From a virus: a stretch of DNA of 64,000 nucleotides. Both the position numbers and the translations under genes were made by a program. Of the stretch, positions 1 to 64,000 are shown in pieces; the first letter of the stretch is position 1, and each line of letters starts with the position of its first letter. The notes under the pieces were generated by a model, which did no database searches, was not told where the DNA came from, and worked only from the letters and a program-made list of their open reading frames with translations. Location of the stretch: IMG/VR virus record IMGVR_UViG_3300047546_001659, positions 1-64,000 of that record, one strand, 5' to 3'.

Positions 1-256
1 CTTCAGCAGCATAATAGTCGTCTTTTACTTTAAGATCTTTATCATAATTTTCTTTTGATTCATCTTCAGACTTGTAGATTTCATAAGAAGCAGTTGGTTG
101 ATCTTTCTTTCTTTCAAGACCCTTGAATACATGATCTTGATCAGTAACACCGGGGACTACTTTTTTATTAAGCAATACTTTATGCATTGCTTTGAAGTTC
201 TTTTCCCCTTTAGAAAGAGGTTCTGCTACTTCCTGAATATCATTGGGTGACTTCAT
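1..256 (-). CDS. Hypothetical protein, 3' end cut by window edge (gp68 position)
   Basis: This is an open frame of 85 codons reading off the left edge with no stop in the window. The start chosen is the ATG at 256, which has GAGG about nine bases upstream and overlaps the end of the preceding gp67-like gene by 17 nt, a typical coupled arrangement. The visible part begins MKSPNDIQEVAEPLSKGEKN and is highly charged (many Lys, Glu, Asp) with no membrane segment. In T4 the gene after gp67 is gp68, another prohead core component, so a head-core role is possible from position only. I do not recognise the sequence itself. Confidence 0.6.
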   Translation of the reverse strand, partial: MKSPNDIQEVAEPLSKGEKNFKAMHKVLLNKKVVPGVTDQDHVFKGLERKKDQPTASYEIYKSEDESKENYDKDLKVKDDYYAAE

Positions 257-482
257 CTGATGGTTCCTCAATTTGTGTTTCTGTTGTTTCATCTGAAAAT
301 TCTGCCTGGGGCTCTTCATTTTGAATTTCAGGTTCATAACCAAACATCTGAGCTGCAACAGAAGGGAACATATTGTTAATTGCCTCAGCTGCCTTTGATG
401 TCATTACTGAATCAATAGCAGGCGCAAGATTAACAGCGTCCTTATTCCATGCATGAACTAGAATATCTTCAATATCACTCAT
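240..482 (-). CDS. Prohead core protein, gp67-like
   Basis: This is an 80-residue acidic protein. The N-terminal half (about 1-45) looks helical and the C-terminal half is dominated by Glu, Asp, Gln and Thr. T4 gp67 (the prohead core PIP precursor) is also 80 residues with an acidic tail, and it sits directly downstream of the portal gene as here. In T4 this protein is part of the scaffold core assembled on the portal and is later cut by the gp21 protease. The assignment rests on size, composition and synteny rather than on a clear motif. A TATAAATA late promoter lies 24 nt upstream of the ATG. Confidence 0.6.
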   Translation of the reverse strand: MSDIEDILVHAWNKDAVNLAPAIDSVMTSKAAEAINNMFPSVAAQMFGYEPEIQNEEPQAEFSDETTETQIEEPSDEVTQ

Positions 483-505
483 TTTGCCTCCAAAATTCTT
501 TAATT

Positions 506-513
506 TATTTATA
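506..513 (-). promoter_or_regulatory. T4-type late promoter (TATAAATA)
   Basis: Exact TATAAATA on the minus strand in the gap between the portal gene and the gp67-like gene, ending 24 nt before the ATG at 482. It matches the T4 late promoter recognised by gp55/gp33-modified RNA polymerase. Confidence 0.75.
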
Positions 514-524
514 AAAATATCATA

Positions 525-2117
525 TTATCTACCAGCACCGTCTATATTAGGAACAGTGCCTGGTTTTTGTTGTATTGTTTGTGCATCATTAAAATTAGTA
601 TTTGCTATGGTGTCTTCTTCACCATCAGCTGGTTCAGGATAACTTCCTTCTTCAGCAATTTCTTCCATCATTTGTTGAATATCTTCATCAGATTGCATGA
701 GAATATTCTTGCGTACCCATTTATCTGAATAAAAACGACCAATATATGGGAGTACATTTTGAAGATTCTGAAGTCTATTTTGTAATACTTCAGCTTGTTT
801 AAATTCTTCAAAATGATTATCTATAGCAAAGTCAAAGTTAATTGCATTAGAAATAGCTGGCCAATCTTGCTCAGAAACAATACCCTTAAGGATTAATTGT
901 TTCTCTAAAGCCTTCATGAATAATTGAGAAAATCTCTTTCTCAAACGGCCGGCAAATTTAGTAAACTTTACTTCGTCACGAGTAATTTCGGCAGCACGAC
1001 CTAAATTAAATCCTGCCTCAGCACCTTGTAAACGTGATACTGGAACGTTCAATGATTGATAAAGTTTTTTAAGAAAATATTCAACGTCTTGTATTTCACC
1101 AAGATTCTGGCCGGCTGGTAATGTAGTGATTTCTGTACCACGATTACCTTCACGACGAGGAAGCCAATAATCTTCTAACATCGTCATATACTTACGATCG
1201 TCACGCACCTCACCAGTAGTAGCGTCATACACAAGACGGTTCTTGTGCTTGACCATCATCTCTCTAAGATATTGTTCTGCCTTTATCTTAGGAAGATTTC
1301 CAACGTCAATATAGAATATGCGACGTTCAGGAGCACGGGAAATACGATATATAACTGTCGCATCTTCAAGAGTTCTCAATTGGTTAAGTGGACGGATAGC
1401 CTTCTGTAGATAAGAATAAACAAATGCGTTGTTCTTATCCATCAAACCTGATGTGCAATGTAGAATAGAATCTACAGATATTTTAACGCCTTGAGTGGCA
1501 CCAGTATCCAATGGAAGACCAGCATTACCACCAGCAGGTAGGAAGTTTCTTTCGTTATAAACGAAGTATTCATTTTGCTTAGCAGTAACTGTTACCATAC
1601 CTTTTGGTTTTTTACGAACTTCACGAACCTTGCGAATCTTACGAGGATCAATGTAGCGAAGTTCTTTAATACCAAGACGAGGATTTTGTTCGTCAATAAT
1701 TACATGGAAATACATTCTTCCATCAATATACCATCTTTTAACAATTTCATAAGCTTCATTTTGAAAATTTAAAAGATCAAGAATGTTTTCAAATTCATCT
1801 TTGATTTTATTTTTAACTTGATCAGAGTATTCAAGTTTATCTGTGTTGATATCTACTATCTTATCAGAGTCTGTATCAACCATTTCGTTTACAATATCGT
1901 CAATAGCACGATCAATGTCTGCTTCTAAAGAAATTTCACGATATTTTGAAACTAATTCTGATTCTGTTCTTGCGGTACCATCAAGATCAATATAGGTACC
2001 ATAGGCACCACCTGCTGCAACTACAACTGCACCATCATCGTTGACTCTTGGAGCAAACGATTCTACAGGGGTTTCATCTTTTCTTTTGATTTCAAAGCCA
2101 AAAAGCTGTACTGCCAT
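525..2117 (-). CDS. 20: Portal vertex protein gp20
   Basis: This 530-residue protein is close to T4 gp20 (524). It forms the dodecameric portal at the unique head vertex, through which DNA is packaged and ejected, and it nucleates prohead assembly. Family features include an N-terminal region ending in a Glu/Asp-rich helix (SLEADIDRAIDDIVNEMVD), the conserved stretch around DPRKIRKVREVRK (about 155-170), and the central segment around YSYLQKAIRPLNQLRTLEDA followed by RAPERRIFYIDVGNLPK. The C-terminus is acidic and Gln/Asn rich. It lies between the tail tube gene and the gp67-like core gene, the T4 order. Its own late promoter lies in the loop of an upstream hairpin. Confidence 0.95.
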   Translation of the reverse strand: MAVQLFGFEIKRKDETPVESFAPRVNDDGAVVVAAGGAYGTYIDLDGTARTESELVSKYREISLEADIDRAIDDIVNEMVDTDSDKIVDINTDKLEYSDQVKNKIKDEFENILDLLNFQNEAYEIVKRWYIDGRMYFHVIIDEQNPRLGIKELRYIDPRKIRKVREVRKKPKGMVTVTAKQNEYFVYNERNFLPAGGNAGLPLDTGATQGVKISVDSILHCTSGLMDKNNAFVYSYLQKAIRPLNQLRTLEDATVIYRISRAPERRIFYIDVGNLPKIKAEQYLREMMVKHKNRLVYDATTGEVRDDRKYMTMLEDYWLPRREGNRGTEITTLPAGQNLGEIQDVEYFLKKLYQSLNVPVSRLQGAEAGFNLGRAAEITRDEVKFTKFAGRLRKRFSQLFMKALEKQLILKGIVSEQDWPAISNAINFDFAIDNHFEEFKQAEVLQNRLQNLQNVLPYIGRFYSDKWVRKNILMQSDEDIQQMMEEIAEEGSYPEPADGEEDTIANTNFNDAQTIQQKPGTVPNIDGAGR

Positions 2118-2138
2118 ATTATATTTTCCTTAGAGAAG

Positions 2139-2167
2139 AGGGCCGTCTGAATATTTATGACGGCCCT
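2139..2167 (-). terminator. Strong hairpin between tail tube and portal genes
   Basis: Perfect 9-bp GC-rich stem (AGGGCCGTC at 2139-2147 paired with GACGGCCCT at 2159-2167) with an 11-nt loop, in a very AT-rich background. It sits just after the stop of gp19 (minus strand). The U-tract after the stem is poor (CTTCTCT), so it may be a weak terminator or an RNA-processing or stabilising hairpin. The loop contains the late promoter box for the next gene. Confidence 0.7.
2152..2159 (-). promoter_or_regulatory. Late promoter (CATAAATA) inside the hairpin loop
   Basis: CATAAATA on the minus strand, 35 nt upstream of the portal ATG at 2117. Seven of its eight bases are in the hairpin loop. The first base differs from T4 TATAAATA, as in several other boxes of this window. 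Confidence 0.6.
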
Positions 2168-2179
2168 TTATCCCTATGG

Positions 2180-2731
2180 TTATGATCCACCTGCGTTGCC
2201 AGTTATACTGTTCAACACTTCGAAATTATCATATTGGAATTGAACCTGGAAAGCTTCAATTTCATCTGTTGTATTCCAATCAAGATCAATAGGAGATACT
2301 ACTTGTGGGAATATTCCATTGAATTGATATACTCTAAGAATTTCACCAGCTTTACCATACTGAGTAACAGTAGCTTGTGATTTATAGAGTGAAGGTGCAC
2401 CAGATCCAAGATTATTGATATTTTGCTGATACAACTGAATTGAATTGTTCCATTGTTCCATTGCATTACGAACGAGGAAGTCTTCGTCGTTAATGATTGT
2501 AACAGTCCATGGATCAAATACACGGTCACCAGCAATCTTAAGTTTTCTTCCAAAATATGGTACTTCAATTAGACCCAATGTTGAACTTGGAATCTGAGCT
2601 GTACGACATAAGAAAGGAGTCTTAAGATCAGCAACAGGATTAACAGGATTACTGATAATTACCTGGAATAAACTTGCGCGAGCTCCACCGAAGGTAAGCT
2701 GGGCGCGAATGTCATTAATATTAAAAGCCAT
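2180..2731 (-). CDS. 19: Tail tube protein gp19
   Basis: This 183-residue protein (T4 gp19 is 163) begins MAFNINDIRAQLTFGGARAS. The N-terminal segment and the central region with FGRKLKIAGDR, FDPWTVTIINDEDF and a following N-x-x-x-x-W motif are characteristic of the T4-like tail tube. It polymerises into the rigid inner tube of the contractile tail around which the sheath assembles. A strong Shine-Dalgarno sequence (GGGGAG) precedes the start. It follows the sheath gene by only 14 nt, so the two are probably co-transcribed from the promoter upstream of gp18, with the hairpin at 2139-2167 closing the unit. Confidence 0.93.
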   Translation of the reverse strand: MAFNINDIRAQLTFGGARASLFQVIISNPVNPVADLKTPFLCRTAQIPSSTLGLIEVPYFGRKLKIAGDRVFDPWTVTIINDEDFLVRNAMEQWNNSIQLYQQNINNLGSGAPSLYKSQATVTQYGKAGEILRVYQFNGIFPQVVSPIDLDWNTTDEIEAFQVQFQYDNFEVLNSITGNAGGS

Positions 2732-2745
2732 TTACCATTCTCCCC

Positions 2746-4767
2746 TTAGAACTTGCCTACGATTTCATCAAACTCTACACCGGTGCGAACAGCAACGAAG
2801 TTAAGCTGGATGAAGTTGATTGAACGTGCTGGTTTAATGTAGATATCACCACGGAATTCGTTGCGATCAATAACCTCTGGAGTGTTGTTTGTTGTGTCAC
2901 AAACTACTCTGAAGTCATAGATACCACGACGACCCTGAATATCACGAAGATATGGTTCTACAAGATTGCGGAAAGCTGCTCTTGTAAAATCATCGTTCAT
3001 TTCAAATAGTGATGATTGAGCTGCCTTAGCAATTGCCTTTTCAAGCACAATGAACAATCTACGTACGTTAATACGATCGAATGCAGAAGGCTTGTTAAGA
3101 AGTGTTTTATCACCATAAAGAACAACACCTTGACCAGGGAAGTTCACTACAGGATTTACACCATTCTTATAAAGTTGATCACGATCAGCCTTATCAGGAT
3201 TAAATGCAAGCTTTACAACATTCTTAATTGCGCCACGATTGAAACCTGCAGGTGAGAACCAAGGATCGCGAAGATTGTCAGTTCTTACGCAGAGACCGGC
3301 AATATCACCATTCATTGGAACCCAACGGTACACATCGTTATACTTATCGTATTGATACTTGTGTCCTGAATCAAGAACAGCATAAGATGTTGAACGAAGA
3401 AGATTTCTAAAAGCTACAACATTTGACATTTCACTTCCAGGTACATTTACAGTTGAAGTACTTGGCGGTGTTATGAAAGCAACGCAGTCTTTTCTTACTT
3501 CGCAAACGTTATCTATGATGTAATTTGCAACTTGTTCTCCTGAACCACCGTAAGCACGACCAGCAAGAATAAGTGAAATATCTACGTCTTCTGATGAAGA
3601 GAAGAGATCATAGGCAGTTAAAATTTTAGATACTGATATTGAAGACTCAGCATCGTCTGAACCACCACCAGCAAATGACATTGTTCTTACTTTTTTATTA
3701 TTAAGAGCAGTCATTGAGGCCGCAGTTGTACTTGAAAATAGATCGTATCCTGGCCATACCCACTGTGAATTGTTCTTAAGAACATCTTTCCAATAGATTG
3801 AACCACCTTGTTCACCACGGGCGTCAGAAGCACGTGATACATTTTTCCAAACTTCAAGAATTTGACCTGGGGTACCTGTGATAGCACCGTCTTCATCAGC
3901 AACAACAATATGCATTTCATCGCTTACAGCTGTATTTGCATTTCTTGCTGAGAAGTAATTTGATTTACCAGGAGCTGAATCTACAGAATTAAAATATTCC
4001 CAATATCTTGTTGCTGCGGAAGTACCAGCCGCAACTTGATAAGACCAGTTACCCTTAAGTTTTTGTACACCGTCAATTGTGTATGTAACTTCTGAAGCTC
4101 CAGTTTGTTCTACAGATTTTACTTTTACATACTGTGTTCCAATTGTTGAATTTCCGATTAGAATATAATCACCAATATTAATAGTGTTAAAAACATCGGT
4201 AGCAGCATCAACTGCAAATGTATTAGAGCCTGTGAATACTAAAGTACTTGCTCCAACGTTAATTGAAACTGTGAGGTCTGCATTAGCTGTTGGTGTGGTT
4301 GCAGCAATTGAACCTGAATATGCAGTAGCATCTGGGCACACAGAAATTTTCAATGAGTTTCCAAGTGAACCTGGATATTTTGCATAAAAATTAATTGAGT
4401 CACTTGATGTTAAAGTAGATTCATTGGCAGTGTAATCAACATTATTTTTAATTACTGAAGTTGAAGATGAAGCACCGCCTGTGTTTGCAACAGCGTTATA
4501 ATTAGTAGCACCAGCTGCTCTTGATACAAACAATTGATTGCCGTAGGCAAGAAAATTTGCAGCAGTGAAAAATGTTTCGAAATTTGATGATGTTGGCTTA
4601 CCATATACATTGACTAACTCATCCTCAGAAGAGATAAGAACTCTCTCTTCTACAGGACCCCAGCGAAATACGCCGCCAATAGCGCCTACAGTTGAAGTAA
4701 CTGCTGGCACAATCGTAGTTAAGTCAATTTCTGATACATTAACACCAGGACTTACTTGAAATGGCAT
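2746..4767 (-). CDS. 18: Tail sheath protein gp18
   Basis: This 673-residue protein (T4 gp18 is 659) begins MPFQVSPGVNVSEIDLTTIV, the typical sheath start. An inserted, variable Thr/Ser/Ala-rich middle (about 90-260) corresponds to the surface-exposed domains. The conserved C-terminal half includes the region around CVRTDNLRDPWFSPAGFNRG, followed by the FNPDKADRDQLYKNGVNPV block and an IYIKPARSINFIQLNFVAVR end, which forms the interlocking sheath core. It makes the contractile sheath that drives the tube through the host envelope. The start has a perfect AAGGAG Shine-Dalgarno, and a TATAAATA late promoter lies 45 nt upstream. Confidence 0.95.
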   Translation of the reverse strand: MPFQVSPGVNVSEIDLTTIVPAVTSTVGAIGGVFRWGPVEERVLISSEDELVNVYGKPTSSNFETFFTAANFLAYGNQLFVSRAAGATNYNAVANTGGASSSTSVIKNNVDYTANESTLTSSDSINFYAKYPGSLGNSLKISVCPDATAYSGSIAATTPTANADLTVSINVGASTLVFTGSNTFAVDAATDVFNTINIGDYILIGNSTIGTQYVKVKSVEQTGASEVTYTIDGVQKLKGNWSYQVAAGTSAATRYWEYFNSVDSAPGKSNYFSARNANTAVSDEMHIVVADEDGAITGTPGQILEVWKNVSRASDARGEQGGSIYWKDVLKNNSQWVWPGYDLFSSTTAASMTALNNKKVRTMSFAGGGSDDAESSISVSKILTAYDLFSSSEDVDISLILAGRAYGGSGEQVANYIIDNVCEVRKDCVAFITPPSTSTVNVPGSEMSNVVAFRNLLRSTSYAVLDSGHKYQYDKYNDVYRWVPMNGDIAGLCVRTDNLRDPWFSPAGFNRGAIKNVVKLAFNPDKADRDQLYKNGVNPVVNFPGQGVVLYGDKTLLNKPSAFDRINVRRLFIVLEKAIAKAAQSSLFEMNDDFTRAAFRNLVEPYLRDIQGRRGIYDFRVVCDTTNNTPEVIDRNEFRGDIYIKPARSINFIQLNFVAVRTGVEFDEIVGKF

Positions 4768-4811
4768 TGGTTTCTCCTTTATAATAAAATATTTTCAGTA
4801 TCTAGTATGAT

Positions 4812-4819
4812 TATTTATA
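4812..4819 (-). promoter_or_regulatory. T4-type late promoter (TATAAATA)
   Basis: Exact TATAAATA on the minus strand, 45 nt upstream of the gp18 ATG, in the short gap after the gp17 stop codon. Confidence 0.7.
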
Positions 4820-4824
4820 AAATC

Positions 4825-6423
4825 CTAGTTTAGAAGAAACCTTTCGAAGGCATTATCACTCATAGTCTTAGGTCCTAGGTCATCAGGATGGCCGTCATCT
4901 AAGAAACCAAACGGGGTAAAATCATCCTCATGGGCATCCATAAGGCGTTGTCTAATATCTGTATTAGAAACGTCCTTAAAATAATTCTGTTGTATAAGCC
5001 AAGCAAACATAACCAAACACATTACCAAATCGTCATGATAGCCTTCTTCAGCATTATAAGACGTGCCATCTACCACATATGTTGACAACTCGTGAATTAT
5101 ATCATAGTCATTTAATATTATCTTATTTTCTTCTATAATTGATTTTATATTTGCACAACCTATTCTTTTAGTTATTTTCGTTGTTTTTATACCTAATCTA
5201 GATTGACCCGGATTGTTTCCTACAACAGTACCCTTTCGGCCGGTCTGTCTAGTCATAATTACATTTTCGTATTCTAAATCTTGATGTAGAATGTTAACGA
5301 CCTGAGACCCAACATTTACCTCAATCAGAACAGCAGCATCATTATAATACCTACCAACATTGTGAATTAATGTTGGAAATAAAAGCTGAGATATATTAGA
5401 ATCAGCAAAAGTAGCCACCACTTCATACGGAACCGTAGTGCAATCTATTACAACAAAAGTTGATGCATCAAGGCCTAAACCTTCAGAAACATCTACCGTC
5501 ATAGCATAGATATGGTCCTTTACGGGTTGTTTATATACATTGACACCCCCGTTAATTTCAAGGGGTCTTACAAAGGTCAATTTATTAAGTGTTGAGGGAT
5601 GAATCAACGTATTGGTAGATCCTAAGAACTCACATTCAAACTCTTGCCTGAATTGATCAACGGAGGTATTTCTGATTGTCTCCTCTTTCCATCTTTCATC
5701 TCTACCAGGAACATCTGACCAATGTACATCTACACGAGCGTAGTTATTTCTACCCTCCTCTGAATCTACCCAAATCTTATAGAATAGATTCATTCCATTT
5801 GGTGTAGATGTTATGAGAAGTTTGGATGTGTTACCTGACGAAATTGTAGGAAAGACCGAAGCAAAGAAGGCGTCTTGTACGTTACGCGGGACGAAGGCAA
5901 ACTCGTCCAGATATACAAGATTATATGATTGACCACGAACAGCAGATGAGGATGTAGATGAAGCTAGAATCTTAGAACCATTTTCAAGTTCTATGTTACC
6001 CTTATTCCATTCAACAATACCTTGTTGCATCCATTTAGGAAGCCATTCATAAGCAAGTTGAACACGAGATAAAATTTCTCTGGCTTGACGTTCTTTATTA
6101 GCTAATACTGCAATATTGTAATTCTCGTTAAATAATACCTTATGAAGTAGATAACCAACAACCCCTGTGGTTTTACCCACCTGACGAGGCATCTTACATA
6201 TTGTAAATCTATTATCATCAAAGGTCTTAAACATCCTTTTTTGATATTCAAAAGGTTTAAAAGGTATAAGACCTCTATCAACTGAAACAATCTTTACGTA
6301 TTTTTCACAAAAGTAATCAACATCTTCAGCACACTTAATGTATTCCTGAATTTGTTCTTTTGTATATTGTAGTTTGACGTCTCTGTTCTTTAGGTTTTTA
6401 TTACCTAGATATATCTCGCTCAT
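4825..6423 (-). CDS. 17: Terminase large subunit gp17
   Basis: This is the DNA packaging motor: an ATPase that pumps DNA through the portal, plus a headful nuclease. It has 532 residues (T4 gp17: 610, so the N-terminus and inter-domain parts are shorter). Walker A is MPRQVGKTT at about 78-86 and Walker B is LVYLDEF at about 169-175, with the catalytic Glu following Asp. The coupling motif TSTPNG is near 206. The RNase H-fold nuclease has its acidic residues in TVDVSEG (near 311), IEVNVGS (near 368) and YHDDLVM (near 464). The start overlaps the 3' end of the upstream 72-residue gene by 23 nt. It is followed by the gp18 promoter. Confidence 0.96.
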   Translation of the reverse strand: MSEIYLGNKNLKNRDVKLQYTKEQIQEYIKCAEDVDYFCEKYVKIVSVDRGLIPFKPFEYQKRMFKTFDDNRFTICKMPRQVGKTTGVVGYLLHKVLFNENYNIAVLANKERQAREILSRVQLAYEWLPKWMQQGIVEWNKGNIELENGSKILASSTSSSAVRGQSYNLVYLDEFAFVPRNVQDAFFASVFPTISSGNTSKLLITSTPNGMNLFYKIWVDSEEGRNNYARVDVHWSDVPGRDERWKEETIRNTSVDQFRQEFECEFLGSTNTLIHPSTLNKLTFVRPLEINGGVNVYKQPVKDHIYAMTVDVSEGLGLDASTFVVIDCTTVPYEVVATFADSNISQLLFPTLIHNVGRYYNDAAVLIEVNVGSQVVNILHQDLEYENVIMTRQTGRKGTVVGNNPGQSRLGIKTTKITKRIGCANIKSIIEENKIILNDYDIIHELSTYVVDGTSYNAEEGYHDDLVMCLVMFAWLIQQNYFKDVSNTDIRQRLMDAHEDDFTPFGFLDDGHPDDLGPKTMSDNAFERFLLN

Positions 6424-6619
6424 CTCTGATTGCTCTTTTAATTTCTACAACCTTTTCTTTTTCTATAAGCTCGATACAAAGGTTAGTAATATCTATATCT
6501 TTTTGCAAAAAAAACATTTTTGTTTTTAACTTTTCAAGTTGATCATTGTAAAATTTTAATTCTTCTTCTTTTCTTCTTTTTGTCTCGTATATATCAGTAA
6601 GAAGAATTATCTTACTCAT
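6401..6619 (-). CDS. Small coiled-coil protein between gp16 and gp17
   Basis: This 72-residue protein of unknown function is rich in Lys and Glu. A central heptad-like helix (about 15-50, KRRKEEELKFYNDQLEKLKT onward) predicts a coiled coil. It overlaps gp16 upstream by 8 nt and gp17 downstream by 23 nt, so all three are translationally linked, which suggests a role in terminase assembly or packaging. No catalytic motif or membrane segment is visible. The position inside the terminase operon is the only functional hint. Confidence 0.65.
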   Translation of the reverse strand: MSKIILLTDIYETKRRKEEELKFYNDQLEKLKTKMFFLQKDIDITNLCIELIEKEKVVEIKRAIRDERDISR

Positions 6620-7007
6620 TACTTTTATCTTTTATCATTTTAAGAAGATCAGCTGAAGTTAATACTAGATTATTATTAGTAATGTTCTTTTGTTCAGGAA
6701 CGTCTTCTTTTTCTAATTCTTTTTTAGCCTTAGCTAATTGTAAAAGGTCTTTATTAGCATCAGCCATTGTTTTAATAAGATTTGTGGCTACTTCAAAAGC
6801 ACGTGCCGATTCAGATTGTTTAGCAATATCAATAATATCTTCTAAAGCATTTTGACCTTTTTCAATAATATTGTATAAATTAGTACGTGCATATTCATAA
6901 TCATCACTATTATTGGCTTTGAGTGCAGGAAGAACCTGTGTTATTTTAGAGGGGGCTTCCATTGGTTCTATTCCTAATGATTGTGAAATAATGTCTTTCT
7001 TAGCCAT
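6612..7007 (-). CDS. 16: Terminase small subunit gp16
   Basis: This 131-residue protein (T4 gp16: 164) is mostly helical. Its centre reads YEYARTNLYNIIEKGQNALE followed by a long helix with AKQSESARAFEVATNLIKTM, the pattern of T4-like small terminase subunits. It binds DNA, regulates the large-subunit ATPase and nuclease, and acts at packaging initiation. It is between gp15 (1-nt gap) and the gene overlapping gp17, exactly the T4 order. The C-terminus is Lys/Glu rich. Assignment rests on helical pattern plus strict synteny. Confidence 0.85.
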   Translation of the reverse strand: MAKKDIISQSLGIEPMEAPSKITQVLPALKANNSDDYEYARTNLYNIIEKGQNALEDIIDIAKQSESARAFEVATNLIKTMADANKDLLQLAKAKKELEKEDVPEQKNITNNNLVLTSADLLKMIKDKSNE

Positions 7008-7008
7008 T

Positions 7009-7818
7009 TTAATTATCTTCTATTGTCACAATAAATCCATAATTATCATCTTCTTCAATTTGTGATAATGCAACGGATAAATCGGCATTACTAGTAGGTT
7101 CACCATCAATTGTCAATCCAGGTCTTACTGATGTTGTAGTCAATTCTGTGTTTGCAGTAAGATCAGGAAATATTTTAACAGTAGCAAATTTAATAATTTT
7201 ACTAGAAGTAACAGGTCCATAAAAGTAACACTTCATTGTAAAATTAAGAGTAAATGTTAAAACCTTACGAGCTAGAAAATCATTTTCATATGAGTCTTCA
7301 ATTTGTACGTCATTTAAAATAAGTGGTATATCTGTTACATTATCAAAATCATTTCCTAATAATTTTGCACTTACCGTCCATTCTGGCGTAAAATAGGGAA
7401 GAATCTGTTCAATAATTCGTAATCCATCTTCCATAGTTTTTGATAAAATTTGCAATTTAAATCCTACATCATAAGGTACAGGATTAAAAACCTTATCATA
7501 GACATTTGTACCATTTACATTTTTTCTTGAAACAATCTTATTGATTGTTTGCAGTTTTCTTTCAGGGGCATATTGAATAGCCGAGATTGCAAAGGCCATT
7601 CTAGGAAGCTTGATAGAAGTCAAAGCAATCGCATCTGGATTATCAGTAATACGAGCTAAAAACTTTTCACGAGGACCATATGCAATAGGAACTTTGAAAT
7701 TTTGTTCAAGATTACCATTTTCATCTCTTCTTTCAATCTTTATATTATTAAAAAGAGTGCCAAAAATAGTAACATATTTTTTAAATAATGTATTGTAAAA
7801 TGAAGTACCTCCAATCAT
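7009..7818 (-). CDS. 15: Tail sheath stabiliser / tail completion protein gp15
   Basis: This 269-residue protein (T4 gp15: 272) begins MIGGTSFYNTLFKKYVTIFG, followed by the conserved IPLAYGPREKFLAR-type motif (here VPIAYGPREKFLARI, about 43-57) and LPRMAF (about 72-77). gp15 forms a hexamer capping the finished tail, locking the last sheath and tube rings and providing the joint to the gp13/gp14 neck. The start ATG overlaps the gp14 stop by one nucleotide. The C-terminal 60 residues are acidic and variable. Confidence 0.93.
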   Translation of the reverse strand: MIGGTSFYNTLFKKYVTIFGTLFNNIKIERRDENGNLEQNFKVPIAYGPREKFLARITDNPDAIALTSIKLPRMAFAISAIQYAPERKLQTINKIVSRKNVNGTNVYDKVFNPVPYDVGFKLQILSKTMEDGLRIIEQILPYFTPEWTVSAKLLGNDFDNVTDIPLILNDVQIEDSYENDFLARKVLTFTLNFTMKCYFYGPVTSSKIIKFATVKIFPDLTANTELTTTSVRPGLTIDGEPTSNADLSVALSQIEEDDNYGFIVTIEDN

Positions 7819-8546
7819 TAGGCTCTCCTTTCAAATTCACTGAATGGATCTCTTTCAGTAAAATCAAGGAAATCTAATCCTGAAGTTTCAAACATTTCAT
7901 TTTGAGCAGTACTATCAAGTTTATCAATATTATAATTTTCAGTCACAATAGGATCACCATTTTCGTCTGTAATAGTAACACCTGCCTCTGATTGCATATA
8001 ATATGGATCTGTTGTGGTTAAGAATGCATTATACGTTTGATCAATAATATCTACACCAGTATTAAATACCTCATTAGAGTATTCAAATAATTCACAAGTA
8101 AGATCATAAAATTGCAATGCACCCATTTGATAGAAGACAGGTTTCTTATTAACAAATTTAATAGTGTATAGTGCTTTTGTGAATGGGAAGAAAATTAAAT
8201 CACCTTCAAGTGGTCTATCTCTATTAAGTACTGATCCTACTTCTGAATCATATACTCTCATTGCAACAGAAAATGTAATCTGTTCTCTTACTTCTACACC
8301 AAATGCTGATAAGAATTCACCCTCACCATCAAACCCGTCAATATTACGTACATACATTTCTACAGAAATAGCATTACCATATTCAGTAAAGTTCTGTTCT
8401 CTAAATGTATTATTATAATTAACAATTTTTCTTGGAACGTAATAATTATCTACACCGTAAATTTTTATTGATTCAATTACTAGATCTTCAATTAATCTTT
8501 GTTCACCAGATGAAGAAAAATTGTTAAAATAAAGAGAAGTTGCCAT
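7818..8546 (-). CDS. 14: Neck protein gp14
   Basis: This 242-residue protein (T4 gp14: 256) begins MATSLYFNNFSSSGEQRLIE, with the conserved VDNYYVPRKIVNYN segment near 30-45. The block VYDSEVGSVLNRDRPLEGDL then leads into FFPFTKALYTIKFV. gp14 with gp13 forms the neck that seals the DNA-filled head and joins the tail. It lies between gp13 (3-nt gap) and gp15 (1-nt overlap) in one translational unit. Confidence 0.93.
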   Translation of the reverse strand: MATSLYFNNFSSSGEQRLIEDLVIESIKIYGVDNYYVPRKIVNYNNTFREQNFTEYGNAISVEMYVRNIDGFDGEGEFLSAFGVEVREQITFSVAMRVYDSEVGSVLNRDRPLEGDLIFFPFTKALYTIKFVNKKPVFYQMGALQFYDLTCELFEYSNEVFNTGVDIIDQTYNAFLTTTDPYYMQSEAGVTITDENGDPIVTENYNIDKLDSTAQNEMFETSGLDFLDFTERDPFSEFERRA

Positions 8547-8549
8547 CTA

Positions 8550-9290
8550 TTATCCGATCATATCAGTAACAGGGAGACTATAACTACTAATCATCTCTTG
8601 TTCGTATTTTTCAATCTCTTCATGAGCGTCATTATATATTTTTTCACCATTATATTGAACACCGCCAGGCAATTGCATTCCAATAAACTTAGTTAAATTA
8701 GAACCCCATTGTTTTTTAATTAAAGCTGTGGCATATCTTTGAAGCCAACGATCATTCCAAACATCTTGATAGTCTACAGGATCAACAACCTGATAAGCCT
8801 CAACAACAAGATATTGGCCAACAATAACTTTATCCCAATTGACGTCTACATATAGTTTATTTGTATTTCTATTATATCTTATAGGCTGTTTACCAACCAA
8901 CAATCCTTCTAATAATTGTAGATGTTGGAAAGCCATATAATAAGGTACCATTGATTGATATGTTAATGTGTATAAGTCATTTAAAGCAATTTGATATCTT
9001 ATATTGAAGATATTGTTTGTGGCAATATAATCGCCAATATCAAAGATATTAACAGCACCAATTATATTTTGAGGTAGAGTAATATATTTGTTATCAATAT
9101 CTTCTTGAGTAAATTGATGTTTATAATATATCTTTGATGTACCATCAAAATGATAATCCCAGTAATATTTGAGAGCTTCGTCTATACGATCCTCAACTTG
9201 ATCATCATCAACATTGATTTCAATGACTGGTTTGCCTAATTTTCTAAGGCAATATTCTTTAAATTCAGAACGAGAAGTAATTGTTGCCAT
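8550..9290 (-). CDS. 13: Neck protein gp13
   Basis: This 246-residue protein (T4 gp13: 309) has the N-terminal SRSEFKEYCLRKLGKPVIEI then NVDDDQVEDRIDEALKYYWDYH, a hallmark of the T4-like gp13 family. The later motif VWNDRWLQRYATALIKKQWG is also conserved. It attaches to the portal and, with gp14, completes the head neck. It is the last clearly T4-like gene before the accessory fibre block, and it has its own late promoter (CATAAATA) 21 nt upstream, so the gp13-gp17 group is expressed as one late unit. Confidence 0.93.
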   Translation of the reverse strand: MATITSRSEFKEYCLRKLGKPVIEINVDDDQVEDRIDEALKYYWDYHFDGTSKIYYKHQFTQEDIDNKYITLPQNIIGAVNIFDIGDYIATNNIFNIRYQIALNDLYTLTYQSMVPYYMAFQHLQLLEGLLVGKQPIRYNRNTNKLYVDVNWDKVIVGQYLVVEAYQVVDPVDYQDVWNDRWLQRYATALIKKQWGSNLTKFIGMQLPGGVQYNGEKIYNDAHEEIEKYEQEMISSYSLPVTDMIG

Positions 9291-9310
9291 TATTAAATAT
9301 CCTTTTGAGA

Positions 9311-9318
9311 TATTTATG
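9311..9318 (-). promoter_or_regulatory. Late promoter (CATAAATA)
   Basis: CATAAATA on the minus strand in the 28-nt gap upstream of gp13, 21 nt before its ATG; this is the usual spacing in this window. Confidence 0.65.
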
Positions 9319-10200
9319 TTATTTGAAAATAAGAGTCCATGGGTTGGTTACACCCTGTCCAAACTGGTTTAATGTTGCAACATAATTAGAACCAGAGACT
9401 ACAACGGTTGTTCCAGGGCTTGCAGCGGTTCTGGTAGTCCCATCAGGTGCTGTAAATAGAAAATTAGAATATGTAGTTGGAAATGTAATTTGTATTGTTC
9501 CACCTAAACTTCTATTAGTATTTGCTACTACTGTTCCTGCAGTTACAGAAACACCAGAAATTTTAGTTCCGCCTGTATAACTATTTCCCAGCATACCCCC
9601 ATAACCACCACCATCATAATTAGGAATTATACCACCACCAGCTCCAGCATTCCAACCACCACCACCGCCACCACCACCAGCACCGTCAGTACCACCACCT
9701 CTATTTCCACCATTAGTACCAGTACCAATTACACCAGCATTTCCAGGATTACTTGTTTGAGCATCTTGACCGGCATTACCATTACCCGAACCACCACCAC
9801 CACCACCGCCCCCAGCAACAGCTTGAATTACACCATTAATAGCAAGTACGGAGGCACCACCTCCGCCACCGCCCTGACCTGATGTTCCTACACCACCAGA
9901 GGCACCACCAAGCCCCCCTCTGAAATAGTATCCACCCATATTAGGGCCTTCACCATAATTATTATTCTGAGTGTTAGATCCACCTCCACCACCTCCGCCA
10001 CCTGAACCTACTCCAGCAGTTACAATATCACCAGGTGCCATTGCTAATGTAAAACTGATAGATGTTCCACCTCCAGCTTCACCGCGATAACTCGTATCTG
10101 GTCCTCCGTAACCTCCACCTCCGCCTCTCATAAAGACAGTTATATTAGAAGGAGTTGCTGCACCACCACCATAACCTAATAATGTATTATAAATTGACAT
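9319..10200 (-). CDS. Glycine-rich distal adhesin, gp38-like (copy 1)
   Basis: This 293-residue protein is dominated by long glycine runs (about 25-210, with up to eight consecutive Gly) interrupted by short variable segments such as NTQNNNYGEGPNMGGYYF. It ends in an Ig-like C-terminal part (about 225-293). Glycine-rich stretches of this type form polyglycine-II lattices in the distal adhesin gp38 of T-even-like phages such as S16, where variable loops between the runs contact the receptor. It is directly downstream of a fibre-tip protein (1-nt gap), as gp38 follows gp37 in T-evens. A second such pair exists at 32368-34868. It probably determines host receptor specificity. Confidence 0.7.
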   Translation of the reverse strand: MSIYNTLLGYGGGAATPSNITVFMRGGGGGYGGPDTSYRGEAGGGTSISFTLAMAPGDIVTAGVGSGGGGGGGGSNTQNNNYGEGPNMGGYYFRGGLGGASGGVGTSGQGGGGGGASVLAINGVIQAVAGGGGGGGGSGNGNAGQDAQTSNPGNAGVIGTGTNGGNRGGGTDGAGGGGGGGGWNAGAGGGIIPNYDGGGYGGMLGNSYTGGTKISGVSVTAGTVVANTNRSLGGTIQITFPTTYSNFLFTAPDGTTRTAASPGTTVVVSGSNYVATLNQFGQGVTNPWTLIFK

Positions 10201-10201
10201 A

Positions 10202-10909
10202 TTAAGTTAAACCTGCACCGGTTATTATTGCAGCTGAGGCACTAGTATAAAATACCGTACATAAACCTTTTATTCCCAAGGTTCTATTACCAGTTGTAGC
10301 TGCAGATTGGCCTGCCCAATGCATGGTCAATCCAGTACCTTGTGTAATAGTAAGAGCAGCAGTTGTACTGCTATTATGAATTGTTATATTTTCACCTGCA
10401 GTAAAAGTACCTGATGGAATTGTTACCGTTCCACCGGATAAAGAAACTGTTTTACCACTATCTAAATCTATTAAAGTATATCCAGAGGATGATGTATTAA
10501 TTGGCACTTGTCTTAAATTACCAATTCTATCAGAGACAGTATTTGCAGCTGTAAGATTGCCTCTTCTATCTAATATTAAATAATCTCTTGATGCGCCACT
10601 ATTATCTCTCATCCTCCATCTAAAAGATCTATTAGCTGCAAATGTTGCATCACTTGAATAATATATTCCCGTATCATCAAGACCAGTTGTAAGTGTATAA
10701 AATGAAGTAGATTCGTCTGTTCTTAATGCAATACTACCTGCAGGACTCAACACCCTGAATCCACCATCGGAACCATTTGCCCATAAATTTGCACTATGAA
10801 TATGTGCACCTGTAAATGTAAATGATCCAGTAGTATTGACTGCTTCCGAAAGAGAAGCATTAAGATCAGCTGCTGTTAATACATCACCCTGTAAATATGT
10901 TTTTCCCAT
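10202..10909 (-). CDS. Tail fibre tip protein with beta-rich C-terminal module
   Basis: This 235-residue fibre-type protein opens with LQGDVLTAADLNASLSEAVN, a common attachment segment of phage fibre proteins. A Ser/Thr/Asn-rich beta region follows. The last 95 residues (from about SSSGYTLIDLDSGKTVSLSG) contain MHWAGQ, TGNRTLGIKGLCTVFYTS and IITGAG. They align by eye with the C-terminus of the 552-residue fibre at 33210-34868 (MYWAGTANTGNRTLLQRGLA). Both proteins are followed at once by a glycine-rich adhesin, so this module may be the docking tip for the adhesin. Confidence 0.65.
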   Translation of the reverse strand: MGKTYLQGDVLTAADLNASLSEAVNTTGSFTFTGAHIHSANLWANGSDGGFRVLSPAGSIALRTDESTSFYTLTTGLDDTGIYYSSDATFAANRSFRWRMRDNSGASRDYLILDRRGNLTAANTVSDRIGNLRQVPINTSSSGYTLIDLDSGKTVSLSGGTVTIPSGTFTAGENITIHNSSTTAALTITQGTGLTMHWAGQSAATTGNRTLGIKGLCTVFYTSASAAIITGAGLT

Positions 10910-10912
10910 CTC

Positions 10913-11272
10913 TTATCCCATTATTAAACCGTTTTCAGGAGGAATATCTGGTCCTCCTAACACTGCAGTTCCTAATCTACCAGCATTTGATGGTGATTCT
11001 AGGGGTGCAAATGATGTAGTACTACCTGCTGTAATTACCGCACGACATCCACAAATACTTCCATCAACTGCTGTAATTTTACCCTCACATTTGAAATTAC
11101 CCGAACCATTTGTAATAGGCGTTACACCATGACCTGGTATTGGGCAAACATGTAAATCACCAACACGTGCTGTCAGGATCCCTTCAGTTCTAGCTGTTGA
11201 GGCGCTTGTTATTATAACACCACCATGACTACTAGAGTCACCTAATCGTGCTATAAGTGATACACTTCCCAT
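10913..11272 (-). CDS. PAAR-domain spike tip protein
   Basis: This 119-residue protein has the PAAR pattern: repeated Arg-x-Gly-Asp strands (ARLGDSSSHGG near 10, ARVGDLHVCPIPGHG near 35), followed by a Cys/His set (LHVCPIPGHG, FKCEG, ICGC) fit to bind the metal ion at the cone apex. PAAR proteins (T4 gp5.4; T4 length 97) cap the central baseplate spike and sharpen it for membrane puncture. It lies among fibre genes rather than next to a gp5-like hub gene. The C-terminal 35 residues are Pro/Gly rich, a small extension of the usual domain. Confidence 0.85.
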   Translation of the reverse strand: MGSVSLIARLGDSSSHGGVIITSASTARTEGILTARVGDLHVCPIPGHGVTPITNGSGNFKCEGKITAVDGSICGCRAVITAGSTTSFAPLESPSNAGRLGTAVLGGPDIPPENGLIMG

Positions 11273-12823
11273 TTATGCTCCGCCTATAAATTCTAAGGAA
11301 GAAAAAGCCCAGTTATCATTTTGTTTATAACTACCAACCCACTGATTCATAGTATATCTAAAGTATATAGGTGTGTTTTTAATACTATCAGGAAACCCTG
11401 TATATTCTATTTTTGTCCAAACATTAGTAGGTATACTATCTGCTGAGCCTGTTGCAATAGTTATCCAATTAGTATTATCAGTAGAATACTGAAGATAGAA
11501 ATCTTCACCACTATCAGGAGGATCTCCCCATTCACCACCACCTTTATTTAAATAAAATGAAACACCTTTATAGTATCTTAGAGTATAACTATTTGTAGAT
11601 GTAAAGATTCTATTGATACTTGTACTTGTTGATATATCAGTTGCAGTATGACCAAATAATCCAATCTTAACATCTGTTCTGTTTCCCAAAGGATTCATTT
11701 TTCTATTAGGACTAGCCACACCACCTATATTAGCAGAATTGATATTTGAAGGCAATAAAACCTGACTTTGTATACTGTCACCAACCGTATAAGAGGCAGG
11801 ATCATTAAAATTGATAGGACATTGTGGATTTACCGTGACACCTTCCAAAGATGATACTGCCCAGTTATCACCATCATTGTTAATATTATTTGTTGCATCG
11901 TAAGGATTGGTTTGTAATGCTAATAACCTTAACCAAACAGAAGATGATTTGATAGAATCAGGTATTTTAAATGTTATTGGATTCCATCCTGTTGTTCCAG
12001 TTGGAAATGGAGTTGTTTCTTGTAAATTTATCCATGTACTATTATTTGTAGAGTATTGTAAAAATATTGATTCATTGGCAGTTGTTGATCCATAATAACC
12101 AGGAGTGGTTGACCATAATACTGAGGAATCAGGATTTAATATTTGTAAAGCTACTCCAGATGGAGCATACGTATCAGTCAAATTAATTCTTAATATATTA
12201 TAACCAGCAGTAACTGATACAGAGTAGTTTGTACTTGATGTATAATTCAATGAATTTGATACAACCTGTATCCCGTTAATATAAATTACTGCTGAATTGT
12301 CAGAGGATACTGTAAAAGTGTATGTACCAGTTGTAGGAAAATAAATGATTGCAAATAAATTAGCGTTTAAATTGGGGTTAATTGGATCTAAAGTTTCTGG
12401 AAATACTCCATATGTAGTAAAAAAGGTTGAGGGTGTAAATGGTGAATCGTAAGCCTTAAAATTAATATAATATTTCCAGCTCTTTTGATTTATTGAATAC
12501 CAATTATATGATGTAGATAAATCAGGTTGATGGTTACCCCAATCTGCAGGACCATTACCATTTGGTTGGCTAACAAAATATTTTAAATAATCATATCTGG
12601 CAAGACTTACAGCGTTTTTAGTTCGAACAAATCTATATCCATTCTCGCCATATGAATTTACTTTGCTACCAAAAGTACAAATTAAATTAGTAGGATCCCC
12701 CAAAAGGTTACTCATATTGGAGTAATTAAAATGGGGAGATCCTACTTGACTTGGTAGAAAAATATTTGCTGCTGCCCCTAGCGTGTAGGTTGAAGCATCA
12801 GCAAGATTTATTATTTTTGGCAT
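11273..12823 (-). CDS. Virion adhesin with duplicated beta module and inserted PA14-like domain
   Basis: This 516-residue protein has two related halves. Copy 1 covers about 3-95 plus 252-329, and copy 2 covers about 336-516. Both halves share NLADASTYTLG / NFNDPASYTVG, then FLQYSTNNSTWI / YLQYSTDNTNWI, then PDSIK, and they end in DNWAVSSLE / DNWAFSSLE. Copy 1 is interrupted at about 100-245 by a segment with TTGTYTFTVSSDNSAVIYING, the pattern of PA14-type carbohydrate-binding beta barrels. No secretion signal or catalytic motif is seen. It abuts the PAAR gene, so a tail-tip sugar-binding role is plausible. Confidence 0.6.
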   Translation of the reverse strand: MPKIINLADASTYTLGAAANIFLPSQVGSPHFNYSNMSNLLGDPTNLICTFGSKVNSYGENGYRFVRTKNAVSLARYDYLKYFVSQPNGNGPADWGNHQPDLSTSYNWYSINQKSWKYYINFKAYDSPFTPSTFFTTYGVFPETLDPINPNLNANLFAIIYFPTTGTYTFTVSSDNSAVIYINGIQVVSNSLNYTSSTNYSVSVTAGYNILRINLTDTYAPSGVALQILNPDSSVLWSTTPGYYGSTTANESIFLQYSTNNSTWINLQETTPFPTGTTGWNPITFKIPDSIKSSSVWLRLLALQTNPYDATNNINNDGDNWAVSSLEGVTVNPQCPINFNDPASYTVGDSIQSQVLLPSNINSANIGGVASPNRKMNPLGNRTDVKIGLFGHTATDISTSTSINRIFTSTNSYTLRYYKGVSFYLNKGGGEWGDPPDSGEDFYLQYSTDNTNWITIATGSADSIPTNVWTKIEYTGFPDSIKNTPIYFRYTMNQWVGSYKQNDNWAFSSLEFIGGA

Positions 12824-12829
12824 TGCCTA

Positions 12830-13450
12830 TTAGGCACCTAAAAGACTCTTGAACTCTTCAGTGTGTTTTTTGCGATCTTCAAGACCAATTGTTCCGCCGT
12901 TGATCTTTTTTGTAACAGCAGTAACATCGTCTTTATCAGCTAATGCATTAAGACCATTTTTATGCCAGAACCAAGCAGCTGATTCACAAGCACCCTCTGG
13001 AGTCTCAAGATAAAGAGCACATTCTTCAACAGTAATACCCATATCAGAAGCCATTGCTGAGTAGTTATTCTTACCAGTAAGCTGAATCAACCCGCGACCA
13101 CGATAACGGAAACCATCACCTGATGCAGTATCGCCATTACCCATACGTGATGCATAAACTACGTTAGCAATCTTTTCTGGTTGACGAGCATATTCAGCAG
13201 CATTACGTCCAGCATTTTTAAAATATTTTGGAAATACCTTATCAAGACTCTCAGCTGAGTAGTTAAGATTTTCTACAATAGCTCTAAAACCACCAGACTC
13301 GTGTGCAGTCTGAGCAAGGAAATGAGCAAGGCGAAGCGGAGTATTGATTTCATATTTTTCAGCGAAATTATCTAGACTGCCTGCAAGTGCTTTAACAACT
13401 TCTGGCTTTGAACTAGGATAACCGTGTTTAATTTGTTCTTCTGTAAGCAT
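12830..13450 (-). CDS. GH19-family endolysin (chitinase/lysozyme-type muramidase)
   Basis: This 206-residue single-domain protein shows the family 19 glycoside hydrolase signature. The HFLAQTAHESGGF motif has the candidate catalytic acid Glu51 and a second Glu near 60 (AIVENLNYS). The substrate-cleft block FRYRGRGLIQLTGKNNYSAM lies at about 115-135, with a final CESAAWFWHKNGLN. Phage GH19 proteins cleave the glycan backbone of peptidoglycan and act as endolysins. No signal peptide or membrane segment is visible, so export would need a holin, which is not found here. Its place between fibre genes leaves open that it is virion-associated. Confidence 0.9.
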   Translation of the reverse strand: MLTEEQIKHGYPSSKPEVVKALAGSLDNFAEKYEINTPLRLAHFLAQTAHESGGFRAIVENLNYSAESLDKVFPKYFKNAGRNAAEYARQPEKIANVVYASRMGNGDTASGDGFRYRGRGLIQLTGKNNYSAMASDMGITVEECALYLETPEGACESAAWFWHKNGLNALADKDDVTAVTKKINGGTIGLEDRKKHTEEFKSLLGA

Positions 13451-13460
13451 GATCTACCTC

Positions 13461-14936
13461 TTATGTTATAGTATTATTATACATTATAAAAGCAAGTTTA
13501 ACTGTTGGAGGTGTATATGAATAAGTTTGACCTGCTCTTATATTAACTACATTTGCTGCATCTGTAGTATTTAATTTAAATTCTGATACATCCGTCATTG
13601 TGTGAATATGATCAAGTGTATCCTCATATGTATGACTACCAATATCAACAGCAGTCCCTACACCCACTTCCTGACCTGTCAAAGGTCCAAGATGTGAATG
13701 ATTGCCATTAGCTGCCATATCTACTGAATAAATTGTAAATGTATTTGATGAATTTAAAACAACATCGTGATATGTATTTGATGAATCGAAATTAGCATAT
13801 ATGTAATATCCACGAAGATCAGGTGTTTCATTTTCACCATTACAGAAATGCCAATTTACTGGTAACCCAGTTGAATTTGAACTAATACCTTCATATAATG
13901 TGTTTTTACCAATTGAATAACCTATAATTACACCATTTGCAATTGGTGTATTAGCATCAGTTGTAATCCAAGCTTTTAAAATCTTAGATTTCAAACTAAC
14001 ATTTGCAGTATAGGTTACTTGATGTGAATGTGCACCCGCTTCTAATATTTGATAAGCTGTTTGATTATTCTTATCTGATTTATATGTTTTAGCTACAGGA
14101 AATATGTTATGATTATGATTTAAAACAGTATTTGATGGTATAGTAAATGATATTGTATTAGAAAGTTGAATTACTCCATCATTTCCGTCTTTTGCTATTA
14201 GAGGCAATATTTGACCATTTGCTGAATTTATATGATCTGCGTCATCTTGAGAATAATAAGGGCTTGGAAGATTATTGCCAAATACAATTACACCTTTAGG
14301 AAAAAATGATAATTTTGTATCATTATAACCAGTAAAAGTTGTTGTGAGTCTAGGATCCCTTAAGATAGGATCAACTGCAATTGCCTTGATACCTTTTATA
14401 TTTCCATCATCATCTGGTTGTGCAAAAGGAATACCCCTTAACCCATCAGCAATACCTGTCACAACATGTCTATGTGTATCAGTACCTTTTTGTTCATAAT
14501 AAAATGCCGTAGAAGAAGCAGTATCACCTAGCTTATAACCTAAAGCATTGTAGATAGTTGTTCTTCCTAGTGTTGTTGGATTATGAGAGACAGGTTCATA
14601 CAATGTACCTGCGGTATTTGGCATGTCTGTTGTTGCTTCTATACATACACCATTATTATTTGCCCAATCATTGCTTGTATCTATACAAGAAATTACTGGA
14701 TTGCTTTGTAATCCAGATAATGAACCATCGGGTTTATAATATTGAGCAACAGGATAATAAATTTCTGAATATTGTCTATAGTATTCATAATTTAAAGTGC
14801 CTGAAAGTGTGTTGGCAAAATCTTCGTCTTTACCATACCAAAATAATACTGAATACAATGGAATGTAAGGATCTTTACCCTTTGGAGCATTAGCTGTTCC
14901 GTCAGTTCTAATCAATCCTACTTTAGATAAAGGCAT
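13461..14936 (-). CDS. Tail-collar-like short fibre protein (gp12-like)
   Basis: This 491-residue fibre protein carries a tail-collar-type segment LPVNWHFCNGENETPDLRGY (about 360-380). The pattern of a substrate-like loop and PDLRG is seen in T4 gp12 and many fibre proteins. Several His-x-His pairs (HNHN, HSH twice, HIH) resemble the metal-coordinating motifs of T4 gp12 and gp37. The N-terminus (MPLSKVGLIRTDGTANAPKG) is probably the attachment region. In T4, gp12 is the short tail fibre that irreversibly binds LPS and lies between the baseplate genes and gp13, consistent with this location. Confidence 0.6.
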   Translation of the reverse strand: MPLSKVGLIRTDGTANAPKGKDPYIPLYSVLFWYGKDEDFANTLSGTLNYEYYRQYSEIYYPVAQYYKPDGSLSGLQSNPVISCIDTSNDWANNNGVCIEATTDMPNTAGTLYEPVSHNPTTLGRTTIYNALGYKLGDTASSTAFYYEQKGTDTHRHVVTGIADGLRGIPFAQPDDDGNIKGIKAIAVDPILRDPRLTTTFTGYNDTKLSFFPKGVIVFGNNLPSPYYSQDDADHINSANGQILPLIAKDGNDGVIQLSNTISFTIPSNTVLNHNHNIFPVAKTYKSDKNNQTAYQILEAGAHSHQVTYTANVSLKSKILKAWITTDANTPIANGVIIGYSIGKNTLYEGISSNSTGLPVNWHFCNGENETPDLRGYYIYANFDSSNTYHDVVLNSSNTFTIYSVDMAANGNHSHLGPLTGQEVGVGTAVDIGSHTYEDTLDHIHTMTDVSEFKLNTTDAANVVNIRAGQTYSYTPPTVKLAFIMYNNTIT

Positions 14937-14948
14937 TTAAATTCCTAA

Positions 14949-15980
14949 TTATGTAGTTGGGAAACCTTTGGCTGACATCAAACCAAACCAAGTAACACCA
15001 CCATCAAATGTCATAAAGGTAACAAAATCTGTATAATTAGGTTGTGTTGATAGGGTAGGACCATCAGGTGCGTATATACCTTCACCCGCTGGCCAGTAGA
15101 TTGTTTGGTTAGACCAATCTACCGTTCTTCCGCCTGTCGAATCTTGTTTAAGAGCTATGGTCATACTAAATGATTTGCCTGCAACAAGACCAGATGTACC
15201 TAAAGTTATTGCAACAATATCCTGATTTAAAGTAAGAGTTGCAAGATTACCATCAGCAGGATCAACTATAATTGTTGTACCTGAATTACCTTTAGCGTTA
15301 ATCACTTCACTATAATTTTGAAATGAAGGGGCATAGATAGTATTACCACTAAAATTCATTCCAGTTGAAACAGAATTTGTAATATAAGCTCCGGAGTCAA
15401 ATGTGATGCCCGTTGCATTAGCATTTACTCTGAGGAAGAAATTGCCTTTACCAGAATAAGTTTGTGGAACATCTGTTAAGTTGATAAAGGCAAGAGTACC
15501 AGTGGCACCAGTTGAACCTCTGTAACCTACATCACCCTGTGATCCTTTATAACCAACAGAACCCTGGAATCCTTCTGATCCCTGATAACCCTCAGAACCT
15601 TTATATCCTTCTGATCCTTGATATCCAGCAGAGCCCTGATAACCCAAATTACCTGCAGAACCTGTATAGCCAACAGATCCCATATAGCCCGTATCACCTA
15701 ATGAACCCTGATATCCTGAAACGCCTACAGGCCCATCTGGTCCAGTTGAGCCTGTAAATCCTGTTGTTCCTTGTGATCCAGTAAATCCAGCAGACCCTCT
15801 ATAACCAGCAGAACCAGTATAACCTGTTAATTCAGATAATGGCTTTCCTAAGATAGCCATAACTGCATTATTAGACCAATACGGACCCTGTGATCCAATT
15901 ACAATAAGAGATCCTACATCGGCCTGACCGCCGGTAGAATTAGCTGTATCTATCTGGGAAACATAAATTTTGGTAGCCAT
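14949..15980 (-). CDS. Collagen-like tail fibre protein
   Basis: This 343-residue protein begins MATKIYVSQIDTANSTGGQA, an attachment-type N-terminus. Residues about 50-165 are a collagen-like Gly-X-Y triplet region built on GYTGS, GYQGS and GFTGS units, expected to form a trimeric rod. The C-terminal half is beta-rich and ends with the TFDGGVTWFGLMSAKG motif. A similar ending (FVTDDGGTTWRGIASM) is found in the 182-residue protein at 26398-26946. It is the first late gene transcribed leftward from the divergent region 15981-16095 and has a TATAAATA box 36 nt upstream. Confidence 0.8.
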   Translation of the reverse strand: MATKIYVSQIDTANSTGGQADVGSLIVIGSQGPYWSNNAVMAILGKPLSELTGYTGSAGYRGSAGFTGSQGTTGFTGSTGPDGPVGVSGYQGSLGDTGYMGSVGYTGSAGNLGYQGSAGYQGSEGYKGSEGYQGSEGFQGSVGYKGSQGDVGYRGSTGATGTLAFINLTDVPQTYSGKGNFFLRVNANATGITFDSGAYITNSVSTGMNFSGNTIYAPSFQNYSEVINAKGNSGTTIIVDPADGNLATLTLNQDIVAITLGTSGLVAGKSFSMTIALKQDSTGGRTVDWSNQTIYWPAGEGIYAPDGPTLSTQPNYTDFVTFMTFDGGVTWFGLMSAKGFPTT

Positions 15981-16015
15981 ATTAAATCCTGGTTGACTAA
16001 ATTATTATATGATAC

Positions 16016-16023
16016 TATTTATA
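16016..16023 (-). promoter_or_regulatory. T4-type late promoter (TATAAATA)
   Basis: Exact TATAAATA on the minus strand in the divergent intergenic region, 36 nt upstream of the collagen-like fibre ATG at 15980. Confidence 0.75.
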
Positions 16024-16045
16024 CTGCCAAATATAACAATTTAGG

Positions 16046-16074
16046 TTGCATAGATAATACATATATTTTATAAT
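16046..16074 (+). promoter_or_regulatory. Sigma70-like promoter of the heptose operon
   Basis: TTGCAT (16046-16051), a 17-nt spacer, and a perfect TATAAT (16069-16074) on the plus strand, 21 nt before the hldE ATG. It has normal host RNA polymerase architecture and is unlike the late boxes around it. Confidence 0.65.
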
Positions 16075-16095
16075 GGTTAAATTGAGGTAATTTAT

Positions 16096-17250
16096 ATGAT
16101 TTGTGTCATTGGTGATTTTATATCTGATATTTATGTGTATGGTGAAATAAACAGGATTTCACCCGAATCTCCCATACCAATCTTCAAAAAAATGAATGAA
16201 GAGATCAGGCAAGGTGGCGCTGGCAATGTTGTTGCCAATTTAAAAGCTCTCGGAATAGACCCAAAAACATTTGGTTCTAACAATTCATCAAAATACAGAT
16301 TTGTAGTTGATAAACACATTTTATTTCGTATGGATGATGAAAATTATGTTGCTAATATTGATAAACCTAGTTATAATTTAAATGATGTCAATTACGTAAT
16401 AATATCAGATTATAATAAAGGATATCTGCATAATAGTCAAGAGATAATCAATTACTGTAAGAATAATAATTGTTTTGTTATAGTGGATCCTAAGAAATCA
16501 ATTGATAATTATAAAAATGTAGATATTGTTAAACTCAATGAAAAAGAATTAAAAGAGTATTGTTCTTCATATAACAATATTGAAGATATTTTAATTGATA
16601 ATAATATTGGATGTTTAATAGTTACTAAAAGTGCTGATGGAGCTATTATTCACACCCTCAATAATACTATAGAAATTGAAGCAGAACAACACCAGGTATC
16701 TGATGTAACAGGTGCTGGTGATATTTTTATTGCTGTGCTTACATATTTTTTAAATAAAGGAAATGATCTTGAAAGTGCTGTAAGAAAAGCAGTAAAACTT
16801 GCAAGTATATCAGTTACTAAATTTGGCACTTATACTTTACAGCCTGAAGATATTAAAAAAGCATATACTGTTTTTACTAATGGATGTTTTGATATTATTC
16901 ACAAAGGTCATGTTGAATATCTCAAAAAATCAAAACAACTTGGTGATAAATTAATTGTTGGTTTAAATTCTGATTCTTCAGTTAAAAGATTAAAGGGTGA
17001 AGATAGGCCTGTTAATAATCAACAGGATAGAAAAGCTGTTTTAGAATCACTAGATTGTGTAGATGAAGTTATTATTTTTGATAACGATACACCCTATGAA
17101 CTTATTAAGAGTATTCAACCCGATATTATTACAAAGGGTGGTGACTATACATCGAATACTGTTGTTGGTAATGATCTTGCTGATGTTGTTATTATTCCTT
17201 ATGTAGAAGGTTATTCAACTAGTAAAATTTTGGAGAAATCAGTTGGTTAA
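16096..17250 (+). CDS. hldE: Bifunctional heptose 7-phosphate kinase / heptose 1-phosphate adenylyltransferase (HldE)
   Basis: HldE phosphorylates D-glycero-D-manno-heptose 7-phosphate and later transfers AMP to the 1-phosphate, giving ADP-heptose. The PfkB kinase domain (about 1-255) has GDFISDIYVYGEINRISPES, GGAGNVVANLKALG, the DPKKS-x-x-x-Y segment and the DVTGAGD anion-hole motif. The nucleotidyltransferase domain (about 258-384) has TNGCFDIIHKGHVEYL (HxGH), LNSDSSVKRLKGEDRPV and ITKGGDY. At 384 residues it is shorter than the E. coli enzyme (477): the middle of the kinase and the inter-domain linker are trimmed, but the catalytic motifs are kept. GAGG lies 8 nt before the ATG. It is the first gene of a four-gene overlapping operon. 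Confidence 0.94.
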   Translation: MICVIGDFISDIYVYGEINRISPESPIPIFKKMNEEIRQGGAGNVVANLKALGIDPKTFGSNNSSKYRFVVDKHILFRMDDENYVANIDKPSYNLNDVNYVIISDYNKGYLHNSQEIINYCKNNNCFVIVDPKKSIDNYKNVDIVKLNEKELKEYCSSYNNIEDILIDNNIGCLIVTKSADGAIIHTLNNTIEIEAEQHQVSDVTGAGDIFIAVLTYFLNKGNDLESAVRKAVKLASISVTKFGTYTLQPEDIKKAYTVFTNGCFDIIHKGHVEYLKKSKQLGDKLIVGLNSDSSVKRLKGEDRPVNNQQDRKAVLESLDCVDEVIIFDNDTPYELIKSIQPDIITKGGDYTSNTVVGNDLADVVIIPYVEGYSTSKILEKSVG

Positions 17251-17602
17251 AAGAATTGTTGAAAAGGGTTGGGGTAAAGAAATAATATTTGCCAATCATC
17301 CTGAATATTGCGGCAAACTCTTAATATATGATAATGAAGGTTCAACAAGTTCCATGCATTTTCATAAAGATAAAAAAGAATCTTGGTATGTCTTACAGGG
17401 ATCTTTTGAATATAAAACTATAGATACATCAACAGGTAAAGTTCAATCAAGTATTATGTACCAAGGTGATACATGTACAAACTTTCCTTTATTGATTCAT
17501 CAATTAATTGCATTAGAATCAAACTCGATAATTATAGAAACCTCTACTTACGATAGTGGTGAAGATAATTATAGGGTTATTCCAGGAGATAGTCAAAAGT
17601 GA
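17243..17602 (+). CDS. Cupin-fold protein, possible sugar isomerase/epimerase
   Basis: This 119-residue single-domain cupin begins VKRIVEKGWGKEI. The first cupin motif is MHFHKDKKESWYVLQGSFEY (His-x-His, then Glu) and the second-motif His is in LLIHQLIAL. The WGKE opening resembles the cupin part of phosphomannose isomerase and related sugar-phosphate enzymes. It overlaps hldE by 8 nt. The likely start is TTG at 17243, with GGAG 7 nt upstream; no ATG is available. Its position between the ADP-heptose genes suggests action on a heptose or hexose phosphate, but the reaction cannot be inferred. Confidence 0.75.
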   Translation: MVKRIVEKGWGKEIIFANHPEYCGKLLIYDNEGSTSSMHFHKDKKESWYVLQGSFEYKTIDTSTGKVQSSIMYQGDTCTNFPLLIHQLIALESNSIIIETSTYDSGEDNYRVIPGDSQK

Positions 17603-17910
17603 AATACTTAGTAGATATAGACGGAACAATATGTTCTCTAACAGATGGTAAATATGAAGAAGCAATACCTTTTGTTGATAGAATAAAATATTTAAATGAA
17701 ATGTATGATAAGGGTCATACAATTGTTTATTGGACCGCAAGAGGTGGCAATTCTGGTAAAGATTGGTCATTGTTAACCAAGCAACAGTTATTTGATTGGA
17801 ATGTAAAATATAATGAATTGCTATTTAATAAGCCAACATACGATATATGGATTGATGATAAAGCAATGAACGCAGAAAGATTCTTTGATGATATTGATAA
17901 CTGGGTATAA
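17599..17910 (+). CDS. HAD-superfamily phosphatase, small (candidate GmhB role)
   Basis: This 103-residue HAD-like protein has the nucleophile motif DIDGTIC at 6-12 (Asp6, Asp8), the Thr of motif II in VYWTARGG (about 43-50), a Lys near 59 or 65, and a terminal acidic motif IWIDDKAMN. It resembles the small capsule/LPS-type HAD phosphatases. The ADP-heptose pathway needs removal of the 7-phosphate from heptose 1,7-bisphosphate (GmhB in E. coli, 191 residues). This protein could fill that step although it lacks GmhB's zinc-binding Cys cluster. The start is GTG at 17599 in a GTGA overlap with the cupin stop; AGGAG lies upstream. Confidence 0.75.
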   Translation: MKYLVDIDGTICSLTDGKYEEAIPFVDRIKYLNEMYDKGHTIVYWTARGGNSGKDWSLLTKQQLFDWNVKYNELLFNKPTYDIWIDDKAMNAERFFDDIDNWV

Positions 17911-18664
17911 AGGGTTTATTGGCAGTAATCTTATAAAAAGATTTAAACCTGAAGATCTTATTTTGGTTGGATATGAAGATTGTTTTTCTTCTTTATTTTT
18001 AACTGATTGGTCTAAGGTAACCAAGATATATCATTTAGGTGGCATAAGTGATACTACATGTAGTGATTTAAATTTACTACATGAATACAATGTAAACTTT
18101 ACTATGGAATTATTCAATCGTGCTAAAATACATAATATCCCTATCGTTTATGCTTCTTCAGCTTCTGTATATGGTAATAGCCTTACATATACTCCTAACC
18201 CATTGAACCATTATGCAATATCTAAAGCTAATGTTGATATATGGGTAGAATCTAATTATAAAGATTTTAAAAATATCATCGGTGTTAGATTTTTTAATGT
18301 TTATGGTGATGGTGAAGATCATAAAGGAAATCAAGCTTCACCAATTCATCAATTTACTTTGCAGGCTAAACAAAATAAAAACATAAAAGTTTTTGAAGGG
18401 TCTGATAATTTTATTAGAGATTTTATTTGGGTTGAAGATGCTATTGATTGTATAATTGAAGATAAACATTCTGGCATATATGACGTAGGAACATCAAAAC
18501 CCGTATCATTTAGATTCATAGCTGATTTGATAGCAAAGAAATATAATTGTTCTGTAGAAGAAATAAAATTTCCGGAAAAATTAAGGCACAAGTATCAATT
18601 CTATACATGTGCCCGTAAACATTATAATAAACAATTTATGGATGTTAGAGAATACTTAAAATAA
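17888..18664 (+). CDS. hldD: ADP-L-glycero-D-manno-heptose 6-epimerase (HldD-like)
   Basis: This extended short-chain dehydrogenase converts ADP-D-glycero- to ADP-L-glycero-D-manno-heptose. The Rossmann motif is GYKGFIGSN. The catalytic set is SSAS (about 92-95) and Tyr-x-x-x-Lys in NHYAISK. Substrate-region blocks match E. coli HldD closely: FFNVYG, HKGNQAS, FEGSDNFIRDFIWVEDAID, GIYDVGT and FPEKL-x-x-x-YQ-x-x-T. At 258 residues it is about 50 shorter than E. coli HldD (310), mainly in the N-terminal third. The ATG at 17888 is preferred to the TTG one codon earlier; it overlaps the HAD gene by 23 nt. It ends 1 nt from the convergent GT25 gene. Confidence 0.88.
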   Translation: MILITGYKGFIGSNLIKRFKPEDLILVGYEDCFSSLFLTDWSKVTKIYHLGGISDTTCSDLNLLHEYNVNFTMELFNRAKIHNIPIVYASSASVYGNSLTYTPNPLNHYAISKANVDIWVESNYKDFKNIIGVRFFNVYGDGEDHKGNQASPIHQFTLQAKQNKNIKVFEGSDNFIRDFIWVEDAIDCIIEDKHSGIYDVGTSKPVSFRFIADLIAKKYNCSVEEIKFPEKLRHKYQFYTCARKHYNKQFMDVREYLK

Positions 18665-18665
18665 A

Positions 18666-19376
18666 TTATCTTTCATCACCAATATTTTCTTCTTTTAAAC
18701 TTACATTCTTTTTACGATTAACAATTGTTGTACCTTCAAATTTATCATAAGCAAATAATCCGGCTTGTGATATATTAAATATATCTGCTCTAAGAACAAC
18801 ATCAAGGGATTCGCATATACCTCTTTGTATAGTATGAGCAACTAAGTTTTTTGCAATCTGCGGATCTATTGCATAGGCATGAGCTCTACAAATAAAATGG
18901 TAATTGTGATTTAAAGTACCGTGCGGAGGTATATTAATTATTGGCATGGTACCTTTTTGTTGTTCTAAGCTTCCTAGATAAACAATAGTGTTATATCCGG
19001 TATGATACAAATAAGGTTTTATCATTACCGCGTCATGTTCTAAGATCACAATTGGCTTATCTAATTCAATACATCTTGTCCATAAAGAAAAATGACTTAG
19101 ATAACAAGCTATCTCAGTGATAGAAAGATGGTGATCAAATACCTTCAGCCATTTTAAATGATTTGAATTTTTTGAATGTTCAGGTATCTTAATAGAGACA
19201 TTATCAGTACCGTCAAAGGCATCCCAAACCTGATAAGGCATTCTTATATTTTCACATGAATGTTGACATCTCAGAGATAATTTCTCAGACTGCATGTGAT
19301 CTTTAATAGTTATGATATAGGCAGATTCTACTCCTATATCATAACTATATTGCAATGATTTTGATAAATCAATCAT
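18666..19376 (-). CDS. Glycosyltransferase family 25 protein
   Basis: This 236-residue protein has the GT25 pattern: SAYIITIKDHMQSEKLSLRC near 18-37, YQVWDAFDG (about 48-56), ACYLSHFSLWTRCIE (about 91-105), and the acidic motif KPIVILEHDAVM, where Glu-x-Asp is the probable metal/nucleotide-sugar site. GT25 contains LPS galactosyltransferases and the collagen galactosyltransferases. It follows the GT9-like gene by 3 nt, so the two are one transcript. Its target could be host LPS or the phage's own fibres. Confidence 0.85.
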   Translation of the reverse strand: MIDLSKSLQYSYDIGVESAYIITIKDHMQSEKLSLRCQHSCENIRMPYQVWDAFDGTDNVSIKIPEHSKNSNHLKWLKVFDHHLSITEIACYLSHFSLWTRCIELDKPIVILEHDAVMIKPYLYHTGYNTIVYLGSLEQQKGTMPIINIPPHGTLNHNYHFICRAHAYAIDPQIAKNLVAHTIQRGICESLDVVLRADIFNISQAGLFAYDKFEGTTIVNRKKNVSLKEENIGDER

Positions 19377-19379
19377 TTA

Positions 19380-21170
19380 TTATCTTTTAAAGACTGTTTT
19401 TTCAGCTCGAGCTTTATCTAATTCATCTCTGAAGAATTTAATTTTTTCAGTCTTCAAATCTTCTTTGCCATATCTTCCTGGTTTATGAACTTGCACAAGC
19501 ATCTTAGTACTTAATATGATATTGCTAAGATGATTCATTCCATATTCTAATTGAGATCTCAAAGCATCGGGTTCAACCTTATCTTTATTTTTTTCAATCA
19601 GATTATGCCAAGCATCTGTATATTCATATTCAACATCCACCAATTCAATATCAACATCATTTAAGAAAGCAAGATAAGAATCGGAACTTCCCGCTAGAAT
19701 TTTTTCATAATTTAATTTCATATCAAACATTCTAATAGTGCTTGGTGTAATAGTTCTTACATGTGATGGGTCATCCCAATAAATTTCACAACGATGATGT
19801 GGAACTTGAATTTCCCATAGTGCACCATTATCAGAGATTCTATACATCTCCTTAATGATATCAGTAAATGATACACCATCATGACCAAGATGCTCAAGAA
19901 TATCTTTAGCAACAATGTGCATATATTCATCATCAGGCCATGGCCATTTTTTAGAATTTAGATCAACAACTTCATCTGGATTGCAAATTTCTGAGTAGTC
20001 AACATTATGGAAATCATCAAACTTTTTAAATCCACAACCAATATTCAATCTTCTTACTTCTTTATCTCTTGAAGGAAGATCAACATGTTCAAGATTAAAC
20101 TTTCTTTCTAGTTCTTTATAAAGAATTTGGAAGGTGTTATTCCATACATCTTTTTGTTCTTGTCTAAAGAGAGTAACACTTTCATAGTAAGGTGTCTTAA
20201 TAGAATAAGGTGCATTCAAAGCCCACGTGTGATAAGGTAACAATGGAGTTATAATCCATGTTTCTTTACCAAGAGCTGCAGAGGCATGAGCTACTGCTGT
20301 GCAACTTGTAATAACTAAATCTAAATTAGAAATAGCAGCAAGTGTATCATCCCAGGTATTGATTTGATCTTTAAGGTCAATAATTTCTTCCGGAAGATTT
20401 ACAAGATTGTTATCACGTTGTAAAGAATATAATTGAATTTCTTTATATTCAGAAAGTTGTGTTAAGAAATTAACTGGAAATCTTCTGAATTGCTGATGTT
20501 CAAATTTAGGATTACCAGCCCATCTAATACCAACTTTATATTTCTTATCCGTCTTAATAATATCTTTCCAGCTTTCTACCATATCAGGTAAAGCAGTCAA
20601 ATAGGGATTACCAGGAAAATCTTCAAATGTATATCCACAAATCCATCCTGCACTAAATCCTGGAATCCAGAAATCATGAGGAACAGTATTTGATTCCATT
20701 CTGGAAATACATTTTTCAACACCGTCAATTCTTGAGATAATAGAAGCAAGCTGAGGATCACAAGCTACATAAACATGATTTGCTTTAAGTTTACGCTTGA
20801 GTGATGTTGCAAATCTTGCATGAATCAATTCATCACCGAGACCACCTTCAAGTGATAGAATAATATTCTTGCCTTCTAAAGAATGTTCATTTGGATTATA
20901 GATTGGTGCTGTAGTTCTTAGTGGAGGACTGCCGTAGACATTAATGAATCTACCATTTTCTAACAATTCACAACCTTCACGATATTTGTTCTGTTGTAAC
21001 AAAAACCATCCACGATTGAAGCTGTGTCGAATCCACATTTCAGGATTTGGTTTGCCTTCAGGATCTAATATACCCTGAGGTCCTAAGCTTTGCAATTCTT
21101 CTGAAATTTTCCAGGCTTCATCAAACTTGCCTTCAAGCATCAATTTAAGTTGTAAATCAATCTTATGCAT
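19380..21170 (-). CDS. GT9-like glycosyltransferase fused to a SAM-dependent methyltransferase
   Basis: This 596-residue protein has three parts. An N-terminal helical TPR-like part covers about 1-75. A GT-B transferase of the heptosyltransferase (GT9) or TPR-GT41-like type covers about 100-355, with SLEGGLGDELIHARF, KVGIRWAGNPKFEHQQFRR, SLQRD, and DLVITSCTAVAHASAALGKE. A class I methyltransferase covers about 372-500, with RRLNIGCGFKKFDDFHNVD (SAM-binding loop) and DILEHLGHD. GT9 enzymes commonly use ADP-heptose, which the adjacent operon would supply. The start ATG has GGAG 6 nt upstream and a sigma70-like promoter. The order of the reactions is unknown. Confidence 0.82.
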   Translation of the reverse strand: MHKIDLQLKLMLEGKFDEAWKISEELQSLGPQGILDPEGKPNPEMWIRHSFNRGWFLLQQNKYREGCELLENGRFINVYGSPPLRTTAPIYNPNEHSLEGKNIILSLEGGLGDELIHARFATSLKRKLKANHVYVACDPQLASIISRIDGVEKCISRMESNTVPHDFWIPGFSAGWICGYTFEDFPGNPYLTALPDMVESWKDIIKTDKKYKVGIRWAGNPKFEHQQFRRFPVNFLTQLSEYKEIQLYSLQRDNNLVNLPEEIIDLKDQINTWDDTLAAISNLDLVITSCTAVAHASAALGKETWIITPLLPYHTWALNAPYSIKTPYYESVTLFRQEQKDVWNNTFQILYKELERKFNLEHVDLPSRDKEVRRLNIGCGFKKFDDFHNVDYSEICNPDEVVDLNSKKWPWPDDEYMHIVAKDILEHLGHDGVSFTDIIKEMYRISDNGALWEIQVPHHRCEIYWDDPSHVRTITPSTIRMFDMKLNYEKILAGSSDSYLAFLNDVDIELVDVEYEYTDAWHNLIEKNKDKVEPDALRSQLEYGMNHLSNIILSTKMLVQVHKPGRYGKEDLKTEKIKFFRDELDKARAEKTVFKR

Positions 21171-21195
21171 ATTCTACTCCATAATATATTCATAT

Positions 21196-21224
21196 AATAT
21201 ATGATAAATTTGTATAAAAATCAA
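21196..21224 (-). promoter_or_regulatory. Sigma70-like promoter for the GT9/GT25 pair
   Basis: Minus strand: TTGATT (21224-21219), a 17-nt spacer, and TATATT (21201-21196), 26 nt upstream of the ATG at 21170. No late box is present in this gap. Confidence 0.55.
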
Positions 21225-21232
21225 GGAAAAAA

Positions 21233-24200
21233 TTATCTGGAACTTACAAATACTGTTGCTGAATCTCTCGTTGAGCTAGCAAATATTGACACCCACTTAT
21301 TAGAAGTTCCAATTTGAACAGGTGTTGTTTTCCATGCAGCTGTTGCATTGTCACCTGCTAAACCATATGAATTCTTACCCCATGACCAAAGTGTACCATC
21401 AGCTTTAATACCAATTATTGTGTAACTAACGTCAGCTGCAACTGTTGAACCAATAGCATAAACTTGTTTCCACTTAGCCGATGAACCAATAATTGTAGGT
21501 GAAGATTGTACTGTATTAGTTAAAATAGGAGGTCTGAAACCACCTATTCTTCCCCAACCCATTAATAAACCATCATAATTGATACCGAAAATTGATCCTT
21601 CACTCGCTGTAATATATTTATAGTGTTGCATATAATAGTCTTCAGTGTTTTTATATCCTGACTGAATTGAAACAGGAGATCCCTTACCAAATACGTTACC
21701 CCACCAATAAACATAATCATCAGCACCTATAGCAACACCGACACTTTCACCAATAGATGCTGATTTAAATTTTTGAATGCCAGTTCTGGTTACAGTAGGT
21801 TTAGTAATTTGTGTATCTAATCTATCATTTTTACCCCATACACCTGTACTATTATCAGTACCCCACTGTAATAAATTGCCGTACACGTCAACACCAATAT
21901 TTAAATTTTGTATTTGACTAATTGAAGTAAATGGTGCAAGACCGTTTGGTAGTGTCTGAAGAGTGTTGTTGCTATTTGTAATAGCAGCATTCCAGTGATA
22001 CTGTAATCCGTTGACATTATTTGCAAACCCACCATATGCACCCAATTGATTCCATTTAGTTAACCCAAGACTAGTCCAAGAACCTTCCCAACTAGGTAGG
22101 CTTAAATTTGTATCAACAATATTATAATTATAATGTCCTACCAATGCGTCATATGGTACATATACTCCTCCATGCCATCCTGCAACAGCTAATTTATTAT
22201 TCTGTGATGGATCTTTAATAAACACAAAAGGTTGATCATATGTTCCAGAATCTGAATTATTTTCAGTTCCAAAATTATTTGGACCTAGTGGATATGTTTT
22301 AGAAAATTCTAATAATTTTGGCCAAGGTATTGGTGCACCGGCACTTCCTGAGTAATTATAAATGTTGTTTGCATAACCTGCAATGTTTGTACCAATATTT
22401 AATTCTGTTGGTGCTAATTCAGCACTCTGAACTGATGCTCTAGAAGTGGCAGTTTTACCATTCATTCTATCTGCCATATATCCAGTGACAAATGCTTTTC
22501 CTTCACTATCAAAAAGAATAGATGTATGGTTAGCACTACACCACACTGAAACCCATTGTGATGCTAAAGCTGTGCCCGCTATACCGGATATACCTACTAA
22601 AACTGGTGAAGATCTATTAATTGTACTATTATCACCCAATGCTCCTCTACCATTATATCCCCAACCCCAAGCCTGTCCACCAGTATCAATTGCAATATTG
22701 TGATACTGGCCTGCTGACATAAAGGTAAATGAAGTACCCGATTTAACTTGAATTGGTGAAGATTTATTTACTGTAGTACTATCACCAAGTTGTCCCTGAT
22801 CATTCGTACCCCAAGTCCATAGTTTACCAAGAGTATCTAATGCTAACGCCCCGGCAGCTCTTGCCTTTACAAGTACAAAACTTGTTCCCGCCATAAGCTG
22901 AACAGGTGATGATCTAGAAATAGTAGTTGTATCACCTAATCTACCATCACCATTATAACCCCAAGCCCACAACTGACCTAAACTATTTAAAGCAAATGTT
23001 GTAGCACTACCGGTTACAATATCAGTCCAATTATTTGCTGTTCCAATTTGAACAGGTGATGATCTGTTAGTTAATGCACCAAGAGTTTGGGCTAATTCAC
23101 CATTACCATTATATCCCCAACCCCATATAGTACCATCAGTTCTAATTCCCACTTTATGAATATTATGACCGGCAAATTTACTCCATTTACCAGGCAATTT
23201 TCTAAAATATGAAAATGTAGGACGAGATAACTGAGTTGCTGCTATAACATCAAGATCCACGTTAAAAGATAAAGACTCACCATAACCATCATATCCCTTA
23301 AACCACAAATCATCATTATTATCAACAACAAATATACTTTCGTAGTTAATTACAGTTCTTGATGATATCTGCTTAACTGACAAATCTTGACTATAAAGTA
23401 CATCAAATCCATTTATATCGTTACAATATGTCCATGTATCCCAATTTGATGTATAACGACCATGTCCTAAACCTTTGAATCCTAAGAAACCACCTGAGGG
23501 ATGATTATATCCTGAAGCTATGACTCTACCATCAACAGTTAGACCAAAGAAATTAGTATCATTGCCAGCAATAGCAGTAAAACTTGAACCAGCAAAAATT
23601 TGAACTGGTGAATAATACACACTATATGGTCCATATTTGGGTTTTATTTCACCACCACTATTTGCTCCCCACCCCCATACTGTACCATCTGATCTTAGTG
23701 CAGCCACAGCACTATGTTTAGTCGCAATAGCAGTATAACTATAAAAATTTAAAGGAACATAATCAAATAAGAAATTATAGATAGTTACGGTGTTGTTATT
23801 TTGCCAAGCAAATCTACCCGAGCCTGAAGATCCTATTAATTTAAGAACACCAGGTTGATCAGATCTTACCAGTCCCTGAACTGATAATAATGCAACACTG
23901 CTCACAGCATACACTTGTGTCAATGATGATCTTCTACCTAAAGAACCCGTTGGATCTGTACTCCAATCATCACCAAGTGGTTGTGAAGTTGTATTTTCAC
24001 CTGTTGCCCAAACAGTTCCGTCACTACGAAGAGCCCAATATTGTCTACCAGAATAACTATGTGCAACTTGTGTATAAGACGAAGAAGAAATAAGAACAGG
24101 GGATGATCTTTGTAATGTAGTACCATCACCAACTGATCCTTGGCTGTTTTCACCCCAGGCCCATAATCTACCGTTGATATCAATAGCTGTAGCAGTAGAT

Positions 24201-25903
24201 ATACCCGCTTTAACAATAGTAAATGAAGATCCACCAGCAATTTGAATTGGTGAAGATTTGTTTATAGTAGTGTTATCACCAAGTTGACCAACGTGGTTTC
24301 TTCCCCAGGCGTATAATTTACCTACTGTATCAATTGCATAACTTGAATCAAAGGATACACCAACATAAACAAAACTTGTACCTGCTAAGACTTGTACTGG
24401 TGAAGACTTATTAATAGTAGTATTATCGCCTACTTGACCATATGCATTATACCCAAATCCCCACAGTTTATAAGTAGAATCAATGGCCATAGTATGAGAT
24501 GGACCGGTTGCAACAAAATTAAAACTAGTACCTGATTTAACTTGAATTGGTGAAGATTTATTTACAGTTGTACTATCACCAAGTTGTCCTAGGTTATTAG
24601 AACCCCATATGAATAGTTTACCATCTGTTCGAATAGCTGCTGCAATTTTTTCAACATAATTTCCAATAGAAACAAAATTCCAAGATCCTCCGACCTGTGT
24701 AGGAGAAGATCGATCAATGGTTGTACTCTGACCCAATTGACCTTTATCACTTCCTCCCCACATCCATAATGTATAATCATCTTTGATTGCAGCACAATAA
24801 TAATCATCGGTTGCTATAGCTCTGTAGAATTTTGCAGTACCAGAAACATTGTATCCGATCTGCATAGGGCTTTTATAAGATGCAGATCCATATGGGGTTG
24901 TTCCATATCCTGACCCCCAGACCCACAATCCGTTGTTTGCAGAATCAATAGCAACCGTATGCCCGCCACCAAGATTTGAGGCTAATACAGCTGTCCAGCT
25001 TCCTGCAACCTGTGTAGGAGCATTTCTTAATATGGTTGTACCATCACCAAGAGCATATGTACCATTATATCCCCAACCCCATAATGTTCCATTTGTTCTA
25101 AGTGCAACAACATGTGAAGCCCCTGCATGAACAAAATTATATGAAGCACCTACGTTAATGGCAGTTTCTGTAAGAGCTCCTGAACCAGTACCACCATTAC
25201 CAATCATGCCAATAGAGTTGTTTCCTAAAGCATAAAGTTGATAATTGCTGTCAATGTAATGGATCGTTCTATAGCTGGGCGCATACCAAATATAATTAGT
25301 TGTTGCGTAGATATATGATTTATTTGTAACCTGAACAGGTGAAGATCTATTTGTACCTGAATTATCACCAAGTTGATTGTTGTTATTTAAACCCCAGGCC
25401 CAAAGTGTACTATCTGATCTGATTGCAGATGCAGCAGAACCAGATGCATTAATAGAGTTCCATGATCCTGGAACTTGCACTGGTGATGATCTATTGATAG
25501 TGGTAATATCACCCAATTGACCAACAGTATTTAATCCCCAAGTATAAATTTTACTATTATAATCTAAGGCAACAAAGAAGTTATTACCGGCAACAAGATC
25601 TTTAAATTTTGAGGCACTGATCTGAACTGGTGAAGACCTATCAATGGTTGTATTATCACCCACTTGCCCACTTGAATTTCTTCCCCAACCCCATAATGTA
25701 CCGTCAGTCTTGATTGCGGCAGCTGCTTCACCACCATTGACAACTTTTTTCCAAGTACCAGAAATTAAAACAGGACTTGATCTAGTTGCAACACTATAGG
25801 TTCCATCCCAGATTTGATAGAAGGCAGAAGCACCCCAACCATATACGTTGGAGTAACCTACAGTTGAAGAACCATCACCAGCAAGTAAAAAATTATTAAA
25901 CAT
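21233..25903 (-). CDS. Giant RCC1-repeat (beta-propeller) virion protein
   Basis: This 1556-residue protein is almost entirely RCC1-type repeats of about 45-60 residues. Typical units read LWGWGRNSSGQVGD, then RSSPVQI, then an aromatic/hydrophobic strand and A-x-x-x-DG. By eye about 20 repeats are present, enough for two or three seven-bladed propellers, with irregular inserts at about 720-760, 860-900 and 1180-1330. The N-terminus MFNNFLLAGDGSSTVGYSNVYG has no recognisable attachment domain. RCC1 propellers bind proteins or nucleotides in eukaryotes and block beta-lactamase in BLIP-II; in a phage fibre cluster a receptor-binding role is the simplest reading. Its start is 1 nt after the stop of the assembly-chaperone-like gene. 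Confidence 0.85.
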   Translation of the reverse strand: MFNNFLLAGDGSSTVGYSNVYGWGASAFYQIWDGTYSVATRSSPVLISGTWKKVVNGGEAAAAIKTDGTLWGWGRNSSGQVGDNTTIDRSSPVQISASKFKDLVAGNNFFVALDYNSKIYTWGLNTVGQLGDITTINRSSPVQVPGSWNSINASGSAASAIRSDSTLWAWGLNNNNQLGDNSGTNRSSPVQVTNKSYIYATTNYIWYAPSYRTIHYIDSNYQLYALGNNSIGMIGNGGTGSGALTETAINVGASYNFVHAGASHVVALRTNGTLWGWGYNGTYALGDGTTILRNAPTQVAGSWTAVLASNLGGGHTVAIDSANNGLWVWGSGYGTTPYGSASYKSPMQIGYNVSGTAKFYRAIATDDYYCAAIKDDYTLWMWGGSDKGQLGQSTTIDRSSPTQVGGSWNFVSIGNYVEKIAAAIRTDGKLFIWGSNNLGQLGDSTTVNKSSPIQVKSGTSFNFVATGPSHTMAIDSTYKLWGFGYNAYGQVGDNTTINKSSPVQVLAGTSFVYVGVSFDSSYAIDTVGKLYAWGRNHVGQLGDNTTINKSSPIQIAGGSSFTIVKAGISTATAIDINGRLWAWGENSQGSVGDGTTLQRSSPVLISSSSYTQVAHSYSGRQYWALRSDGTVWATGENTTSQPLGDDWSTDPTGSLGRRSSLTQVYAVSSVALLSVQGLVRSDQPGVLKLIGSSGSGRFAWQNNNTVTIYNFLFDYVPLNFYSYTAIATKHSAVAALRSDGTVWGWGANSGGEIKPKYGPYSVYYSPVQIFAGSSFTAIAGNDTNFFGLTVDGRVIASGYNHPSGGFLGFKGLGHGRYTSNWDTWTYCNDINGFDVLYSQDLSVKQISSRTVINYESIFVVDNNDDLWFKGYDGYGESLSFNVDLDVIAATQLSRPTFSYFRKLPGKWSKFAGHNIHKVGIRTDGTIWGWGYNGNGELAQTLGALTNRSSPVQIGTANNWTDIVTGSATTFALNSLGQLWAWGYNGDGRLGDTTTISRSSPVQLMAGTSFVLVKARAAGALALDTLGKLWTWGTNDQGQLGDSTTVNKSSPIQVKSGTSFTFMSAGQYHNIAIDTGGQAWGWGYNGRGALGDNSTINRSSPVLVGISGIAGTALASQWVSVWCSANHTSILFDSEGKAFVTGYMADRMNGKTATSRASVQSAELAPTELNIGTNIAGYANNIYNYSGSAGAPIPWPKLLEFSKTYPLGPNNFGTENNSDSGTYDQPFVFIKDPSQNNKLAVAGWHGGVYVPYDALVGHYNYNIVDTNLSLPSWEGSWTSLGLTKWNQLGAYGGFANNVNGLQYHWNAAITNSNNTLQTLPNGLAPFTSISQIQNLNIGVDVYGNLLQWGTDNSTGVWGKNDRLDTQITKPTVTRTGIQKFKSASIGESVGVAIGADDYVYWWGNVFGKGSPVSIQSGYKNTEDYYMQHYKYITASEGSIFGINYDGLLMGWGRIGGFRPPILTNTVQSSPTIIGSSAKWKQVYAIGSTVAADVSYTIIGIKADGTLWSWGKNSYGLAGDNATAAWKTTPVQIGTSNKWVSIFASSTRDSATVFVSSR

Positions 25904-25904
25904 A

Positions 25905-26393
25905 TTATTCCGGTTTACTAGGCCATACTACTTGAGATATATTAGTCAATTCTGTATTTTGATAGGATGCAGGTAGATCTCTTAATTGTTGTCTATAATT
26001 TTCCCAAGCTGAATTAAATTCAGGAGAATTTACTTTTATAACATCAGCTAACTGCGTCCAATCAGATTCTAAAAGTAATCTATTTCTTGCATCCCTTACT
26101 TCTTTTAGAATTATAGATTTCAACTGTTCTAAAGTATAAATGTCAGTAACATTTGCTTTATTGATAATTTGTTTTACTTTATTATCTTCAAAAACATAAG
26201 AAACACCAGTAATAGTTTCTAAAGTGTGATCAATAGTTATTTCTGAAGATTGTACTTCATACCAACCTAGGTTGTTTAATTCTTCTGTGTTGTTTTCTAA
26301 TAAATCCAATCCACTAATGTTCCTCCAAGATTTAGGAAGATCATCATGTAGTTCTACAACATTATTGTTTTCAACATAAGCAAATCTGGACAT
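25905..26393 (-). CDS. Tail fibre assembly / chaperone-like protein (DUF4376-type ending)
   Basis: This 162-residue protein has a C-terminal half with the pattern RDARNRLLLESDWTQLADV, then WENYRQQLRDLPASY, then WPSKPE. That ending is widespread in phage proteins encoded next to tail fibres and annotated as fibre assembly or chaperone-like. The N-terminal part begins MSRFAYVENNNVVELHDDLP. I prefer the ATG at 26393 over one 18 nt upstream because AGTAGG lies 7 nt before it and it does not overlap the upstream gene. It immediately precedes the RCC1 protein in the transcript, which is its likely client. Confidence 0.7.
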   Translation of the reverse strand: MSRFAYVENNNVVELHDDLPKSWRNISGLDLLENNTEELNNLGWYEVQSSEITIDHTLETITGVSYVFEDNKVKQIINKANVTDIYTLEQLKSIILKEVRDARNRLLLESDWTQLADVIKVNSPEFNSAWENYRQQLRDLPASYQNTELTNISQVVWPSKPE

Positions 26394-26397
26394 TTTA

Positions 26398-26946
26398 TTA
26401 CCTACTATCAATCATTGATGCTATACCTCTCCAAGTTGTACCTCCATCATCAGTAACAAATGCAAGTATATCTACACCAGTTGAAAGTACAGGAGCAACA
26501 GCACTAGGCCATTTAACTGAAGCTGGCCATGTTATAGTATAACTTCCCGCTGCTGTTAATTCTAATATAAATGAATAAACTCTTGAAGAAGGTGGAGCGT
26601 TGGTAAAAGTAAATGCTGTGGTTGTTGAAATTGTCTTAGTAAAATAATTTGACAAAGCACAATTAACATTGTTTGTAGAAACTACAGAATATACCTGTGA
26701 AAAGTTACCAGTTAAATCTAAATTTGAAGTTGGTATAGCACTTGATGTACCAATACTAAGTGCTGTTATATTAACGTTAGACATAACAGCATTATTGGCT
26801 GGAGCCATAGGAAATCCTCCAACCTTGGCTCCATCATGAACCACTACAACATCTTTGGTAGTATCAATAGTTATTTCACCGACTGCTCCGGTAAAAGTGC
26901 TATGATCAGCTGTTGTTCCGCGTCTAAATTGTACTTGAGTTGCCAT
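26398..26946 (-). CDS. Fibre N-terminal-domain protein (RRGT/HDG motif)
   Basis: This 182-residue protein begins MATQVQFRRGTTADHSTFTG, followed by GEITIDTTKDVVVVHDG. This short domain is found at the N-terminus of many phage fibres and presumably attaches them to the virion. Residues about 85-182 are beta-rich and end with ILAFVTDDGGTTWRGIASM, matching the end of the collagen-like protein at 14949-15980. A CATAAATA late box lies 22 nt upstream and overlaps the stop of the 64-residue gene before it. Confidence 0.65.
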   Translation of the reverse strand: MATQVQFRRGTTADHSTFTGAVGEITIDTTKDVVVVHDGAKVGGFPMAPANNAVMSNVNITALSIGTSSAIPTSNLDLTGNFSQVYSVVSTNNVNCALSNYFTKTISTTTAFTFTNAPPSSRVYSFILELTAAGSYTITWPASVKWPSAVAPVLSTGVDILAFVTDDGGTTWRGIASMIDSR

Positions 26947-26967
26947 ATTTTTTACCTAATTTTATAA

Positions 26968-26975
26968 TATTTATG
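26968..26975 (-). promoter_or_regulatory. Late promoter (CATAAATA)
   Basis: CATAAATA on the minus strand, 22 nt upstream of the ATG at 26946, overlapping the 3' end of the preceding small gene. Confidence 0.6.
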
Positions 26976-27165
26976 TGAGAGATCCATAATCATAACTGGA
27001 GGTAACTGTACTAGTAGCACCAGTGATGGTCCCATAATCAACCTGCATAACGCCTGTAAAAGCATTATAGGTGATATTCCAGGAAGTTCCATCCCACGTC
27101 CAAGCCGTTAAGCCATTGGTGAATGTATCATTAACAGCTGGGCTATCTGGAAAATTAATGGCCAT
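26971..27165 (-). CDS. Small fibre-attachment-domain protein
   Basis: This 64-residue protein consists almost only of the N-terminal module MAINFPDSPAVNDTFTNGLT followed by WTWDGTSW. The same module begins the longer fibres at 31768-32340, 33210-34868 and 41672-42085. It may be a free-standing attachment or capping protein, or the remnant of a longer fibre. A TATAAATA late box lies 19 nt upstream, supporting that it is expressed. Confidence 0.65.
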   Translation of the reverse strand: MAINFPDSPAVNDTFTNGLTAWTWDGTSWNITYNAFTGVMQVDYGTITGATSTVTSSYDYGSLT

Positions 27166-27183
27166 GATAAATTCCTTTTTTAA

Positions 27184-27191
27184 TATTTATA
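27184..27191 (-). promoter_or_regulatory. T4-type late promoter (TATAAATA)
   Basis: Exact TATAAATA on the minus strand in the gap after the LamG protein, 19 nt upstream of the ATG at 27165. Confidence 0.7.
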
Positions 27192-27200
27192 TTTCAATTT

Positions 27201-29312
27201 TTATTGATCCGGCAATGGAAATTTAGGAACTCCAAAATTTGAAGTATATTTAGCATATAAACATATAGAAAATTGATCTATAAATCCATTCATGTAAGTA
27301 GAACTTGCATCATAACCAATGAAAGGTCCGTGTGTTATAGATGTATAATCATTTGTATCTGTATAACTAGAACCCCTTTGAATACCGTCTACAAATAATC
27401 TAGTAGTTCCTGATGATCTACAAACAGCAAAATGATACCATTGACCTAGATTAGGATTAAATCCAGAGTCAATTCTGGTTGCACCATTTGAATAAAACTG
27501 AAATGTTGGAGTACTAGTTAAACCTACAAATAAAGTACCTGTTGAAAAGAATCTAGTACTTGCGGTTTTTGCAGAGAGATTAATCCAAAATTCAATTGTA
27601 AAATCACCTTTTCCAAATGCAAAAACTGGATTTGCTATATTGTTTGTATGTGTTAAATTCAAATAACCATTTGTACCATTGAAAAATATAGTATTTGAAC
27701 TAAATTTTTTATTAGTAGAAGAAACTATAGCTCCTCCTAGAGTCCTTATGTTTGTTCTACTATTTGCATCATATATTTTTAAATTTGATCCATTTAATAA
27801 AAATATAGTATTATTATCACTAGTTGATGGTTTAGTAGGAAGTGTAAATGAAGGATTTGTATAACGAGCAATACCTTTTGATATTCTTAGATCTGAAATA
27901 TATCCCTGAAATTTATTTGTTCCATCAGTTGCATTATGACCTACTGCTGGTGTGGCAAGGCCTGGTGCTGTAGAATAATCTACTAATGAGGTTGTAGATG
28001 CTGAATTGCTTAAAATTCCATTAATATATAATCTAATTACCCCATTTTTTCTTGTTACAGCAACATGTACCCACTGCTTTGGAGGAACTAATATTGATCC
28101 AGTATTGTGAAAAGTAGTTCCATCATAAAATTCAAGAATATAGTTAGCTTTTAATCTAAAATAAAAATTTGATCCAAAAGTAAAAATTACTTGTTGTGTA
28201 TTAGTTCTCGTAAATACCCAGGCCTCAACAGTAAAATCTCCTGTGCCCCAATAAACATCAAGGGTAGGCATTTGCAAATTATCACTAGTACCATCAAAAT
28301 ATATACTTCCACCTATATCAGTATTAGAATATTGAGAAATTGATTTAGCAAAAGGAGAAAACGAAAAATTTTCTGGTCTATTACCACCATCAGAGAGTGT
28401 GGTGTTGCTTGTTCCTTTATCAAGATTATTAATACCTGACATTACTAAAAATATAGTATTAGAATCTGCAGTTAAATTTGTTGTTGGAACTGAAAATGTA
28501 TTACCTGAATATGCAGACGATCCCTTTATAATTCTAAGATTATTCATAAAACCTTTATAATTATAGTTAGAATATGAATGATATCCAATTAAATTCATCA
28601 TGTTAAAATTTGTATTATTGAATGCAGATGCAACTTCTACACCATCTTTATACAATCTTAATGTATTTGATATTCTAGTAACGGCAACATGATACCATTT
28701 TGAAATAGTAATTGGAGTAGGATCAAAAATATAAGTACCTTGAGAACCCTGAACCCTATAACCAACAGCTAACCTATCTGCCCCATCAATAAACACCAAA
28801 AAAGCACGATCATTGACCCCTCCTGCAGGATCTGAGGAAACTATAGGATTTCCAAGAACACTTCCGCTCGCTGATCCTGTATTCTGAGGATATATCCAAA
28901 CCTCAAATGAAAAATCTCCGGATCCAAGTGCAATATGATTAAAGGTAAAATAATTACCTCCTAGAAAAGCTCCATTAAAATAAGTTGACCAACCAAATGG
29001 GCTATAAGGACTAAATGCTCCTTGTGCTGCTAAACTAGCTCCTGTCTGAGTTATGGTAACATTTCTTGATGAGCTATCGTAAAAGGCATAATTATTAGAT
29101 TTATTATCACCAATAGATTTTAAAAATAGTATATTAGAATTAGATGGTACAACATTATTCAAATTATAATGAACACTGTAATCAGATGGCCATGTGTTAC
29201 CAATTCTCTGGCTTCTTTCAACATCTTTAAGGTTCCACATTCCACTGGCTGAATATTCACCAATGCTTGTGTTTACACCAAGATATCCACCATTTGGTCT
29301 AGTTCTTGCCAT
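27201..29312 (-). CDS. Triple LamG/concanavalin-like lectin protein (copy A)
   Basis: This 703-residue protein has three LamG-type (concanavalin A-like) domains. Each shows the strand pattern GDFSFEVWIYP / GDFTVEAWVFT / GDFTIEFWINL, then W-x-H-x-A-V-x-R, then RLYKDG / RLYINGI / RLFVDGI, and LRI-KG at the domain end. The N-terminus MARTRPNGGYLGVNTSIGEY with GMWNLKDVERSQ resembles that of the next gene, so the two are tandem paralogues (1-nt gap). LamG domains bind glycans, and as virion proteins they may help adsorption to surface polysaccharide. Confidence 0.8.
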   Translation of the reverse strand: MARTRPNGGYLGVNTSIGEYSASGMWNLKDVERSQRIGNTWPSDYSVHYNLNNVVPSNSNILFLKSIGDNKSNNYAFYDSSSRNVTITQTGASLAAQGAFSPYSPFGWSTYFNGAFLGGNYFTFNHIALGSGDFSFEVWIYPQNTGSASGSVLGNPIVSSDPAGGVNDRAFLVFIDGADRLAVGYRVQGSQGTYIFDPTPITISKWYHVAVTRISNTLRLYKDGVEVASAFNNTNFNMMNLIGYHSYSNYNYKGFMNNLRIIKGSSAYSGNTFSVPTTNLTADSNTIFLVMSGINNLDKGTSNTTLSDGGNRPENFSFSPFAKSISQYSNTDIGGSIYFDGTSDNLQMPTLDVYWGTGDFTVEAWVFTRTNTQQVIFTFGSNFYFRLKANYILEFYDGTTFHNTGSILVPPKQWVHVAVTRKNGVIRLYINGILSNSASTTSLVDYSTAPGLATPAVGHNATDGTNKFQGYISDLRISKGIARYTNPSFTLPTKPSTSDNNTIFLLNGSNLKIYDANSRTNIRTLGGAIVSSTNKKFSSNTIFFNGTNGYLNLTHTNNIANPVFAFGKGDFTIEFWINLSAKTASTRFFSTGTLFVGLTSTPTFQFYSNGATRIDSGFNPNLGQWYHFAVCRSSGTTRLFVDGIQRGSSYTDTNDYTSITHGPFIGYDASSTYMNGFIDQFSICLYAKYTSNFGVPKFPLPDQ

Positions 29313-29313
29313 T

Positions 29314-31404
29314 TTATCTCACATTGAATGCGTTTGCGGGTACAGGGAAAGTAGCTGTATATCTAGCTGCTCTTGTTACTCTAACATCATCTAAATAACC
29401 GGTAAATTTTTGTGTTGTATCCAACAGGGCACCAACTGAGAATCCACCTTGTCCGTAGTTAGTTGTATCTGCTGCTGAACTTACAAGAGCTCCATTTTTA
29501 AAACCATATACCGTCGAGCCTGATCTACTTACTGCCACGTGTGTCCATGTGTTAGAAGGAATTGTATCAGTAAAAGTAACGTTAGTACCAATACCAGAAA
29601 GTCCAATTGAAAAAGTAGTGCTATTAAATTGTAAGAAAAATCCACCTGTACCTAAATTAAATAAACAAACTTGAGTTACAGACTGAGTAAAAGTTGGATA
29701 TACCCACATTTCAACAGTAAAATCACCAGTACCGAAATTTAACATTGGATTACTTATACCAGTTATTTGTCTTGAAGTACCATCAAAATAATAGCTGCCT
29801 TTACCAAATTTCTTTTGAGACTGAGAAATAGAAGCTGATCCCAATGTCTTTAAATTATTTTTACCTGTTTTATCAACAACACCGCCATTAGTTCCTTTTA
29901 TATGCAAAACAGCATCACTATCTGTAGTTAGAGGTGATGAAGGAGGTGTAAAATCTGTTGTATATAATGCTCGACCTTTGATATATCTTATATCATACAT
30001 ATGACCTGTTACATAAGTAGTTCCCGCGGGATCCTTACCTGAAGTATATCTTAAATTATTTGTATAATTAAATGTATCAGAATAAGTACTTCCTACCTGA
30101 GTACCATTTACAAAAAGTTTAGTTGCGTTTGATATTTTACAAGCTGCAACATGATACCACTGCTGATAAAGTGCAGCATAAAGGCCACCAGGTGAAGTAA
30201 TTCTATCAGCTGCAATCCCAGTATCAGCAGCATAAGCAAAATTAGAACCATTATGGTAAACAATAATTCTATTGCCACTGCCTGTAGGATCAGTTAAATC
30301 AAACCAATCTTGCCTATTACCAGTACCAGCTAAAGTTGGATATGTCCAAAATTCGATTGTGAAATCATCATTTGCAGTAAACAAAAGTGCAGAAGATCCA
30401 ATATTACTTTGCAAATAATCTGTACTTCCATTAAAATATATACTTCCACCATATGAAGTGTTACTATAAGTATCTGATGGATAAAAAGGTGAGAATGGCT
30501 GTACTGATAATGTGGAACCAGAGCTAGGTGTTACTGTATATTGATTTGATGAACTATCTTTAAATCTATTATCTTTACATGTTAAAAATAATGTATTACT
30601 TACAGATGAAAGTGGTCTAGTTGGTGGAGTAAAATTACTTGTGTATAAAGCAGTACCCACTACAAATCTAATATTAGAAGCCCATCCAGTATAATACAAA
30701 TTAGGTGTCTGATTAGCTCCTATTCTAGGAGTAGAAAATGCAGTATATGTAGTATTATCCGTAGCTGTGGTGGCTTCAGCTACACCATTAATATAAAGAG
30801 TTGCTGTGCTTGAACCACTTGAAGATTTTACCAATGCAAAATGATACCATTGATAAGGAGTCAACGTAGTATTACCACCAACTATTGTAGCACTATTGTT
30901 TATTCTTCCTTGTATTTTACTACTAACTATTCTCAATTCTATTGTTTGAGTTGCATTATAAAGCTTTACTAGAGGTATTTCAGCCGCTGAAACAGTCGTA
31001 GGAAAAAACCAACCTTCTAGTGTATAGGAATTATTACCAACAGCTGTCATGTTGGTAGGAAGTGTTAAGTAGTCTGATGATCCACCAAAATAATTTGACC
31101 AACCAGTAGGGCTGAAAGGACTAAAAGATCCTTGCAGTGGTGAACCATTAACATTTATACTATATAAATTTGAGTATGTTGAATCATTTACATAGATTGT
31201 ATTATTAACAAATTCACCTTCTTCACCATTTAATAATAAAACAGTGTTGTTAAAGGAAGTATCTCTGAGTGTTGTATCTACAGGCCATGTTTGACCTGAC
31301 ATACCTGTTATAACACTATTTAAAGACCAAACCCCGTTAATTGAGTTGGTATTCAAAGTGTTAATACTACCCGACAATCCACCGTCGAGTTTGGTTCTAG
31401 GCAT
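29314..31404 (-). CDS. Triple LamG/concanavalin-like lectin protein (copy B)
   Basis: This protein of about 696 residues is paralogous to its downstream neighbour: N-terminus MPRTKLDGGLSGSINTL with GVWSLNSVI, then three LamG-type domains (SYTLEGWFFP, DFTIEFWTYP, DFTVEMWVYP, each followed by W-x-H-x-A and LY/LF-x-NG). I prefer the ATG at 31404, which overlaps the upstream stop as TAATG, over a TTG six codons earlier. Linkers between domains carry the recurring motif T-P-P-x-x-P-L. It probably binds carbohydrate on the host cell surface. Confidence 0.8.
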   Translation of the reverse strand: MPRTKLDGGLSGSINTLNTNSINGVWSLNSVITGMSGQTWPVDTTLRDTSFNNTVLLLNGEEGEFVNNTIYVNDSTYSNLYSINVNGSPLQGSFSPFSPTGWSNYFGGSSDYLTLPTNMTAVGNNSYTLEGWFFPTTVSAAEIPLVKLYNATQTIELRIVSSKIQGRINNSATIVGGNTTLTPYQWYHFALVKSSSGSSTATLYINGVAEATTATDNTTYTAFSTPRIGANQTPNLYYTGWASNIRFVVGTALYTSNFTPPTRPLSSVSNTLFLTCKDNRFKDSSSNQYTVTPSSGSTLSVQPFSPFYPSDTYSNTSYGGSIYFNGSTDYLQSNIGSSALLFTANDDFTIEFWTYPTLAGTGNRQDWFDLTDPTGSGNRIIVYHNGSNFAYAADTGIAADRITSPGGLYAALYQQWYHVAACKISNATKLFVNGTQVGSTYSDTFNYTNNLRYTSGKDPAGTTYVTGHMYDIRYIKGRALYTTDFTPPSSPLTTDSDAVLHIKGTNGGVVDKTGKNNLKTLGSASISQSQKKFGKGSYYFDGTSRQITGISNPMLNFGTGDFTVEMWVYPTFTQSVTQVCLFNLGTGGFFLQFNSTTFSIGLSGIGTNVTFTDTIPSNTWTHVAVSRSGSTVYGFKNGALVSSAADTTNYGQGGFSVGALLDTTQKFTGYLDDVRVTRAARYTATFPVPANAFNVR

Positions 31405-31760
31405 TAGCTTATTTGCTCCCAACTACAAATAGCCTGCAATGCAGCATTAGCTGATGCAGTGAGTTGGATTGAAGAATTTTCAAGTATATAAAAAGTAGTA
31501 TCTTTACCAACAACAGTAAGTGCAGAGTTTGCAGGTACAACAACGTTTTTAACAACAGATGTGTTAGAACCATTAACATTCAATTCAACAGTTACTGAAT
31601 AAGGGTTTGCATTTATATTAGCAACGTTGATAGAATTGATTTTATAAATTGTATTAGTACCTGTAGCATTCTGAACTATATTTGCAGTCGTCGTAGAGAC
31701 GTTCATATATGCTGTGTTACCAAAAATACTAGTGATGTTTACTATATTTGGGTTTGCCAT
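31404..31760 (-). CDS. Conserved small virion protein of T4-like aquatic phages
   Basis: This 118-residue beta-rich protein contains TIYKINSINVANINANPYSV, VVPANSALTVVGKDTTFYIL and SANAALQAICSWEQIS. The pattern of a beta sandwich ending in a Cys-Ser-x-Glu-x-I-Ser tail is one I associate with small structural proteins of T4-like cyanophages. Its role is unknown. It overlaps the LamG gene downstream by one base and follows the 190-residue collagen-like gene by 7 nt. Confidence 0.65.
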   Translation of the reverse strand: MANPNIVNITSIFGNTAYMNVSTTTANIVQNATGTNTIYKINSINVANINANPYSVTVELNVNGSNTSVVKNVVVPANSALTVVGKDTTFYILENSSIQLTASANAALQAICSWEQIS

Positions 31761-31767
31761 TTATATA

Positions 31768-32340
31768 TTATCCTCCAAAAATTATATTCATGGCAATAGA
31801 TTTGCCTAGTGAAATTCCACCCGATGAACCTGTAAATCCAATTGATCCTGTGAACCCGGCGGGATCACCTTTGGATCCGGTATAACCAACAGGAGATCCT
31901 TGTGATCCAGTATAACCGCGAGGACCTGGTTGTGTTGCAATGTCTACCCACTGTTCTGATGTACTATCATTATAATAAATTTTTAATGTTGCTGTATTAC
32001 TATTAAACCAAAGATATCCTTGAGCTGCTGCACCCGGTACAGTATCAGAAACCGTAACTGAAGCACCTCCTCCACCACCAGTTCCACCAACACCCGCTGA
32101 TCCTGTATAACCCCTTAAACCCTGATCACCTTGCGAACCAGTATAACCAGGAGTAGTGCTGACTGGGCCTATTTCTCCCTGTGAGCCAGTATAACCCAAA
32201 TCACCCTTTGATCCGGAGTAACCAATAGTTGTAGATGAAGCACGCCAATATCCGCCGCCAGAACTAGACCAAATCCAAGTTCTGTCTCCTACTGAATACG
32301 ATTGCCCTTCAACAGGACTATTAGGAAAATTTATAGCCAT
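31768..32340 (-). CDS. Short collagen-like fibre protein
   Basis: This 190-residue protein has the attachment module MAINFPNSPVEGQSYSVGDR with WIWSSSGGGYW (1-35), and two collagen-like Gly-X-Y blocks (about 40-85 and 140-175) of GYTGSQG type. These flank a 40-residue module SDTVPGAAAQGYLWFNSN then IYYNDSTSEQWVDI. The latter module recurs in three other fibres. The C-terminal tip is only about 15 residues (ISLGKSIAMNIIFGG), so it may be a rod segment or a fibre lacking its own adhesin. An AATAAATA late box lies 21 nt upstream. Confidence 0.75.
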   Translation of the reverse strand: MAINFPNSPVEGQSYSVGDRTWIWSSSGGGYWRASSTTIGYSGSKGDLGYTGSQGEIGPVSTTPGYTGSQGDQGLRGYTGSAGVGGTGGGGGASVTVSDTVPGAAAQGYLWFNSNTATLKIYYNDSTSEQWVDIATQPGPRGYTGSQGSPVGYTGSKGDPAGFTGSIGFTGSSGGISLGKSIAMNIIFGG

Positions 32341-32360
32341 TAATTATTTCTCTTTATACG

Positions 32361-32368
32361 TATTTATT
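32361..32368 (-). promoter_or_regulatory. Late promoter (AATAAATA)
   Basis: AATAAATA on the minus strand, 21 nt upstream of the ATG at 32340; it touches the stop codon of the upstream glycine-rich gene. Confidence 0.55.
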
Positions 32369-33210
32369 CAATATGCTTGGGTATTAGTATTAGGAAATGT
32401 TCTAGTATTATTAAGTCCCCATATTATTCTTACAACACCATTTGCACCATATCCCGGTACTTGTACATACCATCCACCTCTACCACCTCCTCCTCCATAT
32501 AACCCACCTGGTCCACCTACACCATTGTTTCTAGTTACACCATCTGCACCAGATGAACCTGATTTTCCACCTTCACCACCGGAACCAGGACCTTGGTTAC
32601 CGCCTCTCCCACCCGCACCAGCATTACCTTGACCATATATTCCTACACCACCACCACCGCCGCCATCTTCAAACCAACCATTACCATTATGCAACATTGC
32701 AGCACCACCGCCACCAGAACCACCAGAACCGGGATTGCCATTTGCGGTTAGACCATTACCACCATCACCCCCATTGCCATTATACCCACCAGCACCTCCT
32801 GCTCCTGAAATGCCGGTTCCTCCACTTCCGCCTCCTGTTCCAGCCCATCCACCACCACTTGCAGGATTATAATTACCAGAAATACCTCCGCTGCCTCTTA
32901 CAGTGGATGTACTAAAAAAGAAACTGTTAGTTGCATTAGCTGAAGGAGTCTGTCCTCCTAAACCCACGGATAAATTATAGGTATTACCTGGTACTACGGA
33001 AATATTGTTTCTCCATCCTAAACCACCACCACCTCCGCTTCTAGAAGCAGCACCTGTACCACATCCTCCTCCGCCTATACAAAGAACTGTTACATTATAA
33101 ACACCCGGTGGACATGTCCATATATAATCACCTGGTGTTGTATACAAAGATTCACCTGGCTCACTATTATACTTTGCATTAGTGCCTATTACTGAATTAA
33201 CAATAGACAT
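32368..33210 (-). CDS. Glycine-rich distal adhesin, gp38-like (copy 2)
   Basis: This 280-residue protein has an N-terminal TTPGDYIWTCPPGVYNVTVL then CIGGGGCG, the typical start of a glycine-rich phage beta-domain. Long glycine-rich runs (about 50-245) separated by short variable loops follow, e.g. MLHNGNGWFEDGG. The organisation is the same as 9319-10200 and compatible with a polyglycine-II lattice adhesin. The C-terminus carries GYGANGVVRIIWG. Its ATG overlaps the stop of the 552-residue fibre, repeating the fibre-then-adhesin gene order of copy 1. It is a likely receptor-binding protein. Confidence 0.7.
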   Translation of the reverse strand: MSIVNSVIGTNAKYNSEPGESLYTTPGDYIWTCPPGVYNVTVLCIGGGGCGTGAASRSGGGGGLGWRNNISVVPGNTYNLSVGLGGQTPSANATNSFFFSTSTVRGSGGISGNYNPASGGGWAGTGGGSGGTGISGAGGAGGYNGNGGDGGNGLTANGNPGSGGSGGGGAAMLHNGNGWFEDGGGGGGVGIYGQGNAGAGGRGGNQGPGSGGEGGKSGSSGADGVTRNNGVGGPGGLYGGGGGRGGWYVQVPGYGANGVVRIIWGLNNTRTFPNTNTQAY

Positions 33211-34868
33211 TAGAATAGATTTCCACTTATTGTAAATGTATTAGAATATTGAACACATATAATAGTAGCTAAACCTCTTTGTAATAATGTTCTATTACCT
33301 GTATTTGCAGTACCTGCCCAATACATTGTTGTACCAGTATTAGCAATAATAGTAATATTTGCACTAGTATTATTGAATATTGTACAGTTAAATCCTGTAA
33401 GAACAACATCACTATTAATTGTAACATTACTAGTGGTGGATAATAAAGAACCATTATCACCATTTGCAATAACATATGAAGTAGATTTTTCATATACAGG
33501 AAGATCAGTTGTTCCTCGTGAACCAGTGTATCCTACAGGTCCTAAAAATCCATGTGATGATATTTCTACCCATTGTGAACTATCACCATCACTAGTATAA
33601 ACTAATTCAATACCATAATCAGAATTAAACCATCTATCACCATCTAATGGACTTGGAGGTGCAGTATTAGCAATTGTATATGCTCCTCCTGATCCATTCA
33701 ATCCTCTTGAACCCGTATAACCTATAGAACCGGTAAAGCCAGTACCACCAGAACCCGTGAATCCAACAGAACCAGTGTAACCAGCTCCTGTAGATCCAGT
33801 AAAACCAACTGAACCAGTATATCCTATAGAACCTGTAAAACCAACTGAACCTGTATAACCGACCGAGCCTGTAAACCCAATCGAGCCAGTAAAACCAACT
33901 GAACCCGTATATCCTATAGAACCCTGTGAACCAGCATACCCAGTAACAGTTGAAGAATAAACAACACCAGCATTATACAAACCTGCAGCTTTGGCATGAG
34001 CTAATATTCTAGCATCTGAAAGTTTAGACCCACTATAATAAACCGTATGTGATCTAATGTTGGGAGATTGACCATCTGTAGTTGGATTATAACCAATACC
34101 AAATGTAGTTGATGTACCGCCTGTTGGTTCATTTACATATGAAGCAGTTGCGACCTTTATTCCATTTAAATACACTGTTAAGGTTTTCGCTGTACTATCT
34201 TTTACAACTACAAAATGATTGGGAACACCGTTTACAACCCATGCATCTAATGAAGTTAATTGATCTGTACCATTACCATATTCCCAGAATATAGCAATTT
34301 GACCAGTATTTTGAATTCTAATAATAAACTGATAATTTACTGGTGCAGTTTCTCCAGTCGCACCAATATTGGCTACATAGATTGGATTAGTTCCATTTAA
34401 ATTAGGTATTAAAACAGTTTCCCAAGTCCAGTCACCAGTTATAGGAGCTGAAAGCCCCATCAACGATGATGAGGCAGCTCCTGCAGTAGTACTTGAAAAT
34501 AATATACCATTAGCACTTGTATTGGAAGGATAAACAGGACCAAATGCTTGAGTATATGTACCACTTAATGTCAAATTGCCAGCAGGTGCATACGAACCAT
34601 AGTTAATTACACTACCAGCTACTTCGTTAAATTTATACCAGAGATAAGGTGTATCTATAGAAATTTCTTGATCTAGAGAATTTACACCTACAATATATCC
34701 TGGTATACCCTGTGAACCTGTATAACCTATATCACCTTTTGATCCAGTGAAACCAATTGCAAGTGTGTTGGCTTGCCATAATCCATAGTTATTTGCCCAG
34801 TACCAAGTCTGGTTTCCATATGTGTATATTTGATTATTAGATGGATTGCTAGGAAAATTAATTGCCAT
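33210..34868 (-). CDS. Tail fibre with LamG, collagen-like rod and adhesin-docking-type tip
   Basis: This 552-residue protein is modular. It has the attachment module MAINFPSNPSNNQIYTYGNQ with WYWANNYGLW, a short collagen block, a LamG-like lectin domain (about 75-295: DWTWETVLIP, HFVVVKDSTAKTLTVYLNGI), then a collagen-like rod (about 305-395, GYTGSVGFTGSIG units). A 40-residue W-F-N-S-D module follows, and the C-terminal tip (about 455-552) has MYWAGTANTGNRTLLQRGLA. The tip matches the end of the protein at 10202-10909, and both are followed by glycine-rich adhesins. Confidence 0.8.
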   Translation of the reverse strand: MAINFPSNPSNNQIYTYGNQTWYWANNYGLWQANTLAIGFTGSKGDIGYTGSQGIPGYIVGVNSLDQEISIDTPYLWYKFNEVAGSVINYGSYAPAGNLTLSGTYTQAFGPVYPSNTSANGILFSSTTAGAASSSLMGLSAPITGDWTWETVLIPNLNGTNPIYVANIGATGETAPVNYQFIIRIQNTGQIAIFWEYGNGTDQLTSLDAWVVNGVPNHFVVVKDSTAKTLTVYLNGIKVATASYVNEPTGGTSTTFGIGYNPTTDGQSPNIRSHTVYYSGSKLSDARILAHAKAAGLYNAGVVYSSTVTGYAGSQGSIGYTGSVGFTGSIGFTGSVGYTGSVGFTGSIGYTGSVGFTGSTGAGYTGSVGFTGSGGTGFTGSIGYTGSRGLNGSGGAYTIANTAPPSPLDGDRWFNSDYGIELVYTSDGDSSQWVEISSHGFLGPVGYTGSRGTTDLPVYEKSTSYVIANGDNGSLLSTTSNVTINSDVVLTGFNCTIFNNTSANITIIANTGTTMYWAGTANTGNRTLLQRGLATIICVQYSNTFTISGNLF

Positions 34869-34871
34869 TTA

Positions 34872-39836
<4,965 letters not shown>

Positions 39837-39851
39837 ATGGCCCTCTTACAA

Positions 39852-39865
39852 ACAGTATATACTGT
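39852..39865. repeat. 14-bp perfect palindrome in intergenic gap
   Basis: ACAGTATATACTGT lies in the 30-nt gap between a small coiled-coil gene and the giant fibre gene. It has no spacer, so it is a poor hairpin; an operator-like site or chance are equally possible. No late promoter box is present here. Confidence 0.4.
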
Positions 39866-39866
39866 G

Positions 39867-40070
39867 TTAATTATCTAAAGATTCGTTTTTCTTTGTTTTG
39901 GAATTTGCTTTATCTAAAGCTTTTTGTAATTCCTCAACTTTACTATTTAGGTTTGTATTTTGCTTCTCATAAAAAGCAATCTGAGCTGATTGCAAGATAT
40001 TACTCTTGGTCAGCTCAGTTACCATATTCGTTAATTTTTCCACGTAGATATTATATAACTCAGGACCCAT
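39867..40070 (-). CDS. Small coiled-coil protein between fibre genes
   Basis: This 67-residue protein of unknown function has a predicted long helix with heptads from about 10 to 60 (EKLTNMVTELTKSNILQSAQ, then VEELQKALDKANSK). It has no Cys, no signal peptide and no membrane segment. It resembles in size and character the 77-residue coiled-coil protein at 51518-51751, which also precedes a large fibre gene. Both might be trimerisation or assembly helpers. Confidence 0.6.
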   Translation of the reverse strand: MGPELYNIYVEKLTNMVTELTKSNILQSAQIAFYEKQNTNLNSKVEELQKALDKANSKTKKNESLDN

Positions 40071-40088
40071 AATATAGAACTTTCACTA

Positions 40089-41672
40089 TCAGAATGAACC
40101 GCCGTCTAATGATCCATAATAGAGGTTAGTACCATCTGATTGTAGAACATATCCAGCAGCCCCAGCAGTTAATTTCTGAAGACCTGATGTTGTATTACCA
40201 ACAAGTAAATCACCATCAGTGTATGTCTTAAATCCAGTACCACCTGATCCATATCCAAGAGCAGTTGAAAGAGTCAAGGTATTAGCCTGAATAGCAACTG
40301 TTAGTGAATTTGTACCAGTAATATTAAGTGCTGTTGAATTAGAAACTAATGCACCTGAATCTAAGTATGCTTTAAGAGTAGCTTGATGATATGAACCATC
40401 TCCAGTATCAACGAATGTTGTAGGTGTTACTGTTAATCCATCAAATAACTTATAAACACCATCTGATGCATCACGGAAGAAGCCAGTATGTTCATGACCA
40501 CCACCGTTATTATTATAGTTACCAAAGAAACCAATATCAATAAGGTCTGTTTGAGTATTGTTAGCAGCAAGTTGAATTAACGGATCAGTTACAATGTAAG
40601 ATTCGACGTTTGAGAATACTGCATTACCAGTAATATGTAAGTCACCACCAATATAGAAGTCATGATAAACTGTGCCAGTGTTAGCAATAAAATTACTATT
40701 TACTGAAAGATTATGAATTTCAATTGTGTTAGCAGATGATGTTATATAAGATGAACTATCAGAACCAAGTCTTAGTTGAGTAAACCAACCAGTATTATAA
40801 ACTGCTCCAACAGAACCGATATCAAATGAATTATCTGAGGTTGGAATTACAGTACCATAAAGACTACCGTTGAGAGTAACTCTATCTTGAATTGCATCAC
40901 CAAGAACAACATTACCGTTGAGTGTTGTTTGACCATTTACTGTTAATGAATCAAATGTTTGAGTAACAGAAGGATTAATATGTACGCCTGTACTATTTGA
41001 TACAAGACCTGTACCTGCAACTACTGCAATTGTTGGTGTTGAAGATTCACCAGTACCACCAGTTACTGATGTACCATTACCTGCCGTGATACTTTGGACA
41101 TAATCACCATCTGTATCAACACCAAGTGTTACACCGTTTGCATTGGTAATTGTAACATTAAGTGTTGCATCACCTAGATTATTAAATGTAACGTTACCAG
41201 TTGCATCACCAGAAAGGGTAAGTTTTGGTGAACGGTTGATTGTAGTTACAAATAGATTTTCAATAGTTGTGTTGGCAGCTGAAAGATAAAGATTACCAGA
41301 GAGTGTTCTGGAATCTGTATTTTGAACAAATGAAGGTCCGGCTGCAGCTGTTGTTGACCAGAATAATTTACCAGATCCATCTACTGCAAGAACGGAACCC
41401 GATGGACCATAAGAACCATTTGCAGAAAGACTGTCAATAGTTGCATTGGCTGTTTTGATTTGATTGAGCCAACCAGTACTGTTTGCAACAAGTGCTTGGT
41501 TAGCTGTAAGAATACCAGGATTTCTTTCACCTGCGATAGGTAAAACAGAACCGAAATTACCGATATAAACGACATTACCAGAGGCTGTAAATGCCAATTC
41601 ACCATTGGCCAGCGACCCCGGCTGTGCTGTGGTTTGTGAACGTTTAATTTGTAATAAATTTGGGGACGCCAT
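40089..41672 (-). CDS. Tail fibre protein, beta-rich
   Basis: This 527-residue protein has the N-terminal module MASPNLLQIKRSQTTAQPGS with NGELAFTASGNVVYIG, shared with the giant fibre. It continues with Ser/Thr/Asn-rich beta repeats (TLSGNLYLSAANTTIENL, NTIEIHNLSVNSNFI) typical of fibre shafts. The GFFGNYNNNGGGHEHTGFFR domain (about 390-425) matches the giant fibre. It has no collagen triplets, and ends in NLYYGSLDGGSF. Its ATG overlaps the stop of the 137-residue collagen-like gene by one base. It is probably a shaft component. Confidence 0.75.
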   Translation of the reverse strand: MASPNLLQIKRSQTTAQPGSLANGELAFTASGNVVYIGNFGSVLPIAGERNPGILTANQALVANSTGWLNQIKTANATIDSLSANGSYGPSGSVLAVDGSGKLFWSTTAAAGPSFVQNTDSRTLSGNLYLSAANTTIENLFVTTINRSPKLTLSGDATGNVTFNNLGDATLNVTITNANGVTLGVDTDGDYVQSITAGNGTSVTGGTGESSTPTIAVVAGTGLVSNSTGVHINPSVTQTFDSLTVNGQTTLNGNVVLGDAIQDRVTLNGSLYGTVIPTSDNSFDIGSVGAVYNTGWFTQLRLGSDSSSYITSSANTIEIHNLSVNSNFIANTGTVYHDFYIGGDLHITGNAVFSNVESYIVTDPLIQLAANNTQTDLIDIGFFGNYNNNGGGHEHTGFFRDASDGVYKLFDGLTVTPTTFVDTGDGSYHQATLKAYLDSGALVSNSTALNITGTNSLTVAIQANTLTLSTALGYGSGGTGFKTYTDGDLLVGNTTSGLQKLTAGAAGYVLQSDGTNLYYGSLDGGSF

Positions 41673-42085
41673 TAAAAGTCTCCTCCGTCGAGTGTTTGAT
41701 TTGAAATTTCAAGTGGTAGTATTGTATATTTATCAGATTCGGACACGTAAGTCAAAATATATCCATTCGCCGGCATACCCACTACAACATCATCTAAACC
41801 TGCTAATGTACTTGATCCTCTTGAACCCGTATATCCAAAAGAGCCAGTATATCCCTGAGACCCGGTATAACCCTGTGAACCTGTGTATCCAAATTCACCT
41901 TGGGAGCCCTGATAACCTACGGAACCTCGATATCCGGTCTCACCTCGAGAACCTTGATAACCAACTGATCCCTGAAACCCAACAGTGCCCACGTTTTGCC
42001 AACGTGAGCCATCCCATCTCCAGGTTTTGCCGCCGGTGACTACTTCATCACCAATTTGCGGACTGTTAGGAAAAACTAATGCCAT
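41672..42085 (-). CDS. Short collagen-like fibre adaptor protein
   Basis: This 137-residue protein begins with the attachment module MALVFPNSPQIGDEVVTGGK then WRWDGSRWQNVG. A collagen-like block of Gly-X-Y triplets follows (about 33-90: GYQGSRGETGYRGSVG and related). The C-terminal segment of about 45 residues, LAGLDDVVVGMPANGYILTY, ends in NQTLDGGDF. That ending resembles the last residues of the downstream 527-residue protein (LDGGSF). It may connect a fibre to the baseplate. A late box lies 22 nt upstream. Confidence 0.75.
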   Translation of the reverse strand: MALVFPNSPQIGDEVVTGGKTWRWDGSRWQNVGTVGFQGSVGYQGSRGETGYRGSVGYQGSQGEFGYTGSQGYTGSQGYTGSFGYTGSRGSSTLAGLDDVVVGMPANGYILTYVSESDKYTILPLEISNQTLDGGDF

Positions 42086-42106
42086 CTATTCTTTACCATT
42101 TTATAT

Positions 42107-42114
42107 TATTTATT
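42107..42114 (-). promoter_or_regulatory. Late promoter (AATAAATA)
   Basis: AATAAATA on the minus strand in the 44-nt gap, 22 nt upstream of the ATG at 42085. Confidence 0.6.
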
Positions 42115-42129
42115 TCTTGTAAAAACATA

Positions 42130-45100
42130 TCAGTTACGTATAAATCTGCCAGTAAATCTTGGTTGTGAAGCAGTTGGTGTATTATCAGTTAATTGTGAAC
42201 CTGCAGCTGCATTTTGATAAACAAACAATTCAAAATAATCACTAGCAGAAGCATAAACAATTTCTGATATTGTTACTGCAACTGAAGTACCATATGCTGG
42301 TATTTTCATACCATTTCTTAGAGCTGATCCATTTTTATAAATTGCAATACTTACAGTACCAGTATTACTATTAGTTAAACCTGAGAAAGATACATGGCCT
42401 TCTAAATGATAATAACCTGTTTGTTGTGGTGTGAATGAACTACTAGCAACCTCAGCATTTAAATCGTAATCAGTTGTATTAAATGTTACTTTAGTCCAGT
42501 TGTTATTAGCAATTGATTGTTGAGTAGTTTTTCTTAAACCGAAATTAGATCCTGTAACTACTGCTTGTGATCCTGTATATCCTATTGCACCTTGTGAACC
42601 AACATAACCTACGGATCCAACATAACCTTCAGAACCAACATACCCTGCATCACCCACTGAACCTGTGAATCCAAGTGAACCAGAATATCCTATATCACCT
42701 TGTGAGCCAACATAGCCTGAACCAATAGATCCAGTGAATCCCGCTGAACCAGTTGATCCGGTAAACCCTGTTGACCCTGTAAATCCTGCACCTGTGGAAC
42801 CAGTATATCCAAGAGAACCTGCAGGTCCTTGAGGTCCTGTCAAACCAATTGAACCTTGTGATCCTGTGTATCCGTTAGTACCTGCTGAGCCTGTATATCC
42901 GCCTGCAGGACCAGCAGAACCAGTGAATCCCATTTCACCAGGAGGTCCACCTGCGGTAATACCTAACCATACTTGTTCAGGTTCATAATAGATACTCAAT
43001 ATACCTGTATTAGAATCTAACCATAACAGCCCATCCCACTGTATAGCTGGTGTTGTATCACTAACAATAACGTTAGCTATACCTTCAGAACCAACATAAC
43101 CAACTTCACCTTGTGAACCAGTGTAACCGAGTGATCCTGTAAATCCTATACCTCTAGACCCAGTAAATCCTTTATCACCTTGTGAACCTACAAATCCTGT
43201 GTCTCCACGTGATCCTGTATAACCAATAGATCCAGTGTAACCTAAATCACCTCTAGAACCGACATAGCCTTGAGATCCATCATAACCTGCACCTGTCGAT
43301 CCTGTAAATCCTTGATCACCTTGAGAACCCGCATACCCTACATCACCTTGTGAACCAACATAACCAGCACCGGTAGAACCAGTATAACCTAAATCCCCCT
43401 GTGATCCCGTATATCCCAAATCACCTTGTGATCCAGAATATCCTAATGATCCCGAATAACCTATTTCACCCTGTGATCCTGCATAACCTACAGAACCTGT
43501 ATATCCTATTGATCCAGTATATCCAATAGAACCAGTATAACCATAACCCCCTTGTGAACCTACAGAACCAACATAACCTGCATCACCTCTATCACCAATT
43601 CTTGCTAAAGTAAGAACTGAAATGGTTGCATCTGGAATCGATGAATCACCAGATAAGAATGAAATAGGAACAGTTGAATATGTTGAGTTATCAATTGGAC
43701 TATTAATGATTGCAAATAAAGCATAATTATTTGTGTTGGTACTTGAGGTAATCTTAAAGTGACCTTTAATACCTGAAGTAGAAGCACCAATAACTAGAAG
43801 AGAATTGAATATGTAAGTTAAATCAAGTGCATTTTTATTAATATAAAGAGTATTAGCATTATTAAAAGTAGTATTGCTAAATCTTAAAGTACCTGTACCA
43901 GGATCTGCTGCTTCAGTGTTTGCACTAAAATAGAATAGATAATTATAACCAGCAAATTGACCAGGTTGGCCTTCTATACCTTGAGAACCAGTAAATCCTC
44001 TATCACCTTGAGATCCAGTGTAGCCAATAGAACCAGTATATCCTAGATCACCTTGAGAACCTACGTAGCCTTCTGAACCAACATATCCAGCACCCGTTGA
44101 ACCAGTATAGCCGAGATCACCTACTGATCCAGTAAATCCTATATCACCTTGTGGTCCAGCTGGGCCTGTATCGCCCTGTGATCCAGTAAATCCTTGATCA
44201 CCCTGAGAACCTACATAACCAGCCCCCTGAGAACCTGTATAACCTAAATCACCTTGTGAACCAACATAGCCTTCAGAACCAGTAAATCCTGTTCCCTGTG
44301 ATCCAGTATAACCTAAAACCCCTTGTATACCCTGTGATCCTGTGTATCCCAAAGAACCAGAGTAACCTAATGAACCTGAATATCCAAGAGGTCCAATATT
44401 ACCCTGTATACCTTGATCACCTTTAGAACCCGTAAAGCCCTCTGATCCTGTATATCCTATAGATCCTGTATAACCAAAGGAACCAGTATATCCCAGATCA
44501 CCATAAGATCCAGTATAACCAATATCCCCTTTAGAACCTGTATAACCAAAAGAGCCAGTATATCCTATTGATCCTGTATAGCCAATAGAACCAGTGTAAC
44601 CTAAATCACCATAAGAACCTGTATAACCAATATCACCCTTAGAACCAGTATATCCTATTGATCCTGTATAACCAATAGATCCAGTATAGCCTCTTACACC
44701 CTGATCACCTTGAGAACCAGTGAATCCTAGTGAACCAACATATCCTGTAGAACCAGTATAACCTAAAGATCCTGTGTAACCAAAAGAACCCGTATATCCT
44801 AATGAACCAGCATAACCTGTTATTCCTTGGTCACCTTTGGAACCAGTAAAGCCTGTTGAACCCAAATAACCCGCTGAGCCAGTATAACCGGTGTCACCAA
44901 TATCACCAGTACGAGCAAAAGTTAGAACAACATTAGATTCATTAGTATAGTCAGAATTGCCTGAAACAAAGCTTACTGGAACAATAAAGTAGTTGCTAAT
45001 AAATTGATGTTCACCTATAATATTAAATATAGATGATTTACCTACTTCATCCAAGCTATTGATAGAAAATTGACCTTTAATAGCTGATGTTGAGTCATCA

Positions 45101-46503
45101 ATTGTTTGTAAGAATGAGTATGTTGAATCATAGAATATATCATTCTCATTAATAAACATCTTTGTAACAGATGTATAGGTATTACTATCAAACTTATAAT
45201 GACCTGCACCCGGATCTGTATTTGATGTATTTGCACTAAATTTATAATTAAATGATGCACCACCAAAGTTACCTGTTGTACCTTGTGGACCTTGAACACC
45301 TCTAGAACCCGCGTAACCTATAATACCTTGTGAACCTACAAAACCTGAAGAGCCAGTATAACCTTGCGATCCACCATAACCAGTTGCACCACGTGAACCT
45401 TGATAACCTTCAGATCCTCTATAACCAGTTTCACCTTGGGTAGTACCAAAATATCTTACTTCAATCTCAGCACCATTTTGAGGTGCATATGCCAGTGTTA
45501 GTTCTGTTCCAGCTACTGTATAATCAACAGTAGGTGTTTCTAAAATACCATTAACAAAAACAAAGATATGATTAGGATCAGAGGTAGAATCTGATAAAGT
45601 AAATTGTGTATTGCTTCCGTTAGCAATATAACGAGATGATTTATATGGTCGACCTGCGCCTTCAGAACCAGTATAACCAATACCTATAGATCCTGTATAA
45701 CCTATAGAACCGGTATAGCCGTCTTGACCACCTGAAGGTCCTTGTGGTCCAACTGCACCCACTGAACCCTGATAACCTGTAAGACCTAACGAACCCTGAT
45801 ATCCAACTGAACCGGTATAACCTACAGAACCTTCTGATCCTTGATAACCTGGTGATCCTATTGTAATATCAAAATATCTTACCTCAATCTCAGCATTAAG
45901 AGGAGGTGCGTTATTAAAAGTAATTGTTGTTCCTGATACTGAATAATCAACATCAGGACTTTCAAGAATACCGTTTGTAAATACTAAAATATGGTTAGCA
46001 TTGGCAGTATTTTCAGCTAAAGTAAATACAGTATTGCTGCCATTTCCTGTATATCTAGATGAACTAGAAGGTTTACCTACGAGGCCTGCAGAACCTGTAT
46101 ATCCAGCACCTCTTGAACCTGTGAAACCTAAGGAACCAGCATAACCTTGTGCGCCACCTGGATCACCTGCAGGTCCTTTATCACCAACTGATCCTGAATA
46201 ACCTATAGAACCTGAATAACCAGTACTGCCTTGAGATCCTGAATAGCCAACATTACCTGCCGAACCGGTATAACCAACACCATCGTTTTCAATATATCTT
46301 ATTTCAATATCAGTAGAATTAAATGGGGTTGACGCTAAATTTATTGTGTTACTATTGACAATAACATAGTCAACATCTGGAATTTGTACAAGACCGTTGA
46401 CAATAACAAGGATGCTATTGGCTGAGTTTACTGTCTGTAAAAGTGGGTAGGAATTAGCCGTTCCGTTGGCAGATATTTGTTGACTATTAAAAACCAGAGA
46501 CAT
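42130..46503 (-). CDS. Giant collagen-like fibre protein (1457 aa)
   Basis: The N-terminal third holds three copies of a domain of about 70 residues (SANGTANSYPLLQTVNSANS / TGNGSNTVFTLAENTANANH / IANGSNTQFTLSDSTSDPNH, each ending near EIRY or EVRYF), separated by collagen-like blocks. Two 125-residue interrupting domains (FGGASFNYKFSANTSN near 44890-45275; FAGYNYLFYFSANTEA near 43585-43965) then divide very long Gly-X-Y rods in which [14 protein letters not shown]-type units recur throughout. A 40-residue W-L-D-S-N module and a C1q/TNF-like beta domain (last 130 residues, TGYYHLEGHVSFSG) complete it. The many Ser, Thr and Tyr residues in the rods are potential glycosylation sites. Confidence 0.82.
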   Translation of the reverse strand: MSLVFNSQQISANGTANSYPLLQTVNSANSILVIVNGLVQIPDVDYVIVNSNTINLASTPFNSTDIEIRYIENDGVGYTGSAGNVGYSGSQGSTGYSGSIGYSGSVGDKGPAGDPGGAQGYAGSLGFTGSRGAGYTGSAGLVGKPSSSSRYTGNGSNTVFTLAENTANANHILVFTNGILESPDVDYSVSGTTITFNNAPPLNAEIEVRYFDITIGSPGYQGSEGSVGYTGSVGYQGSLGLTGYQGSVGAVGPQGPSGGQDGYTGSIGYTGSIGIGYTGSEGAGRPYKSSRYIANGSNTQFTLSDSTSDPNHIFVFVNGILETPTVDYTVAGTELTLAYAPQNGAEIEVRYFGTTQGETGYRGSEGYQGSRGATGYGGSQGYTGSSGFVGSQGIIGYAGSRGVQGPQGTTGNFGGASFNYKFSANTSNTDPGAGHYKFDSNTYTSVTKMFINENDIFYDSTYSFLQTIDDSTSAIKGQFSINSLDEVGKSSIFNIIGEHQFISNYFIVPVSFVSGNSDYTNESNVVLTFARTGDIGDTGYTGSAGYLGSTGFTGSKGDQGITGYAGSLGYTGSFGYTGSLGYTGSTGYVGSLGFTGSQGDQGVRGYTGSIGYTGSIGYTGSKGDIGYTGSYGDLGYTGSIGYTGSIGYTGSFGYTGSKGDIGYTGSYGDLGYTGSFGYTGSIGYTGSEGFTGSKGDQGIQGNIGPLGYSGSLGYSGSLGYTGSQGIQGVLGYTGSQGTGFTGSEGYVGSQGDLGYTGSQGAGYVGSQGDQGFTGSQGDTGPAGPQGDIGFTGSVGDLGYTGSTGAGYVGSEGYVGSQGDLGYTGSIGYTGSQGDRGFTGSQGIEGQPGQFAGYNYLFYFSANTEAADPGTGTLRFSNTTFNNANTLYINKNALDLTYIFNSLLVIGASTSGIKGHFKITSSTNTNNYALFAIINSPIDNSTYSTVPISFLSGDSSIPDATISVLTLARIGDRGDAGYVGSVGSQGGYGYTGSIGYTGSIGYTGSVGYAGSQGEIGYSGSLGYSGSQGDLGYTGSQGDLGYTGSTGAGYVGSQGDVGYAGSQGDQGFTGSTGAGYDGSQGYVGSRGDLGYTGSIGYTGSRGDTGFVGSQGDKGFTGSRGIGFTGSLGYTGSQGEVGYVGSEGIANVIVSDTTPAIQWDGLLWLDSNTGILSIYYEPEQVWLGITAGGPPGEMGFTGSAGPAGGYTGSAGTNGYTGSQGSIGLTGPQGPAGSLGYTGSTGAGFTGSTGFTGSTGSAGFTGSIGSGYVGSQGDIGYSGSLGFTGSVGDAGYVGSEGYVGSVGYVGSQGAIGYTGSQAVVTGSNFGLRKTTQQSIANNNWTKVTFNTTDYDLNAEVASSSFTPQQTGYYHLEGHVSFSGLTNSNTGTVSIAIYKNGSALRNGMKIPAYGTSVAVTISEIVYASASDYFELFVYQNAAAGSQLTDNTPTASQPRFTGRFIRN

Positions 46504-46506
46504 TTA

Positions 46507-46535
46507 TTGCCTTATTTTTTATCTAGATATATAAT
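46507..46535 (+). promoter_or_regulatory. Sigma70-like promoter for the triple-domain glycosyltransferase
   Basis: Plus strand: TTGCCT (46507-46512), a 17-nt spacer, and TATAAT (46530-46535), 44 nt upstream of the preferred ATG at 46579. It has the same architecture as the hldE promoter. Confidence 0.6.
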
Positions 46536-46550
46536 GATAGAATTCTGAGA

Positions 46551-46558
46551 TATTTATG
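46551..46558 (-). promoter_or_regulatory. Late promoter (CATAAATA)
   Basis: CATAAATA on the minus strand in the divergent region, 48 nt upstream of the giant collagen-like fibre ATG at 46503. Confidence 0.6.
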
Positions 46559-46578
46559 TTTTTATAATGAGGTATATT

Positions 46579-49353
46579 ATGAACCTTCCCAATATTGCTA
46601 TACTTGATTTGATAGGCCTGGTTTACGATGGCACAACTCTCCAAAAAAGAGGTTTGGGTGGTTCAGAATCTGCAGTTATTCTTATTTCAAAAGAACTAGC
46701 TAAACTAGGATTTCCTATTACTGTTTTTAATGCTTGTGATGTGGATGATGCAAAATCAGGAATTTATGATGGTGTAATTTATAGACCCATCTCAAGTTTA
46801 AATTCTAATGATAAATTTGATATTGTAATATCATCTAGAACGGTTGTTCCTTTTGTTCCTGATCATTATTATGATGCATTTGCAACAGCAACAAGACATC
46901 ATCCAAGCCTTTTTAAAACAATCAGAGATAATGCAGAACTTAAGATTATGTGGATGCATGATACTTTTGCATCAGGTGATCTTAATTTAGAAGATCTATT
47001 AGTAAATGGATTTATTGATAAAATCTTTACATTATCAGATTTTCATACTGCTTATGTTACTAATTGCAATCATGGCCGCCGACGCAATTTTGAAGTGTTA
47101 AAGAATAAAGTATTTCAAACAAGAAATGCTATTGTTAATTATATTGATGAGGTTGATATTGGTGCAAAAGATAGAAATCTTTTTGTTTACAATGCTTCCG
47201 TTACAAAAGGCATGTTGCCTCTTATTGATGGTATATGGCCTCAAGTAAAAAGATATATCCCTGATGCTAAATTAAAAATAGTTGGAGGATATTATAAATT
47301 TAGAGACGATTCACCTTTAGATGCTCAAGGTGAAACTCTTATGAAGCTTGTAAAAGAACAAAAGTATAAAGACCTTGATATTGAATTTACTGGTATTATT
47401 ACACAAAAAGAAATAGCTGAATTACTTGCTAAAGCCAATATGTTTCTTTTCCCTGGTGCCTTTCCAGAAACATTCGGCATATCAACATTAGAATCTTTAA
47501 CATATAATACTCCTCTTGTGGCTACCCGTTTTGGGGCCTTAGAAGAGACAGCTATTGATTTGGCTTCTTACTTTATTGATTATGCAATTGAACCTAATAG
47601 CCTGTTTACAGAAATAAACACCCAAGATCAAATTAATAAATTTGTTGAGAAAGTGTTTAGAGCTTATAATGATCCTTATCTTCATCAACAAAAACAATAT
47701 TACTGTAATGTAATTAAAGATATCAATACTTGGGATACTGTTGCCTTACAATGGAAACAATTCTTCCTAAAACAATTTGATATACCTTTACCTGTTAATG
47801 AATATCGTAAGGTTACTTACATTAATGATAAGGTTCATCGTGTCTATGGTAGAAGGTTTGCTAATAAAGAAGAAGGCCATAATTATAAGTTAGGACATGA
47901 ACAACCAGTAAGTATTATTACACCTTTTTATAATGCAGAAAAATATATTGCTAATTGTATTAATTCTGTAGCCTCTCAAGACTATAACAACTATATGATG
48001 TACCTGATTAATGATTGTAGTACAGATAATTCATTAAATATAGCCAAAGAGTGCATTGATAGTTTTCCTAAAGATATTCAGGGTAAATTTGTTATTATTA
48101 ATAATAAAGCTAATAGGGGAGCAGTTTATAATCAAATTAGAACCTTAAAAACATTTCCTATTGATGATGATAGTCTTGTTATGTTTTTAGATGGTGATGA
48201 TTGGTTAAGAGCAGATAATAATATATTTAATTTTTACAATAATCTTTTTGCTAATGATAAAACCGATTATGCTTATGGTAGTTGTTGGTCTTTAGCAGAT
48301 AATATTCCTTTGATTGCTCAACCCTATCCTAAAGAAATTAAAAAGAACAAATCATATAGAGAACACAAATTTAATTGGGGAATGCCTTATCCTCATCTTA
48401 GAGTCTTTAGAAAAAAATTGATCAATAATATTGATGAAGAAGTTTTTAAAGATGAGGTTGGTAATTGGTTTAAAGCAGGTGGAGATAATGCAACTTTTTA
48501 TAATATAATTGAACAAGCTGATCCTAATAAGATTGTAGCTGTTCAAGAAATATTTTATAATTATAATGATACAAATCCTATTAATGATTATAAGGTACAC
48601 GGTGAATTACAAAACCAAAATGCTGCAAAAATAACGAGTAATTCCAAACCGATCGAGGCCCCTGAAGTTATAGAAAATTTTAAAGAATCTAAAGATATTA
48701 TTAATCAAGTAGCCAAAGAAATAAACAACAAGACAAAGGTAATCAATTCATATATGAAGAAGAAAATTTTAATTGCTATACCTACTGCAAGAAATATAGA
48801 GGCTCAAACTTTTAAATCAATTTACGATTTAATTATCCCAGATGGATATGAAGCCAATTTTCAATATTTTTATGGATATCAAGTAGATCAAGTACGCAAT
48901 CTTATAGCTGACTGGGTTGTCAAAGGCTATGATTATCTCTTTGCTGTTGATTCTGATATTGCTTTTGCACCTGATACATTACTCAAACTTCTATTACATG
49001 ACAAAGATATTGTTTCCGGTATCTATAGACAACGTGTTCCCGAAAGACAAACTTTGGAAATCTTTGAGTCTAATGATAAGGGTGGCTATACTCACATTGA
49101 TTGGGAAAAGATTAAGGGTAAGGGAGTTGTTGAGATAGGTGCTTGTGGATTTGGATGCGTTCTTATTAAAAAGAATGTTTTAGCAGATATTGGATATCCA
49201 CAATTTGCATATAAATCAGCTCTTGATCATAACCATACTTTCTCAGAAGATTTATATTTTGCTAAAATGGCTTCTGAAAAAGGTTATAGATTCTATGCTG
49301 ACACTTCTATCGTCTGTGATCACATAGGATCATACGTATTCAAAGTATCTTAA
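46579..49353 (+). CDS. Three-domain glycosyltransferase (GT4-type, GT2-type, GT-A third domain)
   Basis: This protein of about 924 residues joins three transferase domains. A GT-B domain covers about 3-400, with the RGLGGSES loop and the GT4-like FPETFGISTLES acidic motif. A GT2 domain covers about 445-690, with VSIITPFYNAEKYI, INDCSTDNS and the metal-binding LDGDDW. A third GT-A-like domain covers about 728-924, with LIAIPTARN, FAVDSDIAFAPD (Asp-x-Asp) and SEDLYFAKMA. I prefer the ATG at 46579 (GAGG 6 nt upstream) to the ATG at 46567. Such fusions build oligosaccharides by consecutive additions. The stop overlaps the convergent gene's stop at a shared TTAA. Confidence 0.88.
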   Translation: MNLPNIAILDLIGLVYDGTTLQKRGLGGSESAVILISKELAKLGFPITVFNACDVDDAKSGIYDGVIYRPISSLNSNDKFDIVISSRTVVPFVPDHYYDAFATATRHHPSLFKTIRDNAELKIMWMHDTFASGDLNLEDLLVNGFIDKIFTLSDFHTAYVTNCNHGRRRNFEVLKNKVFQTRNAIVNYIDEVDIGAKDRNLFVYNASVTKGMLPLIDGIWPQVKRYIPDAKLKIVGGYYKFRDDSPLDAQGETLMKLVKEQKYKDLDIEFTGIITQKEIAELLAKANMFLFPGAFPETFGISTLESLTYNTPLVATRFGALEETAIDLASYFIDYAIEPNSLFTEINTQDQINKFVEKVFRAYNDPYLHQQKQYYCNVIKDINTWDTVALQWKQFFLKQFDIPLPVNEYRKVTYINDKVHRVYGRRFANKEEGHNYKLGHEQPVSIITPFYNAEKYIANCINSVASQDYNNYMMYLINDCSTDNSLNIAKECIDSFPKDIQGKFVIINNKANRGAVYNQIRTLKTFPIDDDSLVMFLDGDDWLRADNNIFNFYNNLFANDKTDYAYGSCWSLADNIPLIAQPYPKEIKKNKSYREHKFNWGMPYPHLRVFRKKLINNIDEEVFKDEVGNWFKAGGDNATFYNIIEQADPNKIVAVQEIFYNYNDTNPINDYKVHGELQNQNAAKITSNSKPIEAPEVIENFKESKDIINQVAKEINNKTKVINSYMKKKILIAIPTARNIEAQTFKSIYDLIIPDGYEANFQYFYGYQVDQVRNLIADWVVKGYDYLFAVDSDIAFAPDTLLKLLLHDKDIVSGIYRQRVPERQTLEIFESNDKGGYTHIDWEKIKGKGVVEIGACGFGCVLIKKNVLADIGYPQFAYKSALDHNHTFSEDLYFAKMASEKGYRFYADTSIVCDHIGSYVFKVS

Positions 49354-49553
49354 AAATAATTTACAGGCGGTGCTTGGTTAGGAACTGTAGGTGTAGTTCC
49401 TAACACATCTGAAGCTTTTTGCTTTAATATAGAAAGTGGTTCTACAGTCTCACCAATTTTTTTAACTATTACTTTAGTTTCCATTGGTGCAGTTCTTGCA
49501 ACTGTAACTAATACATTACCATATTTTTGTATTACAATCCTTGAGTCACGCAT
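49350..49553 (-). CDS. Small virion-associated hypothetical protein
   Basis: This 67-residue protein begins MRDSRIVIQKYGNVLVTVAR and is basic in the first half, with a Pro/Thr-rich C-terminus (TTPTVPNQAPPVNYF). The start overlaps the stop of the 108-residue virion protein by one base, so the two are coupled. No motif is recognised. Its position at the end of the fibre/baseplate transcript suggests a structural role. Confidence 0.6.
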   Translation of the reverse strand: MRDSRIVIQKYGNVLVTVARTAPMETKVIVKKIGETVEPLSILKQKASDVLGTTPTVPNQAPPVNYF

Positions 49554-49879
49554 CAGCGAGTAACCTCGGGATTTACTGTTACAATACCTTCAAGAATTCT
49601 TGATGAGACATTGTTTGAATGTAATTGAAGATCATATACATAACGGCTATTTGTAAGATTAGCCGTTGATGCAGCATTCATAGACAAGGTTACTAAACCT
49701 GATGTGTTTCCCAAAGCAACATTAATTGTATAATATGTTGATGATGTATAGGTTTTTCTTATCTGTGCATTTGCAGTATAACCTGATATATCAAAGGCAT
49801 CACCATTTGAATCAATCAAATAAATGTTATGAATAAAATCAGCACCTTGATCTATTACTAGATTAGTCTTTATTGCCAT
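49553..49879 (-). CDS. Conserved Ig-like virion structural protein
   Basis: This 108-residue protein starts MAIKTNLVIDQGADFIHNIY, followed by DISGYTANAQIRKTYTSSTY and a final RYVYDLQLHSNNVSSRILEG. This arrangement is a conserved beta-sandwich protein in T4-like phages of aquatic bacteria and is found with fibre or baseplate genes. Its exact place in the virion is unknown. It overlaps the S74 fibre gene by 17 nt. Confidence 0.7.
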   Translation of the reverse strand: MAIKTNLVIDQGADFIHNIYLIDSNGDAFDISGYTANAQIRKTYTSSTYYTINVALGNTSGLVTLSMNAASTANLTNSRYVYDLQLHSNNVSSRILEGIVTVNPEVTR

Positions 49880-51521
49880 TTTTTAAACTATCTATTTCAG
49901 CCTTAAGTTCCTTAATGGCTTCAATTAAAAGAGGCACCAATTTATCATACTGAACTGTTAGATATTTTTCATCAACAGGTGCAGGGAATACAGCTTCTGG
50001 TAATACTGCTTGAACTTTTTGTGCCGAAAGACCAACTTGAATCTTCTCATCATCATATCCAAGTTCTTTAGCAGTATCATTACCTTTATAATAGAATCCA
50101 TCTAGGCTTTGTACTTTTTCAAGAGCATTCTCAATAGGTCCTATTACATCTTTGAGTCTCTCGTCGGAGTAATAGGCAATAACGTTACCTTTGGCTCTTA
50201 TTTCACCTTTGTTATTTTGTCCCGGTGCATTTACTCCAACACCTAAACTTCTAGCTTCAACATCTACATCATCAGGATTAGAACCATGGTTATCGTCAAA
50301 TCCTAATATGCCATTATCTTCATCAACAACAACCAATACTTGTTTTATTTTACCTTTTTTATCAGGTAATATTAAATCAAAATTTACATTTGTAGGGGGT
50401 GCTAATAATCTTACATAACCTGAACCAGCAGCACTTTCTAATCTTATAGCACCTTCAACATGCAAAGCATCAAGTGGTGTGGTAATACCACCAACGCCAA
50501 GTGCATTTGCAAAATAAGCTTTTGTAGTATTAGCAGATAGTATTATAGTGTTACCAGTTGAGGTTCTTGTACCAGGTGTTGCATTTGGAAATACTGTGGC
50601 AGTTAAAGTTCCTAAATTCAAATTTATTACTTCAGCAACTGTATTTGTAAAAACAGAATGTCCAATAGTATTTTGAAAAATATTTCTTGCAAAATTAGAT
50701 CCACCACCAGCACCATTATACATAAATGTTATATTTGAGGCTATGGTATTACTATAATATCCGTGTGAGAAATGTCTACCTGCTCCAACGATATCCACAT
50801 CACCAGCTGAGCCAATACCATTAATGAAATAATTATTAGATCCTGCAAATAAAACATTGGCTGTGAAGAGTGAATTACTTCCTGAAATTGAAAGGTTTGA
50901 GGTCTTTACTGTACCAACCTTTAGTTCATAAGCATTAAAATAAGAATTAGTATCACCGGCCGGTAAATTATCATTGTAAGAAATATATACACCGGTTCTG
51001 GTAATTATTGTGTTTCCGTCTGCAGCACCAACAACAAGATTGGCTGCAAAATTAGCACTTACAATATTAGCCTGATTAAATGCTACACTATTTTTATATA
51101 AGAAATTATTACCTACAAACAATTGATCAGTAAAATATGCGGAATTGGTACTAACATTACCTGTTCTGATTACAGTATTACCCATTGAAATAAGGGTTTT
51201 AGTATAAGCTGTTGATCCATCAATCAACATACCAGATGAAGTAATGATTGCGTTTGATGTAGGACCAGAATTGAATATTAATTGATTTGAATTTGCAATA
51301 GCATTAGCTGTACTATTTGTACTTAAAAATAATGATCCAGCATTAGAAACAAAATAACTGTTGGCATAAAAGGTACCAGTAATAGCAGCATTACCAGGAG
51401 CTGTATTAGAATTGGTAGAAACAACGTATTGTGCTAAGGCATTAATAACCAAATTGGTTTTTGTTAACCACTGGCCAAATGAATCAGTTGATTGAGTAAT
51501 AATTCCTACATTGATTGTCAT
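49863..51521 (-). CDS. Tail fibre with C-terminal S74 intramolecular chaperone/peptidase
   Basis: This 552-residue fibre has a beta-rich, Asn/Ser/Thr-rich shaft (about 1-440). The last 108 residues form a peptidase S74 (endosialidase-type) chaperone domain: YSDERLKDVIG with Ser452 and Lys456 as the probable self-cleaving dyad, a central GLSAQKVQAVLPEAV block, and a terminal coiled coil (LLIEAIKELKAEIDSLKNG). In this family the domain trimerises the fibre and then cuts itself off. The ATG overlaps the upstream stop as ATGA. Confidence 0.88.
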   Translation of the reverse strand: MTINVGIITQSTDSFGQWLTKTNLVINALAQYVVSTNSNTAPGNAAITGTFYANSYFVSNAGSLFLSTNSTANAIANSNQLIFNSGPTSNAIITSSGMLIDGSTAYTKTLISMGNTVIRTGNVSTNSAYFTDQLFVGNNFLYKNSVAFNQANIVSANFAANLVVGAADGNTIITRTGVYISYNDNLPAGDTNSYFNAYELKVGTVKTSNLSISGSNSLFTANVLFAGSNNYFINGIGSAGDVDIVGAGRHFSHGYYSNTIASNITFMYNGAGGGSNFARNIFQNTIGHSVFTNTVAEVINLNLGTLTATVFPNATPGTRTSTGNTIILSANTTKAYFANALGVGGITTPLDALHVEGAIRLESAAGSGYVRLLAPPTNVNFDLILPDKKGKIKQVLVVVDEDNGILGFDDNHGSNPDDVDVEARSLGVGVNAPGQNNKGEIRAKGNVIAYYSDERLKDVIGPIENALEKVQSLDGFYYKGNDTAKELGYDDEKIQVGLSAQKVQAVLPEAVFPAPVDEKYLTVQYDKLVPLLIEAIKELKAEIDSLKNGNKD

Positions 51522-51751
51522 TTATTTTCTAATGCCTTTGTTAGAAGATCTTTGATTGAAGAAATATCATTTTTTATAGAATCTATTTCTTCCTTAAGAT
51601 TATTTATTTCATTTATTTTACTTGCTTCTAACATTCTTTTTTGTCTTGCTTCTTTGTAAGCTAATAATCCATCTATATCACGGTTTACAAAGGCACCTGG
51701 ATTACCTCTTTGCTGTACAAATTCATCATCTAATACTTTTCTTTTATCCAT
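51518..51751 (-). CDS. Small coiled-coil protein upstream of the S74 fibre
   Basis: This 77-residue protein begins MDKRKVLDDEFVQQRGNPGA. Residues about 45-75 (EINNLKEEIDSIKNDISSIK) form a clear heptad coiled coil. The function is unknown; it may assist fibre trimerisation or connect fibre and baseplate. It lies 2 nt after the upstream structural gene and overlaps the S74 fibre by 4 nt. Confidence 0.65.
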   Translation of the reverse strand: MDKRKVLDDEFVQQRGNPGAFVNRDIDGLLAYKEARQKRMLEASKINEINNLKEEIDSIKNDISSIKDLLTKALENK

Positions 51752-51753
51752 AA

Positions 51754-53454
51754 TTATACCTGTAATGCTACAGCTCTTACATCACGCATTGTCGGGAAAT
51801 TAGCACCATCTACTGAGAATATGGCTATTTTGATAGAGAATGTATCAAAACCTCTATGAATAACACCAGCTGATGTGTAATATGTTAATGTTCCTACAGA
51901 TATTCCATTAGGGGCATCGCCTATTGAATCAAGATATGATACAGTATTTACAGGTGATGAGGGGCGAGATGTTGCAGAAGGTACACCAAATCTATATTCT
52001 TTATAATCTTCAAAATCTTTAGGTGAGCCATATATAGCGCCCAAACCATCAAGATAAGAAAGTTCTGTCCATGGTTTTGTATCAAATACATCAGAATCAG
52101 TTTGTGAATTTAAAAATTTACCATAAACTTTAATGTTTGTTCCTGGTGGTCTATATCCTGTGATCCAAACCTTTAAATCTTCTGCTACGGCGTCAAGAAC
52201 TACTGTTTTAGAGATATATTTACTTCTTGCATTACCATATCTAGTATGTTCATTGGTATCATCATTATTAATATAATTTGTAATATAATCTATTGTCTTG
52301 GTAGATAAATCAAGTACAGGTGAAAGATATTGACTAGAAGTATAAAGACCTATTTCATATGTTGATGTACCTTTTGTACCATATGTGCCGGTTGCTACTT
52401 CATTTGAATAACTTCTAATAATTCTTTCATAATCTCTAAATTCAAACAGGTCTTGATTTTGTATTACTGTACCAACTGAATCTTTTGTCAAAGCTGCTGA
52501 ATATGTTGCATTACTTGTACCATAATATTTAAAATCAGCATATGTACCAATAGGTTCATTCATTTTAAATTTAGGTACAACAGCATTATAGGGAATATCA
52601 TCAATAGATAATGTTGTTGCATTTGCTATAAGATTGGATGGTGTTATTAACTGCAGGTTGGCGTAATTTGATGTTCTATAAATTCTTAAATTTTTGTATT
52701 TTGTTGTATCAAATTTACCATTAGAATTTTTAATATGTAAAACCCCTTTACTCTCATCAATATATTTTACAAAGCCTCTTGGGTATTTTGTAGCATCAGT
52801 TAAAGTCTGTGTGAGATTTGTTGCATTCGCTGCATATACAATATCACCGATGTAAATTGGAACATTATTATCTTTTCTATAGATACCACCTGATGTAGAA
52901 AGATCTAATGTAATAAAATCTACTGTATCATTTCTAAAAGTAACTTTACCGGTACTTACTGGGAATTGTGCAATATACAAATTAAATTTTAAATCTTGTG
53001 TCTGAACTGCGGTCCAAGAATTACCATTTGATGAAATATAGAGTACTCCAGAATAAGCTTGTTGAGTTACAGACTGACCAGTAAGAACATCTTTTCCTCC
53101 AATTTCAGCACACCACATATCATAATCAGGAGTATTGTTATCCGGATAAACATAAAAAGCATATGGTTTATCTGTTTGAAGCATTAGGGGTTCTTGAAAT
53201 TTAAAAATAGTTTCTGCAGATGCATCTTCACTTACTAATATATCTTTAGGATATAAATGTCCAGAACCCATTCTTTTAGATGTATCTGGAACACCATTAT
53301 TTGTTTGAACAACTACACAAAACGCACCCAGTGAAGAAGATTTATTCTTGAAGAAAACACCTATTTGAGTAAGAAATACACCAGGAAGATTGCCAACTGA
53401 TGATGCATCAATTGTAAATGTTTGTGCAATTGGATTTGTTGCTTCTAATGCCAT
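51754..53454 (-). CDS. Large virion structural protein, C-terminal section (split-protein part 3)
   Basis: This 566-residue protein begins MALEATNPIAQTFTIDASSV. The N-terminal pattern PIAQTF-x-x-D-x-x-x-x-x-G-x-F, followed by KFQEPLMLQTDKPYAFYVYP and VLYISSNGNSWTAVQTQDLK, is what I recall as the C-terminal portion of long DUF4815-type structural proteins in T4-like phages. It does not usually form a separate protein. It follows the poly-Pro/Gly-ended part 2 by 16 nt. The three ORFs probably work as one baseplate or fibre-anchoring assembly. Confidence 0.7.
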   Translation of the reverse strand: MALEATNPIAQTFTIDASSVGNLPGVFLTQIGVFFKNKSSSLGAFCVVVQTNNGVPDTSKRMGSGHLYPKDILVSEDASAETIFKFQEPLMLQTDKPYAFYVYPDNNTPDYDMWCAEIGGKDVLTGQSVTQQAYSGVLYISSNGNSWTAVQTQDLKFNLYIAQFPVSTGKVTFRNDTVDFITLDLSTSGGIYRKDNNVPIYIGDIVYAANATNLTQTLTDATKYPRGFVKYIDESKGVLHIKNSNGKFDTTKYKNLRIYRTSNYANLQLITPSNLIANATTLSIDDIPYNAVVPKFKMNEPIGTYADFKYYGTSNATYSAALTKDSVGTVIQNQDLFEFRDYERIIRSYSNEVATGTYGTKGTSTYEIGLYTSSQYLSPVLDLSTKTIDYITNYINNDDTNEHTRYGNARSKYISKTVVLDAVAEDLKVWITGYRPPGTNIKVYGKFLNSQTDSDVFDTKPWTELSYLDGLGAIYGSPKDFEDYKEYRFGVPSATSRPSSPVNTVSYLDSIGDAPNGISVGTLTYYTSAGVIHRGFDTFSIKIAIFSVDGANFPTMRDVRAVALQV

Positions 53455-53470
53455 TAATAAATTCCTTAAA

Positions 53471-54892
53471 TTAACCTAATGTACTTCCATCACCATCTGA
53501 GAACCCATCAAATCCAGGTGCACCCGCCGCTTCCAATGCATCAAAAGCACTGGGCATATCACCACAAGGGTCTGGTGAGTGATCACCACCTCCACCTCCA
53601 CCGCCGCCTCCTCCGCCTCCTCCATAAGTAGGTGGTGGGGATGGTGGAGGTGGTGGATCTTGTGTAGTCCAAGTAAGAGGAGGCTGATCTTTCGTATTTG
53701 TAGAAGGTGTAAAGATAGGATCAATAATTTTAAATTGGACGTCTTGTTGTGTAACTGAAAGACCCATTGAAGTATATACACCTTCTGCAGATGTAATAAT
53801 GGCATCTTTATTATCAAGATTATTTACATTTGTGAGCATGAAAGATCTTTCACCTGCTCTAAATGTATTTTCTGGAAGATAGAAAATAAGAAGAATTTCA
53901 CCATAACGATTAGCTGTTAAAGTTCCTCCTAATGCTCCTGATGGTGTAAATTTATCAGCCGGGTCACCTTTAAATCCTGCAGCAAATTTATCTTCATCAA
54001 CAGTTCCATTTTCTTTAACAAAATCTTGACTAATTTGTGCCATGCAACAGTATTGACTTACTAATTTTTTATCAAAGAAAGGATATAGTATTGATCCTGG
54101 TCTTAAGAATCTTCCTATAATACCAATCTTTCTTCCTTTCATATAAGGAAGCATTGAAACATCCCTTACCACATTACCCATATCTTGATAAGTAGTTTGT
54201 GATGTTACTTTAATATCAGTAATAGTTTGTTTAACATCCATGGCCCAGTAATTGGTTTGACCACTCTCACCTGTTTGTTTAGGTGCACTATAGGTGGTAT
54301 CAATATCCTTGAAAGCACCATTAGCAGCAGCATCCTGCCAATTTTTAGCTTGGTCAATTGTAATCGTTTGAGGTGCTTGTTGAGTGGTTACATTGGTACC
54401 ATCATAGTTTGGATAACAGTGTAAGGCACCCTTGTAATTGTAAAATGTTTCTGCACAATTTCTATACATAGTCGCATAGGGGTTGCCGCCAAGTTTGATG
54501 CTGTTGTAGTTCAACATCATTAGACGACCACGCCATCCAACAGCAGTAGTATTAGTTTCATCAACTATTAAATCATTATATACTTCACCGAAATTAGGTC
54601 TAGCAATTGATTTAGAAGAACTAATAGCCATGTTAAATTCAGGATCATTAGTTCTTCCAATTGTACCGTCATTAAATGGATCTGCAAAGATACCATTTTT
54701 AAATCTTTCCAAACCACTTCCATCAGCTCTAGGAAGAGAAAGAGTCTTTGTATCCAATGCTAAGGCATTCAAGACAGAATAGTATTCAAGGGCTTTAATT
54801 CTTTGCTCAAGAGCAAAGATTTCTTTCATTGTATAGCCCTTAGTTGTTTGGATGTTTACTCTAACAGCAAGATCTTGTCTTTTGTAACCCAT
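53471..54892 (-). CDS. Large virion structural protein, middle section with Pro/Gly tail (split-protein part 2)
   Basis: This 473-residue protein begins MGYKRQDLAVRVNIQTTKGY, followed by TMKEIFALEQRIKALEYYSV and DGSGLERFKNGIFADPFNDG. In related phages this RRYTM-type / EYY / RFKNG sequence continues directly from the DUF4815 region of a single protein. Here the ATG lies 2 nt after the stop of part 1, in a different frame. The C-terminus is unusual: a Pro run, then thirteen consecutive Gly (about 53580-53665) and a short acidic tail (CGDMPSAFDALEAAGAPGFD). It may serve as a flexible linker between parts 2 and 3. Confidence 0.7.
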   Translation of the reverse strand: MGYKRQDLAVRVNIQTTKGYTMKEIFALEQRIKALEYYSVLNALALDTKTLSLPRADGSGLERFKNGIFADPFNDGTIGRTNDPEFNMAISSSKSIARPNFGEVYNDLIVDETNTTAVGWRGRLMMLNYNSIKLGGNPYATMYRNCAETFYNYKGALHCYPNYDGTNVTTQQAPQTITIDQAKNWQDAAANGAFKDIDTTYSAPKQTGESGQTNYWAMDVKQTITDIKVTSQTTYQDMGNVVRDVSMLPYMKGRKIGIIGRFLRPGSILYPFFDKKLVSQYCCMAQISQDFVKENGTVDEDKFAAGFKGDPADKFTPSGALGGTLTANRYGEILLIFYLPENTFRAGERSFMLTNVNNLDNKDAIITSAEGVYTSMGLSVTQQDVQFKIIDPIFTPSTNTKDQPPLTWTTQDPPPPPSPPPTYGGGGGGGGGGGGGDHSPDPCGDMPSAFDALEAAGAPGFDGFSDGDGSTLG

Positions 54893-54894
54893 AA

Positions 54895-57800
54895 TTATTC
54901 TGCTTCCGAAAATGTTAAGGATGGATATGGTGTAACATACACATCTGCAATTTTTAATCCCGTATCATTTACAATAGGTGGTTTTGAATTATAAGAAGGT
55001 GCACTTGATTTGACACTTAATAGACCATCTTTATTTATTATAAGGGTATCAACTCGTGGCAGATAATATTCAATGTTATAAGTCATGTTAGTATCTGGTT
55101 CAATGGCCATTTTAACACTTGGTGAAGAATAATATACTAATGATGTGTTGGCTGGATTGATTGTATAATTTGGAAAAACTGCAGATACAGAACTAACAGC
55201 TGTATTTTTCATTACAGGTCTAAAATCAATGTGATTTCTAAGATCATAAAGATTACCAGAGATATCTTTGTAAACTGGAATCTGTGCAGTAACAACAGCT
55301 GTTGTATTTGCAGTATTAGCATCATCAATTGAGTAGGAATCTACAGAGAAGAATGTTGCCTTTGTTGAGGTAACATTAGGTGTAAAATGATCTAGTCTTA
55401 CAAATATTCTTGATGTAGAAGAGATAGCATTTTTAAATTGCGGAAGAATGGAGATGTAACTTAAACCATAGAAATTATCTCTTTGTCCATTATCAAAACT
55501 AAACCAATCTTTTCTATCAGGATTGGTATTAGCAAAATTAGCACCAACATATATTGCTTTAATATTATATACATCAGGAATACCAAGAGACCACGGACCA
55601 CTTGTTGATGCTGGATGACTTGCGCAATTAATAGCTACATAAGCATCTTTTGTAACAACTTTTTCTATAGGTGTTGCTTGATTTCTTACTAAAGGAACTT
55701 GTGCTCTTATTTGATATGTTTGACTTGTATCTAAATCAAGAGCAACAGTGATACCCATTTGATTTACTTTAGGAGGTGAACCAGATGTTGAGAATGAAAT
55801 AACATTACCACCACCATTGAAATCAACGTGTGTGCCTACCTTAAAAAATCTTTGTAGAGTAATAGAACTTGCATCAGCTACACCTGATAGAGGTGGTGTA
55901 ATTGAAATACTATTAGCAGAATTGATAGCTGTGATTGTATGATAAGAAACTGTAGGAACAGTTGCAACTTTATAGGAAGCTTTAATACCATCACCTACCT
56001 TAGGGAAAATACCGGAAGTTGTTGGCGTGGTAATAGGATATGATAATGAACCCCAGTTATTGATAAAGCTACCAGTTGCAGCAGTAACAGCAGCACAAGT
56101 AACGTTACTGTGAGTAGCGTTAGAGACACCGCCCTGTGAACCCAAACTTATAGTAGTTGTTGAATAACAGTTGGCTAATGTATCTTGTGCAAATTGTACA
56201 TGTATATCAGTAGAAAGACTATCATCAAGCCCTGCAGTAGCACCATAATTAAATTCGTCTGTTCCCGATGTAAATGATGCTGTAAAAGATCCTGATCCAC
56301 GAGTTGCATTTACTGCATCTAATGTTGTTCTATAGATGTAGGAGGTATTGTTAGCACCAGTTGAACTTAATAATCTTTTAGTTCCATCTAGACCAGTATA
56401 GAACAATAATGATTTTTGTGTTGTATCACTTTGATATAGTTGATTAAATGATCCAGTAGTTGTTCTTGTTTCTGGAACAATATCACCAAAGATTTTTGTA
56501 AATGTACCACTTACTTTACCGATACTTTTTACGTTTGCCTGAAAACTATTTCCTGGTACTAAATTGATATTAGTAACATAAACAAGATATTGAGCTTGTG
56601 CGGTTCCTTTAATACCTGAATAATATTTTACAGCACGGATGGTTGCATTACCAACAATTGTTCCTGTTGGATTTACACCACCTGCAAAGTTTTTAGTAAG
56701 TGAGTATTGATTGGCGCTATAAAGATCAACTGATTCTATTCCTCCAACATCAACTATACCGGAGAAATCCGCAACCTTCATATAGTTACCGAAATTTACT
56801 GTTACTCTTTCATTAAGTGATGAATTAGAATCAATACCTCTTCTTACTTCAATTCTTCTTGGTGATCTAAATTCAACTCTGTAACCATCAACATAAGCAA
56901 CACCTGGTGAAACAGTATAATACATTGTTTGTGTATTAGAAGTAGGTTCAACATTTACTTGAAATGGTTTTACAACATAATCACCAGATTCTTCTTTGGT
57001 TCTTTTTGCCATAACATCCCCAATAATTGAATAAAGAGGATCTTCTTGAATAGTTACAGCAGTACCTGTCCCACCACTGAAATCTACTACAGGTACAAAA
57101 TCTTTAGGTATAATAACATCTGTATTAGTAGTATCATAAGCAATAAGATCAGGAACTAGTTTAAGTCTGTAAGCACCAGGAGCGTTATAATTAGGACTTC
57201 CTAATGAGTTATCATACAAAGATGGATCTTCGTGAGGTGTTACAATATATTCTTTTGTATTGAACCCAACTTTAATACCTACAGCATTAGTACTGTGTTC
57301 TTTAATCATGAAATTTTTTGGATTTGATTTAAGGAAGAATCCTTTTTGATAAATTATACCTTGGCCAACGTGAAGACCAAATCCAGTACCTAAAGCATTT
57401 ACTGTATTATTACTTGGAAGTGTATAGATATCTCCAACATAATAATTAGGATTCAACGCACCTGTTTTGTCTTGCAGAGGTGAATATACATTTATCTTTT
57501 CACCTGCTGTACTAAATGTATAAACAGGAGTACCAGTACCAGTCAATGATCCGCCACTTGAAGCGTCTGAACGACCTGTATTAATATAAATTACATAGGC
57601 TCTATTAGTATCATTACTACCACGATTTACAGCAGCTTCTGCACCACTAAATGCCTCAAAAATTGCAGCTCTTAAAAGTGTATTATTTGAAACCAGAAGA
57701 TAAGAATCTGACATATGTGACTGGACATTGGCAACATCAGTTACTTCTCTAGTTAACAATTTAAAATCTAAAGTTGCAGTGTTACTATCTTTAAATTTAA

Positions 57801-58032
57801 CTTGTGGCAATGCGGGATATTGAGTAAAATTGCAACCTTCAACCACAGAACCATCTTTGTAAATACTAGAACCAAATCTTGAGATTTGTTTCTGCATCAT
57901 TGTTTGAAGCTGAGTTAATTCTCTCGCTTGCACGGCAGTTGATGGGCGGAACAAAACGCGATAATACATTTTGTCTTCATCATAATCATCATAAAAAGGT
58001 GCAACATTAAAATTCGTTTGTAACTCAGCCAT
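54895..58032 (-). CDS. DUF4815-family virion structural protein (split-protein part 1)
   Basis: This 1045-residue protein begins MAELQTNFNVAPFYDDYDED, followed by YYRVLFRPSTAVQARELTQL and MMQKQISRFGSSIYKDGSVV, the DUF4815 signature. The rest is beta-rich with repeated fold units. Near the C-terminus, YYLPRVDTLIINKDGLLSVK precedes the expected transition into the part-2 sequence, but the frame ends at SLTFSEAE. It lies just after gp8 in the baseplate gene order, and DUF4815 proteins are virion components of T4-like phages, probably peripheral baseplate/fibre connectors analogous to gp10. Confidence 0.85.
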   Translation of the reverse strand: MAELQTNFNVAPFYDDYDEDKMYYRVLFRPSTAVQARELTQLQTMMQKQISRFGSSIYKDGSVVEGCNFTQYPALPQVKFKDSNTATLDFKLLTREVTDVANVQSHMSDSYLLVSNNTLLRAAIFEAFSGAEAAVNRGSNDTNRAYVIYINTGRSDASSGGSLTGTGTPVYTFSTAGEKINVYSPLQDKTGALNPNYYVGDIYTLPSNNTVNALGTGFGLHVGQGIIYQKGFFLKSNPKNFMIKEHSTNAVGIKVGFNTKEYIVTPHEDPSLYDNSLGSPNYNAPGAYRLKLVPDLIAYDTTNTDVIIPKDFVPVVDFSGGTGTAVTIQEDPLYSIIGDVMAKRTKEESGDYVVKPFQVNVEPTSNTQTMYYTVSPGVAYVDGYRVEFRSPRRIEVRRGIDSNSSLNERVTVNFGNYMKVADFSGIVDVGGIESVDLYSANQYSLTKNFAGGVNPTGTIVGNATIRAVKYYSGIKGTAQAQYLVYVTNINLVPGNSFQANVKSIGKVSGTFTKIFGDIVPETRTTTGSFNQLYQSDTTQKSLLFYTGLDGTKRLLSSTGANNTSYIYRTTLDAVNATRGSGSFTASFTSGTDEFNYGATAGLDDSLSTDIHVQFAQDTLANCYSTTTISLGSQGGVSNATHSNVTCAAVTAATGSFINNWGSLSYPITTPTTSGIFPKVGDGIKASYKVATVPTVSYHTITAINSANSISITPPLSGVADASSITLQRFFKVGTHVDFNGGGNVISFSTSGSPPKVNQMGITVALDLDTSQTYQIRAQVPLVRNQATPIEKVVTKDAYVAINCASHPASTSGPWSLGIPDVYNIKAIYVGANFANTNPDRKDWFSFDNGQRDNFYGLSYISILPQFKNAISSTSRIFVRLDHFTPNVTSTKATFFSVDSYSIDDANTANTTAVVTAQIPVYKDISGNLYDLRNHIDFRPVMKNTAVSSVSAVFPNYTINPANTSLVYYSSPSVKMAIEPDTNMTYNIEYYLPRVDTLIINKDGLLSVKSSAPSYNSKPPIVNDTGLKIADVYVTPYPSLTFSEAE

Positions 58033-58041
58033 TTCTATTCC

Positions 58042-59538
58042 TTAGAATTTAAAATATATTTTAACATCTTCAGATTTAATACCTGTTCTACTGATAGGTT
58101 CAATATTTTTATAATATAAAACCTCAGATGAATAAGGAACAAGATCTTTATTATTTATTGTTGAAATAACAACTGTTTTTCCTGACGATAATGAAGTAAT
58201 TGTTTCATAAGGATTGAAAGTGCCCACTTCATTAAGGACATATATGCTTGAAGTATTCATGAAAGCAACAGTAGCTTTAGCTTTACTATTAAATCCCTGT
58301 ATTTCTTCACCAACAGAAAGAAGAGACGGTGCAGTTAAGACACCAAAATTTAACATTTGATTAAATGTTCTTCCCTGAAAGTTAGCAAGATTAGCAGCGG
58401 CTGTTGGATTCTGAATAAGTGAAACTTGTCTATATTTACCCCAAGGTGGTAAATTATCAAATGAAGAAGTTGAAACTGAAAGACCAACAGTATCACCACC
58501 TAGTTCAGAAGTGGGATTAGATCCGTGTCCTTCCTCGGGAGAAATTATAGCATAAGCTGTTGCATTAGATCCAAAATATGTATTACATTCAATTGAAATA
58601 TTTGCGTAAGTATAATTTCTACCTCTAGCTATTACACGAATAGAAGAAATATTACCATTAGCATTTACTTCTGAAATAGCCTTAGCACCTGAACCATCAC
58701 CTGTAATATAAACTTGTGGACCAATTTTAAATTTAGAAGTGCTGCTTAATCCTGTTATGGATTTATCTGTAAACACATATTTTCCAGAACTATTAACAAT
58801 ATAATCCTTGATAAGTGTTAATGCACCTGACCCTGAACCAGCTGAAATATAAAAATAAGAATTAGTATAAGCCCCACTAATTGAGATAACACCTGAATTT
58901 GATACTTTAAATTTTTTATCACTTATTATACTATCAAATGTACCGTTTCCAGAAATATAGTTGTTACCTGAATTGCTAGGTAGAATGACATGAAGTGCAC
59001 CGGGCTCTGCCGTTGCAACAACTGTTGGATTGGGAATTATAGGAAAATATACATCAGTGGAAAATTTCTTTACATTTTTATTATTAATGGCAAACATAAA
59101 TTTCCATTTGTATCCATCGGAGGTATTGAAATCCCCTTTTGACACAGTCAAATTTGGCTCTACAGTTGATGGAGCACCATAATTATTAAACAAACATTTA
59201 TAAACACGATTTAAACTATTAATAACATAAAAGTTTTTACTATAAAGATTAGGATCATTATGAGTATAATAATCATAAACGGTTCCTGAAGTCCAATTAA
59301 TTTTCTTTCCAACACACACAATATCATCTGGTGTTACTTTTTTACCAAAAATCATTTCTTTATTAACATCAATAAATGATGTCTGTACAGAAGTGTTTGG
59401 TAATGGAGGAATTGAATCATCATCCCATTCAAAATATTTGCCAAAAGCAATATAAAAATTAGAAGCAGTATTGCCGACACTTTCTTTAAATGCCTCGACA
59501 AATTTATTTTTAATGTTTTGTGTAAAGGTGCCTGCCAT
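58042..59538 (-). CDS. 8: Baseplate wedge protein gp8
   Basis: This 498-residue protein has an N-terminus resembling the gp8 family of T4-like aquatic phages: NFYIAFGKYFEWDDD near 27-41, NSLNRVYKCLFNNYGAPSTV (about 107-126), then TSDGYKWKFMFAI (about 139-151). T4 gp8 is 334 residues; the extra length is in the beta-rich C-terminal half, which has Gly/Ser-rich loops. gp8 forms dimers in each baseplate wedge beside gp7 and gp10. The neighbours (wedge-type gene and gp6 upstream, DUF4815 downstream) support this. Confidence 0.8.
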   Translation of the reverse strand: MAGTFTQNIKNKFVEAFKESVGNTASNFYIAFGKYFEWDDDSIPPLPNTSVQTSFIDVNKEMIFGKKVTPDDIVCVGKKINWTSGTVYDYYTHNDPNLYSKNFYVINSLNRVYKCLFNNYGAPSTVEPNLTVSKGDFNTSDGYKWKFMFAINNKNVKKFSTDVYFPIIPNPTVVATAEPGALHVILPSNSGNNYISGNGTFDSIISDKKFKVSNSGVISISGAYTNSYFYISAGSGSGALTLIKDYIVNSSGKYVFTDKSITGLSSTSKFKIGPQVYITGDGSGAKAISEVNANGNISSIRVIARGRNYTYANISIECNTYFGSNATAYAIISPEEGHGSNPTSELGGDTVGLSVSTSSFDNLPPWGKYRQVSLIQNPTAAANLANFQGRTFNQMLNFGVLTAPSLLSVGEEIQGFNSKAKATVAFMNTSSIYVLNEVGTFNPYETITSLSSGKTVVISTINNKDLVPYSSEVLYYKNIEPISRTGIKSEDVKIYFKF

Positions 59539-59551
59539 AATATCAGCCGTA

Positions 59552-61141
59552 TTAAGTGGTTGTTACTGAATCATAAACTAATTCTGTATTTAAATTTTTA
59601 CTATCTAAAATTGTCGGATGACCAAATACTTTATTACCTACTGGGTGGTAAACTTGTTTAAGAACATCAATATATTTATCCAAGGATTTTTCAACCTGAA
59701 TTTCATATGAAAATTCTTGGTAATAATCACTATCTTGAATATATTTGTCGGCGTTTAAGAAACCACTAGTATCAGTCCATTCACCTTCCGATTTACCTAT
59801 AGCACCAGATATAATAGTCAACTCTGCAGAACATTCAGAATTAGCAGTATTATAAAATTCTAATGTCTCATCATCATTAAATCCAAAGCCTGATGATATT
59901 AATTCTACAGTTTCTATTACACCGTTACCAGTTGTAGGTACACCGTGTATAATACTATCATTGCCCCAGAATTTGCCCTTAGGATCTTTTATTCCATATC
60001 CCTTAACTTTGTAATCTATAACTTCAACTGTAACATCACCATCATAACGATGATCACCTGAGCTTATAGACCCTAGAGAAGCAATAGTACCTACTTGAAC
60101 AATACTATCAGTTAATGCGTTACCGATTACGGATCCAACTGAAGCCATTTTTAAATTTGATCCATACGAGGCAGCACTAATTAATGTATTCATTTCTGGA
60201 TCAAGTAAATTTGTATTATATGTAAAATTGACCGTATTAGAAATAGATTTAACTTTGAATACTGCTCCGGAACCCTTTGTATTAGCACCTTGTGTAATCA
60301 ATATAGTAGAATTGGTTGAATAACCATACCCACCGTCTCTCAATATAAATCTTAAATAACCTCTTAACTTATCACTATCAGTTAAAGTGCTTACATCATA
60401 TATTAGACCTTCACCAGATGTACTAGTGGTTTGCAAAGGATCACCTGGTGTATTATTTTCAGATGATGTAAATACAGTTGCACCTATTGCAGATCCTTTT
60501 ACTTTAGAAGCTTCTAAAATATTAATTCCATCAGTAAGAAGATATTCACCTTTAACAAATAATGAACCAGAAGGACCTGGAACTAAATCTTTTACATAAA
60601 GAACATGGGCTACTTGAAGACCTGTATAAATTTGTACTGAGGAAGAGACAAAGGCAACTGCACCTGACGTAGTACCCTTTATATATTTTTTATGATAAAG
60701 GTGATTGATATCTGTTTCTTCAATTTCAATATATTGATTAGATTGCCATGTACCATCAGAGGTTCTTAACATATCCTCTTGAGGAACAAATAAAAGTATT
60801 TCTAGATCGTATAATAATCTAAAAAGTAATTTGAGACCTTCGACAGATCCTTTTGATCTATAAACATCTAATATATGTTTTTCTAAAAGGGCTTTATCTG
60901 ATAATACTTTTCTTGGTATACCAAACATAAACTTTGAAAGGTAGTTATCAATATATTCCGTTGATACTTCATCAACATCCGAATATTCAAGTAATCTTCT
61001 TGATTTGAATATAGGACCACCTTCATCCATCCATTCATAATAAGCTTTGACAAAAGTGACAAAATCATCACCCTCTTCCCTATAAAATTCAGGAAATTGT
61101 CTGCTAACCAATGATGATATTTTTTTAAGTTCAGCTTCCAT
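59552..61141 (-). CDS. Baseplate wedge-associated structural protein (gp7 position)
   Basis: This 529-residue protein begins with a helical part SLVSRQFPEFYREEGDDFVT and AYYEWMDEGGPIF, then VYRSKGSVEGLKLLFRLLYD (about 90-115), which resembles the N-terminal part of tail protein I-type baseplate subunits. A long beta-rich C-terminal part with Gly-rich loops follows. It lies between gp6 (sharing one base) and gp8, the T4 position of gp7, but it is much shorter than T4 gp7 (1032). I call it a wedge protein by position; direct homology to gp7 is not evident. Confidence 0.75.
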   Translation of the reverse strand: MEAELKKISSLVSRQFPEFYREEGDDFVTFVKAYYEWMDEGGPIFKSRRLLEYSDVDEVSTEYIDNYLSKFMFGIPRKVLSDKALLEKHILDVYRSKGSVEGLKLLFRLLYDLEILLFVPQEDMLRTSDGTWQSNQYIEIEETDINHLYHKKYIKGTTSGAVAFVSSSVQIYTGLQVAHVLYVKDLVPGPSGSLFVKGEYLLTDGINILEASKVKGSAIGATVFTSSENNTPGDPLQTTSTSGEGLIYDVSTLTDSDKLRGYLRFILRDGGYGYSTNSTILITQGANTKGSGAVFKVKSISNTVNFTYNTNLLDPEMNTLISAASYGSNLKMASVGSVIGNALTDSIVQVGTIASLGSISSGDHRYDGDVTVEVIDYKVKGYGIKDPKGKFWGNDSIIHGVPTTGNGVIETVELISSGFGFNDDETLEFYNTANSECSAELTIISGAIGKSEGEWTDTSGFLNADKYIQDSDYYQEFSYEIQVEKSLDKYIDVLKQVYHPVGNKVFGHPTILDSKNLNTELVYDSVTTT

Positions 61142-62934
61142 TATTGTCTTACAACGTTAATTGAAATGAGTAGTTTGGAAAAATCAATTTTAAGATATTT
61201 ACTTTCTTGAACAACAATATCATCATTTAAAGTAATAGCATAAAAATCAATATAGTTAATATAATCTTGTACGGTAATATCTAAAACTACAGCACCTGTA
61301 TCATAATTAACAGTTCCTATATTTTCATTTAAAATGATTTGTTTAGAATCAGGTGTGAGGTAATATAGTCTTAAAAGACCTTCACCATTATCTGAAATGC
61401 GGGCATTGTAAGATACATTATCTTTAAGGTAAGTAAAGAAATCAGATCTTACTGTTTCTTCTTCACCTTCTATATAAGGTTTTTTAAATGGTCTATATAG
61501 AGGATTTGAGAAGGAAAAAGATAATCTTTGTGAAATTCCTTTTGGAGGTGCGGTTCTGTATATTGCTCTTAAGTATGTTTGATTACTAATGATTGCTGGA
61601 TCTGCTTCATCAATCATTGATGATAATCTTGATTTTCTTAAATCGTTACCAAAATCTGTAAGATAAAGATCGCTATATTCTTGAATTTTTGAAATAACTT
61701 CTGTTTTTAATTGTTGTAAACTTTTTGAAGTGAGAGTAGGATCATATCTAACATCTGATACTACTTCAACATAGAGATATTCAGGATCTATAATAACAGG
61801 TTCTGTGGTAATACTTTTTGTTTTTAAATAAGTAATAATATTTGTTTTTAACTCTGAAGCTACAATTGGATTGCTTCCGTAAGGAATCATACTAATAATA
61901 ACCTTACCATATTGTGGAGGATCTGCAAGTTCACCCCCATAAACATTTACTGTTTTGATTTGTGGATAACTTTCAATAATTATATTTTTATAATCATCTT
62001 TGGTCACAGCACGATTTTGAGATGCAAAGTGTCGAGGAGCGTTATACTTAATTGATTCAATAGTTTCTCTTTCAGATCCATCAGCAGCAGGTGTATTTGT
62101 TGAAACTGCTACCGAATATAATCCATTTTCTACTTTTGTAGTAGGTGTAAAAGTATAAGCCTTGTTACCTAATTCACCGTTGGTTGATCTATATTTGATA
62201 TTTACAATGTTTCCATTTGTTAATTTTTTGCCCAATATTCCATCACCGAATATGATTTCATATTGATTTGCACCATATCCTTGAATAAAATAAATTTCAG
62301 AATTAGAATCTAAACCGTACAGATTTTCAGCGTAAGTGTAAACAGAATTTGAGGAATCTGTGGTCGATTTAACAACAGTTACCTTTATACTATTGGTGTC
62401 AACATTCTCTGAATTAATAATGTATCTTACACCATCAGCCACATTAAAAAACTCATTTACGATTTTGCCTTCATAAATGTAAACAGGATCACTTGTATAT
62501 GAAACACCATTATATGTTAAAACAAGTGTTTCATCAGTAGTAAAATCTAAATTGGTATTATCAACAACTGCCCTTGTTGTATAATTTTCAGGTATGGTAA
62601 CTGTTGGAGGAGTATCTTGTCCTGTATTAACAGTAAAAGAAACAAGAGCTCTGGCAGATGTTCTAGATCTCGGTAAGTAATTTAATTCTTTAGCATGTGA
62701 AACAACTGAATTTTTAATTTGAGCTGAATCTAAAAACATTTCACTTCCTATCATATTAAGATAGTAAGCATTCATATAGGAATTATATGAAAGAAGATCA
62801 ATCAAAGCATTAAGATTTGATCCTTCAAAATCATAGTCTTTAAATTCAGTTTTACTCTTCAAAAAAGTTTTTAGGTTTTGTTTAATACCATCAAAACTTA
62901 ATTCGGATACACTTAAGAATCCTGTGTTTGCCAT
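61141..62934 (-). CDS. 6: Baseplate wedge subunit gp6
   Basis: This 597-residue protein (T4 gp6: 660) has the N-terminus ELSFDGIKQNLKTFLKSKTE, then DYDFEGSNLNALIDLLSYNS and the ELNYLPRSRTSARA segment, diagnostic of T4-like gp6. The baseplate J-like core follows (YEIIFGDGILGKKLTNGNIV about 215-235; ITKDDYKNII-type motif near 310). gp6 dimers form the ring that holds the hexagonal baseplate together. It overlaps gp25 upstream and the wedge protein downstream by one base each. Confidence 0.95.
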   Translation of the reverse strand: MANTGFLSVSELSFDGIKQNLKTFLKSKTEFKDYDFEGSNLNALIDLLSYNSYMNAYYLNMIGSEMFLDSAQIKNSVVSHAKELNYLPRSRTSARALVSFTVNTGQDTPPTVTIPENYTTRAVVDNTNLDFTTDETLVLTYNGVSYTSDPVYIYEGKIVNEFFNVADGVRYIINSENVDTNSIKVTVVKSTTDSSNSVYTYAENLYGLDSNSEIYFIQGYGANQYEIIFGDGILGKKLTNGNIVNIKYRSTNGELGNKAYTFTPTTKVENGLYSVAVSTNTPAADGSERETIESIKYNAPRHFASQNRAVTKDDYKNIIIESYPQIKTVNVYGGELADPPQYGKVIISMIPYGSNPIVASELKTNIITYLKTKSITTEPVIIDPEYLYVEVVSDVRYDPTLTSKSLQQLKTEVISKIQEYSDLYLTDFGNDLRKSRLSSMIDEADPAIISNQTYLRAIYRTAPPKGISQRLSFSFSNPLYRPFKKPYIEGEEETVRSDFFTYLKDNVSYNARISDNGEGLLRLYYLTPDSKQIILNENIGTVNYDTGAVVLDITVQDYINYIDFYAITLNDDIVVQESKYLKIDFSKLLISINVVRQ

Positions 62935-63323
62935 TATCTTACTCTTCTAAGAATTAAATCTAAAGTTATCGGAACAGTATTATTTGTTAAATAAAATACT
63001 ATTGTGGCATAATAAGCATTTTCATCGGGAAGAGCTTTAACATTTACAGAATAAAGACTAGCTCTTGGTTCATAATTTCTAATAGTTTCTGATATTTTTT
63101 CTTTTATGATATATTCAGTATCTCTACTAATATTTTCAAATAATGTGTTTCTAATACCCGCACCCAAATTAGGATTAAAAAATCTTTCGCCTGGGTTTGT
63201 TAAAAGAAGATTGCGAATGGATCTTTTTACTGACTGCTCATTAGTAAGCAGCACCAGATCTCCCTTGATCGGATGTACATCAAAATTAGTAGGTATATCT
63301 GAATAAAATACAGTTGTTGTCAT
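62934..63323 (-). CDS. 25: Baseplate wedge subunit gp25
   Basis: This 129-residue protein (T4 gp25: 132) contains the GPW/gp25 hallmark LLLTNPGERFFNPNLGAGIR (about 39-58) with the Glu-x-x core, then IKEKISETIRNYEPRASLYS. It anchors the first sheath ring to the baseplate and joins the gp6-gp53 wedge. No Shine-Dalgarno is visible before the ATG; a TATAAATA box ends only 6 nt upstream, so the late mRNA may be leaderless. Confidence 0.95.
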   Translation of the reverse strand: MTTTVFYSDIPTNFDVHPIKGDLVLLTNEQSVKRSIRNLLLTNPGERFFNPNLGAGIRNTLFENISRDTEYIIKEKISETIRNYEPRASLYSVNVKALPDENAYYATIVFYLTNNTVPITLDLILRRVR

Positions 63324-63328
63324 TTAAA

Positions 63329-63336
63329 TATTTATA
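63329..63336 (-). promoter_or_regulatory. Late promoter box (TATAAATA), very close to the gp25 start
   Basis: Exact TATAAATA on the minus strand overlapping the stop codon of the upstream gene and only 6 nt before the gp25 ATG. A transcript from it would have almost no leader, so it is either a leaderless promoter or chance. Confidence 0.45.
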
Positions 63337-64000
63337 ATGATGTCTGACATGCGCGTAGATACTGTGGATTGTATTTTTGAATGTCGTTTGCTGTTGATGC
63401 AGCTAGTTGCCAGCCTTGCATTATAGGTTTTGATCCAAGAGGAGAGAAATTTTCGCCCATCATAGTAGCATTCATTCCTAACATAAAGGGGATAGCATTA
63501 TCAGATCTTCTCATTTCTATTGTTGAAGTAACAGGAACATTTAAATTACTACAAAGATTAGTAGCCATTTGAGATACTTGTTGACCGTAATAAGTAGAAG
63601 ATGGAGGCATTTCTGGTGAACCCGTAATCATTCTTGATACCATGGATGTAATAGGGATTGAACCACCCATCGAAGCAAAGTTTTGCATACCAAAACTTAC
63701 CACCCCAGTACCACCTTGATTTGTACCAAATGCACCAACTCTTCTACAAAATACTTGATCAATGGCAGGCAGAGAAACAGGAGCTTCACCAAAGAAACTT
63801 TTACCAGCATATGAAGGTGGGGTAAGCATTGGGTTATTTGCTCTGGTTGATGTAGCTATTCTATTGCCCGTAATAACTTCTGACATCATACCGCCAATAG
63901 CAAGTCCTCCTCCCTTACCTAATAATGATGCCATGGCAATACCACCAAGAGAACCAAGTGATGCTAATGATCCACCAAGTGGTGTTTGATTAAGAAGACT
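63332..64000 (-). CDS. Virion structural protein, 5' end beyond window (baseplate region)
   Basis: The frame is open to the right edge: 22 further codons precede the internal ATG at 63934 without a stop, so the true start is probably outside. The visible 222 residues are rich in Gly, Ser, Met and Pro (GGMMSEVITGNRIATSTRAN; SFGMQNFASMGGSIPITSMV; PPSSTYYGQQVSQMATNLCS) and end in KYNPQYLRACQTSL. I do not recognise the family. Its place directly upstream of gp25 suggests a baseplate hub or wedge protein, perhaps the C-terminus of a larger one. Confidence 0.65.
   Translation of the reverse strand, partial: SLLNQTPLGGSLASLGSLGGIAMASLLGKGGGLAIGGMMSEVITGNRIATSTRANNPMLTPPSYAGKSFFGEAPVSLPAIDQVFCRRVGAFGTNQGGTGVVSFGMQNFASMGGSIPITSMVSRMITGSPEMPPSSTYYGQQVSQMATNLCSNLNVPVTSTIEMRRSDNAIPFMLGMNATMMGENFSPLGSKPIMQGWQLAASTANDIQKYNPQYLRACQTSL

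Follow-up and report, generated by a model that had tools for sequence, protein, structure and literature searches.

The tail fibres of a T4-like aquatic phage and its relatives carry a C-terminal module that is followed, in the next gene, by a protein starting with a short shared peptide. We put the probability at about 80% that the fibre tip is a socket, that the peptide (the tag) is a plug and that the remainder of the protein is an interchangeable adhesin. The C-terminal module of ~101 aa would be the docking domain, and the next gene would encode a host-binding protein of its own, which plugs into this domain with its first ~10 residues. The plug would be uncharged and mostly hydrophobic, and would lead through a Gly/Ser/Ala-rich linker into an exchangeable adhesin body. 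The module, the gene order, the tag, their mutual association, the diversity of the payloads and the rule that the tag follows the tip are observed in the loci described below. We infer from them that plug and socket bind physically, that the fibre is trimeric, with the socket at its distal end, and that this end is the tip in the virion.

The window, which is the whole stretch of DNA analysed here, comprises bases 1-64000 of a 118,011-base IMG/VR virus record. It contains a T4-like structural module with a tail sheath, terminase small subunit, tail sheath stabilizer, head closure and head-tail adaptor, and three fibre cassettes (Table 1). An earlier note on this DNA had described a fibre-tip gene followed by a glycine-rich gene at 9319-10909, recurring at 32368-34868, and both ORF pairs exist as described. 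In both, the glycine-rich gene starts within one base of the fibre end (the junction of fibre 2 and adhesin 2 is TAATG), the HMM-positive tip lies at the stop codon and the next gene is tagged. The shared tip module that the note had reported was confirmed by pairwise alignment of the C-terminal modules of fibres 1 and 2, which are 42% identical over 85 aa (E 4e-11) and have the TGNRTL stretch in common. The note had suggested aligning the two adhesins as well. BLAST returned no alignment between them, and the proteins correspond at their first residues only (MSIYNTLLG and MSIVNSVIG); the match that hhalign gave, over residues 1-68, was marginal. The note had overlooked that the N-terminal peptide is the common feature of the downstream proteins, as well as a third cassette, with another tip type, at 21233-26946.

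Table 1. Positions of the fibre cassettes in the window and of the proposed docking elements within them.
Feature	Position	Strand	Description
Fibre 1	10202-10909	(-)	235 aa; C-terminus is a type-A tip module
Type-A tip module of fibre 1 (proposed socket)	10205-10507	(-)	101 aa; AF2 pLDDT 95.4, all-beta
Fibre 1/adhesin 1 stop/start junction	10198-10204	(-)	TAATATG (TAA-T-ATG)
Adhesin 1	9319-10200	(-)	293 aa, 32% Gly; no Pfam or PHROG family
Adhesin 1 N-terminal plug (putative)	10168-10200	(-)	MSIYNTLLGYG
Fibre 2	33210-34868	(-)	552 aa; LamG and collagen repeats; C-terminus is a type-A tip module
Type-A tip module of fibre 2	33213-33512	(-)	
Adhesin 2	32368-33210	(-)	280 aa, 34% Gly; Gly_rich_2-like / Pam3 gp24-like body
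Adhesin 2 N-terminal plug (putative)	33178-33210	(-)	MSIVNSVIGTN
Adhesin 2 TNF-like beta domain	32893-33150	(-)	Residues 21-106, pLDDT mostly about 90
Fibre 3	26398-26946	(-)	182 aa, Mtd_N; type-B tip at end (ITWPASVKWP...TDDGGTTWRGIASMIDSR)
Tail assembly chaperone (PF16778)	25905-26411	(-)	Sits between tip B and payload
RCC1-repeat payload of type-B cassette	21233-25903	(-)	1556 aa
Type-B plug (putative)	25871-25903	(-)	MFNNFLLAGDG

Several other genes on the (-) strand were noted. Cassette 1 is adjoined upstream by genes for a PAAR spike, a PA14/reelin-like protein and a GH19 endolysin (10913-13450). Two tandem proteins of ~700 aa (27201-31422) are 29% identical to each other and have three LamG-type stretches each, and the protein at 53471-54892 has proline-rich and polyglycine stretches close to its C-terminus. 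The collagen-like fibre at 31768-32340 ends in a hydrophobic peptide, GKSIAMNIIFGG, that is plug-like but C-terminal; this peptide (KSIAMNIIFGG) was considered as a widespread plug and rejected, having turned up in no other loci except those of the same virus.

The AF2 model of the type-A tip (pTM 0.86) contains no secondary structure other than beta except a three-residue turn, and its predicted fold resembles other phage distal or docking proteins. Foldseek against the PDB matched it to the Pa223 capsid spike (E 5.5e-5), an Acinetobacter phage tailspike (E 2.2e-3), a Klebsiella phage tail protein (E 2.5e-3) and, partially, T4 gp9 (E 0.034, probability 0.99, TM 0.47 by query), and a search of PDB sequences with the tip profile gave nothing convincing. 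Many uncharacterised phage fibre proteins in BFVD match the model; one BFVD match that is named glycine-rich, A0A6J5QL15, could be a fusion of tip and glycine-rich protein.

Among named phages, type-A tips were found in Synechococcus phage S-CBS2, in Kyanoviridae single-cell genomes and in the Autographiviridae S-B28, Limnohabitans YIMV22061 and Sphaerotilus vB_SnaP-R1. The module is the end of the ORF in each. A few bases away at most, the next gene opens with a comparable short peptide regardless of the body (MGIHQALFV, MSLQKMSVG, MSGIAMMLM, MSAIQMAVLL, MSAQQALLV or MPIQQALIV, the S-B28 peptide depending on the chosen start codon). A consensus-tip search added four records, three of which are alike (AG-345-E15, MPIQQLFLGAG; MW202483, MSGILNVLLA; MW202489, MAGMQGALIG) and one doubtful (MW202748). 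Behind the distant tip relatives of P-SSM2 and P-SSM5, the next gene is another fibre without the tag. In two Gordonia phages with distant tip relatives (L270, L271), the next genes both start VIPGVRHRATRRR and their bodies have diverged; these starts are possibly another socket-plug pair.

For the larger collections, the query was built from the three closer tips, an alignment of eight tips being insufficiently conserved. IMG/VR yielded 508 tip relatives, from which 80 loci were kept, and more loci were added by DNA pattern. Only two matches, both in metagenome-assembled genomes, were obtained from 84,980 bacterial and archaeal genomes, suggesting that the phages with this pair seldom integrate. 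Each of the 147 non-redundant tips ends 0-2 residues before the stop codon (128 at the last residue, 10 one residue and 9 two residues before it). The gap to the next gene was -1 in 77 cases, +1 in 27 and -4 in 14; the TAATG stop/start overlap was the commonest junction, and such overlaps would probably couple translation of the fibre and adhesin genes. No tip was fused to a payload among the loci examined, which hints that tip and adhesin are present in unequal numbers, as in S16, where three gp37 carry one gp38. One locus (L050:1062-5786) contains three type-A tips; one of them precedes a tagged glycine-rich gene, and each of the other two precedes another collagen-like fibre.

Most of the proteins encoded by the next gene start with an uncharged tag of ~10 residues with the pattern M-[ST]-I-x-Q-x-L-L-G. 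Partners were scored for the tag with a position-specific, leave-one-out score over residues 2-10, and 961 proteins from the same loci served as controls. The score separated partners from controls with an AUC of 0.952, and a threshold of 3 was reached by 119 of the 147 partners and 10 of the 961 controls. Roughly one-fifth of the next genes scored poorly; some of these are start-codon errors or inserted genes, and others may be real exceptions. The reverse search used two DNA patterns of the tag alone (MSIQQMLxG and MSIYNxLLG), ignoring the tip, and recovered 45 genuine genes and two short chance ORFs. Forty-two of the genes lie directly behind a tip, including one whose tip is cut by the contig end (L232, E 3.5e-6); two have the tip one or two small genes away (L238, L243), and one (L262) is on the same contig as a locus with a tip pattern match (L092). 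This search is only partly independent, because part of the 41 intact-tip cases were already known via the tip. Within type A, tip and plug distances correlated weakly (Mantel r 0.13, p 0.009). Fine specificity inside type A is therefore low or undetected, and this co-evolution test is not our main evidence. We found no description of the tip-tag pairing in the open-access papers that we searched, a scope outside which most subscription journals fall.

The earlier note had proposed that the tip module is the docking site for a class of glycine-rich, gp38-like adhesins. Tips that end at the stop codon, next genes that are mostly tagged and tag-found genes that lie behind tips all support the predicted docking site; the docked class, in contrast, is neither glycine-rich nor gp38 as a whole. 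Proteins with at least 20% Gly made up 97 of the 147 partners (66%) compared to 26 of 961 control proteins of the same loci, an excess well past what chance would give, so that tips are mostly followed by a glycine-rich gene. One third of the partners are RCC1, LamG, propeller, PA14, fn3 or other proteins, which argues against the glycine-rich class as the docked unit. The docking signal predicted from the sequences is the plug rather than glycine-richness. Domain scans matched 30 of 45 glycine-rich payloads to Gly_rich_2 and three to GP38. Among 40 other payloads, LamG was found in nine, DUF7483 in six, RCC1 and the SBBP propeller in three each, and PA14, SPRY, fn3 and F5/8 in one each. Domain type is the only basis for calling the bodies adhesins, and they would be the part that binds receptors.

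Bodies are frequently exchanged behind similar tips. When tips were at least 80% identical, a homologous body was found in only 18% of pairs, a figure lowered by the masking of glycine-rich sequence. The closest distinct relatives of fibre 1 (L209 and L210) keep the MSIYN tag and have a different body, which in L209 matches GP38; a relative of fibre 2 (L214) keeps MSIVN together with a body like that of adhesin 2. The GP38 body (PF05268) was detected in five payloads of other phages, four of them barely above the cut-off, and bodies of this type behind type-A tips are without the Gp38_N attachment domain.

The resemblance of the window adhesin to gp38 that the note had suggested did not hold. 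Neither adhesin 1 nor adhesin 2 matched PF05268, and Gp38_N (PF21721), which scores E 1.1e-19 in S16 gp38 itself, was found in none of the plug proteins scanned. Adhesin 2 has a Pam3 gp24-like fold, and adhesin 1 could be assigned to no family. Against Gly_rich_2 (PF21722), adhesin 2 scored 22.2 (E 1.6e-4), below the curated cut-off of 24.3, its relative in L214 scored 66.2 and adhesin 1 gave no match. The AF2 model of adhesin 2 has a mean pLDDT of 68.5, with a mean of 49 at plug residues 1-10 and values >90 at residues 21-50. Residues 1-18 of the model form no helix, so it has no N-terminal alpha-helical baseplate-docking domain. Its best PDB match was the Pam3 fibre 7ypx (Foldseek E 4.8e-7; profile E 1.7e-4). 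Next came a Bxb1 tail protein and the glycine-rich domains of ALK, and S16 gp38 was not among the 50 matches listed. Mycobacteriophage Bxb1 gp33 (tail wing brush), a glycine-rich match, was rejected as a solved example, the preceding gene encoding a 6.8-kD protein and not a tip-bearing fibre. Searches of annotated phages with the adhesins by tblastn gave no match, probably owing to low-complexity masking.

The tip of fibre 3 represents a second family, type B; treating tips A and B as one family was rejected on sequence (hhalign probability 1%). In the window, the type-B tip is followed by the tail assembly chaperone and then by the RCC1 protein with its own tag. Across 37 type-B pairs, which were picked by rule and include some start errors (L281), the tag is mostly ML(D/N)RxLLG-like. 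Leave-one-out assignment placed the tag with its own tip in 141 of 147 type-A and 33 of 37 type-B cases (AUC 0.954). Homologues of 27 of the 37 type-B bodies occur behind type-A tips, and two body families stand behind both. With the family left out, the tag predicted the tip in 29 of 32 (p 5e-5) and 12 of 12 cases (p 0.0014), 41 of 44 combined, with p values from permutation; the larger family is a single-linkage cluster joining RCC1, LamG and DUF7483 bodies. In these comparisons the tag follows the tip type and not the body family, as would be expected of a natural adapter exchange. The socket families would read different plugs, MSIxQxLLG for type A and ML(D/N)RxLLG for type B, and the same body family could therefore be mounted on either fibre by a change of plug. 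Elsewhere in the window, a collagen-like fibre at 14949-15980 (-) ends in a diverged type-B-like tip (DGGVTWFGLMSAKGFPTT), and in the next gene, at 13461-14936, neither a tag nor a family match was recognised.

The downstream protein could instead be a fibre-folding chaperone, like T4 gp38 or Tfa, which contacts the tip through the tag during assembly and is absent from the virion. Chaperones are commonly encoded directly behind fibre genes, and a Phage_tail_APC gene lies between tip B and its payload. A small gene also separates tip and plug gene in L243 (1314-1601, DUF7936) and L238 (6928-7269, a 113-aa protein of no family), and these are possible fibre chaperones. Such chaperone-like genes, however, are present in addition to the payload bodies, which are large and very diverse (Gly_rich_2, GP38 adhesin, RCC1, LamG, PA14, propellers), as is typical of surface-binding proteins, and we regard a chaperone role as improbable.

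A slightly less credible explanation is that tip and next gene are a mere recombination cassette, the tag being a conserved flanking stub of payload exchange with no role in binding. The tag does adjoin conserved tip DNA and stands in front of payloads that are swapped. Its synonymous codons, however, are fully randomised (the same codon is used for shared residues in 33.4% of cases, compared to 33.3% expected from pooled usage), while its residues are constrained: second codon positions carry most of the information, and at each of residues 2-9 at most 2% are charged. This combination argues against both DNA hitch-hiking and RNA signals, and by codon usage the tag is conserved as protein. It is also kept between very divergent tips, is found on some genes one or two genes from the tip and tracks the tip type on homologous bodies, none of which suits a stub. 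Least credible is a translational or targeting signal, such as coupled initiation or a signal peptide, in place of a binding peptide. The prevalence of the TAATG overlap and the ability of N-terminal hydrophobic segments to serve as signals would fit, but free codon usage makes an RNA-level signal unlikely, ~8 residues without a positively charged start are too short for a signal peptide, and the tag differs by tip type.

With the tip as socket and the tag as plug, we consider it reasonably likely that aquatic phages of several morphotypes share a connector code. Unrelated sockets with their own ~10-residue plugs would draw on one shared stock of adhesin bodies (glycine-rich, GP38, RCC1, LamG, propellers), and host range would evolve either when the body behind a constant plug is replaced or when a body gains a different plug. 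In the genome of an uncultured virus, no trait is harder to read than host range. If the plug rule holds, sequence alone would be enough to locate the receptor-binding protein in hundreds of marine and freshwater phages, including those whose body belongs to no family, such as adhesin 1. The rule would account directly for the transfer of adhesins with unrelated folds among phages that are themselves unrelated, and it supplies a short, testable candidate binding peptide.

Among known paired fibre proteins, those of Klebsiella phage KP32 differ in that their bodies are depolymerases and that the second receptor-binding protein sits close to the anchor end of the first; it is not known to sit at the C-terminal tip. 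The two KP32 proteins interact and have exchangeable modules (PMC8262889), as proposed here. T4 gp9, the long tail fibre socket, is trimeric, and its C-terminal domain keeps the next component of the fibre in a coaxial position (PDB 1QEX; PMC3004832); its fold similarity to the type-A tip is weak and partial, and it is a baseplate protein rather than a distal tip. Cyanophage Pam3 gp24 (PDB 7YPX, 7YFW; PMC9608196) combines a TNF-like domain with a glycine-rich body, as does adhesin 2. Pam3 gp24, however, is the fibre itself and docks to the baseplate through an N-terminal helical domain (PMC9608196), whereas adhesin 2 has a short putative plug and comes after a separate fibre. The closest parallel is the long tail fibre tip of S16, in which a gp37 trimer carries one gp38 adhesin (PDB 6F45; PMC6851490). 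The N-terminus of gp38 caps the C-terminus of the gp37 fibre, attaching by a ~40-aa domain (PF21721) of three helices with Trp residues that fill three gp37 pockets (PMC6851490). As in S16, a fibre gene is followed here by a separate gene for a partly polyglycine host-range adhesin, and this gene order holds in both type-A cassettes and in their relatives. Unlike in S16, the putative attachment segment is a ~10-residue tag without a conserved Trp, and the bodies behind type-A tips are not one family; a comparison of S16 gp37 with the type-A tip HMM gave no match. The simplest account of these sequences is that the proposed plug-and-socket joint follows the general design of S16 gp37/gp38, but the tip is unrelated, the attachment segment far shorter and the body variable.
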